Assembly: GCF_000340215.1 (NCBI RefSeq)
Contig: NW_006921535.1
Location: 3,706,596-3,770,595 of the forward strand
Length of the DNA: 64,000 nt
Direction: 5' to 3'
From: Pseudocercospora fijiensis CIRAD86
Lineage: Eukaryota > Ascomycota > Dothideomycetes > Mycosphaerellales > Mycosphaerellaceae
The notes beneath the pieces were generated by a model, which saw only the letters and a program-made list of their open reading frames with translations, was not told the origin of the DNA and searched no databases. This document shows positions 1 to 64,000 of the stretch, one piece after another. The position numbers and the translations under genes are program-made. Positions within the stretch are counted from its first letter, which is position 1, and each line of letters starts with the position of its first letter.

Positions 1-1
1 C

Positions 2-2068
2 TAGTATACTATTCAGGTCTACACGGACTATAACAACCTCCGTAGAATCACGAAGGTTACTAGGGTTATAGGTCGACAGGCTAGATAGGCCGTCTACCTC
101 GCCGGGTTCGATTTTAATATATTATACCGGCTAGGCGTAAGTAACCCTACCGATAGCCTATCGAGGCGACCTGATTACAATAGCGAAACCTAATATATCA
201 ATTCTTTGTTTCTAACCCTATAGTACAAGATCGCTATAGCCCGTATTGTTAATAAGCAAGCGTAGGATAAGCGGCTTACCGGACTCCGCGACGGCTTAAA
301 GCATATTAATACTCTTACTATATTAACAGTACGTGTTAAGGCAAGGGCTAAGGATATAGATAGGAGAAGTTATAATAACTCCCTAGTCGACATCGCAATA
401 TATAGTAACAGCGATAGTACTAATATAGTTAATCCGGCTGCTAGTGCTATTAGATATATATAATACGTACCTCGTTTAATAGCGAGGGTGCTATTAAATG
501 ACCTTGTAAATGGGGATAGTCAATCGTTTATAGATGAGCTGTTACGGGCTTAGCAGAGGGACGCCTTTGCTACTAAACGTATCGACAAGCTTATAAGTAG
601 GCGAAAGACTCGACCTAGTAAGAGTAACAATTAGTCGATCGATAACAAAGGTCATTTAAAGTTCAAGGGCAGATACTATGTCCCCGCTAAACATTCGATC
701 CGATAAGAGCTTCTTAAGCGATACTATAATAGTAAGCTTGCCGGTTACTATAGTATAGAGAGGTCGCACGAGCTACTATCGCGTATATACTACTAGCTAA
801 ATAGTAAGCGGGATATAAAGGAATACGTTAATACGTATGCTATATATTAACGTATTAAGGCACTAAAACATTAGCCTTTTAGCGAGTTGTCCTTATTACT
901 AATCCCTTATAAGCCATTTGCAGAGCTTATAATAGACTTTATTATAGGCCTTCTACCTGCCAAACGTAGGGGCAGTAAGGACATCTTCGATGCTATCCTT
1001 ATTATAGTAGATCGGTTTACTAAAGGCGCTCGATATATCCTAGCACAGAAGGATTGGACTGCTATTAATATAGTAGAGGCTCTATAGAGCAACATCTTCT
1101 ATACCTATTAGGGAACCCCTAAGGGGATAGTCTCTAACCGGGGTACGACATTTACATCCTATTATTAGAGCGAGATATGCCTATAGCTAAGACTGAAGTA
1201 TCGGCTATTAATAGCCTTCTATCTACAGACTGACGGTTAAACAGAGAGGCAGAATGCTACCCTATAGCAGTACCTACGCAGTTACATCAACGAGAACCCT
1301 AACGACTAGGTTAACCTCCTACAGCCTATAGAATTCGTATACAATAACAGTGTACACTCATCTACTAAGGTTTCGCTATATATAGCTATAATAGGTTAGA
1401 ACGCTGCTATGCTACAAGACCCCCTGTCGCTCGAGGCCGAGCGTAAGGAAAGGGAAGCGCGTTAAGTACCCGAAACACTAGCGGCTATTAAGAGGGTTCA
1501 AAAGATGCGAGAGATTTACGCTAAGTTGGCTAACAAACTAGCAAAGGCCTAGGCATATTAGAAGGCCTACTATAACAAACACTATACGCTAATAACTTTC
1601 AAGCAAGGCGATATAGTTATACTAAGTACTAAGAACCTCCGTATCCGCAAACACCTATTACCTAACGGCAAAACAAGGCCTAAGCTCGCACTAAGATACA
1701 TTAGTCTATTCCGTATTCGAGAAGTTAAGGGCTCCTCCGCATAGGCCTACTAGTTGTAGCTTCCTCCTTATTATACTATCTATAATACCTTCTATATATC
1801 CCTCCTTAAGCTATATTACCTACGCGAGGGGGATAAAGCCCCTACTAAACACGAAGACATACTAGCGGATAGTAAAGAGCTATAGTCTATAGAACGTATC
1901 CTAAAGCACCGGACTAGGCAAGGCAAGAAGGAGTACCTGCTAAGATAGCAAGGCTATTTACTAGAATAGGACTTATAGGAAGCTGAAGACTCCTTTAAGG
2001 ACATAACCGAGTTATTAGATAAGTATTAGACTAGCGTAAAGAACAAGAAGAAGGCTAAAAGCTTATAA
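2..2068 (+). pseudogene. gypsy pol remnant: RNase H end, integrase, chromodomain (A0)
   Basis: One frame can be followed from the left edge to a TAA at 2,066-2,068. It starts in the RNase H C-terminus (TDYNNL, then QARWAVYLAGFDFN with one W lost to TAG, then SRRPDY). An HHCC-like region follows at about 690-860. The integrase core is the only part still open, at 887-1,087 (IDFI, GSKDIFDAILIIVDRF, KDWTA). The frame ends in a chromodomain at about 1,900-2,060 in which Trp codons have become TAG. Stops are almost all TAG at expected Trp or Gln positions. The integrase would have joined the element cDNA to host DNA, and the chromodomain would have tethered it to heterochromatin. It is inactive. 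Confidence 0.85.
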
Positions 2069-3397
2069 TGTTACTACTAAGGCCTAGGATTAATGCCACC
2101 CCTAGGGTGCTATTAGCTAACTAATCAGAAGCAAGCAATTGTTAGCAACAAAGGACAATAAGACTATACTACTATAGTAAACGCGCACCGAGTGTTAACA
2201 AGCGCGCTACGACGCGTTAACTAATTGCCTACTCTTTTAAGGATTCTACCTCTTTACTAACGCGCCCTATAGGTCCCCTTCTTATTCCCTTATTCCGTCG
2301 AGGCCTCGAGGCCTAGGCAATCGGCGTAACCGGCGCGGCTATATTAGTAACAGTATTGCGGGGTGTATTGCTGTTTAAGAAAGGAAGGATACCGCTATAT
2401 TAGTAACGGTGTTACCGAGTTGTTATTAGTTAAAGAAGGTAAAGTTAGCGCTAAGACGACTAGCGCTGCTATTGTTAATATTACTTGCTGTTATCGCTGC
2501 GCCTATAGATATAACCTTACCTACACTACGAGCCTAAGGCACCTTTAATCAAAACTTTAATTAAAGCTTTAAGCCTGTTAAAGGTTTGATTAAAACTTTG
2601 AGGCTAAGTTAAAATTTTGACTAAGTTAAAAGATTAAGCGACTAATGGACTAACTAAGGGCAAAACTATAGAGCTAAGCTAGCCGGGGTCGATCTTGCGG
2701 ACAATAGGTTACTCCTCGATCTTTCCGACCCTTTAAGCGAGGCGAACCTCTACTACTACACTTATAATAGCCTTTACCTATAGAAACTAGAAGAACTGAG
2801 TTTTTTAAAAAGATATAATTAGTTAACACTTGAAGGCTGCCAAACCTAACCAATTTAGGCTAGTGAAACTACGACAGTAAATAATAGCCCTCGTAATAAT
2901 AAGAACAACCCTCGGAAGCGGACAAACCCTCGGAGCGGACATTTCTAGGTCTGTTAGAGTAGACGCAAAGAACTCGTACGACATTACTTAGAACGGAGGT
3001 AGTGCTACAATACCTCGTACGTCTACCTATTATAGCAGGGAAGACGCGCTCGTATTATAATTAGTCGATAGTCCTTAATTCTTATAGCTTTATATCCCTT
3101 NNNNNNNNNNNNNNNNNNNNNNNNNNNNNNNNNNNNNNNNNNNNNNNNNNNNNNNNNNNNNNNNNNNNNNNNNNNNNNNNNNNNNNNNNNNNNNNNNNNN
3201 TATTATAAGGATAGCGCAGTTAGAGTTGATATTGTATTGTATAGAGGTGAGGTTTAATATAGTTATATAATCAGGTAGTTAATTGTTCAATTTAGCGCGG
3301 CTAAGCAGCTTATTAGACTTGCTAAGTTAGCGGCAATAGAGGTCGGGATTGGAATATAGGTAGGCTACGAGGGCGCGGCCTTTAGAAGGGAAGCGTG
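2069..3397 (+). other. 3' spacer of gypsy A0, no recognised gene
   Basis: This stretch lies between the pol stop and the 3' LTR and is repeated in A1, A2, A3 and A4, so it belongs to the element. A 61-codon open frame at 2,363-2,548 has no recognisable domain and is not conserved as an open frame in the other copies. Several short inverted TTTAATTAAA-type runs lie at 2,545-2,620. An assembly gap interrupts it at 3,101-3,200. Confidence 0.7.
3101..3200. other. Assembly gap (100 N)
   Basis: Exactly 100 N, a conventional unknown-size gap. In A1 (about 19,470-19,515) the flanking sequences are separated by only some 20-30 bases, almost all of which are already present on the two sides of this gap. 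Little or no real sequence is therefore likely to be missing. Confidence 0.95.
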
Positions 3398-3594
3398 TGT
3401 TAGGGCTAAAGAGGCTATACGTGATTGGTATGTGACTAGGCCGAGTAAAGCTAGGGTCTCGATGCCTTAGGTAGGGCTTAGCGCTTAGCGTTAGGCCAAC
3501 TCTCCTGCCTTCCTCCCTCTCCTCCTAGATCCTTATCGAATACTAAACGGATTCACTACCACCCTATCTACCTACTAACATAACCCTTCTTATA
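3398..3594 (+). repeat. 3' LTR of gypsy A0
   Basis: A roughly 197-bp LTR beginning TGTTAGGGC and ending CCCTTCTTATA, matching the LTRs at 19,703-19,898 and, inverted, at 33,248-33,443 and 46,726-46,923. The CTAGGGTC and GCTTAGCGCTTAGCG segments are common to all copies. Confidence 0.82.
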
Positions 3595-3699
3595 GGGTGT
3601 TTCCCTATAGCTACTAGTATATATCTACTACTCCTAAGTCCTTACCTTACCGTACGAAACCTTAAAACATGCCGACCGATATTATATATATACTAGGCG

Positions 3700-6600
3700 C
3701 TATACTAGGAAGGGTAATAACGAGACGATAGTCGAAACAGTCTAGTATACGAGCGAGATTGCGACAACGTCGAGAGGAGGTCGTATACTTACCTTCGAGC
3801 CTATCGAGTCCTAGACGACGATTAGGGCTAGATTTATCCTCTCCGAATCCTAGTAGTAGGAATTTATTATAGGGTACTACTATATAGTCCTTACCTTTAC
3901 GGAGTCTAAGTAGAAGGTTATTCGGAGATATAAGAACATCGAGTATTAACCTAGATATCTTCGAAAAGGCTAGCTAGGCGTATCTTTAGAAACCCGAGTA
4001 TACCGAGCAGTTTAATTAATAGGTCTATAAGATATAGTTCCCTTTATACTTATATTCGAAGGAGTATAAACTCCGGAAGTACTCGATACGATAGGGTAGT
4101 AAGGAGCGAACGGATACATTCTAGAAGTTCTCTATAGAGGGGGCATTATACCGTTATACGACTTCTCGACTTAAAGGTTAACTAGTAATTGTCTATAACT
4201 TCTACGGTTTAATCTTAAAATACCCGAAACTAGGGGATAGGAACTTATCGCCTACGAACTATCTCTATTCTAAACAGTATCGGGAATCTTAAGAAGAGAG
4301 GAGGGTTAATATAGATATAGCGTTCTAGAAAGAGGCACGTCTTCTAACATACCGGCTATAGCTACCGGCTATAGCTACCGGCTATAGCTACCGGCTACTT
4401 TTATTAACCGTAGAGATCTAGCTAATTATTATAGGCTACGCTTAAGGAAGCTCTAGGATTAAAGGCTACCGATTTCTCCCCTAAAGACTTTAAGCAACTA
4501 GTAAACGAAATACTAGCTATAAACGGTCTTCCGGAAGACTTCTACGAAAGGGAGTCTATATAGAAGATATACCTATATCTTATAAACTACCCTCCCCTAT
4601 TTCTCGGCGCGACAACCTAGCGTATTATATTCGAAAAGAATAAAGAGGCTACATTAGACGATATTCGAGAGATCCTCCGTAATACTCGCCGAGTAGCTAT
4701 TACTATCGATAGCTAGTTAAGCTAGACTATAAGAGCCTCCTTCCTCTCGATTATACTATACTTTATTAATTCGGATTAGAAATTCTAGGAACTTATAATC
4801 GGATTCCCTAAAATTCTAGGTTCCTATACTAGTAAGGATATAGCGAAGCTTATCTATACGGCAATAGATAGGGTTAGCGTAATAACGAAACTAATCTCGA
4901 TTACTACGGACAACGCTAGTAATAATCGAACATTATATAAGGTATTATATATACAATTCACTTATATATATCTTTAAAATTACTAATTGTATCGATAGGG
5001 TCGAGTATATAGAGGAGATTATAAGGTCTATAATCTAGCTTAATCTTCCGAATATTAAGCTCGCTACGATTCCGGATACGTACGATAATACGTACGATAA
5101 TAACGATAAAGAGGAGCCTAGTAATAGCCCTAGCCCTATTAAATCGGAGCCGACGTCGTTGCTAGTTATATCCCTATAGAAGTTTCTCTACCTCGCTTAT
5201 ATAGTTTAAATCGCGATCCGAGCCCTCTTTAAGACGCTTAAAATTACACTATTAAACGACGACTAATAGAAGATCCTAGATAAGGATAAAGCAAAGTCGA
5301 AAGTCGAGAAACTCGTTATAGTAATAAAACGGGATAAGGCCGAGAGCCTCGCTCTCGTTTTATATAAGGTATAACTTTTGTCCGTAGCCGGTACCTATAG
5401 CCGGTAACTTAGTATAGTTCTAACTTTTTTTCTCTAGCTTCGTCGTCTAGCAATATATACGAACTCGAGCTTATAGAGATATAACCGATTCGAGGCTATT
5501 TAAAAGAACCTAATCGAGCGCCCTAAAACCGATATCTAGAATATCGTATAGAATAAGCGATAGCAAAAGCGGCCTCCTTAGCGCCTACTCCGTTTTACCT
5601 AAGACGTTAAGACCTAGTTCGATTCGACTTTCTATATAGTTACGAGGGGATATACTTTATATACCGCTCTCGAGATCTATTAGAGTTCCGAGGGTATTAA
5701 GTAGCTCGGCCTTACCGCCGCCGAATAGCGCTAAGTAGAGTATCTCGTCGATATTAGTAATTATTACGCGAAGGTTACTACTACGATTAGAAGAACCTAA
5801 GGACCGATAATCTACCTTATCTTTACGTACTATAACTAGCTCTTTAACGAGCTCGACGAAACCGTAGCTAAGCTAGCTAAGAAGAGCGTTCCCTAGAAAG
5901 TAGCTATAACGAAAGCTATAGACACCTCCTATACTAAGTTATATAAATATTATAGTGCTACCTTTAAGTCGTTCGGAGATATCTATAGCGTTACGTACTT
6001 ACTTAACCCGGTAGAAAAGGATATATACTAGTAGAGGCCGGAATAGAAGGCAGACGAGGTATAGCCGAAGCATTACTAGACTATTCTAGAAAAGATATTC
6101 TACGAGCGTCGGAAAGAAACTAGTCTAAATATAGCTCCTATAAAGAAAAAGAAGGTTTAGAAGGCTCCGATATTATACCTATTTCGTAGGTAGGAAGTAG
6201 AGGCAGAAGAGGAAGCAACTACTAAAGTAAATAAAGAAGAGTTCGATCTCTATCGGCGCGCGAGTAAGTATAAATCCGTAGGCTCGGAAAGAGGGCTAAT
6301 AATCTCTAGATCTTACCGGTCTTCTAGACGAATTTAGAGACAATATTCTCGCTATATAGTAGCGGTTAGAGCCTAAGTTTCTAACGATAGCGTCGGTCGC
6401 TCGGAACGTCCTCGCTATACCGAGCGTAGGTATAGGCTATAAGAGGTCTTTTAGTATCGCTCGTTATTAGGTCCGCTTTAATCGAAGACACTCGCCTACT
6501 ACTTTCGAATCTATTATAGTATTCCGATACTATCTCCTCTACTAGAGTCGCTAAGGTAGGTTACTAAAGATTATACTAAAGGAGTTAATCGAGGAATTAG

Positions 6601-6790
6601 AAAACCTTAAGATCGAAGAAACCTAGGAGCGCGAAGAGAATACGAAATTTAGTCTAAGCGAAACCCTAATTAGCGATAACGAAGAAGAGGAAGGCGGAGG
6701 TAGAAGGCGATACCGGATCGAGAAGCGGAAACGTATATAGGCTTAGAGTAGCTTTAAAGAGACGAAGCGTTTACGTAGAAGGTAATATAG
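3700..6790 (+). pseudogene. hAT-family DNA transposase remnant
   Basis: A RIP-mutated transposase of the hAT superfamily, which moves DNA elements by cut and paste. Visible landmarks in order are an acidic-residue region with TIDS and a lost Trp at about 4,695-4,720, the sequence TTDNASNN at about 4,895-4,925 (the hAT second-aspartate motif), an LNP...Y region near 6,000-6,030, and the C-terminal dimerisation motif at about 6,379-6,480 (ARNVLAIPS, then SFSIARY). Most stops are TAG at likely Trp or Gln positions, and some frame changes occur. The N-terminal limit is uncertain; 3,700-4,400 carries open stretches that I could not match. No convincing terminal inverted repeats or 8-bp target duplication were found, so the element's ends are unknown. 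Tandem CCGGCTA units interrupt the N-terminal part. Confidence 0.75.
4351..4401. repeat. Tandem CCGGCTATAGCTA units
   Basis: Four head-to-tail copies of a 13-bp unit (CCGGCTATAGCTA). The same CCGGCTA/TAGCCGG core recurs singly or in pairs at about 5,384-5,410, 6,796, 7,799-7,822, 8,884, 9,063, 9,102-9,125, 10,287-10,312, 11,077-11,098 and 11,318-11,341, and as a four-unit array at 9,660-9,710. These clusters are confined to 4.3-11.4 kb; single CCGGCTA matches elsewhere belong to retroelement coding sequence. Confidence 0.8.
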
Positions 6791-7149
6791 CTAGTATATA
6801 TAGCCGGTATATATCCGAAATATATTTCGAATTCCTAGGACCTAAACAGACTAGTTACTATAGCAACCTACCCCGCTTACCTACGGACTATTTCTAATTC
6901 TCTATTCGCTCTTCCTCTCCTTCTTCCCTTTCCTTATATTCTTAAAGACAAATATACCTTAAGGATTCGGCTCTTCGGGCCTTCCTAAGCCGGCTACCTC
7001 CCCTTCCTTAAGCTACTATCCTTTATACGAATCTAACGATAACCTACTAAGGCGGTTTAATAGAAGACTATTTATTCTAGAAGGTAAGAAGCATTAATAT
7101 CTTCTTACGATTATAGGCTTATTAATTTTCTAGGTCCTACCGATATACC
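6791..7149. other. RIP-mutated DNA, no gene recognised
   Basis: This is a short stretch between the hAT dimerisation domain and the basic tail of the first histone-like frame. It is pyrimidine-rich around 6,900-7,020. I see no domain. It could hold the 3' end of the hAT gene and the promoter of the histone-like gene. Confidence 0.4.
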
Positions 7150-7738
7150 CTCGTCGCCTAAACGCGTAGATAAATATCTTTAGAGCCTAAAGGGCAAGGG
7201 TAAAGCAAGCTAGGTATAGGGAGACCGTAGCGAGAACGAGATATCGGAAGAGTAAGACTCTCTATAGTATATACGAAGGAAAGGGATTCCTCGGAAAATA
7301 GTACTAAAAAATAAGAAGGCTTTAGGTAGATAAGAGAAGGCTAAAAAGAGTAGACGGACGAAGGCTATTATAAAGAAAAGTTATCTTTCTATTAAGAAAA
7401 AGGGAATAAGGTAGGACTCGACGATAAAGAAGCGGCGCTTTAAACTAGGTACTATTACCCTTCGCTAGATCCGGCTTTTCTAAAACAAAAGAGGGACCGA
7501 GCTTTTAATCCCTAAGACTCCCTTCTAGCGACTCGTCCGAGAAATTATATTAGATTTTCGGTCTAGTATACGATTTACGGCTAAGGCGATTAGTACTCTT
7601 TAGGAAGCTACGGAGGCATTTCTCGTAACCGAGCTTAAGCTTTTAAACCTACTTACTATCTATACGAAGCGGGTTACTCTTTAAAATAAAGATATATAGC
7701 TTCTAGCTAAAATTCGGCGTCGGTTTATAGCGGATTAG
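7150..7738 (+). pseudogene. Histone H3-like pseudogene, copy 1 (intronless)
   Basis: From 7,433 to 7,738 one frame reads as a complete H3 histone fold: R-F-K-L-G-T, then TLR, TELLIPKTPF, RLVREI, DFR, IRF, AI, TEAFLV, NLL, then TKRVTL and KDI. In-frame stops lie where histone H3 carries Gln55, Gln68, Gln93 and Gln125, each one C-to-T change from CAG or CAA, plus one more before NKDI. Loop lengths match canonical H3 apart from one extra residue before TELL, so the longer CENP-A loop 1 is not seen. The same frame upstream (about 7,170-7,432) encodes a long Lys/Arg-rich tail unlike the standard H3 tail. No intron interrupts the fold. Cargo of a transposon or a duplicated cellular H3 variant are both possible. 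It is inactive. The start is unknown because ATG is destroyed. Confidence 0.8.
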
Positions 7739-8135
7739 TTAGAAATTGTATTTAGTCGGTAGATTAACCTAGGAGGAGGCCTATTTTCGTATCCTTTTAC
7801 CGGCTATAGGTACCGGCTATATTTCTAATTTTATCTCCGCGCCGTCCCTAAATCTAAGGTACGAAGTAGAAACCTAGCGCTCTATATTTACCCGGCTATT
7901 ATAGAGACGAGCTATATTTAGATTAGTTTCTTCGTATATCGCGACCTAGTAGGTAGTAAGGGAAAGGGCGATAGAACGTTTATAATATATCTCTATTTAG
8001 ACCTAAAATATAAAGGTCCTAAGGAGCCCTAGTATCCTAACTATAAGGAGATTCTTTAGCATTAGCACTTTAATCCTCTATACTACGAGGCAGATAGCAA
8101 GCCTACGAGAGAGAAACTTTAACGAGAAAATTGAA
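7739..8135 (+). other. Possible coding continuation after histone-like copy 1, unidentified
   Basis: The reading frame of copy 1 continues to a TAA near 8,120, with stops that are all single-step RIP products. Short plausible strings appear (ETSYI, SFFVYRDL, GDRTF) but I recognise no family. A CCGGCTA pair lies at 7,799-7,822. Whether this was a C-terminal extension of the histone-like protein or a separate gene cannot be told from the sequence. Confidence 0.3.
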
Positions 8136-8858
8136 ATTCTCTATAATACGTAGCGCTATTATATAGCTATAGATACGTACTAAGTCCGGCAACTCGAAGA
8201 AGAATTAAGATAGCGTATTAGCGACCGAGGAGGAGATCGATAGTATACTAGTAGAGTCGAGGTCTTATAAGCGAAGTATAAGATAATATAGGCTCCTAGT
8301 TATTTAGAGTAACGTACTATATAAATAACTAGGTATATTACTCTTATTCACTTACGACCTATATCCTAGGATACTCTTCTCGTACTTTTTATACTCTTTT
8401 CTAATACCTTACCTATAATCGCTCCGCGATAACCGAGTAAATATAAGCTATAGGATTTCCGCTCGGTACCTTAGCCTTCGAGATACGGCGGAGTTGATTC
8501 TCTATAATACGTAGCGCTATTGTATAGCGACAGATACGTACTAAGTCTAGTAACTCGAAGAAGAATTAACTTAATTAAGATAGCGACCGAGTAGGAGATT
8601 AATAGTATATTAGTAGAGTCGAGGTCTTATAAGCGAAGCACGAGATAATATAGGCTCTTAGTCGTATAGAGTAACGTACTATATAAATAACTAGGCGTGC
8701 TACTCTTATTTACTTACGACTTATATTCTAGGATACTCTTCTCGTACTTTTTATACTCTTTTCTAATACCTTACCTATAAGCGCTCCGCGACAACCGAGT
8801 AAATATAAGCTATAGGGTTTCCGCTCGGTACCTTAGCCTCCGAGATAGGGCAGAGTTA
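8136..8858. repeat. 361-bp direct tandem duplication
   Basis: Two adjacent copies begin at 8,136 and 8,497, both with ATTCTCTATAATACGTAGCG, and both end in a CGAGATA...GAGTT segment. The period is 361 bp and the copies differ mainly by TpA versus CpA or TpG, plus short indels near 8,200 and 8,570. No coding potential was recognised in either copy. Confidence 0.85.
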
Positions 8859-9386
8859 AATTTAGAGCGATAGCTAGCACTCGTAGCCGGTATATAGAGA
8901 CGGTAGTAGGCCTTTTCCTACTAAATAACTAGCTTGTTTAGTATAGCCTACCTAATATTTCTTATATTTCCTAGTAATAGGCCTAGGTTACTTATAAGAT
9001 TACTATAGCTAGTAAAGGCATTACTAAAGAATATCTATACTATAGTAGGATACTATTATTACGCCGGCTATTTATTAAAAGGAGGCTTTCGCCTATTACT
9101 ATACCGGCTATATATGCCGGCTATATTTCAAAGTTTGCCGTACCTGCCTTTTTTAGCCGTACCTACCTTCTTTCCTTACTCTAACGTTACTATAATATAG
9201 GCTTGCGCGACGCTTACTCTATTGCCTAGCGATACCGCGATACTACCTCTCTCGCTATATTTAACCTTCGTATCGATACCTATACCTCTACGCTCTATAT
9301 CTACTATCTCCGTAATACCCTCGCTCCGCGCGCGCTTTCGTATACCTTCGTAACGTACTTTTTTCCTTAATTCGACGATTTTTATA
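8859..9386. other. RIP-mutated upstream flank of histone-like copy 2
   Basis: No gene was recognised. The stretch contains four CCGGCTA-type units (8,884, 9,063, 9,102-9,125) and a pyrimidine-rich run at 9,130-9,370 directly upstream of the histone-like frame, where a promoter or leader would be expected. Confidence 0.4.
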
Positions 9387-9651
9387 ATACCGAGTCTACT
9401 AAACTAAGTTACGACGCCTCGTAAGAAGGGACCTACTACTTCTACGGGTCGTAATAAGACCGGAAATAGTAGAACGAGTATAGTATATTAACGTAAGAAG
9501 GCTGCTACTACTACCGCTAGATCTAGTACTAGAAAGGGCGTCGCGAGTAAGGCTCCGCGTAAGACAACGGTAGGCAAGGCTCTACGTAAGACGACAACTA
9601 GCGCTTCTACTACTAGTAGCAATCGTACGAAGCGTCGATAGCGCCTAGGAA

Positions 9652-9742
9652 GTAAGTCCTATTTGTAGCCGGTAGCGTAGCCGGTAGCGTAGCCGGTAGC
9701 GTAGCCGGTATTCTTACTATCTTTTTACTAATCCTTCTTTAG
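9652..9742 (+). other. Intron 1 of histone-like copy 2
   Basis: Donor GTAAGT at 9,652, branch-like CTAAT at about 9,729 and acceptor TTTAG at 9,742. Removing these 91 bases makes the H3 core continuous and in frame. Four GTAGCCGGTAGC units (about 9,660-9,710) fill most of the intron. A kept intron argues against origin by retroposition. Confidence 0.8.
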
Positions 9743-9925
9743 CCGTAGCCCTCCGTAAGATTTGGTAGTATTAAAAGAGTTCTAAGCTCCTAATCCGCAA
9801 AGCTCCTTTCTAACGACTTGTTCGCGAAATTGCCTAGGATTATAGAACGGACCTTCGCTTCTAAGCCTCCGCGATAGGCGCCCTTTAAGAGGCTATAGAA
9901 GCCTACCTAGTTCGTATCTTCGAAT

Positions 9926-9973
9926 ATATATTTCTCTTCTACCTCTTTTCGGACTATGCTAATACTAGTTTAG
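9926..9973 (+). other. Intron 2 of histone-like copy 2
   Basis: 48 bases. The donor now reads ATATAT, which is GTATAT after one TpG-to-TpA change. GCTAAT lies at about 9,959 and the acceptor TTTAG ends at 9,973. Removing it restores the exact H3 residue spacing between FE and NL, where the unspliced frame would carry a 16-residue hydrophobic insertion. Confidence 0.7.
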
Positions 9974-10200
9974 CGGTTAACCTTATAGCTATCTACGCGA
10001 AGCGTATAACGATTATAGATAAGGATTTTAAAGCACTCGATTAGATTCTAAAAGGCTAGAATGTCTATATTCGAGATAGTACTAGGTAGGATAGATATTC
10101 TAGTAGGAAGGATATTCGTAGTATCGTCTATAAGCTTTTCTATATACGAAATAAGCCGCTGTTATACGGCGCTATATACCGCGGTCTAAATACTCTCTAA

Positions 10201-10384
10201 GTATATATATATAGTATAGTATGCTTTATTAGCCGTACGGAATAGAAGTCTTCGAAAATCCCGTTAGTTCTAAGGAGTAAAAAGGCCGGCTACGCTGCCG
10301 GCTACGCTACTAGGTTTTTTAAAGAACTAAAAGAAGATATATATTCCGGTTAATTTGTATTAGTTTAGATTTTTATAAAAAGAA
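10201..10384. other. RIP-mutated DNA, no gene recognised
   Basis: A short interval between the second histone-like frame and the minus-strand frame that follows. It contains a CCGGCTACGCTG pair at 10,287-10,312. Confidence 0.35.
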
Positions 10385-10930
10385 AACAGGGAAAAATAAG
10401 GAAGGTTGAAGAGCCTAATACTTATAGTTATAGGCATTATCCCTATTTTCTAGACTATATTATATACCTGCCTTTGTAACTCTACCTAATACTCCCTCTA
10501 AATATCCTTATACTCTACCTACTAGAAATTCAACTAGGTACCTAAACCTATAGCTACCTCTATATCTTTTACTATCTTCTATAGGTTAAAGGACTCCTCT
10601 ATAGTAGCCTCTACCTCCTTATATAATACGAAGTTACTGCCTACCCTATCCTTAATATCTCCTAAATAACTAAGAGTTCTAAGGAACGAACTAGTATTCG
10701 GCCTTAGTATAGCGAGTAACTAGTAGAACGTTCTATAGAGCTGCCTTATAGCTCTTTTATATACTATACCGATACCGAGGGAGGAGCTATCCTAGTACTT
10801 AATGTTAGAGAATAGTTTAGTTAGAAAGTGTTCGAACTTCTTAAGGAGGGCTTCTAGGGAAATCGATAAGTTCTGCCTAGATCTAGATAATAATATTCTA
10901 CCGAGCAGTTAGGGAATTAAATAGCGAGCG
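10385..10930 (-). pseudogene. Unidentified protein remnant
   Basis: On the minus strand one frame of about 180 codons is interrupted mostly by TAG that fits lost Trp or Gln codons. It contains an amphipathic LLKKFEHFLTKLF stretch, then RAIRQLYRTFY, SFLRTLSYLGDIKDRVG and KEVEATIEESFNL. It looks like real coding sequence because sense codons are varied and stops are few for such TA-rich DNA. I do not recognise the family. It may belong to the same element as the hAT transposase, or be another captured gene. Confidence 0.4.
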
Positions 10931-11502
10931 AAAGGATGAAATTTATACCTAATAAGTGCAGTTTCTAAACTAAACTATAATAGCTTATATATGTATGTAT
11001 GCTTTTAATTAGTTAGTGCCCTTAGCTAATTGTCTATAGATTTAGGGTTATATAAGTACCTTCCTACAACTAAAAAGTGCCGGCTACGCTGCCGGCTATA
11101 CTCTCGTATCTTATAAAGGGCTTGCTTCGAGTTACGTAGACATTCTTATACTTCTTAGAAACCGATAAATTCTATAGTTCGAACTAGCTAATCCTGTAGT
11201 TGCTTAGCAAACTAACCTAAACCAAACTAGATCTTCGGCTTAGCGAACTAAACCAAACTAACCCGAACTACTACGGGGTCTAAAAGAGCGTAGTAAATAT
11301 AATATAGTTACTATTATAGCCGGCAATCGTAGCCGGCAGTCGAATAAGAGTGTCCTTATAGTAAAACTAATATAGTCTCTAGTTTAAACTAGGAATCTAT
11401 ATAGTTCGAAAAAACCAAACCGGAACTAGGGAGCTAGTTCGCCGCTAAGAAACTAAACTATATACGTTTAGTAGTTCGGAAACTAAACTACTACGGGGTC
11501 TA
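10931..11502. repeat. Repeat-bearing junction segment with CTACTACGGGGTCTA pair
   Basis: No gene was recognised. A 15-bp sequence (CTACTACGGGGTCTA) occurs at 11,268-11,282 and again at 11,488-11,502, the second copy ending exactly where gypsy A1 sequence starts. Around both are AACCAAACTA and GAACTA-type motifs, reminiscent of subterminal repeats of DNA transposons. CCGGCTA or CCGGCA pairs lie at 11,077-11,098 and 11,318-11,341. It could be the right end of the element carrying the hAT transposase, but no partner terminus was found near 3,595. Confidence 0.45.
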
Positions 11503-11661
11503 ACCTAATTTAGGTCTATACGCACTATAATAACCTGCGTAGTATTACTAAGGTTATAAGGGTTATAGGTCGATAGGCTAGATAGGCTATCTACCTAGCC
11601 GGGTTCGATTTTAATATATTATATCGGCTAGGCGTAAGCAACCCTACTAATAGCCTATCGA

Positions 11662-11676
11662 GGCGACCTAATTATA
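11662..11676. repeat. LINE 1 target-site duplication, left
   Basis: GGCGACCTAATTATA, identical to 16,570-16,584. In A0 and A3 this stretch is continuous in the gypsy frame (the RRPDYN region), which shows that the LINE landed in pre-existing gypsy DNA. Confidence 0.9.
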
Positions 11677-11899
11677 AATAGATAGATAGATAGATATTTC
11701 ATTTGCCTGTTATAGTGCCTTTCGGCCTATGTAGGTCTGTTTCTATATATTGTTTTAGGTAGGAAACCAACTTAGTTAGTAAAAACCTCCCTCCTGTCCT
11801 ATTTATAAGTGTTAATCTTCCTCGTTTCCTTGTTTTCCTTCCTCTAGGGTATACTAGTATTATAGTTGTTACCCTTTAACTACCTTGCCTACTGCCCTG

Positions 11900-14800
11900 C
11901 CCTTCTTTCCCCCTCTTCTTCCCTCCTTCTTATCTACTCCTTAGTTTCCCTTGCTAGTGCGAATTATTGTATAAATCCCTATTTAATAATCTACTTTACT
12001 ATCCTCTTTAGGTCTTCTTTGCTCTAGATTAGCTTATCGTATTCCCTTTCTATTGCTTTTAGTCTCTAATTACTTCTACCTTCTAACTATTAAGGGCAGA
12101 CTAGTAGTATATACTTAGGGTTGTGAGATTGGTAGCTATATTAGTAAGCCCTGCTTTTAATTCCTAGGACGTTTCTTCTAAATAGGTAAGATCTGAGTCT
12201 AATATGTTTAGATCTGATTTGGATAGCTAAGCTTGCCTCGGCCCTATTTAGGTCCTTATAGAGCTAGTAGTTGTATTAACTAAATTTGATTAGTGCCTTT
12301 AGGGTTCCTAGTCTAACTTGTATTTTGTTCTATTCCTGCTCCTATAGGTATCTAGCAATTGATTCTGCTAGGCTTTGTTTCGCTCCCTTTAGCTTATCTT
12401 CCTTTAGCCTTATATTTGGTCCCTAAAGCTCTTTCTCTAGCATTTCTCTTATTAAGACTCTATATTGCTCTAGGTCTTTGACTTTCTAGGGAGTTATTTG
12501 TAGTCTGTCTCGCCTCCTAGTCCTAATATACTAGGCTTTTATCTTATCTAGTGCCTTTTAGATAGTCTGTTAGGCTAGGTATTCTATTGTCTTTGCTGCA
12601 TATTAGTGTCTTAGTCCCTTAAAGTATTGTTTAACTAGTAGGATCCCTAATTCCATTTCTACTACCCTTGTTAGTATAGTTTTGTATACTCCTAGGATTT
12701 TCTTTAGGCTTTAGGTTTAGGACCTGCTAACTAGTTGCTTAATCCTCTTTAGTGTTTTCTCCTAGGCTGTCTATATCTATGCTCTATATAGTATTACTAG
12801 CTTAACAATTGCTTTGTATATAACTTTAGCTTTCTCGAATGTAGCCCCCTATATAGAGGCTATAAGCCTATTAATGGATTGTATGTTAGCATCTGCCCTC
12901 TGCTTTACCTTCTTTACTTATAGTCCCTAATTCAGTTTTGGATCTAGCTAGATCCCTAGTACCCTAAGCTCTGCTAATAGTTGGGTTTTAAAGCCTTAGA
13001 TAGTAATTGATTGCTTTATATTATAGGTTGATTTAGCCTTGCTAAAGTAAATGAGCTAGTACTTTTCTAGGGCGAATTTTGCTCTATGCCTCCTTGCCTA
13101 TTTTTTATACTCTTAGTGCTTCTCTTCTAGGATCTTGCAGTTGGTTTCTATTGTCTTAGACTAGGCTAGGATGTTTGTATTATCTACAAACCCTAATGCT
13201 GATATGTTTTTTGATTCTAGGAGTAGGAGTAGGTCTATTATAAAGATAAGGAAGAGGATTAGGGAGAGTGTTAATCCTTAGGGGATTCCCTTTTTAGTTA
13301 GCATTAGGTCTGATTTGAATTTGCCTAGAATAAGCTATATCGATCTTTCCTATAGGAAGGACTAGATGAATTGGACTATCTAGTTTAGTATAGCTTTCTA
13401 TTTGAGTATATATAGGAGCCTTTTATAGGAGACATTGTTAAAGGCTCCTAAGATATTAAGGGAGAGGAGGGTTGCTACCTAGTTTTAACTATAGTGCTAG
13501 ATATGCTTAATCTGTTCTGTAATTAGTTCTATAGCTGTTAGTATTAACCTCTTCTTTCTTCCTCCTATCTAGCCTTTAGGAAGGATATTCCTTTCCTCGG
13601 CAAAGGTTGTTAGCCTTCTAGCGACAATTTTTTCTAGCACCTTGCCTATTGTATTAAGTAGGGCTATTAGTCTATAGGCCTTAAGCTATATATAGTCTTC
13701 CTTCTAGGGCTTCCTTAGCACTACTATTAGGGACTTCCTAAATAGTCTTAGGTAGTATCCTAGTGCTAGGCTTTGTAAAAAGATATTGGCTAGTGCTAGG
13801 GCTAGCCCCTTCCTATATGCTTTTAGAAGTTTGTTATAGATCTTGTCTTCTCCTAGTGCCTTATTGCCTAGAATTTTCTTTAGGATCCTTTCAATAGTTT
13901 CGGGTTTAACCTAGGTATCTCTTAGTATGCCTAGTAGTAGGGTCTCTTATTCTTTCTCCTTTATGTCTAATAGGTCTGCTTGTACTTTTCTATAGAAGAA
14001 GTATTAGCCTAGGGCTCTTACTTTCCCTTCTATTGTAGTCTACATTTGTCCTTATTAGTCTATAATATCCGGGAATTGTAGTAGCATATCCTTATCCTAT
14101 TTAGGTCTCCTTGCCTATTTAGCTATCCTCTATATCTCCTCTAGTTTCTTTATAATCATTCCTATTATAGATCTCTATTCTTGTATCTTATCTTTCTTAA
14201 TCTAGATCTTCTTTTCCTAGTAGGCTTTATTATAGTTGTCCTATACTTCCTAGGTATAGGTTTGTGTCTACTGCCTCCTAGCCTTCCTTACTGCTTTAAC
14301 CTTCCTTATATACTTACTAGTCTAGTATAGTTGCTAGTATAGTGAATGTTTCTTTGCTAGGGTATGCTTTCTAGCTACCTGTTTTAGGATTCCTGTTAGT
14401 TCTTCTACTACCTTATTAATGTCCTCTAGCCTTAGTAGGTACTTTGTTAAGAGTTCCTCTAGTTTTAGGTCCCTTTCTAGTTCCTTCCTAATCCTGCCCT
14501 ATTAGGTACCTTTCTAGTTAAGCTTCTCCTCTAGTTCCCTTTCCTAATTAGTTTAGACATTTAGCTTAATCTATACCGGGAAGTAGTCTAATGATTCTTC
14601 TAGTTCCTAGTTAACCCTATATCTTATAATCCTGTTCCTAATCTAATGTAATGCAAAGTATAGGTCTAGTATGCTACTGCTTCCTCTTGCCTCCTAAGTA
14701 ATTAGTCCCTTTAGGGTAACAATTTCTATTCCTTCCCTCTCTAATATGTCAATTAGTCTTCCTACTAGGAAGTAGTAAGCTAGGGTAAAGTCTAAGCCCT

Positions 14801-15260
14801 AGAGGGGGTAGTAGAGGTTGAAATCCCTAAGTAGGATTTAGTAGGTATTCCCCTAGATAACTCTAGGTAGTCTTTCTAGGGTTTTCAGTTAGGTACTGCT
14901 TCTTAAGTCTAGTAGTGGGTTGTATATACAGTGGACTTAGAGTGTACCTTAGGATGTCTCTACTTAAACTAATATTAGGTCCCTATCCTCCTATAGTATA
15001 GCCTGCTAGGTTTCTATATCTATCTCTTTGCTAATGTAGATGCATGTCCTTAGGGCTCCCTAGTTATAGATAATTAGGTAGTATCTTAGGTCTTTAACTA
15101 TTGCTAGTCTCTTTGTATATAGGTTGAGCTAGGGCTCTTAGATTGCAATAATGTAATATTCTTTTAGGTTTAGTACTTAAAGGAAGCTCCTCTATACCTT
15201 GTCTTTGCTCTTGTTAACATTGTACTATATAATGTTTAGTAATATTGCAATGTTTATTGG
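11900..15260 (-). pseudogene. LINE 1 ORF2 remnant: endonuclease and reverse transcriptase
   Basis: At the 5' part (about 15,250-14,600) the frame shows an APE-type endonuclease with an N-terminal NVNKSKDKV region, AI.EP, and a DFNLYYP-like stretch. The reverse transcriptase follows with GIP.G near 13,290 and the catalytic box at about 13,172-13,186. The box reads FVDNTN here, against FVDDTN in copy 2, so one catalytic aspartate has been lost by G-to-A change. Many TAG stops replace Trp and Gln codons. The enzyme would have nicked the target and primed reverse transcription from it. It is inactive. Confidence 0.8.
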
Positions 15261-16546
15261 GTTTTATCTATATTATTTCCCTATAAGTTTTCCTTTAGTC
15301 TTCCCTTACTTTAGACTAACATTTAACTAAGCTTTGTCTGCCCTGCTTCCTTTCCTGCAATATTAAGGTATCTTAGTCTCCCTAATTACTAGTAACTTTC
15401 TTATACTAGTAAGGCCCTGAATGTAAACCTATTATCTTGTCTAGACCTCTTTTATAGCACTTAGCTCGGTTGCTTCTGTACCTAGCTGCCCTAGCTTATT
15501 GTGTATCTTTTTAGTGTGTTGATTCTAGCTTCCTTTGCCTTCCTAGCTGCCTATATTCTTACTAGGTATTCCTTCGCCTATAAGGGGTGTCTTTTAGTGC
15601 AGTATATATATCTTGCTTCTCCCTTATATGCTTTGCATTCTTTAACCTAGTAATCCCCTATATAATAGGAGTAGGTATTAGTTGTCTTTATGCACTTAGC
15701 TGCTAAGTGTCTATAGTATTAACATTTAAAGCACTGTATTATCCTATAGTTGCTTCTATATATCTCTGTTTCCAATCTTTTAAAGTCCTAGAACAACCCC
15801 TAGTCTAGTACTATGTTAGCTTGCTCTATACTCCCTATCTAGATAATTAGGGAAGACTGCTTCTTAGTCTCTTCGATTTTCCTTTTAATCTATGCCACTT
15901 TTGTAATCTTTAGGCCTAGGTATATAGCTTAGTTTTGTCTCTATAGGCTCTCAATATCCTATTCTTCCTTAAAGCTTCTTATTATACTATAGGCTATAAT
16001 TATAAATTGCTGTTAGGAGACCTTTGCTGTTTTCCCTATCTTGGTTATCTATTCTTTTTGTGTTTCTAGCTTCTTTTTATCCTGCTCTTGTGCTATAAAC
16101 AGCTTAATTACCCCTTTACCTTCGTTCTTAGCCCTAATTACCTCTTTAACTGCAATTCTTTCTACAATCTCTTTCCCTATAAGTCCTTAGATTTCCTTTT
16201 GCTCCTATAGGTCCGTAATATAGACTCTAACTACTGTCCTCGGGGGTTTTAGCGCCTCCTAACTAGCTACTACCGCCTAGGTGCGGTAGTTTAGGCTTGT
16301 CTCCTATTGTTTCTTCGTAATCTTTACTACGACTATATTAGCGACCTTTGTAATTACGTAGCTTGCCTAGCTATAGATTGCTTTCAGTCCTCTAAGGAGT
16401 TCTAAGATTATTATCCTATATGCCCTCTTAGGGGTTCTTCTATCTTCCGCCTTTAGTACCTCTTCTGCCCTAGTATATAGTGCTTTCTATTCGTCCTCCC
16501 TTCCTTCTTAACTGTCTTCCCTTCGTCTCTAATTGTTCGCTGCCAT
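15261..16546 (-). pseudogene. LINE 1 ORF1 remnant: zinc-knuckle nucleic-acid-binding protein
   Basis: A possible start ATG lies at 16,546-16,544 (MAANN, then Lys/Arg-rich). Near the C-terminus (about 15,735-15,590) the frame carries CFKC, four residues, H, four residues, C, then a second knuckle with Cys changed to Tyr and a third partial one, as in ORF1 of Tad-clade LINEs. The Cys-to-Tyr changes are TGY-to-TAY transitions. It is inactive. Confidence 0.75.
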
Positions 16547-16569
16547 TTTCTCTTTACGCGAGGTATATC

Positions 16570-16584
16570 GGCGACCTAATTATA
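16570..16584. repeat. LINE 1 target-site duplication, right
   Basis: GGCGACCTAATTATA, the second copy of the duplication at 11,662-11,676. Confidence 0.9.
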
Positions 16585-18483
16585 ATAGAGAGACTTAGTA
16601 TATTAACTCTTTGTTTCTAATCCTATAGTATAAGATTGCTATAGCCTATATTATTAATAAGCAAGCGTAGGATAAGCGGACTTCTAGACCCCGCGGCGAT
16701 AACAAATACTATAGCAGAGTTATCGTTCTTCTAGTATGCGTTAGAAAGGACGTAGATCGCTCGAGCTATAATAACTTAATTAAAGACATTGCTATCTATA
16801 GTAATAGTCTATATAGCGATAGTATTATAGAAGAGGTTATAGTTATTCCGGCTACTAGTACTATTAGATATATATAATACGTACCTCGTTCGATAGCTAG
16901 GGTACTATTAAATAACCTTACAAATAGGGATAGTTAATCGTTTATAGATTAGCTATTATATGCTTAGTAGAGGGACGCCTTTGCTATTAAACGTATTAAT
17001 AAGCTTATAAGTAGACGAACGACTCGATCTAGTAAGAGTAACTAGTCGATCGACGACAAGGGTTACTTAAAGTTTAAAGGCAGATACTATATCCCCGCTA
17101 AACAATCGATTAGGCAAGAGCTTTTAAAGCGACACTATAATAGTAAGCTTGCTAGTTACTATAGTATAGAGAGGTCGTACGAGCTACTATCGCGTATATA
17201 CTACTAGCTAAATAGTAAGTAGTATATAAGAGAATATATACAGACCTATATAGTATACTAGCGTATTAAAGCACTAAAGCACTTACTACTTAGCGAGTTG
17301 TCTTTACTTCCTATTCTAAAGAAGCTATTCGTAGAGCTTATAATAGACTTTATTATAGGCCTTCCTCCTACTAAGCGTAGAGGCAGCAAGGATATATATA
17401 ATGCTATCCTTATTATAGTAGATTGATTTACTAAAGGCGCTCGATATATCCCGGCGCGGAAAGATTAGACTGCTATTAATATAGTAGATGCGCTATAGAA
17501 TAATATCTTCTATATATATTAGGGAACCCCTAAGGGGATAGTATCCGATCGTAGGTCGATACTAATATCGTACTATTAGAGCGAAATATACCTATATAGT
17601 ATAGCTAAGACTAAAGCATCGGCTATTAATAGCCTTCTATCTATAGACTAACGGTTAAATAGAGAGGCAGAATACTACCCTATAGTAGTACCTACGTAGC
17701 TATATTAATAAGAACCCTAAAGATTAGGTTAACCTCCTATAGCCTATAGAATTCGTATATAATAATAGCGTACACTCGTTAACTAAGGTTTTACCCTATA
17801 TAGCTATAATAGGCTAAAACGCCGCTTTACTATAAGAACTATTTACCTCGCTTAAGGCCGAGCGTAAGGAAAGGGAAGCGCGTTAAGTACTAGAGACACT
17901 AGCGGCAATAGAACGCGTTTAGAAGATACAAGAAATCTACGCTAAGATAGCTAAGAAGCTAATAAAGGCTTAAGAATACTAAAAGACCTACTACGATAAG
18001 CGCTATATACTAATAACCTTTAAGCAAGGCGATATGGTTATACTTAGTATAAAGAACCTCCGTATCCGTAAATACCTATCGCCTAATAGCAAAACAAGGC
18101 CTAAGCTCGTACTAAGATATATTAGCCTATTTCGTATCCGAGAGACTAGGGGCATATAGGCTTACTAATTGTAGCTTCCCCCTTATTATACTATCTATAA
18201 TACCTTCTATATATCCCTCCTTAAGCTATATTACTAGCGCGAAGGCGATAAAGCGCCTACTAAGTTAGAAGAAGTCTTAGCTAATAGTAAAGAGCTATAG
18301 TCGGTCGAGCGTATACTAAAGCATCGGACTAGATAAAGCAAGAAGGAGTACCTACTAAGATAGTAGGGCTATTTACCTAAATAGGACTTAAAGGAAGTAG
18401 AAGGCTCCTTTAAGGATATAACTAAGTTGTTAGATAAGTATTAGACTAATATAAAGAACAAGAAGAAGGCTAAGAGCTTATAA
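16585..18483 (+). pseudogene. gypsy A1 integrase and chromodomain remnant
   Basis: Continuation of the A1 pol frame: HHCC region about 17,080-17,300, integrase core about 17,325-17,480 (ELIIDFIIGL, GSKDI), C-terminal part and chromodomain about 18,290-18,470, ending at TAA 18,481-18,483. Stops are more numerous than in A0, and the integrase core and the terminal stop are in different frames, so small indels have occurred as well as RIP. Confidence 0.78.
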
Positions 18484-19702
18484 TGTTACTAATATTGCTA
18501 AAGAGACCTAGGATTAATAGCACCCCTAGGGTACTATTAGCTAACTAATTAGAGGCAAGCAATTGTTAGCAAAGGACAACGAGAGTATACTATAATAGTA
18601 AACGCGTACTAAGTGTTAATAAGCGCGCTATAACGCATTAGCTAATCGCCTACTCTTTTAAGGATTCTACCTCTTTACTAACGCACTAAGGCCCTTCTCT
18701 TAGTATTTAGGTCCCTCTTATATTCCTCTATTCTATCGAGGCCTCGAGGCCTAGGCGATTAGCGAGGGCGGCGCGCGCGTACGCGTAGCGTCGCGCTACG
18801 AGCTAGCGATATATTAGAAGCCGATACGGTCGTATTAATAGTGTTATTGTTAGTTAAAGAAGGAAACTAGAAGCAAAGTAAAGTTAGCGCTAAGACGGCT
18901 AGCGCCGCTATTATTAATATTACTTGCTATTATCGCTATACCTATAGGAACAACCTTACCTATACTATAGGCCTAAGGCCGGAGTACGCTATACTAACTA
19001 AGTTAAAAGAACGACTATATTAGGAGTTTAATTAAAAAGATAGAGAGCCGCTTAAAAGATTAATTAGTTAATAGACTAACTAAGGGCAAAAATATAGAGC
19101 TAAGCTAGCTAGGGTCGATCTTACGGACAATAGGTTACTTCTTAATCTTTCCGACCCTTTAAGTAAAGCGAACCTTAACTACTACGCTTATAATAGCCGT
19201 TACCTATAGAAACTAGACGAACTATGTTTTAGAAAATTAATAATTAAAGGCTGCTAAACCTAACTAATTAGGGCTAGCGAAACTATAAACAGTAATTAGC
19301 CCTTAGAAACAATAGTAATTAGCCCTCGAAACGAACATTACTAGGTCTTTTAGAGTAGACGTAAAGAACTCGGATAACATTACTTAGAACGGAGGCAGTA
19401 CTATAATACCTCGTACGCCTACCTATTATAGTAGGGAAGACGCGCTCGTATTATAATTAGTTAATAGCCCTTAATTCTTATAGATATATATCGCTTTATT
19501 ATATATAAGGATAGCGCAGTTAGAGTTAAGCATTATATTGCGGTTAGAAGGTAAGGTTTAATATAGTTATATAACTAGGTAGTTAAGTATTTAATTTAGC
19601 GCGGACTAAGTAGCTTATTAGATCCGCTAAGTTAGTAGCTATAGAGGTTGAGATTAGAATATAGACCGGCTATAAGGGCGTAGCCTTTAGAAGGGAAGCG
19701 TA
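18484..19702 (+). other. 3' spacer of gypsy A1
   Basis: Matches 2,069-3,397 of A0 and contains no recognised gene. A CG-rich GGCGCGCGCGTACGCG run lies at about 18,770-18,790. Confidence 0.65.
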
Positions 19703-19898
19703 TATTAGGGCTAAAGAGGCTATACGTAATTAGTATATAACTAAGCCGAGTAAAGCTAGGGTCTTAATGCCTTAGGTAGGGCTTAGCGCTTAGCGTTAGG
19801 CTAACTTACCTGCCCTCCTCCCTCTCCTCCTAGATCCTTATCGAATACTACTTATACCTACTACTACCCTATCTACCTACTAATATAACCCTTCTTAT
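19703..19898 (+). repeat. 3' LTR of gypsy A1
   Basis: Begins TATTAGGGC (TG changed to TA) and ends CCCTTCTTATA. It is collinear with the A0 LTR. Gypsy D sequence begins immediately to the right. Confidence 0.82.
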
Positions 19899-19900
19899 AA

Positions 19901-20070
19901 GAGTACGACTATACGATCGAACTTAAGGAAGGCACGTTACCTCTATAGATATCTATCTATCTATAAAATCTCCTAAAAAGAGCTAAAGACTATATATAAA
20001 TATATTAATAGCGCCTTCGAGAAAGGCTAGATACGTCTAAGCAAGTCGCCTAGTAGCGCCTATATTATAG
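19901..20070 (+). pseudogene. gypsy D reverse-transcriptase N-terminal fragment, inverted
   Basis: Plus-strand frames read EYDYTIELKEGTLPL and, after a frame change in a TATC repeat, KELKTI, YINSAFEKG and SKSPSSA. This is the start of a Ty3/gypsy reverse transcriptase domain. The piece lies head-to-head with the preceding part of the same protein on the minus strand, so it was inverted after insertion. Confidence 0.6.
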
Positions 20071-20079
20071 GAGTCGTAG

Positions 20080-20639
20080 GATGCCGGCTAGTTCCGGGTT
20101 AAAGACGTCTTCGTACTTATAGTACTAGTAAGGAATACCTTTAGTAACCTTTACTAAGGTAATAAGGTCGGAGTAGACTTAGTTAGGGACTTCTTAAAGT
20201 TTAGGTTCGTCTTCGTAGAAATTTCGAAGCCGATCCTCTATCGCTATAGTAGCGAGCTACTACTAGTTCGGTTTTCTTTTTCCTAGGTTAATAGTCGTAG
20301 GGTTACGGTTAGCTCTATCTTACCTATTTGCGATATAGAGTATATTCTTAAAGGCGAAAGAGCCTATAGGCTCCGCGACTACGGCGATATCCTTATATAG
20401 AGTTACCGGAGCTAGTCCGAAGTTAGGGTAGTTAAGGGTATTAGTAGATACTATATATAGGCTATTTTCTAAAGAGAGATCGCTCGTACCGTCGATAAAA
20501 GACGTAAGGATAGAGGCGGTAGTCGCTTTTACTCTAGTACTATTATTCTTAGAATCTTATATAAAGATAGCTATCCGAAAATTAAATAAAGAGCGAGGTA
20601 GCCGCGAGCTAGTTTTATCTAAGGACTATATTATATAAT
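20080..20639 (-). pseudogene. gypsy D protease-to-RT linker remnant
   Basis: The minus strand from 20,639 down to about 20,080 reads NYPNFGLAP, VAEPIGSFAFKNIL, EDRLRNFYEDEPKL, then KVTKGIPYQYYKYEDVF and NPELAGIL. The last part resembles the EVP.EYH.F.DVF segment just upstream of gypsy reverse transcriptases. Stops are TAG or TAA. It is the downstream continuation of the minus-strand gag-like frame beyond 26,614, interrupted by A2. Confidence 0.6.
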
Positions 20640-20644
20640 TATAG

Positions 20645-20828
20645 TATAATACAGGTTATATAAGTAGGTAGATAGTATAGTTAAAAGCGTATAGTATTCG
20701 ATAAGGTCTATAAAGGAGGAAGAGAAAGCTTAGAAAGTTAGGCTAACGCTAAGCGCTAAGCCCTGCCTAAGGCACTAAGACCCTAGCTTTACTTACCCGG
20801 TTATGTGCCTTTTATATGCCCTCTAATA
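20645..20828 (-). repeat. 3' LTR of gypsy A2
   Basis: 184 bp, starting TATAATACAGG and ending CCCTCTAATA on the plus strand. It matches 26,426-26,608 except for RIP-type transitions. Both termini show TG/CA changed toward TA. Confidence 0.85.
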
Positions 20829-22149
20829 TAGGCTTCTATTCTAAAGGCTACGCCCTTGTAGCTGTTTCTTATTATTTGCCTCGCTAAGTTATTAATTATA
20901 ATAAGCCGCGCCTCCTACGCGCTAAATTAAACGCTTAATTAACGGGTTAGGCTACTATCTATCTTATTGTTAAATCTTACTTAAATGTCGTTATATAACT
21001 ACTATTCCTCTAACTAAGCTACTATTACTAACCCCGTAGCAAGGGTATATTAACGCTATTATAATATAGTAGCCTTAACTAATAATAACGCGTATACCTA
21101 GCTATAACCGGGCATAGGGAGTTATAGTAATCCCTTTACGCTTAGTTATTAGTCTCTCGAGGTCTTATTCTATTCCCTTAGTAATTAGAACTATTCCTAT
21201 TACGTACGGCCTACTTTCGCTTTCCCTAATTAGCTTAGGGCGTAACTATAGGAATTAGTAGTCGTGTATTAGTATTCGTATATCGGCTCTTTTCTAAGGT
21301 TGCTAGGCCTAATAATCTAGTAGCGACGACCGCCTAGGTCCTAGTTAGGTAGCGACTAGTTATTACTAAAATTAGTGCGGCTAATTTTCTATAGCGGCGC
21401 CTTCGTAGCGTATAAGGTCGAAATAATAAAATCTAGTAGTTATGTTTACTTAGTCGTATTATAAAGTGTCTTAAGGGGTTATAAGCTCGAGGTCTATACT
21501 ATATCCGTAAGAGTAATTCCGGGTATTGCCTATCTTTAGTTTTGCTCTCTTAAAGTCTCTCTCTATTCTTTTAGCCCTTAGTTAATACTATATATATTAG
21601 CTATATAGTTTTGCTAGTAATCTATATATATAGCGGATAGGGCGGAAAAGGAATATAGCGGCGGCGTGCCTTATCGGAACACTAGTAGGGTACGTAAGGC
21701 ATATAAGGTTAGTAATAGTAGGGGTCGCTAGTAGTAAGGTTTTAGCGATAATAGTATTACTAGGTAATATTATAGTTAGCGCCTTAGCGCTAACTTTACT
21801 TCTTCCGCTTTCTAGGCTTTATTCTTTTTATTACGCTTATAAAGTAAGTATAATTAGCCCTTACTATTCTTCGCATTTCTTATATTATTACTACTATAAT
21901 AACTAATCGCCTACGCTCCGCTAGCGCCGTCCTTATTAATTAAGGCGCTATTAGAGCAATAGGTAGATATAGGAGGTAGATATAAGAGTAGTAGAAGGGT
22001 AGCTATTATAGGCGGTATAGTCTCGGGTTCTATAAGCGCGTCGTTGCTATCGGGTAATAATAGAAGTAGTAGAATAGGCTATTAGTAGTAGATAGTTAAT
22101 ACTACCCCGGGGTATTATTAATCCTAAGCGGTAATACCTCGGCTTTGTT

Positions 22150-25075
22150 ATACTTATAAGGTCTTCTTAGCCTTCTTCCTTTAGTAGCCCTATACTCTTA
22201 TAGTAACTCGCTTATATCCTTAAAGGAGTCTTTAGGTTCCTACGAGTCCTACTTAGGGGTATAGCCTTGCTAGCGTAATAGGTACTCCTTCTTGCTATTC
22301 TTAGTCTAATTGTTTAGTATACGCTCTACCTACTAAAGCTCTTTACTATTAGCTAATATATCTTTATACTTAGTAGGGGCTTCTTATCTCGGTAGTAATA
22401 TAGTTTAAGAAGCGATATATAGAAGGTACTATAGATAGTATAGTATAGTAGAAGCTATAATTAATAGGCTTAACTATTGCCTTTTAGTTATCGAATACGG
22501 AAGGGGCTAATAAACCGTAGTACTAGTTTAGGGCGTGTTTTGCTATTAGGGGAAGGCCTAGAAGGGTATCTGCGGATACGGAGGTTCTTAGTGTTTAGTA
22601 TAACTATATCGCCTTGTTTAAAGGTTACTAGTATTAGCGTATAATGCTTATTATAGTAGGTCTTTTAATAGGCCTATGCTTTCTTTAACTTATTAGCTAT
22701 CTTAGTATAGATTTCTCGCATCTTTTATATACGTTCTATAGCCGCTAGTATTTCTAATTAACTAGCTTCCCTTCCTTAGCGCTCGGCCTCGAGCGGTAGT
22801 TATTATAGCATAGCTAGGTTATAGCCTATAATAGTATAGTAGGGTAACACCTTAGTTAATAAATAGACAGAGTTGTTATATACAAACTCGGCTAGTTATA
22901 GGAGTTCTACCTATTTATTAGGGTCTTTATTAATATAGCTACGTAGGTACTACTATAGGGTAGTATTTTGTCTCTTAGTCTAACTATTAGTCTATAGATA
23001 GAAGGCTATCGATAGCCGATGCCTTAGTCTTAGCTAAAGGTATACCTCGCTCTAGTAGTATAATATAAAGATCGAGCTATAGTCTAATACTAGCCCTTAC
23101 GCCTAGCCGATATAGAATATCGAAATCGAACCTAGCGAGGTAGACGGCCTATCTAGCCTATCGACCTATAACTCTAGTAACCTTAGTAATTCTACGAAGG
23201 TTGTTATAGTCCGTATAGACCTAAATAGTATAATATATACCGTTAAGATATTGCCGCTAATGCTTAAAGGCTTCTACGATTACTAATAGCTCTTACTCGT
23301 ACGTCTCGTACCGGCGTTCTATATTAATTATCTTCCTCGAGAAGAAGGCAATTAGGCACAAGCAGCTATCGTTACCGCTACCCTATTATAATAGGATAGC
23401 AGATATAGTATACTATAAAGCGTTAGTCTTAATTTTTAATAGGTTACTAAGGTTAAAATAGTATAGTAGGGGAGTAGTAGTAAACCGCTCCTTTAAACTA
23501 TTAAAAGCGGCTTGTACTTTGTTACTCTATCTAAGCTCCCTTAAAGGATTGTTCTTAGTTTTAGTAAGCTTAGTTAGCGGTACTATATAGCGTAAATAGC
23601 CCTTAAGAAATCGTCGGTAGAAGTTAGTAAAACTAAGCAACGATTAGAGTTCCTTAGCTATTGTTAGTATAGGCTATTTACTAATAGTATTTATATAATT
23701 AGGATTAGCCTTAACGCTTTAATAGAAACTAAGAAGCCTAAGAAGGGTATCTCCTTAGTAGCGAAGGCGCATTTAGAAGGTTTGTAATATAGGCTATAGG
23801 CTCGTAGGCGGTTAGGGACCTTCCTAGTAGTAGCCTAATAGTTAGCAATATTAGGTAAATAAGTATAGATTAGTATATTATTAAGATAGACAATATATAG
23901 GTAGTCTAGCAGGCTAGACAAAGCTCTATTAATATAGGATTAGAATGTCGTAGGGGTATTAGCTAGCCTAAAAGGCATTACTTTAATACTAAGTATTTAA
24001 AATAGCTATAACGGGTACGGAATATAGTCTTCTATTCGTTACCCTTACGGATACGGATACGATAGTACGCGTCCTTTAAATCTAACGTTATATAGAAGCA
24101 GGTACCTAATAGGCGGTCTAGCGTCTTATTAATAAGCGGAAGTAGACAACGGTCTTTAATAGTAATAGTATTTAGTCTACGATAATTAATATATAGGCGT
24201 AGGCTACTATTCTTCTCTAGAACAAACAGGATTAGTATACTAGTAGGATTGTTACTATATCTTATCCGCCTATTAGTAAGGTTCTTATCTAGGTATTTAC
24301 GAAGGATAGCTAGCTCTCTTTTACTAAGGTTATATAGTAGGCTAAAAGGAACCTCCTTGCCCTCTATTACTTTAATCCTATAATATGTCTTGTTTAATAG
24401 CGGAAGTATAGTAGCTATACAGTACTTAACTATATTAACGTAGGTTTCTCGGATTAGTAGGGGAATACGCTCGAGTTAGTTAGGTTCTATACTATTAAGT
24501 AGCTCTTCCTCTTCGAGAAGGTCGATAGTTAGGTTAGTAGCTATAAGATTGCTAATAAATAGGACTCTAGTATTATTAGGGTATTTACTAGTGTCGATAT
24601 AGTTAATATCCTCCTTTCTAGCTATCCTAAAACGCTATTGTTATCTGCCGAGGTCTATTTTTATAGTATAATGCTTTAGTATAGAATTACTAAGTACAAT
24701 AGTAGCTCTATAGTAGAGGTTGTCTATATCGATAGTATAGGTAGTAAAATCTAGAATCCTCTAGTTGCCGATATTATCCTTTAAGACTATATTAATATAG
24801 TATACTCTATAGGTCTCGTATCTAGTCTAATTAAACTAAGCAAGGATTAGTGTGTTAGCTCGGGGTAATTAATTTAGATTTAGATACTTAGTAGTACGGT
24901 AGTTGCTGGTTAATAAGGGTACTAACTGAATTTCCCGGATCTGGTATAACTGTGGTCTTGTAATTACTATCGTAGGTATTACTAATAAGACAGTCTCGTA
25001 TAACTGCTAGCTATATTTTAATACTCTTACGCTATACTAGGCTAATAGTTAGTGCAGCGCTTATTCTTTTTTCGA
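22150..25075 (-). pseudogene. gypsy A2 pol remnant
   Basis: Minus-strand protease at about 25,020-24,800, reverse transcriptase at about 24,450-23,600, RNase H tail at about 23,300-23,100, integrase at about 23,000-22,480 and chromodomain near 22,300-22,180, by collinearity with A3 and A0. Heavily stopped by TAG and TAA. The gag-pol junction keeps the CGAAAAAAG run (T-run 25,067-25,072). Confidence 0.75.
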
Positions 25076-26400
25076 GCAATTAAGAAGGCTAGTTATTATA
25101 ATAGTAGCATTCGCTACTATAAGCTTCCTTCTATATAGTATAGTCGGTAGTAGTACGCTTAATTCGAGCCGGATCCTTCGGCTTATCGTATACTCTGAGT
25201 AAGTAGCTAGTACTATTATAGTTAAAGCATTCAAAGCCGGTTAGTAGAGCGCTATTAGGCACAGGCCGCTTAGTTTGTTAGTAGGGGAATCTACCCCTTC
25301 CGCGGCCCCTACTACGCTAGGTATTGCCCCCTCGATATAGCCTAGACCGGTAGTTACTACGGCCTCGCTAGGGGTCGTTATTATTGTTATTCTTATTAGG
25401 CTTATTAGCTCTGCCCTAGTAGCTACCTCTTCTACGGTTACTACGGTTATTATTGTTAGGCCGGATCTTTAATTCTGGTCGCTTCTAGGCCTATATAGCC
25501 TATTTGGGTAGGTTAACCTCGACTATAAATTCAAGGCGACTATAGTATTATTTAAACATACCGCGGCGGTCTAATTTAAGGGTAAGTTCCTACCTAAATT
25601 TAGGTCGTACTTCTATAATCTATATTAAATCGTCCTTAGGCAGTAGGTTGTCTTTAATAGCCCTTAGTCGGTTTAGAAGGCTCGAGTAGTTTTATCGGGT
25701 CTCTGTTTAGCGTAGAGGAATTGTTCCTAAGTACGCTATTATCTTAAATAGGGGTTGCTAAGCGTATTTAGTATAGTGTCCTTATAGGTTTGCTAGTTAG
25801 TTTTAGATAGGTCTTAAAGGGAATTAAAGTAGTTATTCTAGGTTCTCTTAGGGTCGCTATCGATATATTATATAGCGTAGACGACTAAGGCGTATTTAGT
25901 TAATAGCGCTTTTAGTATATTGCGCTAGTTAAGCTTATAGTTACGGATATAGGCGTTATACTGCTTCCTATTAGTACTATTAAATATAGTACAGTCCTTA
26001 AGTTCAGTATCCTTTCTTAGGACTAGTTCTTCCGCTATAGGCGTACTAAGTTTAGCCGTAAGACGTTAGATAGCTGCGAAGTTTTTACGGACTTCCTTCT
26101 CTTACTAAAGGGCCTAGATTTTATTACGTAGAGAGGTCCTTAGAGGCCCGAGGTTAGGTAGTCTAAATAGTAGGTAGCTATCCCGTTAGTCTATAGCGAA
26201 GCCCTTGTTTATAATATTGTCTTAGTTATCTATCTTAGTCTATAATTAATTAACTTAGTCGAATAGGTCGTATAGAAGGCCTAGCTTAGTAATTAGTACG
26301 GTCGAATTAGTAGTTTCTTAGTATATAGGTCTTGTCTTAGTAGGAGGCTAGTTTTAGTGCAAATTTTAAGCCGTATTCTTAATTAACTATCTAGCTATAG
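25076..26400 (-). pseudogene. gypsy A2 gag remnant
   Basis: Collinear with the gag regions of A3 and A4. A zinc-knuckle region lies near 25,200-25,240 and Arg/Asn-rich low-complexity codons at about 25,280-25,460. No open frame remains. The product would have packaged element RNA. Confidence 0.65.
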
Positions 26401-26425
26401 CCCTTAAAGGGTAGATCGAATACTA

Positions 26426-26608
26426 TATAATATAGGTTATATAAGTAGGTAGATAGTATAGTTAAAAGCATATAGTATTTAATAAGGTCTATAAACGAGG
26501 AAGAGGAAGGTTAGGAAGTTAGGCTAATACTAAGCGCTAAGCCTTCCTAAGGCACTAAGACTCTAGCTTTAGTTAGCCGGTTATATGCCTTTTATATGCC
26601 CTCTAATA
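26426..26608 (-). repeat. 5' LTR of gypsy A2
   Basis: 183 bp and the partner of 20,645-20,828. In element orientation it is followed by GTATTCGATCTACCC, the same leader start as in A3 and A4. Confidence 0.85.
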
Positions 26609-26613
26609 TATAG

Positions 26614-28190
26614 CCTTAGAAGACTCCTATCTAGAAGATCTAGTTAACCCTTCTTTCCGCTAAAGGGTAATCCTTAATAGAGACAGAAAGCCGATACGCT
26701 TTAAAGAGCCCTCGTATTTAGCGTAGATAGGTCGAGGGGTTAGAGGTCTAGAAGCCGTAAAGTATAGGTAGAGATTAGGTTTAGCTATACGCCGTAGTCG
26801 ATAAGAGACCGAAGCGGTTTTAAAGCGCCGTCGATATAGATATTTACGTAAATACGTCTCTATTATTCTTTTAACTTTAGCCCTAGCTATAGCTTAGATA
26901 AGTTAGTAATAAGGATATCGCCCTAGTTGCTATTATCTATAGCTAGGGCGGCTATTTTTCCGAGCCCTTTTTATTAGCGGAGGGGTTATCCTTTTCCCGC
27001 TTTAGATACTCCTTTTTACTTTATCCTAAGGAGTCGTCGCTTTTCTTATCCTTTTAGTAGCGGTTATTTCGGGACCTAGAATCGCCTTAGTAGTCTTTCG
27101 ACCCCTTATTAGTATCGCTCTAGTCCTAGCCCTTAGTTATAGCGGGCTTAGACGAGTTTCTATTAGTCTAAGTCTTAATAAGGTAGAGCCGGTTAGCTTT
27201 AGCCTCGAGCTCGTCTAGGTTCTAGTATTAGGATAGGAAGTCGGACTCTACTATCTTATTAGTAATATAGTCGGGGAGCTTAGTAAAATATAAGCTAATA
27301 GTTCCTATATTAGTATAGTTAATATCGTAGAACGTTTTAACGTACGTAGACCGTCTTCTTAGATCTTTATATATCTAAAGAATTTCCCGATTAACTAGCC
27401 TTACTTAAAGAATACGTTATAGTAGGCTTTAGTAAGCTTACTACGTCGCGCAGAGCCGGGTTTAATAGTTTCCTTAATAAGGTCCCTTAGTTCCTGCTAT
27501 ATAAGCAATTCGGTATCGGTTTAGCGGCTAACTATATTCGCTAGCGACTTTTCTTCGATACCTTAGATTGCCTAGCGGATACGGCAATTACTATCTTATA
27601 GCGTATTTGCTATTTGCTACCAATTATTAATATTAGTATACTAGATATCGTAGTCTTCCTAACGCTTAGTCTTTAGGATCGGGAGTTTTAGTTATAGTAG
27701 ATCTCGAAGGGAGTTATAGTCCTACTTTAGTACGATCTCGTCGTCGGCTTAGTCCTCTAATAAGGATAAGTTAGCGCGCTTATATTTCCCGTAACATTAT
27801 TTAAAGATATTAACTAGGGCTTAGAAGCGCTTAAGGCATTTCTTAAGTTCTTCTTCGCCGAGGGTAGCTATATTAATCTCGTTAAGGCTTCTAATTTCTT
27901 CCTAAAGCCTAGCTATCTAGTTAATTAGTTAAGGAGTAGCCTCCTCTTAGATAGTATCGGTTACAGCTAATAGATTTTAAGTACCGGAATTAGTACGGAA
28001 CGTCGATAGAGCGTCCTTAAATTAGTCCCTATTACCGTCTTCTTCTTCTAGGGAGCCTAGAAGTTTAGAGGGTATAACTAGCTTCGAGGTATCTTCTATA
28101 GTCGTTTCGGTAGGGCTTCGCGTTATAGCGGTAGATAAAACACTAGGCTAAGATATATCTTAGGAGCCTATAAGAGTATATCTAAAGCTA
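26614..28190 (-). pseudogene. gypsy D gag-like remnant
   Basis: A minus-strand frame from about 28,190 downward reads SKLVIPSKLLGSLEEEDGN, DALSTF, NIATLGEEELKKCLKRF and, further on, AYYNVFF, FFRYIK and ISLYFTKLPDYITNKIV, then a Lys/Ser/Asp-rich segment near 27,170-27,000. The helical, acidic-to-basic order resembles gypsy gag proteins, but I cannot name the family. The copy is the oldest visible layer in this block, since A2 interrupts it. No LTR was recognised. Confidence 0.5.
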
Positions 28191-28199
28191 TCCTCTAGA

Positions 28200-29160
28200 A
28201 TAAAGCTAATACCCTCCCTCCCCTACTCTCTATACCTAGGATATAGTAGGGCTCTTAGTAGGGAAGAGAGATACTCTCCCTATATAATAGTATATAAGGA
28301 AAAAGTATAGAGAAATAGAGGATAGGATTAGAGGCTCTAGGAGATAGAACCTAAAAAGAAGAGCTACTACCTAAGAATAGATTACTAAGTTAGTTAGCTA
28401 AGAGATAGGGATATAGGGGAGAGTAGCCCTACTCTACTTAGGAAGGATATAGTAGAGTAGTAATACTTAGGTAGAAAGATAGGAAAAGGAGAGGATAAGA
28501 AGAGAGGCCCTATAATAGGATTAGAGTAGACTAGTAGCCTAGTAGATAGGGTACTAGAAGAGAGGAATCTATCTCTACTTAGAATAGCTAAGACTAGTTA
28601 CCTTAATATCTATATAAATTAGGATAGAGTATATTAGCCTAAGACAATACCTTATAAAGAGGAGAGTCCTAGGGATTATCCTAGAAGACTAGTACGGCTA
28701 GAGAACCTAGTTACTAAAATATATTAGTAATATTACTATCTTCAACCTCTTAAGAAAGGATAGGTAGGAGATATAGAGAAAGATAGGAATAAGTAACTAG
28801 AATACTTTTACTGCTGTAAAGAAAGGACTATTAGTAATAGTAATGTAGCTAATATAGGAAGGGATACTTAACTAGTTCTTACTAGCAAAGGAGGAGATAC
28901 TAATAAGGCATTAAGATAAAGAGAGGGGAGCTAAGGAGGGGGCTAAGGAGGGAGAAGGCTAAGGCCTACCTAGTAAGAGGAGCAGGTTAGAGTAACTAAT
29001 ATTATATAAAGTAATATAAGTAGGAACTAGGGTCTATAGTAAATAGAACTTAGAGAAAGAGGAGTTATTATACTACTAGCTTTTCTCCTTAGATATATAG
29101 AGTAAGGCTACTAATCCTAGTTAGGAGTAGACTAGTAGTAGGGGACTTTTTAATATATAT
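28200..29160. other. Purine-rich, CpG-poor mutated block, unidentified
   Basis: Nearly 1 kb in which CpG is almost absent, unlike all neighbouring RIP-mutated DNA where CpG is common. The plus strand is rich in AGGA, GAGA and TAG runs. One frame around 28,700-28,910 holds a fairly open stretch (QPLKKG.VGDIEKDRNK, then YCCKERTI), but no family was recognised. It may be a different repeat whose CpG sites were also lost. Confidence 0.4.
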
Positions 29161-30219
29161 TTTACTTAGACGCGTTATTATTAAAGATTGTTACTAGTAA
29201 TAATAGGTAAATATATTCGCTAAACGCGCCTTCGAGATCTACGAAGAAGATACTACTAAGTCGATAGTAGCGGAAGGCAAAGACGTCGTAGTAATTACTA
29301 CGCTATATACGCCTATCTATAACTTAGTATATATAAAACGCTCTATAACGCGTACGAGTTAGTCTTCTAACTTAAGCGCTTATACGATAATAAAGGTCTT
29401 AGTAGGACTAGCGAGAAGCGTAGGATTATAATCTCGAAGATACTAATAGTCTTCTATAAAAGCGGCGATAATAGTAGAAAGGGCTTTACTAACCTTATCT
29501 CTACTTACTTTAAGAATTAATAACACGTATCTAGATAATATTCTCGTACTAGTAAAGGCGCTACTAAAGCTATTATAAGCGCTATTACTAAGCGAAGTTA
29601 TATCGAGCTATTACCTTCTAAAACCGATAGCCCTATTACTAAAGAAATAAAAGGTTAAGAATATAGATACTATAAGTAAAAAGTAGTCGAAGAAATAGAT
29701 AGAAAAATAGATAGGGTAAGAATATATATCCGAGCGAATACTAGCGGCGCTAGCTTAGCTAAATTTTAGTAAAGAAGCGCCGTTAGTAGTTCTAGGTAGT
29801 ATTAAGTCTCGACGCGTTATCGTCGCGTTTTCCTTTAAATTCCGCTATTATATAGGTCGCGTAGGTTATAGAGGTAACTAATAGCTTCTATATATCTCTA
29901 CTAATACTACTAGTCTTAAATAGATAGTAGTATATACCTCTAAGCGTAATATAGATCTATAATAGTATACCTTATATACTACCGCCCTCTAATATATATT
30001 AACGCTATTAAAATACCTATAGTTACTAACTATATCTCGAATTTTACTATATCGCTATTTTACTAGTAGACTTTAGCTTTGTTTTTAGTAATATAATTAG
30101 TATCTATTAGTAGAGATATAATATCGTTAGAATCTATTAAAATAGTACAAAATCTATTAGATTATAACTATACGACCTCTCGCTACTAGTATCGATACCT
30201 AGTATACTAGCGGAAATCG
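29161..30219. other. RIP-mutated DNA, no gene recognised
   Basis: CpG-containing, TpA-rich sequence. Plus-strand frames contain semi-open stretches, for example at 29,330-29,660, without recognisable motifs. No terminal repeats were found. Confidence 0.4.
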
Positions 30220-30344
<125 letters not shown>

Positions 30345-31560
30345 GTCGACTACTAGTCGACCTAGTAACTGCGACGCGCTATAATACGGAAATTGCGTTT
30401 TCTGTAGTTACGTACACCACGGAGCGGATACTAAGATCTTACCGACTCCGAAACGTAGGGCGCGGTCCACTCCGCTGGAAATCAACGCACGGCCCCTAGT
30501 AAGGTGTTATAAACAGGCCCCACGACGCGACGAACAAGACCCATCTCAGACGCCGAGAAGGAACGTGGAAGGCCGGGGTGTGCGTGCATTCCACAAGGTG
30601 AGAGGCGGTGTTTGTGATAGATCATCGAGGGCCAGCTTTGACACTTTTTTGAGAAGCGTCGTTTGGTCCCGATGCTCTAGAGACTTGCCGACTACTCACG
30701 CATCATGAGTCACAGGTTGGCAACGTTCTACTATCATGTAGAGAGTGTATCTCAATGAAGTCTGGTATCGACAAGTCGACGCCTAACAGGTCACCAGGTT
30801 GCCTGGTATCGGACCGCACAGCGAGGCGGCGCCGTCACTTGATCCGTACAAGGCATGTTGTCCAAGGAATGGAAACCTCGAGCATGGCAGCGGTACGCGG
30901 GTGAAGAACAGGGCTCTTATCTTTGACTTTGCTGCAAGCAGTGCCTTGCCTCACTGATGATCTGCTTACTGCAGGAACTCTGTGAAGTCTGATGTTGTCG
31001 GCGCAATCCAAAGCACACAGTCGAGTGCCATTGACCGGCTTGCTTCGTTAGCGACGGCCATGGAATGCCGCGGGAGTCAATTGGACATTGTGACACTGCT
31101 GACGTGAATCTCGTCCAGCATAACGCTTGTCGGGCGAAAAGCCTTTTTTTCAATATACCTTGAATCTTGTTATTACAGCAGGCCGATGGGGCCAAGCCTG
31201 TAACTTCATCTGAGCGACTTCTCTCGTATTACACCTGGACGTCGTATGGAAAGTTTGGGTACTTTGTACCGTGCGTAGCGCTGCCGCAGTGCCGCTGCGG
31301 CAGAAGCGAAGCAATCCGCTTCGCATAGCGGGCATGCAGGTTGCTCTCCCAGCATCGCATGCCTTAGAAATAGGTGGTCGTGCTGCTGCTGGTTGCCGTC
31401 GCCGCTCGTGCATGTTATAGGGGTTGAGATGTAATCTGTGTCTGCACCGATCCCTTTGCTTTCACTTTAGGGTTATAGGTAGGGATGTTAGAATACAGCT
31501 TTCTATAAATGCAGGCTCTATACACTGTATAATACACTAGTGGACACCTGTGTACATATG
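30345..31560. other. Unmutated single-copy island, no confident gene
   Basis: Normal CpA and TpG frequencies return here (for example CACCACGGAG, CATCATGAGTCACAGG), in contrast with both flanks. Two overlapping minus-strand open frames of 92 and 87 codons (30,917-31,195 and 31,150-31,413) have no recognisable domain and are probably chance. The interval may be a gene remnant, a promoter region or non-coding DNA that was never duplicated. Confidence 0.55.
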
Positions 31561-32159
31561 TCGGCCCTACTTAGATACTAGGATATCTAAGGATTATCGA
31601 GTAGCCTAGCTAGCTATAGGTAGGATATTAGCGTATCCGATAACTCCTCCTTATATATATATACTAGCTAAATTTTCCGCCCCTATATATATAGTATATT
31701 ATAGAGCGTATACCTATATATATATATATATATAGCTCTATAACTAGTTATAGAGTAGTATTAGTAATAGGATAGAGCTACCCTAGGTCCCTAGATAGTA
31801 GCCGCTAGCTTTTATATATAAGCTAGGAATATAGGTTTATACTCTCTTTAAGATCCGGACTATTTATACTATATAATAGACTAGTATATACTAGTATATA
31901 TATATATATATCGGCTATATCCGGATACTAGGATATCTAAGTAATATTAAGTAGCTTAGCGAATTATAGGTAGGATATTAGTATATCTAATAACTCTACC
32001 TTATATAGATATAACGAGCTTACCTAAAACTTAAAAGACTTATATATATAGTATACTATAGAGCGTATATACTATCTATAAATTAGTAGACTCTATTACT
32101 AGTATAAGCTAGACTAGGAAGTAGTTCCTTACTAGAGTCCCTACTTCCCTAAGTCCTAG
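31561..32159. repeat. RIP-mutated flank with a direct repeat of about 145 bp
   Basis: Two related segments at about 31,576-31,715 and 31,927-32,075 share ACTAGGATATCTAAG, TATAGGTAGGATATTAG and ATAGAGCGTATA in the same order. They are separated by about 210 bp of TA-rich DNA with (TA)n runs. They could be LTRs of a tiny or deleted element. No coding sequence was recognised. Confidence 0.5.
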
Positions 32160-32164
32160 CTACC

Positions 32165-32353
32165 TATAAGAAGGGTTATATTAGCAGGTAGATAGGGTAG
32201 TAGTGAATTAGTATAGTATTCGATAGAGATCTAAGAGGAGAGGGAGGAAGGCAGGCTAGTTAGCCTAACGCTAAGCGCTAAGCCCTGCCTAAGGCATTAG
32301 GACCCTAGCTTTACTCGGCCTAGTTACATGCTAATTACGTATAGCCTCTAATA
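32165..32353 (-). repeat. 3' LTR of gypsy A4
   Basis: 189 bp and nearly identical to 57,761-57,951, both sharing GAATTAGTATAGTATTCGAT-like and TTAGGACCC variants not found in the A3 LTRs. That pairs these two LTRs across the 25-kb nest. Confidence 0.85.
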
Positions 32354-33247
32354 TACGCTTCCCTTCTAAAGGCCGCGCCCTCGTAGCCTGTCTATATTCT
32401 AATCTAATCTCTGCTACCGCTAACTCGGTAGATTAACTAAGCTGTTTAGCCGCGCTAAATTAACGCTTAACTACCTAATTATGTAACTATATTAAACCTT
32501 ACCTTCTAGTACAATGTCTAACTCTAACTGCGCTATCCTTATATATAATAAAGTAATATATAACTACTAGAATTAAGGACTATCGACTAATTATAATACG
32601 AGCGCACCTTCCCTACTATAATAGGTAGGTATACGGGGTATTGTAGCACTGCCCCCGTTCTAAGTAATGTCGTACCGAGTTCTCTACGTCTACTCTTAAA
32701 AGACCTAGAAATGTCCGCTTCCGAGGGTTGTTCTTATTATTACGAGGGATTGTTCTTATTATTACGAGGGCTATTATTTACTATCGTAGTTTCGCTAGCC
32801 CTAATTAGCTAGGTTTAGTAGCCTTTAAGTGTCAATCTTATCTTATCTTTTTAAAAAACACGGTTCTTCCGGTTTCTATAGGTAAAGGCTATTATAAGTA
32901 TAGTAGTTAAGGTTCGCCTCGCTTAAAGGATTAGAAAGATCGAGGAGTAACTTATTGTCCGCAAGATCGACCCCGGCTAACTTAGCTCTATAGTTTTGCC
33001 CTTAGTTAGCTAGTCTATTAGTCGCTTAATCTTTTAAGCGGCTTAAAGTTTTAATTAAAGTTTTGATTAAACCTTTAATACAGCTATTCTTTTAACTTAA
33101 TTAGTATAGCGCGCTTCCGGCCTTAGGCTGTAGTATAAGTAAGGTTGTTTTCGCAAGTATAGTAGTAATAGCAGGTAATGTTAATAATAGCGGCGCTAGT
33201 CGTCTTAGCGCTAACTTTACCTTCTTCTAATTTCCTTCTTTAACTAA
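32354..33247 (-). other. 3' spacer of gypsy A4, part adjacent to LTR
   Basis: Inverted match to A0 positions of about 2,420-3,397. It ends in ACTAA at 33,243-33,247, the A3 target duplication, and the spacer resumes at 46,929 on the other side of A3. Confidence 0.75.
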
Positions 33248-33443
33248 TGTAAGAAGGGTATATTAGCAGGTAGATAGGGTAGTAGTAGGTATAGGTAGTA
33301 TTCGATAAGGAGCTAGGAGGAGAGGGAGGAAGGTAGGCAAGTTGGCCTATTGCTAAGCGCTAAGCCCTACCTAAGGCACTAAGACCCTAGCTTTACTTAG
33401 CCTAGTTATATACTAATTACATATAGCCTCTTTAGCCCTAATA
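33248..33443 (-). repeat. 3' LTR of gypsy A3
   Basis: 196 bp, starting TGTAAGAAGGG on the plus strand. The 46,726-46,923 partner starts TGTATAAGAAGGG, with two extra bases at the leader side. The same two-base difference is seen between the A4 LTRs. Confidence 0.87.
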
Positions 33444-33834
33444 TACGCTTCCCTTCTAAAGGCCGCGCCCTCGTAGCCTGTCTATATTCTACGACCTCTA
33501 TTACCGCTAACTTAGCAAGTCTAATAAGCTACTTAGCCCGCGCTAAATTAAACACTTAACTACCAAATTATATAACTATGTTAAACCTTACCTCTAAATA
33601 ATATAATATACAACTCTAACTGCGCTATCTCTATATATAATAAACTATAAAGTAATATATATCTATAAGAATTAAAGGCCTTCGACTAATTATAATACGA
33701 GCGCGTCTTCCCTGCTATAATAGGTAGACATACGAGGTATTATAGCACTGCCTCCGTTCTAAGTAATATTATATTGAGTTCTTTACGTCTACTCTTAAAA
33801 GACCTAGCAATGTCCGCTTCCGAGGGTTTATCCG

Positions 33835-33839
33835 CTTCC
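33835..33839. repeat. Gypsy B target duplication, left (CTTCC)
   Basis: CTTCC immediately before the 5' LTR, repeated at 40,352-40,356 after the 3' LTR. In A4 and A0 the corresponding GCTTCCGAGGG or GAGCGGAC region is uninterrupted. Confidence 0.85.
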
Positions 33840-34597
33840 TATTATAGTAGCTGCCTAGAAAGCACCGATAAGTCCTATAAGCTAGCCGCTATGCTATAAA
33901 GTAATGTCGGATTTGAGTTGCCTTAGCAGTAGGGGCCCCTAGCGAAGCAGGTCGCCTAGTTAGCCTAGGTCGCCTAGGTCGCCTAGGTCGCCTAGGTCGC
34001 CTAGGTCGCCTAGTTAGCCGCCTATTTAGCCGTATAACGTAATATCTTAGGGACTCCCGCAGAGGCCGTATATAGTAGAACAATACGTTATATATTAATA
34101 TACGAACGATAGGACTGCACTAAACTACGCGTATATATATACGGACGATAGCAAGTAAGATATATAGAGTCGTAGGACAGATCCGAGTAGTAGGAAGGAA
34201 CTAGAAGATAGGGAAGAGCTAGGAGAAATATGTTTGCTTAAAAGCGATTAAACGAGTTCGTATACGCGCGCCGCGCAAGTTAGCTAGGAGATAAAGGCGC
34301 TACGAGATAGCGGATAAGCGGGATACGCGCGCGCGCACTTAGCGCGCAAGGAAGGACCTAAAAGTAGAGGTTTGCTAAGAAGCTAGCAAGTAGGATATAC
34401 GTACTTACGCTTACGCGTCGGACGCGCTAGACGGCCGTAGGGCGGAATACTAAGGAAGGGGCTCTCCCTCTAAGGTACCCTTCTTCCTTTCTTCGCAGTT
34501 TGTCTTATACAGATAGTAGCTATATTAATTTAGTGCTCCCTTTAGTTTAGTTTAAAGTTTCGTATATATTTTTACTACTTAGCTACCGACCCTTATA
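33840..34597 (+). repeat. 5' LTR of gypsy B (758 bp)
   Basis: Starts TATTATAG and ends CCCTTATA, both termini being TG...CA changed to TA...TA. It differs from the 740-bp 3' LTR mainly by two extra copies of a 9-bp CCTAGGTCG unit (about 33,964-34,010) and scattered transitions. A TATATATATACGGACGATAGC segment is conserved in both LTRs. The 3'-most stretch before gag (34,598 on) would hold the primer-binding site, which I cannot assign to a tRNA. Confidence 0.92.
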
Positions 34598-34629
34598 TTA
34601 CGAACTGCCTTAAAAAACGCCTCTATTAA

Positions 34630-35896
34630 GATAGACACGCCCGACGAATGGATTTAAAATATAAGACCTAACGAAGTACCCGATTTTTTAAGCTTAGTAT
34701 AGAATGAAATCCCCGCTACGCGCGAATAGCTAGACTACGCCTACGCTACCGACCCGGAACTGCTCGCTAACCTACTTAAGGCTTATAAAGATGCTACTCG
34801 TTTCCTCTCGGTCTCCCGTACTAGCCTTAGTACGGCTCTTAGCGACGCGAATGCTTCTATCGCGGAAAAAGAAGACGAGGTAGGCCGCCTCTAGTCGTAG
34901 CTCGCCTCTACTCGCCTAGGCGCCGCGGTACCTGCCTCTTACCTATTTATACCTACTTCGAACAAGAGTAAGAAGCTAAGCGACCCCGAACGCTTTACCG
35001 GTAAGCGTAAAGTATACGAAGAATTTAAGATATAGGTTAAGATCCGCTTTCTCGCTAACGCCGACTACTATCCGACTAAAGCCTTAAAGACCGGATTTAT
35101 GTTTTCTCTACTCGGTAGCTCCGCCCTCGATTCCTACTATAGCCTTTTAGAAAATATAGAAACAACTATAACGGCTACTATCTAGAAGGCCCTCGACGCT
35201 AGTTTCGGCGACCCCGACCGTAAGCAAACTACGCGCCTAAACTTAGACAAACTTAAGCAAGTAAATAAGACCTACTAAGAGTACTATACCGCCTTCTAAT
35301 ACGAGATTAGGTACGCCGAATACCCCCCGGACGTCGCTAAGTGGATCTTAGTGCGCGGCCTTAGCGAAGAAATAATACTATAAGTCCGCGATAAGGATAC
35401 AGAGAATCTAAATATTACCGAACTGTACGCCTTGCTTACGTATATCGATAATACGACTCGAAACTTCGCGAAAATTATCGCTAACCGCGGAGGCGCCTAT
35501 ACGAATGCCGGTCGCTTTACGTCGCTGTTCGCTACGCTACTATCGAAGTTATAGACAGCTTAGACGCCGGCTTTAGCACTAGCTCTAGCTATAGCCCTAA
35601 TACCGCTAGGCGCCTAGCCTACCGCCGATCCGATAGATTTAAGCGCTGCCTCGCTCGGCGCCCGTCTACGCGCGCCCCTAGTAAATAGTAAGCTTTCGAA
35701 AGAAGAGAAGTAGCGTCGCCGTACGGTAGAAGAATATATCTACTACGGAGTAAAAGGATATATTGCTCGCCTCTACCTGTCTCTCGTCGGCCGGCTAAAT
35801 ACGCTAACGATATAGCGAGTCGCCGCCGCGAATGTTACGACTCTAGATACGCCTTTACTAGCTAGCGCTACTCCGAGCGGCTAGGGAAAAGCTTGA
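34630..35896 (+). pseudogene. gypsy B gag remnant
   Basis: One frame runs from about 34,630 to TGA at 35,894-35,896. The capsid-like part (about 34,960-35,480) shows KLSDPERFTGKRK, FGDPDRK and YPPDVAKW-type gag motifs. A zinc knuckle at 35,735-35,776 has exact CX2CX4HX4C spacing, but the Cys and His positions are now Tyr, as expected from TGY-to-TAY and CAY-to-TAY. Other stops are lost Trp and Gln codons. The product would have formed the particle and bound RNA. It is inactive. Confidence 0.85.
35884..35890 (+). promoter_or_regulatory. Candidate -1 ribosomal frameshift site GGGAAAA (gag-pol of B)
   Basis: The heptamer fits X-XXY-YYZ in the gag frame (codons GGA AAA), lies two codons before the gag TGA, and pol is in the -1 frame from exactly this point. 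Seen directly: sequence, phase and frame relation. Function is inferred from other retroelements. Confidence 0.65.
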
Positions 35897-38800
35897 ACCT
35901 TATATATAGTCGCTTATAAGGTTCATTCGTTCTAAAACTAAGAGTATCTGCTACTACCTTCCCTTTCTCTAGCTCGGCTATAGAGAAAGAGTTAGTCTAC
36001 TAGCCTTTCGTAGTAGAAACGTTAATAGGAAATTAAAAGAAATTATTGAAAACTGTAGCTCTTATTAACAACGGCGCAACCGGCTACTCGTTTATAGATT
36101 ACGACTATACGAGAGAGCTCGGCTTAACGTTCTAAGACCTTACGTACGCTCGGGAGTTAGAAATGTTTAACGGTACGACCGCGGCCGCCGGCAAAGTAAC
36201 CTAGATCTGCTACTTATCTATTACTATCGGCCCGTATACCGAATATATTATGTTTTTCCTTACGAAACTCCCGAAGACTTACCCTATTATTTTTAATCTT
36301 CCTTAGCTTAAGAAGTATAACCCGGTTATCGACTAGGCCTCCGAATCTCTATCCTTTACGAGTAAGCATTACGCTAAGTACTACTTTAACGAATCTAGTT
36401 CTACCTCCGATACTCCCCGAGATCGTACTATATTCGCTATTAGCGCGGCTGCCTTCTCGCGTCTTACCCGCGACAAACGCACTTAGATCTTCGCTATAAT
36501 AATATAGGATATCGAGAAGGCTATCCGAAAGTTCGACGAAGAACCGACGGATCTAAGAATAAAACTACCGAAGGAGTATTAGCACCGACTCTACTAGTTT
36601 TCGAAGAAGAACGCCGATATTCTACTACCGTACCGGCTAGGTATCGACTATAAAATCGAGCTAATCGACGGTAAGCTGCCGCTATACGGCCCTCTTTACT
36701 CGATGTCTCGAGATAAGCTCCTCGTACTAAAGAAATACCTAGAAGACAACCTATAAAAGGGCTTTATCCGCCCTAGTTCCTCCGAAGCAGCCGTACTAGT
36801 TATATTTGCCCGGAAACCCGGCGGAGGTCTCCGTTTCTACGTAGACTACCGGGGCCTTAACGCGTTAACGAAAAAGAACCGCTACCTAATCCCTCTCGTA
36901 AACGAAACGCTCGAACGCCTTTCGAAGGCTCGCTAGTTTACTAAGCTCGACGTAATCGCCGCCTTTAACGCGATCCGTATTGCCGAGGGAGACGAATAGT
37001 TAATAGCCTTCCGAACCCGTTACGGCCTTTTTAAATACCTAGTCTTGCCGTTCGGGCTCTATAACGGACCTAGCACGTTCTAATTATATATTAACGATAC
37101 GCTTAAAGAATTCCTAGACGCCTTCGTCTCGGCGTATATAGACGATATCCTAATTTATAGTAAAACAAAAGCAGAACACTACGAACACATCGAAAAGGTA
37201 CTTTAGAAACTCGTAGAAGCTAGACTATATATCGATATCGATAAGTACGAATTCTATAAGTAAGAGGTGAAATTCCTCGGCCTTATTGTCTCTTTAGAAG
37301 GTATTCGAATGTATCCCGGCAAGATCGAAGCCGTACTAAACTAGGGAGTGCTACGAAACGTAAAAGAAGTCTAGGGCTTCCTCGGTTTTACTAACTTCTA
37401 CCGGAGATTTATACGGAATTTTAGCAGAATCGCCCGTCTACTTATAGCACTTACGCGGAAAGACGTTAAATTTAAATAGTTACCGGCCTATTAAGAAGCC
37501 TTCGACTAGTTATAGCAAAGTTTTACGACCGTACCGATCCTATAGTACTTCGACTTCGATAAAGAAACGCGCCTAGAAACCGATGCTTCCGACGGTATAA
37601 CTAGCGCTATTCTCCTTTAACGAACGACCCCGGAAGATGCGTAGCTGCCTATAGCCTACCTCTCTAAGAAAATGTCCTCCGCGGAATGCAATTACGACAT
37701 CTACGATAAGGAGCTCCTCGTAATCGTTAAGGCTTTCGAAGAATAGCGTCCGGAACTCGAAGGTTCTAAGTTACCGATCTAGGTTAGCTCGGATTACAAG
37801 AACCTTATCTACTTTCTTAAGAGCAAAATCCTTAGCCGTAGGTAGGTACGCTAGAGTAAGTTTCTTTCCCGGTTTAACTTCGTTATTTAGTATACGCCCG
37901 GCAAAGCAAACTTATAGGCCGACGTACTTACGAGGCGTAACGGAGACTCGCCCTTAGATCGAGGTCCGTAGCGTAAAGAACAGTCTATCCTTAAAGAGCA
38001 CAACCTTAGCTAGGAACTGTACGAGCTCCGTAGAACTCTACCGCGAGTACCCCGTACAACATTTAGAAATGCCCTCTACGTCCCGGATTTCGAAGATTTA
38101 CGCGACTAGATTATACGTTCCGCTTACAACCCTCTCGGAATAGCATATCCTAGTCGAGCTAAGATGTTATCTTAGCTCCGGAAGTAGTACTACTAGCCTA
38201 ATTTATACCGAGATGTCGACCGATTCGTTAAGAACTGCGTAGTATACCGTAGAGCGAAAGCAGATACGCGTAAGCCGTAAGGGCTACTAAAACCTCTTAA
38301 AGTCCCTCTACGACTATAGCAACACATTTTAATAGATTTCATTATAGACCTACCGAAAGGATCCGACTTTAACGGCCTCTAGTTTTAAAACATACTAGTC
38401 GTAGTTTACCGCCTTACGAAACGCAAGAAGGTATTAAATGCCCGTAGCCTAACCGTAAAGAATACGGCTTAGGTCTTCTACCGGGACGTATAGAAAGATA
38501 TAGGCCTACCTGAATTAATTTTATCTAATCGCGGCCCGAATTTCGTTACCCGTTTCTAGAAGCGCCTCTACGAACGATTGAAAATTTAAGCGCGCCTTTT
38601 AACGGCTTACTACCCGTAGACCGACGGCTAAACCGAACGGGCTAACGCGCAGATCGAGCAAATTATTAGGTGCTTCTACAATTACTACTAAAACGACTAG
38701 CTAAGATTAACGCCTTCTATTAAATTTGCTATTAACAATTAGGAGTCGGCTATAACTTAGACTACGCCGTTCTACGCCTCTACTAGATTTTACCCTCGAA

Positions 38801-39500
38801 CCGGTATAGAACTAATAGAGATCGAACTAGAGCCCCCGGCAAACGATCCGGAAAGAGACGCCGATGCCTTCGCTCTTTAAATAGCCTAGACCTACTAAGA
38901 GCTCTAGGACGAGATAAGGTATGCCTAAGAAGTATACGAGTACTACGCTAATTAGCGTAGACGCGCCGCGCTAGATTACTAGGTCGGAGATTACGTCTAC
39001 CTCGACTTACGATATATTAGAACTAACCGACCTTCGAAAAAGCTCGACTAGAAAAATCTAGGACCCTTCCGAATTATAAAGAAAATTGGTATATACGTAT
39101 ACGAACTAGATCTCCCCGAAAATCTTAACATTTACCCGGTTAAATACGTTATTAACCTAAGAACCGCCGGAGAAATCGCGGACCCCGAAGACATTTTGCC
39201 GATACCGGAAGCTACCGAGGCTACCGATTAGGCCGAAGACGAGCCGGAATCTGCCTTAGGTATAGTACGGGCGATTATCGGATAGAGCTTTAGTAACACA
39301 AATTTCGGAAATCTCAACCCTCCTAGGCTATAGGGAGAGGTATAATAGGAGGGGTACTTAGACGAGGATACGACTTAGGAACCTCTACGCTATATTATCT
39401 TCGCCCGCAAAGCAATCGAGGAATTCCTACGAGACTATACCGACTATACGATAATAGAAGGAGCTGTCCTAGAACATTTTCTCTAAGAAGCGTATAAATA
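35884..39500 (+). pseudogene. gypsy B pol remnant: protease, RT, RNase H, integrase
   Basis: In the -1 frame from gag. Protease at about 36,050-36,120 (ALINNGATGYSFID, where the catalytic Asp-Ser/Thr-Gly now reads NNG). Reverse transcriptase at about 36,650-37,250 ([21 protein letters not shown] and the catalytic YIDDILIYS at about 37,135-37,160). RNase H at about 37,560-37,800 (ETDASDG). Integrase at about 38,100-38,800, with the first core Asp in IDFIIDLP near 38,335. The C-terminal region near 39,340-39,385 resembles a chromodomain edge (EGYLDEDTT, then EP). Almost all interruptions are TAG or TAA from Trp/Gln codons. It is inactive. Confidence 0.88.
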
Positions 39501-39595
39501 GAATTTAGATTAAGGTCTCCGACCCGAACTAGGACAAGAACACTAGTACCTATTATATACGGACCTCCTTTAGCGTCGTAGGAACTCCGCGTAGA

Positions 39596-39607
39596 ACGAG
39601 GGGGGGG
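39596..39607 (+). other. Polypurine tract of gypsy B
   Basis: GAACGAGGGGGGGG-type purine run ending four bases before the 3' LTR, the expected place for the plus-strand primer. Confidence 0.7.
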
Positions 39608-39611
39608 CTAC

Positions 39612-40351
39612 TATTATAGTAGCTGCCTAGAAAGTACCGACAAGTCCTATAAGCTAGCCGCTATACTATAAAGTAATGTCGGATTTAAGTTGCCTTAGTA
39701 GTAGAGGCCCCTAGCGAAGCAGGTCGCCTAGTTAGCCTAGGTCGCCTAGGTCGCCTAGGTCGCCTAGTTAGCCGCCTATTTAGCCGTATAACGTAACATC
39801 TTAGGGACTCCCGCAGAGGCCGTATATAGTAGAACAATACGTTATATATTAATATACGAACGACGGGACTGCACTAAACTACGCGTATATATATACGGAC
39901 GATAGCAAGTAAGATATATAGAGTCGTAGGACAGATCCGAGTAGTAGGAAGGAACCGGAAGATAGGGAAGAGCTAGGAGAAACATATTTGCTTAAGAGCG
40001 ATTAAACGAGTTTGTATACGCGCGCCGCGTAAGTTAGCTAGGAGATAAAGGCGCTACGAGATAGCGGATAAGCGGGATACGCGCGCGCGCGCTTAGCGCG
40101 CAAGGAAGGACCTAAAGGCAGAGGTTTGCTAAGAAGCTAGCAAGCAGGATATACGTACTTACGCTTACGCGTCGGACGCGCTAGACGGCCGTAGGGCGGA
40201 ATACTAAGGAAGGGGCTCTCCCTCTAAGGCACCCTTCTTCCTTTCTTCGCAGTTCGTCTTATATAGATAGCAGCTATATTAATTTAGTGCTCCCTTTAGT
40301 TTAGTTTAAAGTTTCGTATATATTTTTACTACTTAGCTACCGACCCTTATA
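39612..40351 (+). repeat. 3' LTR of gypsy B (740 bp)
   Basis: Partner of 33,840-34,597, with three rather than five CCTAGGTCG units at about 39,737-39,766. The 18-bp length difference is fully explained by this. Confidence 0.92.
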
Positions 40352-41209
40352 CTTCCGAGGGTTATTATTCTTATTGTTCGTAGTTTCGCTAGCCCTAATT
40401 AGCTAGGTTTAGTAGCCTTTAAGTGTCAATCTTATCTTATCTTTTCAAAAAACATAGCTCGTCTAGTTTCTATAGGTAAAGGCTATTATAAGTATAGTAG
40501 TAGAGGTTCGCCTCGCTTAAAGGGTCGGAAAGATTAAGGAGTAACCTATTGTCCGCAAGATCGACTCTAGCTAGCTTAGCTCTATAGTTTTGCCCTTAGT
40601 TAGTTAATCTATTAAGTTACTCAATCCTTTTAAGCCTTAATATTTTAACTTAGCCTTAAAGTTTTAATTAAAGTTTTAATTAAAGGTGCCTTAGGCTCGT
40701 AGTATAGGTAAGGTTATATCTATAGGCGTAGTAATAATAGTAAGTAATATTAATAATAGCGGCGCTAGTCGTCTTAGCGCTAACTTTACCTTGCTTCCGA
40801 TTTCCTTCCTCGACTAATAATATACTCCGTAATACCGTTACTAATATAGCCGCGCTAGCTATGTCGCCCTTTAGTATAAGCGTAACGCTATCGTTACTAT
40901 TATTATTACTAATACTATTCGCCTACGCGCGCGCGCCGCCTCTATCGACCGCCTAGGCCTTAGGCCTCGATAGGACGTAGAAACAAGAGGGGCGCTAAGA
41001 GGAGGGTCTTATAGGGTACGCTAGTAAAGAGGTAGATTCCTTAAAAGAGTAGGCGAGTAGTTAATAGTTATAGTACGCTCGTTAGTACTCGTTGCGCGTT
41101 CGTTATCGTAGTGTAGTCTTATTGTTCTTTGCTAATAATTGCTTGCCTCTAATTAGTTAGCTTAATAGCACCCTAGGGGTAGCATTGTTCCTAGACCTTT
41201 CTAGTAACA
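40352..41209 (-). other. 3' spacer of gypsy A3, part adjacent to pol
   Basis: Inverted match to A0 positions of about 2,069-2,950, starting with the second CTTCC. It contains the GCGCGCGCG run near 40,930 and no recognised gene. Confidence 0.7.
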
Positions 41210-44200
41210 TTATAGGCCCTTAGCCTTCTTCTTGTTCTTTACGCTAGTCTAATACTTATCTAACAACTCGGTTATGTCCTTAAAGGAGTCTTTAGCTTCC
41301 TATAAGTCCTATTCTAGTAAATAGCCCTACTATCTTAGCAGGTACTCCTTCTTGCCTTACCTAGTCCGGTGCTTTAGGATACGTTCTATAGACTATAGCT
41401 CTTTACTATTAGCTAAGACTTCTTCTAACTTAGTAGGCGCTTTATTTCCTTTACGCTAGTAGTATAGTTTAAGGAGGGATACGTAGAAGGTGTTATAGAT
41501 AGTATAATAAGATAGAAGCTATAACTAATAGGCCTATACGGAGGAGCCCTTAACTTCTCGAATGCGGAATAGGCTAATGTATCTTAGTGCGAGCTTGGGC
41601 CTTGTTTTGCTATTAGGTAATAGGTGTTTACGGATGCGGAGGTTCTTCGTGCTTAGTATAACTATATCGCCTTGCTTAAAGGTTATTAGCGTATAGTGTT
41701 TGTTATAGTAGGCCTTCTAATAGGCCTAGGCCTTTGCTAGTTTATTAGCTATCTTAGCGTGAATTTCTCGTATCTTTTGAACCCTCTTAATAGCTGCTAG
41801 TATCTCTAGTACTTAACGCGCTTCCCTTTCCTTACGCTCGGCCTCGAGCGATAGTAGGTCTTATAGTATAGTAGCATTCTAGCCTATTATAGCTATATAT
41901 AGTAATACCTTAGTCGATAAGTAGACACTATTATTGTATACGATTTTAGCTAGTTGTAGGAGGTTAACCTAGTCGTTAGGGTTCTCGTTAATGTAACTAC
42001 GTAGGTACTGCTATAGGGTAGCATTCTGCCTCTCTTGTTAACCGTTAGTCTATAGATAGAAGGCTATTAATAGCCGATGCTTTAGTCTTAGCTATAAGCA
42101 AATCTCGCTCTAATAGTAAGATATTAGTATCGATCTACGATCGGATACGATCCCCTTAGGGGTTCCCTAATAGGTATAGAAGATGTTAGTCTATAGCGCC
42201 TCTACTATATTAATAGCAGTCTAATCCTTGCGCGCCGGGATGTATCGAGCGCCTTTAGTAAATCGATCTACTACAATAAGGATAGTATTATATATATCCT
42301 TGCTGCCCCTACGCTTAGTAGGAGGAAGGCCTATAATAAAGTCTATTATAAGCTTAGCAAACGGCTTCCTAGGAACAGGAAGTGAAGACAACTCGCCGAA
42401 TAGTAAGTGCTTTAGTGCTTTAACTCGCTAGTATACTATATAGGTCTATATATACTCCTTTATATGCCGCTTACTATTTAGCTAGTAGTATATGCGCGAT
42501 AGTAGCTCGTGCGACCTCTCTATACTATAGTAACTAGCGAGCTTACTATTATAGTGCCTCTTTAAAAGCTCTTATCTAATCGATTGTTTAGCGGGGACAT
42601 AGTATCTGCCCTTAAACTTTAAGTAACCTTTATCGTCGATCGACTAATTACTCTTACTAGATCGAGTCGTTCGCCTACTTACAAGCCTATTAATACGGTT
42701 AATAGCAAAGGCGTCCCTCTACTAAGCACGTAATAGCTTATCTATAAACGATTAACTATCCCTATTTGTAAGGTTATTTAATAGCACCCTCGCTATTAAA
42801 CGAGGTACGTATTATATGTATCTAATAGTACTAGTAGCCGGAACTACTACAACCTCTTCTATAGTGCTATCGCTATATAGGCTATTACTATAGATAGCAA
42901 TGTCTTTAATCGAGTTATTATAGCTCGAGCGATCTACGTCCTTTCTAACGCGCACTAGAAGAACGATAACTCCGCTATAGTATTTGTTACCGCCGCGGGT
43001 CCGGAAGTCCGCTTATCCTACGCTTGCTTATTAACAATACGGGCTATAGCAATCTTATACTATAGGGTTGGAAACAATGAATTAATATATTAGGTCTCGC
43101 TATCGTAATTAGGTCGCCTCGATAGGCTATCGGTAGGGTTACTTACGCCTAGCCGGTATAATATATTAAAATCGAACCCGGCGAGGTAGACGGCCTATCT
43201 AGCCTATCGACCTATAACCCTAGTAACCTTAGTAATGCTACGGAGGTTGTTATAGTCTGTATAGACCTGTATTGTATATTAAGCCCTATCGAGGTAGTGC
43301 CTCTAATACTTAAAGGCCTCGATAATAGCTAGGAGCTCTTACTCGTAGGTCTCGTAGCGACGTTTAGTATTAATTATCTTCCTCGAGAAGAAGGCAATCG
43401 GGTGCTAGTAGGTGTTATTAGCCTGCTATAATATAATAGCTAATATAGCGAACTGTAAAGCGTTAGTCTTAATTCGGATCTATTTACTTAGTACGAAATA
43501 GTATAATAAGGGGACTTTAGTAAAGCGTTGTTTTAGACCGTTAAAAGCGGCTTGTGTTTTGTTAGTCTATTTGAACTCTCTAGACGGGTTAGCCTTAGTT
43601 TTAGTAAGCTTAGTTAGGGGCATTATATGTCGTAAATAGCTCTTAATAAAGCGACGATAGAAATTAGCGAAGCCGAGGAACGACTATAGTTCCTTAATTA
43701 ACGTAGGAATAGGCTATTTAGTAATAGTTTTGATCCGATTAGGATTAGCCTTAACACCCTCGGTTAATACGAGGAAGCTAAGGAAGGACACCTCTTTAGT
43801 AGCAAAGGTGTATTTAGAAGGCTTGCAATATAGGCTATAGGCTCGCAGGCGGTCGAGGACCTTGCGTACTACGGCCTAGTGTTCTATAATATTAGGTAAA
43901 TGTATATAAACTAGGATGTTATCTAGGTAAACTATATAGAGATAGTCTAATAGGCCTAAAAGGGCTCGATTAATATAGGACTAGAATGTTGCAGAGGCAT
44001 TAGCTAGGCTAAATAGCATAACTAAGTATTCGAAATAGCTATAGCGAGTACGGAAGGCTGTTTTCTATTCGTTACCCTTACGAATGCGGATACGATAGTA
44101 CGTATCCTTAATGTCTAGTATAGTATAGTAGTAAGCCCTAGAAAGGCGCCCGAGGGTCTTATTAATAAGGGGGAGTAGATAGCGGTCTTTAATAGTAATA

Positions 44201-45120
44201 GTATTAAGCCCGCGATAGTCGATATATAGGCGTAGGCTACTATCCTTCTTTAGTACAAACAGGATAGGTGCACTAGCAGGGCTATTACTATACCGAATTC
44301 GACTATTAGCTAGGTTTTCCTCTAGGTACTTACGCAATATAGTAAGCTCTCGCTTACTAAGGTTGTAGAGGGGACTAAAAGGAACCTCTTTGCCCTCTAT
44401 AATATTAATCTTATAATCCGTCTCTTTAAATATAGGCAATATCGATGCTAGGTAGTGTTTAAACATATCGATATAGGTCTCTCGGATAGGTTCTAGTATA
44501 CGAGCAAGCTAATTAGGATTATTAGGGGGCACAGGTTCATCGTTATTACTACCGAGTAGATCGGTAGTCGGATTAGCTAAGGCGGAGGCTAGTGTTAGGT
44601 TGCTAATAAACAGGACCCGGATATCGTTAGGGCACTCGCTAATATTAATATATTTAATGTCCTCTTTCCTAGCGATTCTAAATCGCTATTATTAACTGCC
44701 TAAGTCTATTACTATAGCATAGTACTTAAGAATAGGGTTGCTAATAACAATGTCGGATAGGAGGCTGTCTATGTCTACCGCGTAGGCAGTAAAATTTAGT
44801 AGGCGTTTATTTCCGAGGTCGTCTTTTAGAACTATAGGAACATAGTAGGCCCTATAGGTTAAGTACCGAGCGTTATTAAACTAAGCAAGGACTAGTATGT
44901 TAGTCCTAGGCAATTGTCGGAGGTCTAATTGCTTAGCTAAGCGATAGTTAATAAGGGCGCTAACTGAATTTCCGGGGTCTAGTATAACCTTTGCCTTATA
45001 GTTAGTATCGGGCCTAGATATAAGACAGGTACGTATAATAGCTAGCACAATGTCGATAGTCTTACGCCGCACAAGGCTAACAGTTAGTGCGGCGCTTACT
45101 CTTTTTTCGAAGGTTAGCCT
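41210..45120 (-). pseudogene. gypsy A3 pol remnant
   Basis: Read on the minus strand. Protease at 45,072-44,881 (KVILDPGNSVSALIN, the active-site triad altered to DPG). Reverse transcriptase at 44,466-43,700, the N-terminal half still open (YNLSKRELTILRKYLEENL, then LRLYIDYRGLNTITIKDRY and a TILDIKDTYYRIRI segment). RNase H tail at about 43,280-43,110, integrase HHCC and core at about 42,760-42,200, and chromodomain at about 41,400-41,240, ending at TAA 41,212-41,210. Small indels shift the frame between domains. Plus-strand open frames here are shadows. Confidence 0.85.
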
Positions 45121-46469
45121 ATAGGGGTAGCGTTAGCCGCTAAGAGGTACTTTCGGTATTTAGCGGAAGTACGATTAATTCGGGCCTAGTCCTTAGGTTT
45201 ATCGCATTAGCCTAGTAGATAGCTAGTGCTATTACAATTGAAGCACTTCAATCCGGTTAGTAGACTGCCGTAGCTATTGTTACTGTTGTTAGCTAAGCGG
45301 TTAGTATTATAAGGATACGAGTCCCTTCTACGGCCCCTATCGCGGCCTCCTCTATATAGCCGTCGGCTACGGCCCCTTCTACGGTCGTTATTACTGTTCC
45401 TATTGTTAGTATTATTATCTTAGTAGGAACCTTGATTTCCTCTGCGGCTACTACGGTTGCTACGGTTAGTACTAGCTAGTCGGATCCTTAATTCTAGTCG
45501 TTATTAGAGCTAGATAGCTCGTTCGGCTGTTTCCACCTCGACTATAAATTAAATACGTATTAGGTTAGCCTGTTTAAATATACGGCGACGGTCTAATTCG
45601 AGGATAAGCTCCTATCTAAGTTTTAGGCGTATCTCGGAGATCTATATAGAATTAGTCTTAGGCGGAAGGTCGTCTTTAAGGGTTTTTAAATAGGCCTCGA
45701 ATAAGCGAGCCGATTGATTAGTCTTCTGTTTAGCTCGAAGATATAGGTCCTAAGCATATTATTGCCTTAGTATAGGGTTTCTAAGGGTATCTAGTATAAT
45801 GGTTTTATAGGTCTGCTACTAAACAGCGGTTTAATTATCGAGGGAATCGAAGTAGTTATCCTATATACGCTTTAGGTCGCTATTGATATACTATATAGCG
45901 TATACGACTAAGGAATAGTCGTCTAGTAGCGCTCTTAGTGCGTTGCGCTAGTTGAGTTTACAGTTACGAATGTAGTCGTTATACTACTTTCGACTAGATC
46001 CGTTAAATATGGTATAGTCCTTAAGTTTAGCGTCCTTCTTTTAGATAGGTAGTAAAGAAGGTCCCGCTATTAGTTTAGTTGTCGGGGCTTCCTAAAGGCG
46101 ACGGAGCTCGAGGAGATCATCCTTTAGCTATTATTCTTAACGTAGGGCAGTAAGCCTATTTTAAGTAGCTTCTTAAAGTCTCCCTAATAGTTAAGGGCTA
46201 AAGGCTAGTTAGCTATATCGTCGATTAACAATATTGTTAAGAATGTCGTTAATAGGCAACTCTAGGTCGTTACCTAGAATTATAGGTTCTTCTTTAGTAG
46301 GCTCTCTAGCAGGCTCTTTAGTAGGAGGCACTTTAGTAGGTGCTCTAGTAGGCACTTTAGTAGGCACTTTAGTAGGCACTGTACTACTAGCATTGTCGTT
46401 GCTAGCGCTGCTAGCGGCGCCGCGATTGTTGTGTCGTAATAAGCCGGCTATTATAATAAGGGGTAGCAC
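45096..46469 (-). pseudogene. gypsy A3 gag remnant
   Basis: An ATG at 46,469-46,467 opens an 86-codon stretch with a Pro/Thr/Lys-rich tandem region (PTKVPTKVPTRAPTK) followed by LPINDILNNIV. Further down, the capsid-like part is stopped by TAG. Near the C-terminus (45,245-45,206) CFNC, four residues, Tyr for His, four residues, Cys gives a zinc knuckle. The gag frame ends TCG AAA AAA GAG TAA at 45,096. An Arg/Asn/Gly-rich segment lies between capsid and knuckle (about 45,300-45,500). Confidence 0.75.
45102..45108 (-). promoter_or_regulatory. Candidate -1 slip site GAAAAAA (gag-pol of family A)
   Basis: A run of six A on the minus strand, two codons before the gag stop; pol (protease frame) is in the -1 frame. 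The same CGAAAAAAG is intact in A2 (25,066-25,073) and A4 (51,208-51,215) despite surrounding divergence. It is not a perfect X-XXY-YYZ because the first base is G. Confidence 0.5.
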
Positions 46470-46725
46470 TAATAATGTATTATAGGCCCCTATAGTGCGG
46501 ATATAGCGGAATTAGCGAGTATCGGTCTAATGTGCTTAACTTAGTATAATAGGCCGTATAGAAGGCCTTGCTTAATAATTAGTACGGTTGTTCTTAGTAG
46601 GATAGTACGTATAGGTCCCGTCCTTCGGGCGTAATATAGTTAAATCGATAGTTTCCGTAGCTATACCGCTAAAAGTTTGAAATAAGAACTATCTAGCTAC
46701 TGCCCTTAAAGGGTAGATCGAATAC

Positions 46726-46923
46726 TGTATAAGAAGGGTATATTAGCAGGTAGATAGGGTAGTAGTAGGTATAGGTAGTATTCGATAAGGAGCTAGGAGG
46801 AGAGGGAGGAAGGTAGGCAAGTTAGCCTATTACTAAGCGCTAAGCCCTGCCTAAGGCACTGAGACCCTAGCTTCACTTAGCCTAGTTATATGCCAATCAC
46901 GTGTAGCCTCTTTAGCCCTAACA
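46726..46923 (-). repeat. 5' LTR of gypsy A3
   Basis: 198 bp, TGTATAAG...CCCTAACA on the plus strand, with intact TG...CA termini. It is followed directly by ACTAA and then by A4 spacer sequence. Confidence 0.9.
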
Positions 46924-46928
46924 ACTAA

Positions 46929-47315
46929 TAATAACTCGGCAATACCGTTACTAATATAGCTATGTCCTTCCTTTCTTAAATAGTAATACACTCCGTAATA
47001 CTATTACTAATATAGCCGCGCCGGCCGCGCCGTCGTTATTATTATTATTACTATCCGCGCGTGCTATCCCCGCCGACCGCCTAGGCCTCGAGATCTCGAT
47101 AGAACAAGGGGGCGCTAAGAGAAGGGTCTTATAGGATACGCTAATAAAGAGGTAGTTTCCTAAAAGAGTAGCGAATAGTTAACGCGTTATAGCGCGTTTA
47201 TTAGCACTTAGTACGCGTTCGCTATAGTAGTGTAGTCTTATTGTCCTAGTTTGCCGGCCTCTAATTAGTTAGTTAATAGCACCCCGGGGGTAGCATTATC
47301 CTAGCCTTAGTAACA
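46929..47315 (-). other. 3' spacer of gypsy A4, part adjacent to pol
   Basis: Continues the spacer interrupted at 33,247. It contains two related TACTCCGTAATAC/TAACTCGGCAATACC units at 46,930-47,020 and no gene. Confidence 0.7.
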
Positions 47316-50300
47316 TTACGAGCTTTTAGACTTCTTCTTGTTCTTTACGCTAGTCTAATACTTATCTAACAACTCGGCTATATCCTCGAAGGAGTCTTTA
47401 GCTTCCTACGAGTCCTATTTAGGTAAATAGCCTTACTATCTTAATAGGTACTCCTTCTTGCCTTTTCTAGTCCGGTGCCGTAGGATACGTTCTATAGACT
47501 ACAGCTCTTTACTATCCGCTAGTATGTCTTCGTGTTTAGTAGGGGCTTTATCCCCCTCGCGTAGATAATATAGCTTTAGGAGGGATACGTAGAAGGTGTT
47601 ATAGATAGTGTAATAAGGTAGAAGCTATAACTAATAGGCCTATGCGGAAGAGCCCTTAACTTCTCGAATATAGAATAGGCTAATATATCTTAGTACGAGC
47701 TTGGGTCTTGTTTTGCTATTAGGTAATAGGTGTTTGCGGATACGGAGGTTCTTAGTGCTTAGCATAACTATATCGCCTTGCTTAAAGGTTATTAGCGTAT
47801 AGTGTTTGTTATAGTAGGCCTTCTAATAGGCCTAGGCCTTTGCTAGTTTGTTAGCTATCTTAGCGTGAATTTCTCGTATCTTTTAAACCCTCTTAATAGC
47901 CGCTAGTGTCTTAGGGGTTAGTACTTAACGCGCTTCCCTTTCCTTACGCTCGGCCTCGAGCGAGGTAAATAGACCCTATAGCAACGCGGCGTTTTAACCT
48001 ATTACAGCTATATACAGCAAAACCCTAGTTAATAAATATACGCTATTGTTATATACAAATTCGGCCGGTTATAGGAGGTCGACCTATCTATTAGAGTCCT
48101 TATTAATGTAGCTTTGTAAGTATTGCTATAGCGTAGCATTCTACCTTTCGGTCTAACTATCTGTTTATAGATAGAATGCTATAGACAGGCGATGCTTGAG
48201 TCTTAGCTGCAGGCAAATCTTACTCTAATAATAGGATATAAATATCGAGCCTCGGTTAGAGACTATCCCTTTAGGGGTCCCCTAATAGGTATAGAAGATG
48301 TTGTTCTATAGCGCTTCTACTATATTAATCGTAGTCTAATCCTTCCGCGCCGGGATATATCGAGCGCCCTTAGTAAACTAGTCTATAACGACTAGGATAG
48401 CGTTAAAGATGTCTTTGCTTCCTCTTCGCTTAGTAGAGGGAAGACCTATAATGAAATCTATTATAAGCTCTATAAATAGCTTGTAAGGGATTAGCAATAA
48501 GGACAACTCGCTAAAAGGCTAATGCTTTAGTGCCTTAATACGTTAATATACGGCATACGTGTTTACGTAGTCCTTTATATCCCGCTTACTATTTAGCTAG
48601 TAGTATATACGCGATAGTAGCTCGTACGACCTCTCTATGCTATAGTAACTAGCAAGCTTACTATTATAGTATCGCTTAAGAAGTTCTTGTCTAATCGATT
48701 GTTTAGCGGGGATATAGTATCTGCCCTTAAACCTTAAGTAACCTTTGTCGTCGATCGACTAATTACTCTTACTAGATCGAGTCTTTCGCCTACTTACAAG
48801 CTTGTCGATACGTTTAGTAGCAAAGGCGTCCCTCTACTAAGCTCGTAATAGCTTATCTATAAACGATTAACTATCCCTATTTGTAAGGTTATTTAATAGC
48901 ACCCTCGCTATTAAACGAGGTACGTATTATATATATCTAATAGTACTAGTAGCCGGATTAACTATAGTAGTGCTTTAATCGCTATTACTATATATAGCGA
49001 TATCGACTAGGGAGTTATTATAACTTCTCCTATCTGTGTCCTTAATACGCACTGTTAGTATAGTAAGAGTATTAATATACTTCGAGCCGTCGCGGAGTCT
49101 AGTAAGCCGCTTATCCTACGCTTGCTTATTAATAATACGGGCTATAGCAATCTTATGCTATAGGGTTAGAAACAATAAATTAATAGATTGCTAAGTCTCG
49201 CTATTATAATTAGGTCGCCTCGATAGGCTATTAGTAGGGTTACTTACGCCTAGCCGATATAATATATTAAAATCGAACCTAGCGAGGTAGACGGCCTATC
49301 TAGCCTATCGACCTATAACCCTAGTAACCTTAGTAATACTACAGAGGTTGTTATAGTCTGTATAGACCTGAATTGTGTACTAAGCACTATTAAGATAGTA
49401 GCGCTAATGCTTAAAGGCTTCTACGATTGCTAAGAGCTCTTACTCGTAGGTCTCGTAGCGACGCTCTATATCGATTATTTTTCGTAAAAAGAAGGCAATC
49501 GGGTGCTAATAATAGTTATTATCTAATTGCTGTGATATAATAGCCGATATAGCGAACTGTAAAGCGTTAGTCTTAATTCGGATTTGCTTGCTTAGCACGA
49601 AATAGTGCAATAAGGGGACTTTAGTAAATCGTTTCTTTAGACCGTTAAAAGCGGCTTGTGTCTTATTAGTCTATCTAAACTCTCTAGACGGATTGGCTTT
49701 AGTTTTAGTAAGCTTAGTTAGGGGTATTACATGCTGTAAATAGCCCTTAATAAAGCGACGATAGAAATTAGCGAAGCCGAGGAATAACTAAAGTTCCTTA
49801 ATACTAGTAGGTATTAGCTATTTAGTAATAGTCTTAATCCGATTAGGGTTAGCCTTTACACTATTAGTTAATATAAGGAAGCTAAGGAAGGGCACCTCTT
49901 TAGTAGCGAAGGTACATTTAGAGGGCTTGCAATATAAGCTATAGGCCCGTAGGCGGTCGAGTACCTTACGTATAGTAGCCTAATGTTCCGCAATGTTAAG
50001 TAAGTGTATATAGACTAGGATATCGTCTAGGTAAACTATATAGAGGTAGTCTAATAGGCCTAATAGGGCCCGATTAATATAGAACTAGAATATAGCAGGG
50101 GCATTAGCTAGCCTAAATAGCATAACTAAGTACTCGAAATAGCTATAACGGGTACGGAAGGCTGTTTTCTATTTATCGCCCTTGCGAATACAGATACGAT
50201 AGTACGCATCCTTAATATCTAATATAGTATAGAAACAGGCGCTAGAAAGGCGGTTAAGGGTCTTATTAATAAGCGGAAGTAGATAGCGGTCTTTAATAGT

Positions 50301-51220
50301 AATAGCGTTAAGCCTACGGTAATTAACGTATAAACGTAGGCTACTATCTTTCTTTAGTACGAATAGGATAGGTATACTAGTAGGGCTGTTGCTATACTAA
50401 ATTCGACTATTAGCTAGGTTCTTATCTAGGTATTTACGCAATATAGCGAGCTCTCTCTTACTAAGGTTATAGAGGGGACTAAAAGGGACCTCTTTGCCCT
50501 CTATAATGTTAATCTTATAATCCGTCTCTTTAAATATAGGCAATGTCGATACTAGGTAGTGTTTAAATACATTAATATAGGTCTCTCGAATAGGCTAAGG
50601 TATGCGAGCGAGTTGTTTAGGGTCTATGCTATTAGGGGGCACAGGTTTATCGTTATCTCTACCGAGAAGGTTAGCTATCGGATCCGCTAAGGCAGGTGTT
50701 AGGTTGCTAATAAACAAGACCCTAATATCGTTAGGGCACTCGCTAACGTCGATATACTTAATGTCCTCTTTCCTAGCGATTCTAAATCGCTATTATTAAC
50801 TGCCTAAGTCTATAACTATAGTATAGTGCTTAAGGACAGGGTTGCCGATAACAATATTAGATAGAAGGCTGTCTATATCTACTATATAGGCAGTAAAGTC
50901 TAACAAACGCTTATTACCGAGGTCGTCCTTTAGAACTATAGGAATATAGTAGGCTCTATAGGTCAAGTACCGAGCGTTATTAAACTAAGCAAGGGTTAGT
51001 AGGTTAGCCCTATTTAATTGTTAAAGGTCTAATTGCTTAGCTAGGCGATAGCTAATAAGGGCACTAACTAAATTTCCTAGATCTAGCGTAACCTTAGTCT
51101 TATAGTTAGCTCTATACGTATCTTATATAAGACAGGTTCGTATAATAGCTAGTATAATGTCGATAGTTTTACGCCGTACGAGGCTAACGGTTAGTGCGGC
51201 GCGTACTCTTTTTTCGACTA
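47316..51220 (-). pseudogene. gypsy A4 pol remnant
   Basis: Minus strand, collinear with A3: protease about 51,180-50,990, reverse transcriptase about 50,580-49,800, RNase H tail about 49,390-49,220, integrase about 48,870-48,280, chromodomain about 47,540-47,340, stop near 47,318-47,316. No open frame of note survives. The plus-strand open frame at 50,602-50,799 is a shadow. Confidence 0.8.
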
Positions 51221-52600
51221 ATTAGAAGGTTAGCCTATAGGGGTAGCGTTAGCTACTAAGAGATGCTTTCGGTGCTTAGCGGTAGTACAGTCGACTTAGG
51301 CCTAATCCCTAGGTTTGTCGCATTAACCTAGTAGATAGCTAGTACTATCGCAATTAAAGCACTTTAATCTAGTTAGGAGGTTGCTATAGCTGCTATTAGT
51401 CGAGCGGTTAGCGTTATAAGGATACGAGCCCCTTCTACGGCCCCTATCGCGGCCTCCTCTATATAGTCGCCGGCTACGGCCTCTTCTACGGTTATTGCTA
51501 CTATTTCTATTGTTAGTATTATTATTTTAGGTAGAACCTTAGTTTCTACCGCAGGTACTACGGTTGCCGCGGTTAGTACTAGCTAGTCGGATCCTCGATT
51601 CTAGTCGCTATTAGAGCTAAATAGCCCGTTCGGCTGTTTCTACTTCGACTATAAATTAAATGCGCGTTAGATTAGTCTATTCGAATACGCGACGGCGGTC
51701 CAATTTAAGGACTAATTCCTATTGTAATTTAGGGCGTATTTCGGAAATCTAGATAGAGTCGGTCTTAGCTAGCAAATCGTCCTCGAGGGTCTTTAAATAG
51801 GCCTTAAATAAGCGAGCCGATTAATTAGTCTTTTGTTTAGCTTAAAGGTATTAGTCCTAAGCGTATTATTGCCTTAGTATAGGGTTTCTAAGGGTGTCTA
51901 GTATAATAGTCTTGTAGTCTTGCTACTAAATAGCGGTCTAATTAGTAAGGGAGTCGAAATAGTTATCCTAGGTGCGCTTTAGGTTTCTATTAATATATTG
52001 CATAGCATAGACGACTAACGAGTAGTCGTCTAGAAGGGCCCTTAGCGCGTTTCGCTAATTAAGCTCGTAGTTACGGATATAGTCGTTATATTGTTTTCGA
52101 CTAGAGCTATTAAATATAATATAGTCCTTAAGTTTAGCATCCTTCTTTTAGACTAAAACAGATAGAGAGGAAGGCCCTACTATTAATTTAGTATTAGTTG
52201 CTAGAGCTTCTTATAGGCGACGAATTTCGAGAAGATTATCCTTTAGCTATTGTTCTTAGCGCAAGGTAGTAAGCCTGTTTTAAGTAGCTCCTTAAAGTCT
52301 CGCTACTAGTTAGGGACTAAAGGCTAGTTAGCTATATCGACGGTTAATAATATTGTTAAGAATGTCGTCGATAGACAATTCTAGATCGTTACCTAGAATT
52401 ATAGGTTCTTTAGTAGGCTCTCCGGTAGGCTCTTTAGTAGAAGGCACTTTAGTAGGTGCTTTAGTAGGCACTTTAGTAGGCACTATACTACTAGTATTGT
52501 TATTGCTAGCGCTACTAGCGGCAGTACGGTTATTATTTCGTAATAAACCGGCTATTATAAGGGGTAATACTAATAATGTATTATTAGCCCCTAAGATACA
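51200..52600 (-). pseudogene. gypsy A4 gag remnant
   Basis: Collinear with A3 gag: N-terminal Pro/Thr/Lys repeats near 52,400-52,490, zinc-knuckle region near 51,340-51,370, and A6 slip run at 51,209-51,214. The A3 gag stop codon after the slip run reads TAC here. Stops by RIP throughout. Confidence 0.7.
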
Positions 52601-52723
52601 GATATAGCGGAATTAGTAGATATCGGCCTAGTATACTTAACTTAGTATAATAGGCCGTATAGAAGGCCTTACTTAATAATTAGTACGGTTGTTTCGATAG
52701 AATAGTACGTATAGGTCCTATTC

Positions 52724-52739
52724 TTCGGGCGTAATATAG
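52724..52739. repeat. LINE 2 target-site duplication, left
   Basis: TTCGGGCGTAATATAG, repeated at 57,662-57,677. In A3 the corresponding leader sequence (about 46,623-46,640) is uninterrupted. Confidence 0.9.
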
Positions 52740-52959
52740 ATAGATAGATAGATAGATAGATATTTCATTTGCCTGTTGTAGTGCCTTTCGGCCTATATAG
52801 GTCTGTTTCTATATATTGTTTTAGGTAGGAAACTAACTTAGTTAGTAAAAACCTCCCTCCTATCCTATTTATAAGTGTTAATCTTCCTCGTTTCCTTGTT
52901 TTCCTTCCTCTAGGGTATACTAGTGTTATAGTTGTTACCCTCTAACTACCTTACCTACT

Positions 52960-55900
52960 ACCCTACCCTTCTTTCCCCCTCTTCTTCCCTCCTTCTTATC
53001 TACTCCTTAGTTTCCCTTGCTAGTGCGAATTGTTATACAAATCCCTGTTTAATAATCTACTTTACTATCCTCTTTAGGTCTTCTTTGCTCTAGATTAGCT
53101 TGTCGTATTCCCTTTCTATTGCTTTTAGTCTCTAATTACTTCTACCTTCTAACTATTAAGGGCAGACTAGCAGTATATACTTAGGGTTCTAAGATTAGTA
53201 GCTATATTAGTAAGCTCTGCTTTCAATTCCTAGGACGTTTCTTCTAAATAGGTAAGATCTAAGTCTAATGTGTTTAGATCTAATTTAGATAGCTAGGCTT
53301 ACCTCGGCCCTATTTAGGTCCTTATAGAGCTAGTAGTTATATTAACCAAATTTGATTAGTGCCTTTAGGGTTCCTAGTCTAACTTGTATTTTGTTCTATT
53401 CCTGCTCCTATAGGTATCTAGCAATTGATTCTACTAGGCTTTGTTTCTCTCCCTTTAGCTTGTCTTCCTTTAGCCTTATATTTAGTCCCTAAAGCTCTTT
53501 CTCTAGCATTTCTCTTGTTAAGACTCTATATTGCTCTAGGTCTTTAACTTTCTAGGGAGTTATTTGTAGTCTGTCTCGCCTCCTAGTCCTAATATACTAG
53601 GCTTTTATCTTGTCTAGTGCCTTTTAGATAGTCTGTTAGGCTAGGTATTCTATTGTCTTTACTGTATATTAGTGTCTTAGTCCCTTAAAGTATTGTTTAA
53701 CTAGTAGGATCCCTAATTCTATTTCCACTACCCTTATTAGTATAGTTTTGTATACTCCTAGGATTTTCTTTAGGCTTTAGGTTTAGGACCTACTAACTAG
53801 TTGCTTAATCCTCTTTAGTGTTTTCTCCTAGGCTATCTATATCTATGCTCTATATAGCATCGCTAGCTTAACAATTGCTTTATATATAACTTTAGCTTTC
53901 TCGAATATAGCCCCCTATATAGAGGCTATAAGCCTATTAATAGATTGTATATTAGCATCTGCCCTCTGCTTTGCCTTCTTTACTTATAGTCCGGACCCTA
54001 ATTCAGTTTTAGATCTAGCTAGATCCCTAGTACCCTAAGCTCTACTAATAGTTAGGTTTCAAAGCCTTAGATAGTAATTGATTACTTTATGTTATAAGTT
54101 GATTTAGCCTTACTAAAGTAGATAAGCTAGTACTTTTCTAGGGCGAATTTTGCTCTATACCTCTTTACCTATTTTTTATACTCCTAGTGCTTCTCTTCTA
54201 GGATCTTACAGTTAGTTTCTATTGTCTTAGACTAGGCTAGGATGTTTGTATCATCTACAAACCCTAATACTAATGTGTTTTTTGATTCTAGGAATAGGAG
54301 TAGGTCTGCTATAAAGATAAGGAAGAGGATTAGGGAGAGTATTGATCCTTAGGGGATTCCCTTTTTAGTTAGTATTAGGTCTAATTTGAATTTGCCTAGA
54401 ATAAGCTATATTGACCTTTCCTATAGGAAGGACTAGATAAATTGGACTATCCAGTTTAGTATAGCTTTCTATTTAAGTATATATAGGAGCCTTTTATAAG
54501 AGACATTGTTAAAGGCTCCTAAGATATTAAGGGAGAGGAGGGTTACTACCTAGTTTTAACTATAGTGCTAGATATACTTAATCTGTTCTGTAATTAGTTC
54601 TATAGCTGTTAGTATTGACCTCTTCTTTCTTCCTCCTATCTAGCCTTTAGGAAGGATGTTCCTTTCCTCGGCAAAGGTTGTTAGCCTTTTAGCGACAATT
54701 TTTTCTAGCACCTTACCTATTGTATTAAGTAGGGCTATTAGTCTATAGGCCTTAAGCTGTATATAGTCTTCCTTCTAGGGCTTCCTTAGTACTACTATTA
54801 GGGACTTCCTGAATAGTCTTAGGTAGTATCCTAGTACTAGGCTTTATAAAAAGATATTAGCTAGTACTAGGGCTAGCTCCTTCCTATATGCTTTTAGAAG
54901 TTTGTTATAGATCTTGTCTTCTCCTAGTGCCTTATTGCCTAGAATTTTCTTTAGGATCCTTTTAATAGTTTCGGGTTTGACCTAGGTATCTCTTAGTGTG
55001 CCTAGTAGTAGAGTCTCTTGTTCTTTCTCCTTTATATCTAATAGGTCTGCTTATACTTTTCTATAGAAGAAGTATTAGCCTAGGGCTCTTGCTTTCCCTT
55101 CTATTGTAGTCTACATTTGTCCTTATTAGTCTATAATGTCCGGGAATTGTAGTAGTATATCCTTATCCTGTTTAGGTCTCCTTGCCTATTTAGCTATCCT
55201 CTATATCTCCTCTAGTTTCTTTATAATTATTCCTATTGTAGATCTCTATTCTTATATCTTATCTTTCTTGATCTAGATCTTCTTTTCCTAGCAGGCTTTG
55301 TTATAGTTGTCCTATACTTCCTAGGTATAGGTTTGTATCTACTGCCTCCTAGCCTTCCTTGCTACTTTAACCTTCCTTATACACTTACTAGTCTAGTATA
55401 GTTGCTAGTATAGTAAATGTTTCTTTACTAGGGTATGCTTTCTAGCTACCTGTTTTAGGATTCCTATTAGTTCTTCTACTGCCTTATTAATGTCCTCTAG
55501 CCTTAGTAGGTACTTTATTAAGAGTTCCTCTAGTTTTAGGTCCCTTTCTAGTTCCTCCCTAATCCTGCCCTATTAGGCACCTTTCTAGTTAAGCTTCTCC
55601 TCTAGTTCCCTTTCCTAATTAGCTTAGACATTTAGCTTAATCTATACCGGGAAGTAGTCTAATAATTCTTCTAGTTCCTAGTTGACCCTATATCTTGTAA
55701 TCCTATTCCTAATCTAATGTAATATAAAGCATAGGTCTAGTATACTACTGCTTCCTCTTGCCTCCTAAGTAATTAGTCTCTTTAGGGTAACAATTTCTAT
55801 TCCTTCCCTCTCTAATATGTCAATTAGTCTTCCTGCTAGGAAGTAGTAAGCTAGGGTAAAGTCTAAGCCCTAGAGGGGGTAGTAGAGGTTGAAATCCCCT

Positions 55901-56330
55901 AGTAGGATTTAGTAGGTATTCCCCTAGATAACTCTAGGTAGTCTTTCTAGGGTTTTTAGTTAAGTACTGCTTCTTAAGTCTAGTAGTAGGTTATATATAC
56001 AGTAGACTTAGAGTATACCTTAGGATATCTCTACTTAAACTAATGTTAGGTCCCTATCCTCCTATAGTATAGCCTACTAGGTTTCTATATCTATCTCCTT
56101 ACTAATATAGATACATATCCTTAGGGCTCCCTAGTTATAGATAATTGGGTAGTATCTTAGGTCTTTAACTATTACTAGTCTCTTTATATATAGGTTGAGC
56201 TAGGGCTCTTAGATTGCAATAATGTAATATTCTTTTAGGTTTAGTACTTAAAGGAAGCTCCTCTATACCTTGTCTTTGCTCTTATTAATATTGTACTATA
56301 TAATGTTTAGTAATATTGCTATATTTATTA
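52960..56330 (-). pseudogene. LINE 2 ORF2 remnant: endonuclease and reverse transcriptase
   Basis: Collinear with LINE 1 ORF2: endonuclease at about 56,320-55,650 and reverse transcriptase with GIP.G near 54,350 and FVDDTN near 54,250. Both catalytic aspartates of the box are kept, so copy 1's Asn is a private mutation. TAG stops remain throughout. Confidence 0.78.
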
Positions 56331-57617
56331 GGTTTTATCTATATCATTTCCCTATAAGTTTTCCTTTAGTCTTCCCTTACTTTAGACCAATATTTAACTA
56401 AGCTTTGTCTACCCTGCTTCCTTTCCTGCAATGTCTAGGTATCTTAGTCTCCCTAGTTGTTAGTAACTCTCTTGTACTAGTAAGGCCCTAAATATAAACC
56501 TATTATCTTATCTAGACCTCTTTTATAGCACTTAGCTAGGCTGCTTCTGTACCTAGCTGCCCTAGCTTATTATATATCTTTTTAGTATATTGATTCTAGC
56601 TTCCTTTACCTTCCTAGCTGCCTATATTCTTACTAGGTATTCCTTTGCCTAAGAGGGGTGTCTTTTAGTATAGTATATATATCTTGCTTCTCCCTTATAT
56701 GCTTTGCATTCTTTAACCTAGTAATCCCCTATACAATAGGAGTAGGTATTAGTTGTCTTTATGTACTTAGCTACTAAGTGTCTATAGTATTAACATTTGA
56801 AGTACTGTATTATCCTGTAGTTGCTTCTATATATCTCTGTTTCCAATCTTTTAAAGTCCTAGAACAACCCCTAGTCTAGCACTATGTTAGCTTGCTCTAT
56901 ACTCCCTATCTAGATAATTAGGGAAGACTGCTTCTTAGTCTCTTCGATTTTCCTTTTAATCTATGCCACTTTTATAATCTTTAGGCCTAGGCATATAGCT
57001 TAGTTTTGTCTCTATAGGCTCTTAATATCCTGCTCTTCCTTAAAGCTTCTTATTATACTATAGGCTATAATTATAAATTGCTATTAGGAGACCTTTACTG
57101 TTTTCCCTATCTTGGTTGTCTATTCTTTTTGTGTTTCTAGCTTCTTTTTATCCTATTCTTATACTATAAATAGCTTGATTACCCCTTTACCTTCGTTCCT
57201 AGCCCTAATTACCTCTTTAACTATAATTCTTTCTACAATCTCTTTCCCTATAAGTCCTTAGATTTCCTTTTGCTCTTATAGGTCCGTAATATAGACTCTA
57301 ACTACTGTCCTCGGGGGTTTTAGCGCCTCCTAACTAGCTACTACTGCTTAGGTGCGGTAGTTTAGGCTTATCTCCTATTGTTTCCTCGTAATCTTTACTA
57401 CGACTATATTAGCTACCTTTGTAATTACGTAGCTTGCCTAGTTATAGATTGCTTTTAGTCCTCTAAGGAGTTCTAAGATTATTATCCTATATACCCTCTT
57501 AGGGGTTCTTCTATCTTCCGCCTTTAGTACCTCCTCTACCCTAGTATATAGTACTTTCTATTCGTCCTCCCTTCCTTCTTAACTATCTTCCCTTCGCTTC
57601 TAATTGTTCGCTGCCAT
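56331..57617 (-). pseudogene. LINE 2 ORF1 remnant
   Basis: MAANN-type start near 57,615. Zinc-knuckle cluster near 56,800-56,650 with Cys and His partly changed to Tyr. Collinear with LINE 1 ORF1. Confidence 0.7.
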
Positions 57618-57661
57618 TCTTTTTGCTCTCTTCGTATTATATAAGGAGGTAGAGGCTGCTA

Positions 57662-57677
57662 TTCGGGCGTAATATAG
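57662..57677. repeat. LINE 2 target-site duplication, right
   Basis: TTCGGGCGTAATATAG, the partner of 52,724-52,739. The A4 leader continues from here to the 5' LTR. Confidence 0.9.
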
Positions 57678-57760
57678 TTAGATTAGTTATCGTAGCTATA
57701 CCGCTAAAAGCTTGAAATAAGGACTATCTAGCTGCTGCCCTTAAAGGGTAGATCGAATAC

Positions 57761-57951
57761 TATATAAGAAGGGTTATATTAGCAGGTAGATAGGGTAGTA
57801 GTAAATTAGTATAGTATTCGATAGAGATCTAAGAGGAGAGGGAGGAAGGTAGGCTAGTTAGCCTAACGCTAAGCGCTAAGCCCTGCCTAAGGCATTAGGA
57901 CCCTAGCTTTACTCGGCCTAGTTATATACTAATTACGTATAGCCTCTAATA
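57761..57951 (-). repeat. 5' LTR of gypsy A4
   Basis: 191 bp and the partner of 32,165-32,353, followed by the CTACC duplication at 57,952-57,956. Confidence 0.87.
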
Positions 57952-57956
57952 CTACC

Positions 57957-58390
57957 TAACCGAGCTCTAGTAGATATACTAATATAGAATCGCCCTAAAT
58001 AAGATTATATACTATTTCTATCTATTATATATTATATCTATTCTTAGTTAGTATTATAGCGCGGAGCGCGTTACTAATAATAATAGTCGCTTATATAACT
58101 AATAGGATAGCTACTTTACTACTAGGTACTATAATCGTAGTACTATAAGTTTACTTAGTAGTTATAAGACTATAGGTCGTAACCCGCTTAGACCTAAGTA
58201 GATAGCTAATAACTAATAATACCTTAAATTTTGCTATACTACTAATTTACTAACAAACTTTAGCCTTATAGCTAGTAGTAGTATAGAGGTAGTTGCCTAG
58301 TTAGTAGTAGTTATAGTAATCCGGAAATCGCTTCCCTATACGATTTTTTTTTAGGAATAGCGGAATCTATAATCTACTGTATTACTAGGG
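57957..58390. other. RIP-mutated flank of the nest, no gene recognised
   Basis: TpA-rich DNA continuing beyond the A4 target duplication, so the target itself was repeated DNA or was mutated by spread from the elements. It contains a T9 run near 58,346. Normal composition resumes sharply at about 58,390. Confidence 0.6.
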
Positions 58391-61085
58391 CTCGGGCGGG
58401 TAGCTAGGGCTCGGGGAAGTGGCGAGGGGAGGTCGCTCGCGCCTGTGGCCCTGTTCGTAGCGCCGGGAGGAATTCGGCTTGATCGCCACGCCGAAGGACA
58501 GGGCGAGTACATCTCCAACTCCATGCTGTCCCGACTCCCGACGTGTCTCCGAAATAAAGACACGGAAGAGTGGCCGAAAACGGGGTACTTTTCGGGTGGA
58601 ACTGGATCCCATGCCCGCTGCACGCACGAAGTGGTAGGTGCCCAGTCGGGCTGCGAGATGTGCCATTGCCACATATCGTCAACAGCAGCATCTGTGGTTA
58701 ATGTAATGCGCTTGGCGAGGACGACGATTCTTTAAAGTTGAGCATCCTACAGGGCGGTGTTTGTAGCACACCTAAACGGCAGGTATCAGCGAGCGAGAAG
58801 AGCGTCAGGATCTAGCCAGCGAGCGCGCGGGGTTGTTGAACTGAATCAACGCCGCTGATGAGGCACAGGTGCATACAGCATGTTTGAAGGCAAGGCAAGC
58901 CCGATAACTTATGGCCGGGCACTCGCAGTGCGCTGCACCGTTTCCGCATACCAGTCTCCAGTATCCCACTTCCCTGTCTCGCCGGCGCAGACAATGTCTC
59001 CAGATTCGTGGCTCTTCCTCGCGAGAACTCCGTGCTGGCGCGCCGGCACAAATTCCCGCAGAGTGGGATCTGCATTCTGCGATGTGGCTCGCCAAAGTTC
59101 ACTCGCAAAATACCAGAGACACGGCACTGGGTCCTGTCTGCCAATGACATGCTTGCTGACGATGCTCCTTTTCATTTTCCACATCTCGCAAGCGAGGGCA
59201 GAATCTGCCGAGCGCAGCGCGAGTGGAAATCATCGTCTCCTGCTTGCTCCTGCAGCGCAGCGGTGAGCGGATCTGAGCGTCACTGGCCCGGGTGTACACT
59301 GGTGTTCCTGTGATGGACAGCAGCAAACAACTAGACGTGCTGGCCGCCATACGGGCGACTCATCGACGCCTGCAAAAGCCTGTGGTCAGGAGATGGCAGA
59401 CTGATCGGGGCCGTGACAGAGGTCGTATCGGGGGCAACGGCCATCATGCTGTGCAACGCTCTCCGGCCTTCAACCGCCCATATGCCGATGGCGCGGCGAG
59501 TGGGAAACAGCGTTGTCTACCAGTTCATCAGCAGCAGCGCAGAGCTGGGCCAGCCGACGGCTCACTCTCAATGCTGTGAAACATGCACGAGCATTCGTCA
59601 TGTGAGCACTGCAGCTCCCATCGAGGCAGCGCAGCAAACTTCCGTACTGCATCGATAATCGCAAATTTCACTCTACGATATCTGATACAAAGTTGACCTG
59701 CCTTGACATGAACGGAGCCTTTGCTCGGTCGTCATTGGATGCCAGTCATTGGGGCACCCCAGTCAGTGATGGCATCGTAGATGCAGCGTGTGTCAGTGGG
59801 AGCGCCTTTTACCGACTTCTCCTCCTTCGCCCAGCCTTCGTTGCATGCACGCAGGGATGTGAAGCTACAGCCGCTTTGAGGAAGCGAACAGTACAGTAGC
59901 GTCCGCCGACGGAGTGGTAGATGTGATATTGGTCGTAGATTGTGACTTCGAACAACTTAATCAGACAGGCATAGTCTGCTTCTCCTATTGGACCAAACGG
60001 CAGTCGCAGGGCTCGGAGGCTCTTCCACAGGGTGTGTGCTCCGCAGAGTGTAGAGGATGGCACCGAAAGTTTGAAAGAGGGTGTAACGTGAGACCAGGAC
60101 CGCACTGTCGGGTCCGCTCGATCATCATGGGGCGTGCTACATTACGCCAAGCCTAGCGTGCAGCAGCAGGATGAAGGTCGCGCGCGCGTCGCTGCTTCGA
60201 GAAGGGCGTTCAGCGATCCAACAGCGCGGCGCGGACAGGCTTCGTGGTGATGGAGTGTGCACGGCGAATGAATGCTCTGCTCTGCTCTGCTCTGCTCAGG
60301 CAGCATGGGGCATGGGGATGGGGCATGGGGATGCAGAGGGCACGGCGGCGACAACGCGACGCTACGCTGTGGAGCTGAGAGTGCGGCGGACAGCTCGCCC
60401 ATGCCAAGGCATCCCGAGGTCGTGGGTGACTCGAGGAACAGCCTTTTTTCGGGCAGAGCCTGCATGCTGCATGGACGCTTTAGTCTCGAATCTTGCCTCA
60501 CGCGGCGACCTCAGTAACCTTGTCTGAGGGACCCGCAGTGCGCCCGCTGGTGCTGGTGCTGGTGCTGGTGCTGGTGCTGGTGCTGGTGCTGGTGCTGGCT
60601 GCTGCACTACTCTGCCTCACGTCCTGCAGCCCCTCGCCCGCTGCCTTCTCGCCTTCCCGCCCAGGGTGCAGGCCTGAAATAAAGAGGCAGCGGGGCCCGT
60701 CGCCTGAACGGACGTGTTGGCTGGAACTCACATGTCGATGAGGCTGTGATCGTTGGGTGGCGTGTTTTGCTTTCATGTTCAATCGTCCCGTCTTGTCCCT
60801 TCTCGCCGCACACACACATGCTACATCTCTACGTCTGCCCACGCCTCGCCAGCACCAGCTCCCCGCCCGCGACCTTGGCCCTTCGATCGACCACCGGCTT
60901 CGCGGATGTCTGCATTGGAGACGAGAGCTGTGCACGGAACTGCTGCCGCTCGGCCCTCTGGCCCGTATAATGCGCAACTGAAGACCATGTCCAGGTAGCT
61001 CTTTCCTCGCCCAGACCGAGAATATGCATCAGGCAGGAACACTGGACTCACCCAATGCTGACCCACACCTGCCTCCAGATCATCC
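58391..61085. other. Unmutated intergenic DNA, no confident gene
   Basis: Many short overlapping open frames occur on both strands and in several frames (up to 159 codons), the pattern of GC-rich non-coding DNA. None shows a domain, a consistent splice structure or motif runs. Tandem repeats: TCTGC x5 at about 60,273-60,297, GGGGCATGGGGAT repeats at 60,305-60,332, and GTGCTG hexamers at 60,546-60,598. A CCAAT lies at 61,050, 35 bases upstream of the methyltransferase start, and GTATAATG at about 60,965. Confidence 0.5.
60546..60598. repeat. GTGCTG hexanucleotide microsatellite
   Basis: About nine head-to-tail GTGCTG (or GCTGGT) units. They create artificial Leu-Val or Ser-Thr runs in all open frames that cross them. 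Confidence 0.93.
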
Positions 61086-62176
61086 ATGTCCATCGATGCG
61101 CTGCTGCGACCAGACTCCGCAGAAACACAACAAGTGCAAAAGTTCGGCGAACTGGGTCGAACCTACTACCGCCACGGCCAGCATGTATACATGTTTCCCG
61201 CCGACGACGTACGAAACCCCCCCGCAGTCGACCAAAAGAGATATTGAGCTAATGTCAACGGGATAGAACGAGCTCGAGCGACTGGACATTGTGCACCGGC
61301 TCATATACACGGTTGCTCTGAACAAGCAACTGCACATTGCATCCTTCACAGCTCCACCGAGGCGAATTTTAGACATCGGCTTCGGCGATGGCTACTGGAT
61401 GCTCGAGATGAGGGATCGATACCCGTCGACAGAAATCATCGGTCTCGACTTGGTCAATGATTCGCAGCCACCGCGAGACAGGAACTGCCAATTCCAAGCT
61501 CCTGTTGATTTCAATGCGCCAACTTGGCCCATCGAAGATTCCTCAGTAGACCTGGTTCACATGGCACAGCTGTGTGGCTCTGTACCCGATTGGGTAGCGC
61601 TGTACCGAAGAGCATATCGCTCGCTTCGCCCGGGCACAGGCCAGGTCGAGCATATCGAGATTGACTGGAAACCCCGAACTTCCGCTCGCGAGTTTCCTCC
61701 TCAGGGATTTGATCTACTCAGATGGTGGGAATACACATTGCATGCTTCCCAGATGGCCGGCAAGTCGCTGGAGTATCGCGACGATACCGAGGACCTTCTC
61801 GAGCAGGCCGGCTTCGTCGACATTTCTCACAAGAGGTTTCGGGTCCCCCTTTACGTTGCGGCAACGAAAGATAAGCGGGAGACAGCCTTGGCCCATGCTT
61901 ATCAAATGGCCATGGGCTATCAGGGTTCGCAGTCTTTCACTGCTTTCAGCATGTCACTCTTCACAAGAGTGTTTGGTTGGCCGGCACAGTCGGCAGCACA
62001 GACTTGCGCAGCTGCACTCGCTGTGATACAAGGACACCCTTTACCCCTGTACATCAATTTGTAAGTGTTCGGGACGTGTCAAACTTTGCTCTGTCTGTTT
62101 TTGGCGATTACAACGACAAACTGACCGAGCTTTGCTTTCTAGGCACGTTTGGACTGCTCGAAGACCCCAAAGCTAA
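61086..62176 (+). CDS. LaeA-like SAM-dependent methyltransferase, three exons
   Basis: Model: exon 1 61,086-61,208, exon 2 61,267-62,060, exon 3 62,143-62,176, giving 316 residues and no internal stop. The start ATG is preceded by an in-frame stop at 61,059. Exon 1 ends GRTYYRHGQHVYMFPADD and joins NELERLDIVHRL, the usual entry to LaeA-type domains. SAM motif I is ILDIGFGDGYW (residues about 75-85), the acidic post-II residue is in IIGLDL (about 98-103), followed by VDFNAPTWPIE, HMAQLCGSV and HIEIDWKPR. Exon 3 gives LHVWTARRPQS, the typical LaeA-family ending, which strongly supports the last splice. Family members act with velvet proteins in the nucleus on secondary metabolism and development. 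Substrate and exact orthology (LaeA or a LaeA-like paralogue) are not decided by the sequence. Composition is normal, with no RIP. Confidence 0.9.
61209..61266 (+). other. Intron 1 of the LaeA-like gene
   Basis: 58 bases, donor GTACGA, branch-like GCTAATG at about 61,248, acceptor GGATAG. It is phase 0, and removal joins FPADD to NELERLD without a stop; read through, the frame stops at TGA 61,245. Confidence 0.8.
62061..62142 (+). other. Intron 2 of the LaeA-like gene
   Basis: 82 bases, donor GTAAGT, branch CTGAC at 62,121-62,125, acceptor CTTTCTAG. Without splicing the protein would end at TAA 62,064 and lack the conserved WTARRP terminus. Confidence 0.88.
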
Positions 62177-63331
62177 AAGGTCGTGCTTGGCTCGCAGTCT
62201 TCGATTTAATGATGACTGCCGCCATCATTATCGCGTCGCAGATATGAGAGTGCATACGAGAGTGTGAGGACGTTTATGAAGAAGCTTTTTTAACAGCAGA
62301 TGGTCTGCATAGGGCGAGATCTCGCCCACGTCCAACCATCCATCTGTCCATCCATCCTTCGTTCACCACGCCTGCAGGACCATCTCCCACGTGCCCGGGC
62401 TACGGTAGCACGGAAAAGCCGGGGATTAAGCTTCCAAACAGATCGAGTCTGACGATCTATTTTGGACCGCTGCTAATATGAGCAAAGGCCCGTGACAAGA
62501 AGCGATATTGGCAACTCATCAGCAACACCCGTCATGACACCCGATGAGCGTGCACAAAGTTCACACGTCTGCCCAATGATGGAATTTTACAGCCACAACC
62601 GGATCAGCAGAATGCTCAAGCAGAGCTCTCCATTCTTTGTTCTGCAACCGGGCACTCGCAGGGAGCGGCAATCTATCTTGGGTGGACGCAAGATGCCAGC
62701 GTTGTTGTTGCATTCTGCCTCTCGGGATCACAACTGGATCACGAGAGGGACACGGATCTCTCCTTGGTGGAGCGAACAACAGCTTTGATCAAGAATCGAG
62801 GGATGAAGTGGACTGTCCGGACAGGTGCAAACACTTTCGGCTCTCGTATATCCGGCTTTACATGTATGATCTATTAAGGCGCTGTTGGCCGCAGAGCCCG
62901 CGCGCCTGCGCATTGTGCAAAGTCTGAGAGCGGGAAGGGAATCTATAATGAATAGGGAACAAGGAAATAACAGAAACTCCATTCATCTCCAAACTCTGAA
63001 ACACCATTCTCTTCCCGACAGGGCTGAACGGAAGAAGGAGCGACCCAACGAGGTCGGAAATCCAGTACCATCCCTTTGGATACAAGCAGCACCGCGTTCA
63101 CCCGCTTCTCGTACATAGCTCAATCATCTTCATCGGAAAGCATTTCGGATCCTACCGTGGACTGTGGTTAGTCGTAGTAGTAACGCAGCTCGATTGCCCT
63201 ACCCATCTACGACCTTCCCACCAGCAGGGTAACCTTATTGCCCCAAACGCAGAAGATTGGTTGGTCCCGGATGCGGTAATTGAGCTAATCAAGATTTTGT
63301 AAGCCGGAGCTACTACGACTACTACTACTTC
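62177..63331. other. Downstream intergenic DNA, no confident gene
   Basis: Normal composition. CCATCCATC/TCCATCCATCC repeats at 62,334-62,358. Overlapping open frames of up to 98 codons at 62,492-62,927 and a 75-codon minus frame at 62,858-63,085 show no recognisable domain. No clear AATAAA follows the methyltransferase stop; TTTATGAAG and TTTTTTAA lie at 62,270-62,293. Confidence 0.45.
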
Positions 63332-63841
63332 TTGACAGTGTGGTGGGACTTAAGCTTTCTTCGCGACAGTGTGGTGTGGTGGAAACCAAGCTTTTCCATC
63401 TTTCACTTTTCAGGGCAACTACCATTCCGCAACTTCTCCAGCTTTCGGGGGGACCGCGCGGACTGTTGGTTCCCACAAGAGAATGGATTAGCATGTATCC
63501 ATGAACCTGATGAGAATGGACATTGGATACTGGGACCACTTACCTATCTTATCACAATTGAGGAGGCAGAGCGGGTCGAAAGCCTGTTTCATCTATGCGT
63601 TCACATGCAAGTCAGCCAGAGTCCGGGGATATCAAAAAACGTATCGCGAGCTAGGGCCGAAGAGATATCAAACTTTGATATGGTGAATCGCGAGGGAATG
63701 CGAGTGTTGCCGGTGGCACGAGTCGTGTTGCCACATATGCTTCGTCACCGTCCAATGTATCGCATTTCTGACCGGGCAGCACGGTACGACACCTCAAGCT
63801 TTTTCATGATCCGAGCCAGCCGCCCCGGCGAAAGCGAATAA
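63332..63841 (+). CDS. Hypothetical protein, doubtful
   Basis: The longest unspliced open frame in the right part, 169 codons from a TTG-type start, ending at TAA 63,839-63,841. The first internal ATG is much later (about 63,606), so if real this is probably an internal or last exon. The second half has mixed charged and hydrophobic residues (EEAERVESLFHLCVHMQV, then MYRISDRAARYDTSSFF), but I recognise no family. A shorter frame at 63,501-63,686 overlaps it. It could be chance. Confidence 0.25.
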   Translation: MTVWWDLSFLRDSVVWWKPSFSIFHFSGQLPFRNFSSFRGDRADCWFPQENGLACIHEPDENGHWILGPLTYLITIEEAERVESLFHLCVHMQVSQSPGISKNVSRARAEEISNFDMVNREGMRVLPVARVVLPHMLRHRPMYRISDRAARYDTSSFFMIRASRPGESE

Positions 63842-64000
63842 GCGCGCCGCCATTGTTCGAGCATGTGTTAGCGAGAAGCTCAAGCTTCCCATGCGACAGC
63901 GCTATCCGAGGCAGCCGGCATTCGATGTCATGCAGTTGCTTGGTGTGCGTGTGCAGGTATCTCCAGCATAGGGCAGAAGGAAGTGAGAAATATGCACTTA
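63842..64000. other. Right edge of window, nothing recognised
   Basis: Normal-composition DNA with no supported feature. A gene could begin or continue beyond the window. Confidence 0.4.

What the first reader, a model, noticed from the sequence alone, without database searches (positions are those of the whole stretch)
7150..10200. Two histone H3-like pseudogenes inside a RIP-mutated transposon block
Seen: two same-strand frames about 2 kb apart read as H3 histone folds (PF.RLVREI, TELL or KLLIRK, EAFLV or EAYLV, TKRVTL or AKRITI, KDI). In-frame stops fall at the H3 glutamines 55, 68, 93, 125 (copy 1) and 55, 68, 76, 85, 93 (copy 2), as CAG/CAA-to-TAG/TAA predicts. Copy 2 also keeps the KAPRK-xxxx-KAxRK tail spacing. 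Known: RIP needs duplicated DNA, so these genes existed in more than one copy. Inference: an H3 variant was captured as cargo of a repeated element, perhaps the one encoding the adjacent hAT transposase, or an H3-variant locus was amplified and silenced. A transposon carrying its own nucleosome component would be a notable system.
Basis: partly seen in the sequence, partly recalled or inferred. Interest (0 to 1): 0.87.

Follow-up and report, generated by a model that had tools for sequence, protein, structure and literature searches.

The report
Dead fungal transposon carrying histone genes
The two broken histone H3 genes are real and sit in a hAT transposon of a banana-pathogen fungus that was described in 2019, but introns in one of them and an old pattern of silent changes suggest that they were working genes, not captured junk, before the fungus mutated them.

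Summary
Two H3-like sequences lie on one strand (window about 7340-7723 and 9486-10056); both match PF00125 with stops masked. They sit in a left-truncated hAT element, 3594-11282. Ten siblings followed to both ends are 9.53-9.96 kb, with 20-bp terminal inverted repeats (10 of 10) and exact 8-bp target duplications (9 of 10). The genome fits Pseudocercospora fijiensis, where Dhillon et al. 2019 (PMC6710886) reported 784 H3-like copies in 471 hAT elements, RIP-inactivated except the original gene.

I add two things. First, copy 2 is not a transcript copy: it has two RIP-damaged introns, one 3 nt from the host's second H3 intron, and a 48-nt one at codon 106 (31 of 31 copies) that was published as a '16-aa insertion'. 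Second, transversions, which RIP does not cause, show a silent excess in the H3 frames between two element subfamilies (17 synonymous per 120 sites, 20 nonsynonymous per 430; Fisher p 0.0006); the five other frames show none for that pair. So the H3 genes look like former working genes. What they did is inference.

The parts
3594..11282 (+). hAT element remnant; about the first 2.1 kb (left end and left TIR) missing, abutting a Ty3/gypsy-like fragment
   Evidence: 19 sibling stretches align; homology starts at 3594 in 16 of 19 and reaches 11282 (within 3 bp) in 12 of 19; full siblings 9,529-9,956 bp
4648..4920 (+). hAT transposase stretch, RIP-damaged, upstream of and in the same direction as the H3 copies
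   Evidence: tblastn with a hAT frame of the same genome (L042): window E 6e-5, 32% over 94 aa; sibling element E 8e-9, 36% (E-values for these single sequences)
7340..7723 (+). H3-like copy 1: end of tail and histone fold, no intron in this stretch; the frame runs on upstream as a basic extension
   Evidence: PF00125 E 6.7e-20
8136..8857 (+). tandem duplication of a 361-bp unit between the two H3 copies
9486..9651 (+). H3-like copy 2, exon A (at least this much; start not determined): N-terminal tail with KAPRK-type motifs, ending in RPG plus the first base of T45
9652..9742 (+). intron A of copy 2 (GTAAGT ... ACTAAT ... TTTAG), containing a variable-number short repeat
   Evidence: GTAAGT donor in 29 of 31 copies
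9743..9925 (+). copy 2, exon B: V46 to E105
9926..9973 (+). intron B of copy 2, 48 nt, phase 1 of codon 106; donor changed at TpG sites (published as a 16-aa insertion)
   Evidence: 48 nt in 31 of 31 copies
9974..10056 (+). copy 2, exon C: from codon 106 to the end of the block compared
11263..11282 (-). right terminal inverted repeat, 20 bp

Best explanation
This is a left-truncated, RIP-dead copy of the 9.5-10 kb hAT DNA transposon that spread H3-like genes through the Pseudocercospora fijiensis genome (published). Shown here: the element carries two old, distinct H3 paralogues; copy 2 has two segments with all the marks of spliceosomal introns; and between the main family and the L010 subfamily both H3 frames changed mainly at silent sites. 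Inferred: before RIP the element made H3-like proteins that were useful to the transposon (or to the host); the main family then amplified in a burst, and RIP, which acts on repeats, put stop codons at the glutamines of the copies. How the proteins helped is not known. The most likely role is altering the nucleosomes on or near the element so that it could be transcribed or transposed.
For: Histone hits with stops masked. TIR in 10 of 10 and exact 8-bp TSD in 9 of 10 full siblings. RIP: of 1055 two-state columns among 11 copies, 976 are transitions, 704 of those in CpA context. Host H3 has 3 exons, 411 nt, 136 aa, on contig 6, as published. hAT: tblastn match and, in another listed H3 element, a hAT dimerisation-domain match on the same strand about 830 bp before copy 1 (C11:1685556-1685726, E 0.004, above its cut-off, against H3 at C11:1686556). 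Selection: main family vs L010, transversions only, synonymous 17/120, nonsynonymous 20/430, Fisher p 0.0006; permutation p 0.0006; the five other reading frames of the same DNA give p 0.10 to 0.98. Introns: the 48-nt segment is in 31 of 31 copies, 27 of 31 by the strict splice pattern; donor G kept at position 1 in 6 of 27 and at position 5 in 8 of 27, otherwise A, in TpG context.
Against: The selection test is significant by Fisher in 10 of 18 pairs; pairs share branches, and main family vs L023 or L024 is not significant (p 0.16, 0.23). In exon B of copy 2 those two pairs even have pN above pS. For L013-L024 the true frame gives p 0.11 and one reverse frame p 0.04. Only 37 transversions carry the main result. 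A scan of the whole element by 600-bp windows gives only z 1.1 to 2.2 in the H3 frame around the copies. Intron B is an open frame in nearly all copies and hardly varies between subfamilies, as a real protein loop would. No RNA evidence exists for either intron. Pfam found no hAT domain in the stop-masked sibling element.
Confidence: 0.7

Rival explanations
1. Passive transduplication (the published view): a transcript or retrocopy of the host H3 gene was captured once by a hAT element, spread as a passenger, and was inactivated by RIP.
For: Copy 1 runs through the site of the host's second intron without a break. The published analysis found exon-exon junctions (PMC6710886). 148 of the 150 scored matches have stops; the two without are host H3 and host CenH3. 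Some subfamily pairs show no silent excess.
Against: Copy 2 has an intron 3 nt from the host's second intron and another at codon 106. Host H3 does not fall beside either copy in the tree. A passenger should not show the silent excess of transversions seen against the L010 subfamily.
Confidence: 0.23
2. The 48-nt segment of copy 2 is a coding insertion (a 16-aa loop after E105), as published, not an intron.
For: Open frame in nearly all copies, multiple of three, few changes between subfamilies.
Against: GTATGT-type donor, CTAAT branch 10 nt before TTTAG, pyrimidine tract; leaving it out restores exact H3 length. Two outside H3-like proteins carry inserts at the same site whose peptides are compatible with a phase-1 intron there, against 213 of 200,000 random 19-mers and 36 and 3 of 50,000 shuffles; that rule was written after I had seen the peptides.
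Confidence: 0.13
3. Amplified host CenH3 or a silenced host H3-variant locus, not transposon cargo.
For: Some CenH3-like residues in copy 1 (EAFLV, Q50).
Against: Loop 1 has H3 length, not the longer CenH3 loop; host CenH3 (L028) groups with other CenH3s at 99/98 and 100/99. The ten siblings followed to both ends lie between the same TIRs.
Confidence: 0.02

Closest known systems
H3-carrying hAT family of Pseudocercospora fijiensis (Dhillon et al. 2019, PMC6710886)
   Same: 9.5-9.9 kb, 20-bp TIR, 8-bp TSD, one or two H3-like copies, '16-aa insertion' in the second, RIP, host H3 of 3 exons and 411 nt on scaffold 6
   Different: Nothing in kind: this window holds a member. New here: introns in copy 2, silent excess of transversions, and subfamilies 74-91% alike by segment.
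H3L-carrying hAT element of Pyrenophora tritici-repentis (Manning et al. 2013, PMC3538342; passages read)
   Same: hAT element with a divergent H3-like gene between its TIRs; its authors note ESTs and ask whether there is selective pressure for captured genes
   Different: 5.6 or 2.3 kb, one H3L, a central ORF, copies very similar and mostly intact. PMC6710886 reports no similarity of its hAT elements to the Pyrenophora one; I had no H3L sequence to compare.
Divergent H3-like proteins P0035 (Peltula sp. MAG) and P0072 (unnamed contig)
   Same: Insert at the same H3 site, compatible with a phase-1 intron in codon 106; fall on the element side of the tree, support 94/84
   Different: Intact frames; genomic setting and DNA not seen; long branches, so the grouping is weak.

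Membership tests
Published P. fijiensis H3-hAT family | Full length about 9.5-9.9 kb | tested here: met
   10 siblings of 9,529-9,956 bp; the window copy itself is truncated
Published P. fijiensis H3-hAT family | 20-bp TIR and 8-bp TSD | tested here: met
   TIR 10 of 10, exact TSD 9 of 10; right TIR in the window, left end absent
Published P. fijiensis H3-hAT family | Species: 74-Mb genome, host H3 on scaffold 6, 3 exons, 411 nt, 136 aa | tested here: met
   73.9 Mb; C6, 25+108+278 nt. The species name comes from the match to the paper, not from a tool.
hAT transposon | Transposase with hAT domains | tested here: inconclusive
   tblastn match to a hAT frame, E 8e-9 (sibling) and 6e-5 (window); one weak PF05699 match (E 0.004) inside another H3 element; no Pfam hAT domain in the stop-masked sibling L013
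Histone H3 | Histone fold with H3-specific residues | tested here: met
   PF00125 in both; for the copy 2 profile the best solved-structure matches are H3.1 chains
CenH3 / CENP-A | Longer loop 1 and grouping with CenH3 | tested here: not met
Processed (intronless) H3 copy | No introns | tested here: not met
   Copy 2: two introns. Copy 1 does meet it over the stretch examined.

The most novel reading that the evidence does not exclude
A lineage of hAT transposons that keeps its own pair of fast-evolving H3 variants as working element genes, older than and separate from the host's H3, possibly related to the H3L-carrying hAT of Pyrenophora and to divergent H3s with an intron at codon 106 in other fungi: mobile DNA that brings its own nucleosome part.
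Probability: 0.33. Interest if true: 0.78.

Novelty: already known. Interest (0 to 1): 0.4.

Why it matters
The amplification of H3 by this hAT family and its RIP inactivation are in print. If the added evidence holds, the story changes from accidental capture of a host transcript to a transposon that carried selected histone variants for a long time. That makes a testable claim about mobile elements acting on chromatin with their own histone, and it reopens the statement that the Pseudocercospora and Pyrenophora cases are independent.

Tried and rejected
CenH3 origin: rejected by loop 1 and the tree. H113Y as a shared derived trait of both copies: dropped, because CAY to TAY is what RIP makes. 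Reading the copy-2 insert as a protein loop shared with P0072: thought possible (note), then dropped when the peptides of P0035 and P0072 proved compatible with an intron at the same phase. Coding scan of the whole element: not clean; frame +0 reaches z 3.7 at 2401-3000, but opposite-strand frames reach 4.0 and 3.5 nearby, so I draw nothing from it. DUF659 and Dimer_Tnp_hAT searches of the genome (22 and 64 matches), compared by eye with the H3 places listed (150 each, capped): no DUF659 match and one Dimer_Tnp_hAT match lie inside a listed H3 element. Homologue searches: copy 1 found 16 proteins among 44 candidates, none with a Pyrenophora name (most carry no name); copy 2 alone found none; its alignment gave 7963, best 120 listed. 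P0072 in viral contigs: none. The proteins I looked at near the top (P0017-P0019, P0023) hold duplicated H3 stretches and were set aside. For the trees I chose 8 of 16 hits and a few of the 120. Literature: seven searches; in their listings I saw no report of introns in, or selection on, these transposon H3s, but the library holds open-licence papers only and I opened three.

Full report
What is there. Both H3-like frames are real. With stop codons read as X, window 7100-8200 and 9100-10300 match PF00125 at E 6.7e-20 and 8.6e-17. The host genome (73.9 Mb, 30 contigs) gave 772 first-look candidates for PF00125; the 150 scored all match at E 2.8e-20 or better. All but two have four to seven in-frame stops, nearly always TAG or TAA. 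The two without are the host H3 on contig 6 (L001, the best match) and an exon of the host CenH3 (L028).

The element. Nineteen sibling stretches align with the window; homology starts at 3594 in 16 of 19 and reaches 11282 (within 3 bp) in 12 of 19. Ten siblings extended to both ends are 9,529-9,956 bp long, start and end in a 20-bp inverted repeat (TAGACCCCG[C/T]AGT[G/A]GTTCGG, the variants being RIP-type changes), and nine of ten are flanked by an exact 8-bp direct repeat. The window copy has lost its left 2.1 kb at the edge of a Ty3/gypsy-like fragment with integrase, Tf2-type SH3 and weak chromo matches at 1-3594. A hAT transposase frame from the same genome finds one stretch upstream of the H3 copies on the same strand: E 8e-9 in sibling L013 and 6e-5 in the window (4648-4920). 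In another listed H3 element a hAT dimerisation-domain match (E 0.004) lies on the same strand about 830 bp before copy 1 (C11:1685556-1685726; H3 at C11:1686556). Pfam finds no hAT domain in the stop-masked sibling L013. Of the ten full siblings, the three of 9.53-9.58 kb have one, and the seven of 9.92-9.96 kb have two, units of a 361-bp tandem repeat between the H3 copies.

RIP. Among ten siblings and the window, 1055 alignment columns have two states: 976 transitions (704 in CpA context) and 79 transversions. TpA/ApT is 1.83 in the element and 0.52 at window 59001-64000. Several stop positions still have CAG or CAA in siblings. Positions 59, 108 and 121 of copy 2 are stops in some rows and AAG, AAC or GAC/GAT in others, so they need another change besides RIP.

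Already published. Dhillon et al. 2019 (PMC6710886; I read the abstract, Background, Results, much of the Discussion and the Methods) describe this in Pseudocercospora fijiensis: 784 H3-like copies in 471 hAT elements, about 9.5 kb, 20-bp TIR, 8-bp TSD, one or two H3 copies per element, a 16-aa insertion in the second, inactivated by RIP except the original gene, which has three exons, 411 nt and 136 aa on scaffold 6. The genome fits in size, element length, TIR, TSD, and the structure and contig of host H3. A 2026 paper on Pseudocercospora cites the finding (PMC13041039, passages). Manning et al. 2013 (PMC3538342, passages) described a smaller hAT with a divergent H3L in Pyrenophora tritici-repentis.

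New: introns. The paper concludes that a transcript was captured because introns are absent, and its Methods say that insertions were removed by hand from the protein alignment. In copy 2 I find two introns. Intron A (window 9652-9742) has the donor GTAAGT in 29 of 31 copies (L052 has CTAAGT; L053 has other sequence there), ends with a CTAAT-type branch and TTTAG, varies in length by a short internal repeat, and lies between RPG-A and CC-VALREI, which read on as RPGTVALREI. The host's second intron is one codon earlier, in the same phase. Intron B (9926-9973) is the published 16-aa insertion: 48 nt, donor [G/A]TAT[G/A]T, branch [G/A]CTAAT, acceptor TTTAG, phase 1 of codon 106. It is 48 nt in 31 of 31 copies; 27 of 31 fit the strict pattern and four have changes at its edges or in it. 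The donor keeps G at position 1 in 6 of 27 and at position 5 in 8 of 27, one copy keeping both; the rest have A, the RIP product at TpG. Two outside proteins found with the copy-2 profile, P0035 (Peltula MAG) and P0072, have an insert of 18 residues net at exactly this place. Both peptides are compatible with a phase-1 intron having a standard donor, branch and acceptor; 213 of 200,000 random 19-mers are, and 36 and 3 of 50,000 shuffles of the two. Copy 1 has no intron over the stretch examined.

New: selection before RIP. RIP makes transitions, so I counted transversions only, in codons without a stop. Between the main family (L013) and the L010 subfamily, both H3 copies together have 17 synonymous changes per 120 sites and 20 nonsynonymous per 430 (Fisher p 0.0006). 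A permutation that keeps base composition, counting from the L013 side, expects 8.0 synonymous changes and sees 18 (p 0.0006). The same DNA read in the five other frames gives p 0.64, 0.55, 0.15, 0.10 and 0.98. Of 18 pairs tested, 10 have Fisher p under 0.05; some pairs rest on one copy only. Of 7 distinct pairs permuted, 6 have p under 0.05. Pairs share branches, so these are not independent. Against it: L013 with L023 or L024 is not significant by Fisher (0.16, 0.23); in exon B of copy 2 those pairs have more nonsynonymous than synonymous change per site; for L013-L024 the true frame gives p 0.11 and one reverse frame 0.04; and in a coarse scan of the element the H3 frame reaches only z 1.1 to 2.2. 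In the blocks compared, copies within the main family differ by almost no transversions.

New: relationship. Copy 1 and copy 2 each form a clade across the subfamilies sampled (5 and 7 rows; 100/99 each by the group table), on long branches, apart from host H3 and host CenH3. With more H3s added (32 rows), host H3 groups with a Microdochium H3 (96/93), and the element copies lie with P0035 and P0072 on one side of a branch (94/84, not conclusive; long branches). So the two genes were distinct before the subfamilies parted, and these trees do not tie them to the host's present H3 gene.

How it most likely worked. Shown: a hAT-type element with two H3-like genes, intron marks in one, a silent excess in the past for the best-diverged pair of subfamilies, RIP later. 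Inferred: the genes were expressed, and the proteins entered nucleosomes or competed for H3 chaperones to the benefit of the element. Not shown: expression, splicing, assembly, benefit. The copies I read all carry RIP-type stops.

Noticed in passing
window 1-3594: Ty3/gypsy-like fragment (integrase zinc-binding, Tf2-type SH3, weak chromo match) that ends exactly where the hAT element is cut off; its last 320 bp or so are matched by sequence that also matches several other places in the window.
   Followed up: partly
window 14350-16549 and 55421-57624: Two copies in the window of another repeat, 92-95% identical to the flanks of L017 and L019.
   Followed up: no
window 8136-8857: 361-bp tandem unit between the H3 copies; one or two units explain the two length classes of the ten full elements.
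   Followed up: yes
window 9660-9720 and copies in L009-L027, L043-L052: Intron A of copy 2 holds a short repeat (AGCCGGCAGCGT-like) whose unit number varies between copies.
   Followed up: no
window 9486-9651: The copy-2 tail carries a GKAPRKTTA-type motif one to three times in siblings, as if the H3 K14-K18 region had been multiplied.
   Followed up: no
window 61399-62064: Only ATG ORF of 150 aa or more in the window; methyltransferase domain (PF13489, E 3.5e-8), in the GC-rich block after 58 kb.
   Followed up: no
L042 (C6:3122626) and C2:4666571: hAT dimerisation-domain matches in nearly open frames of about 800 aa, so less damaged hAT genes exist in this genome.
   Followed up: no
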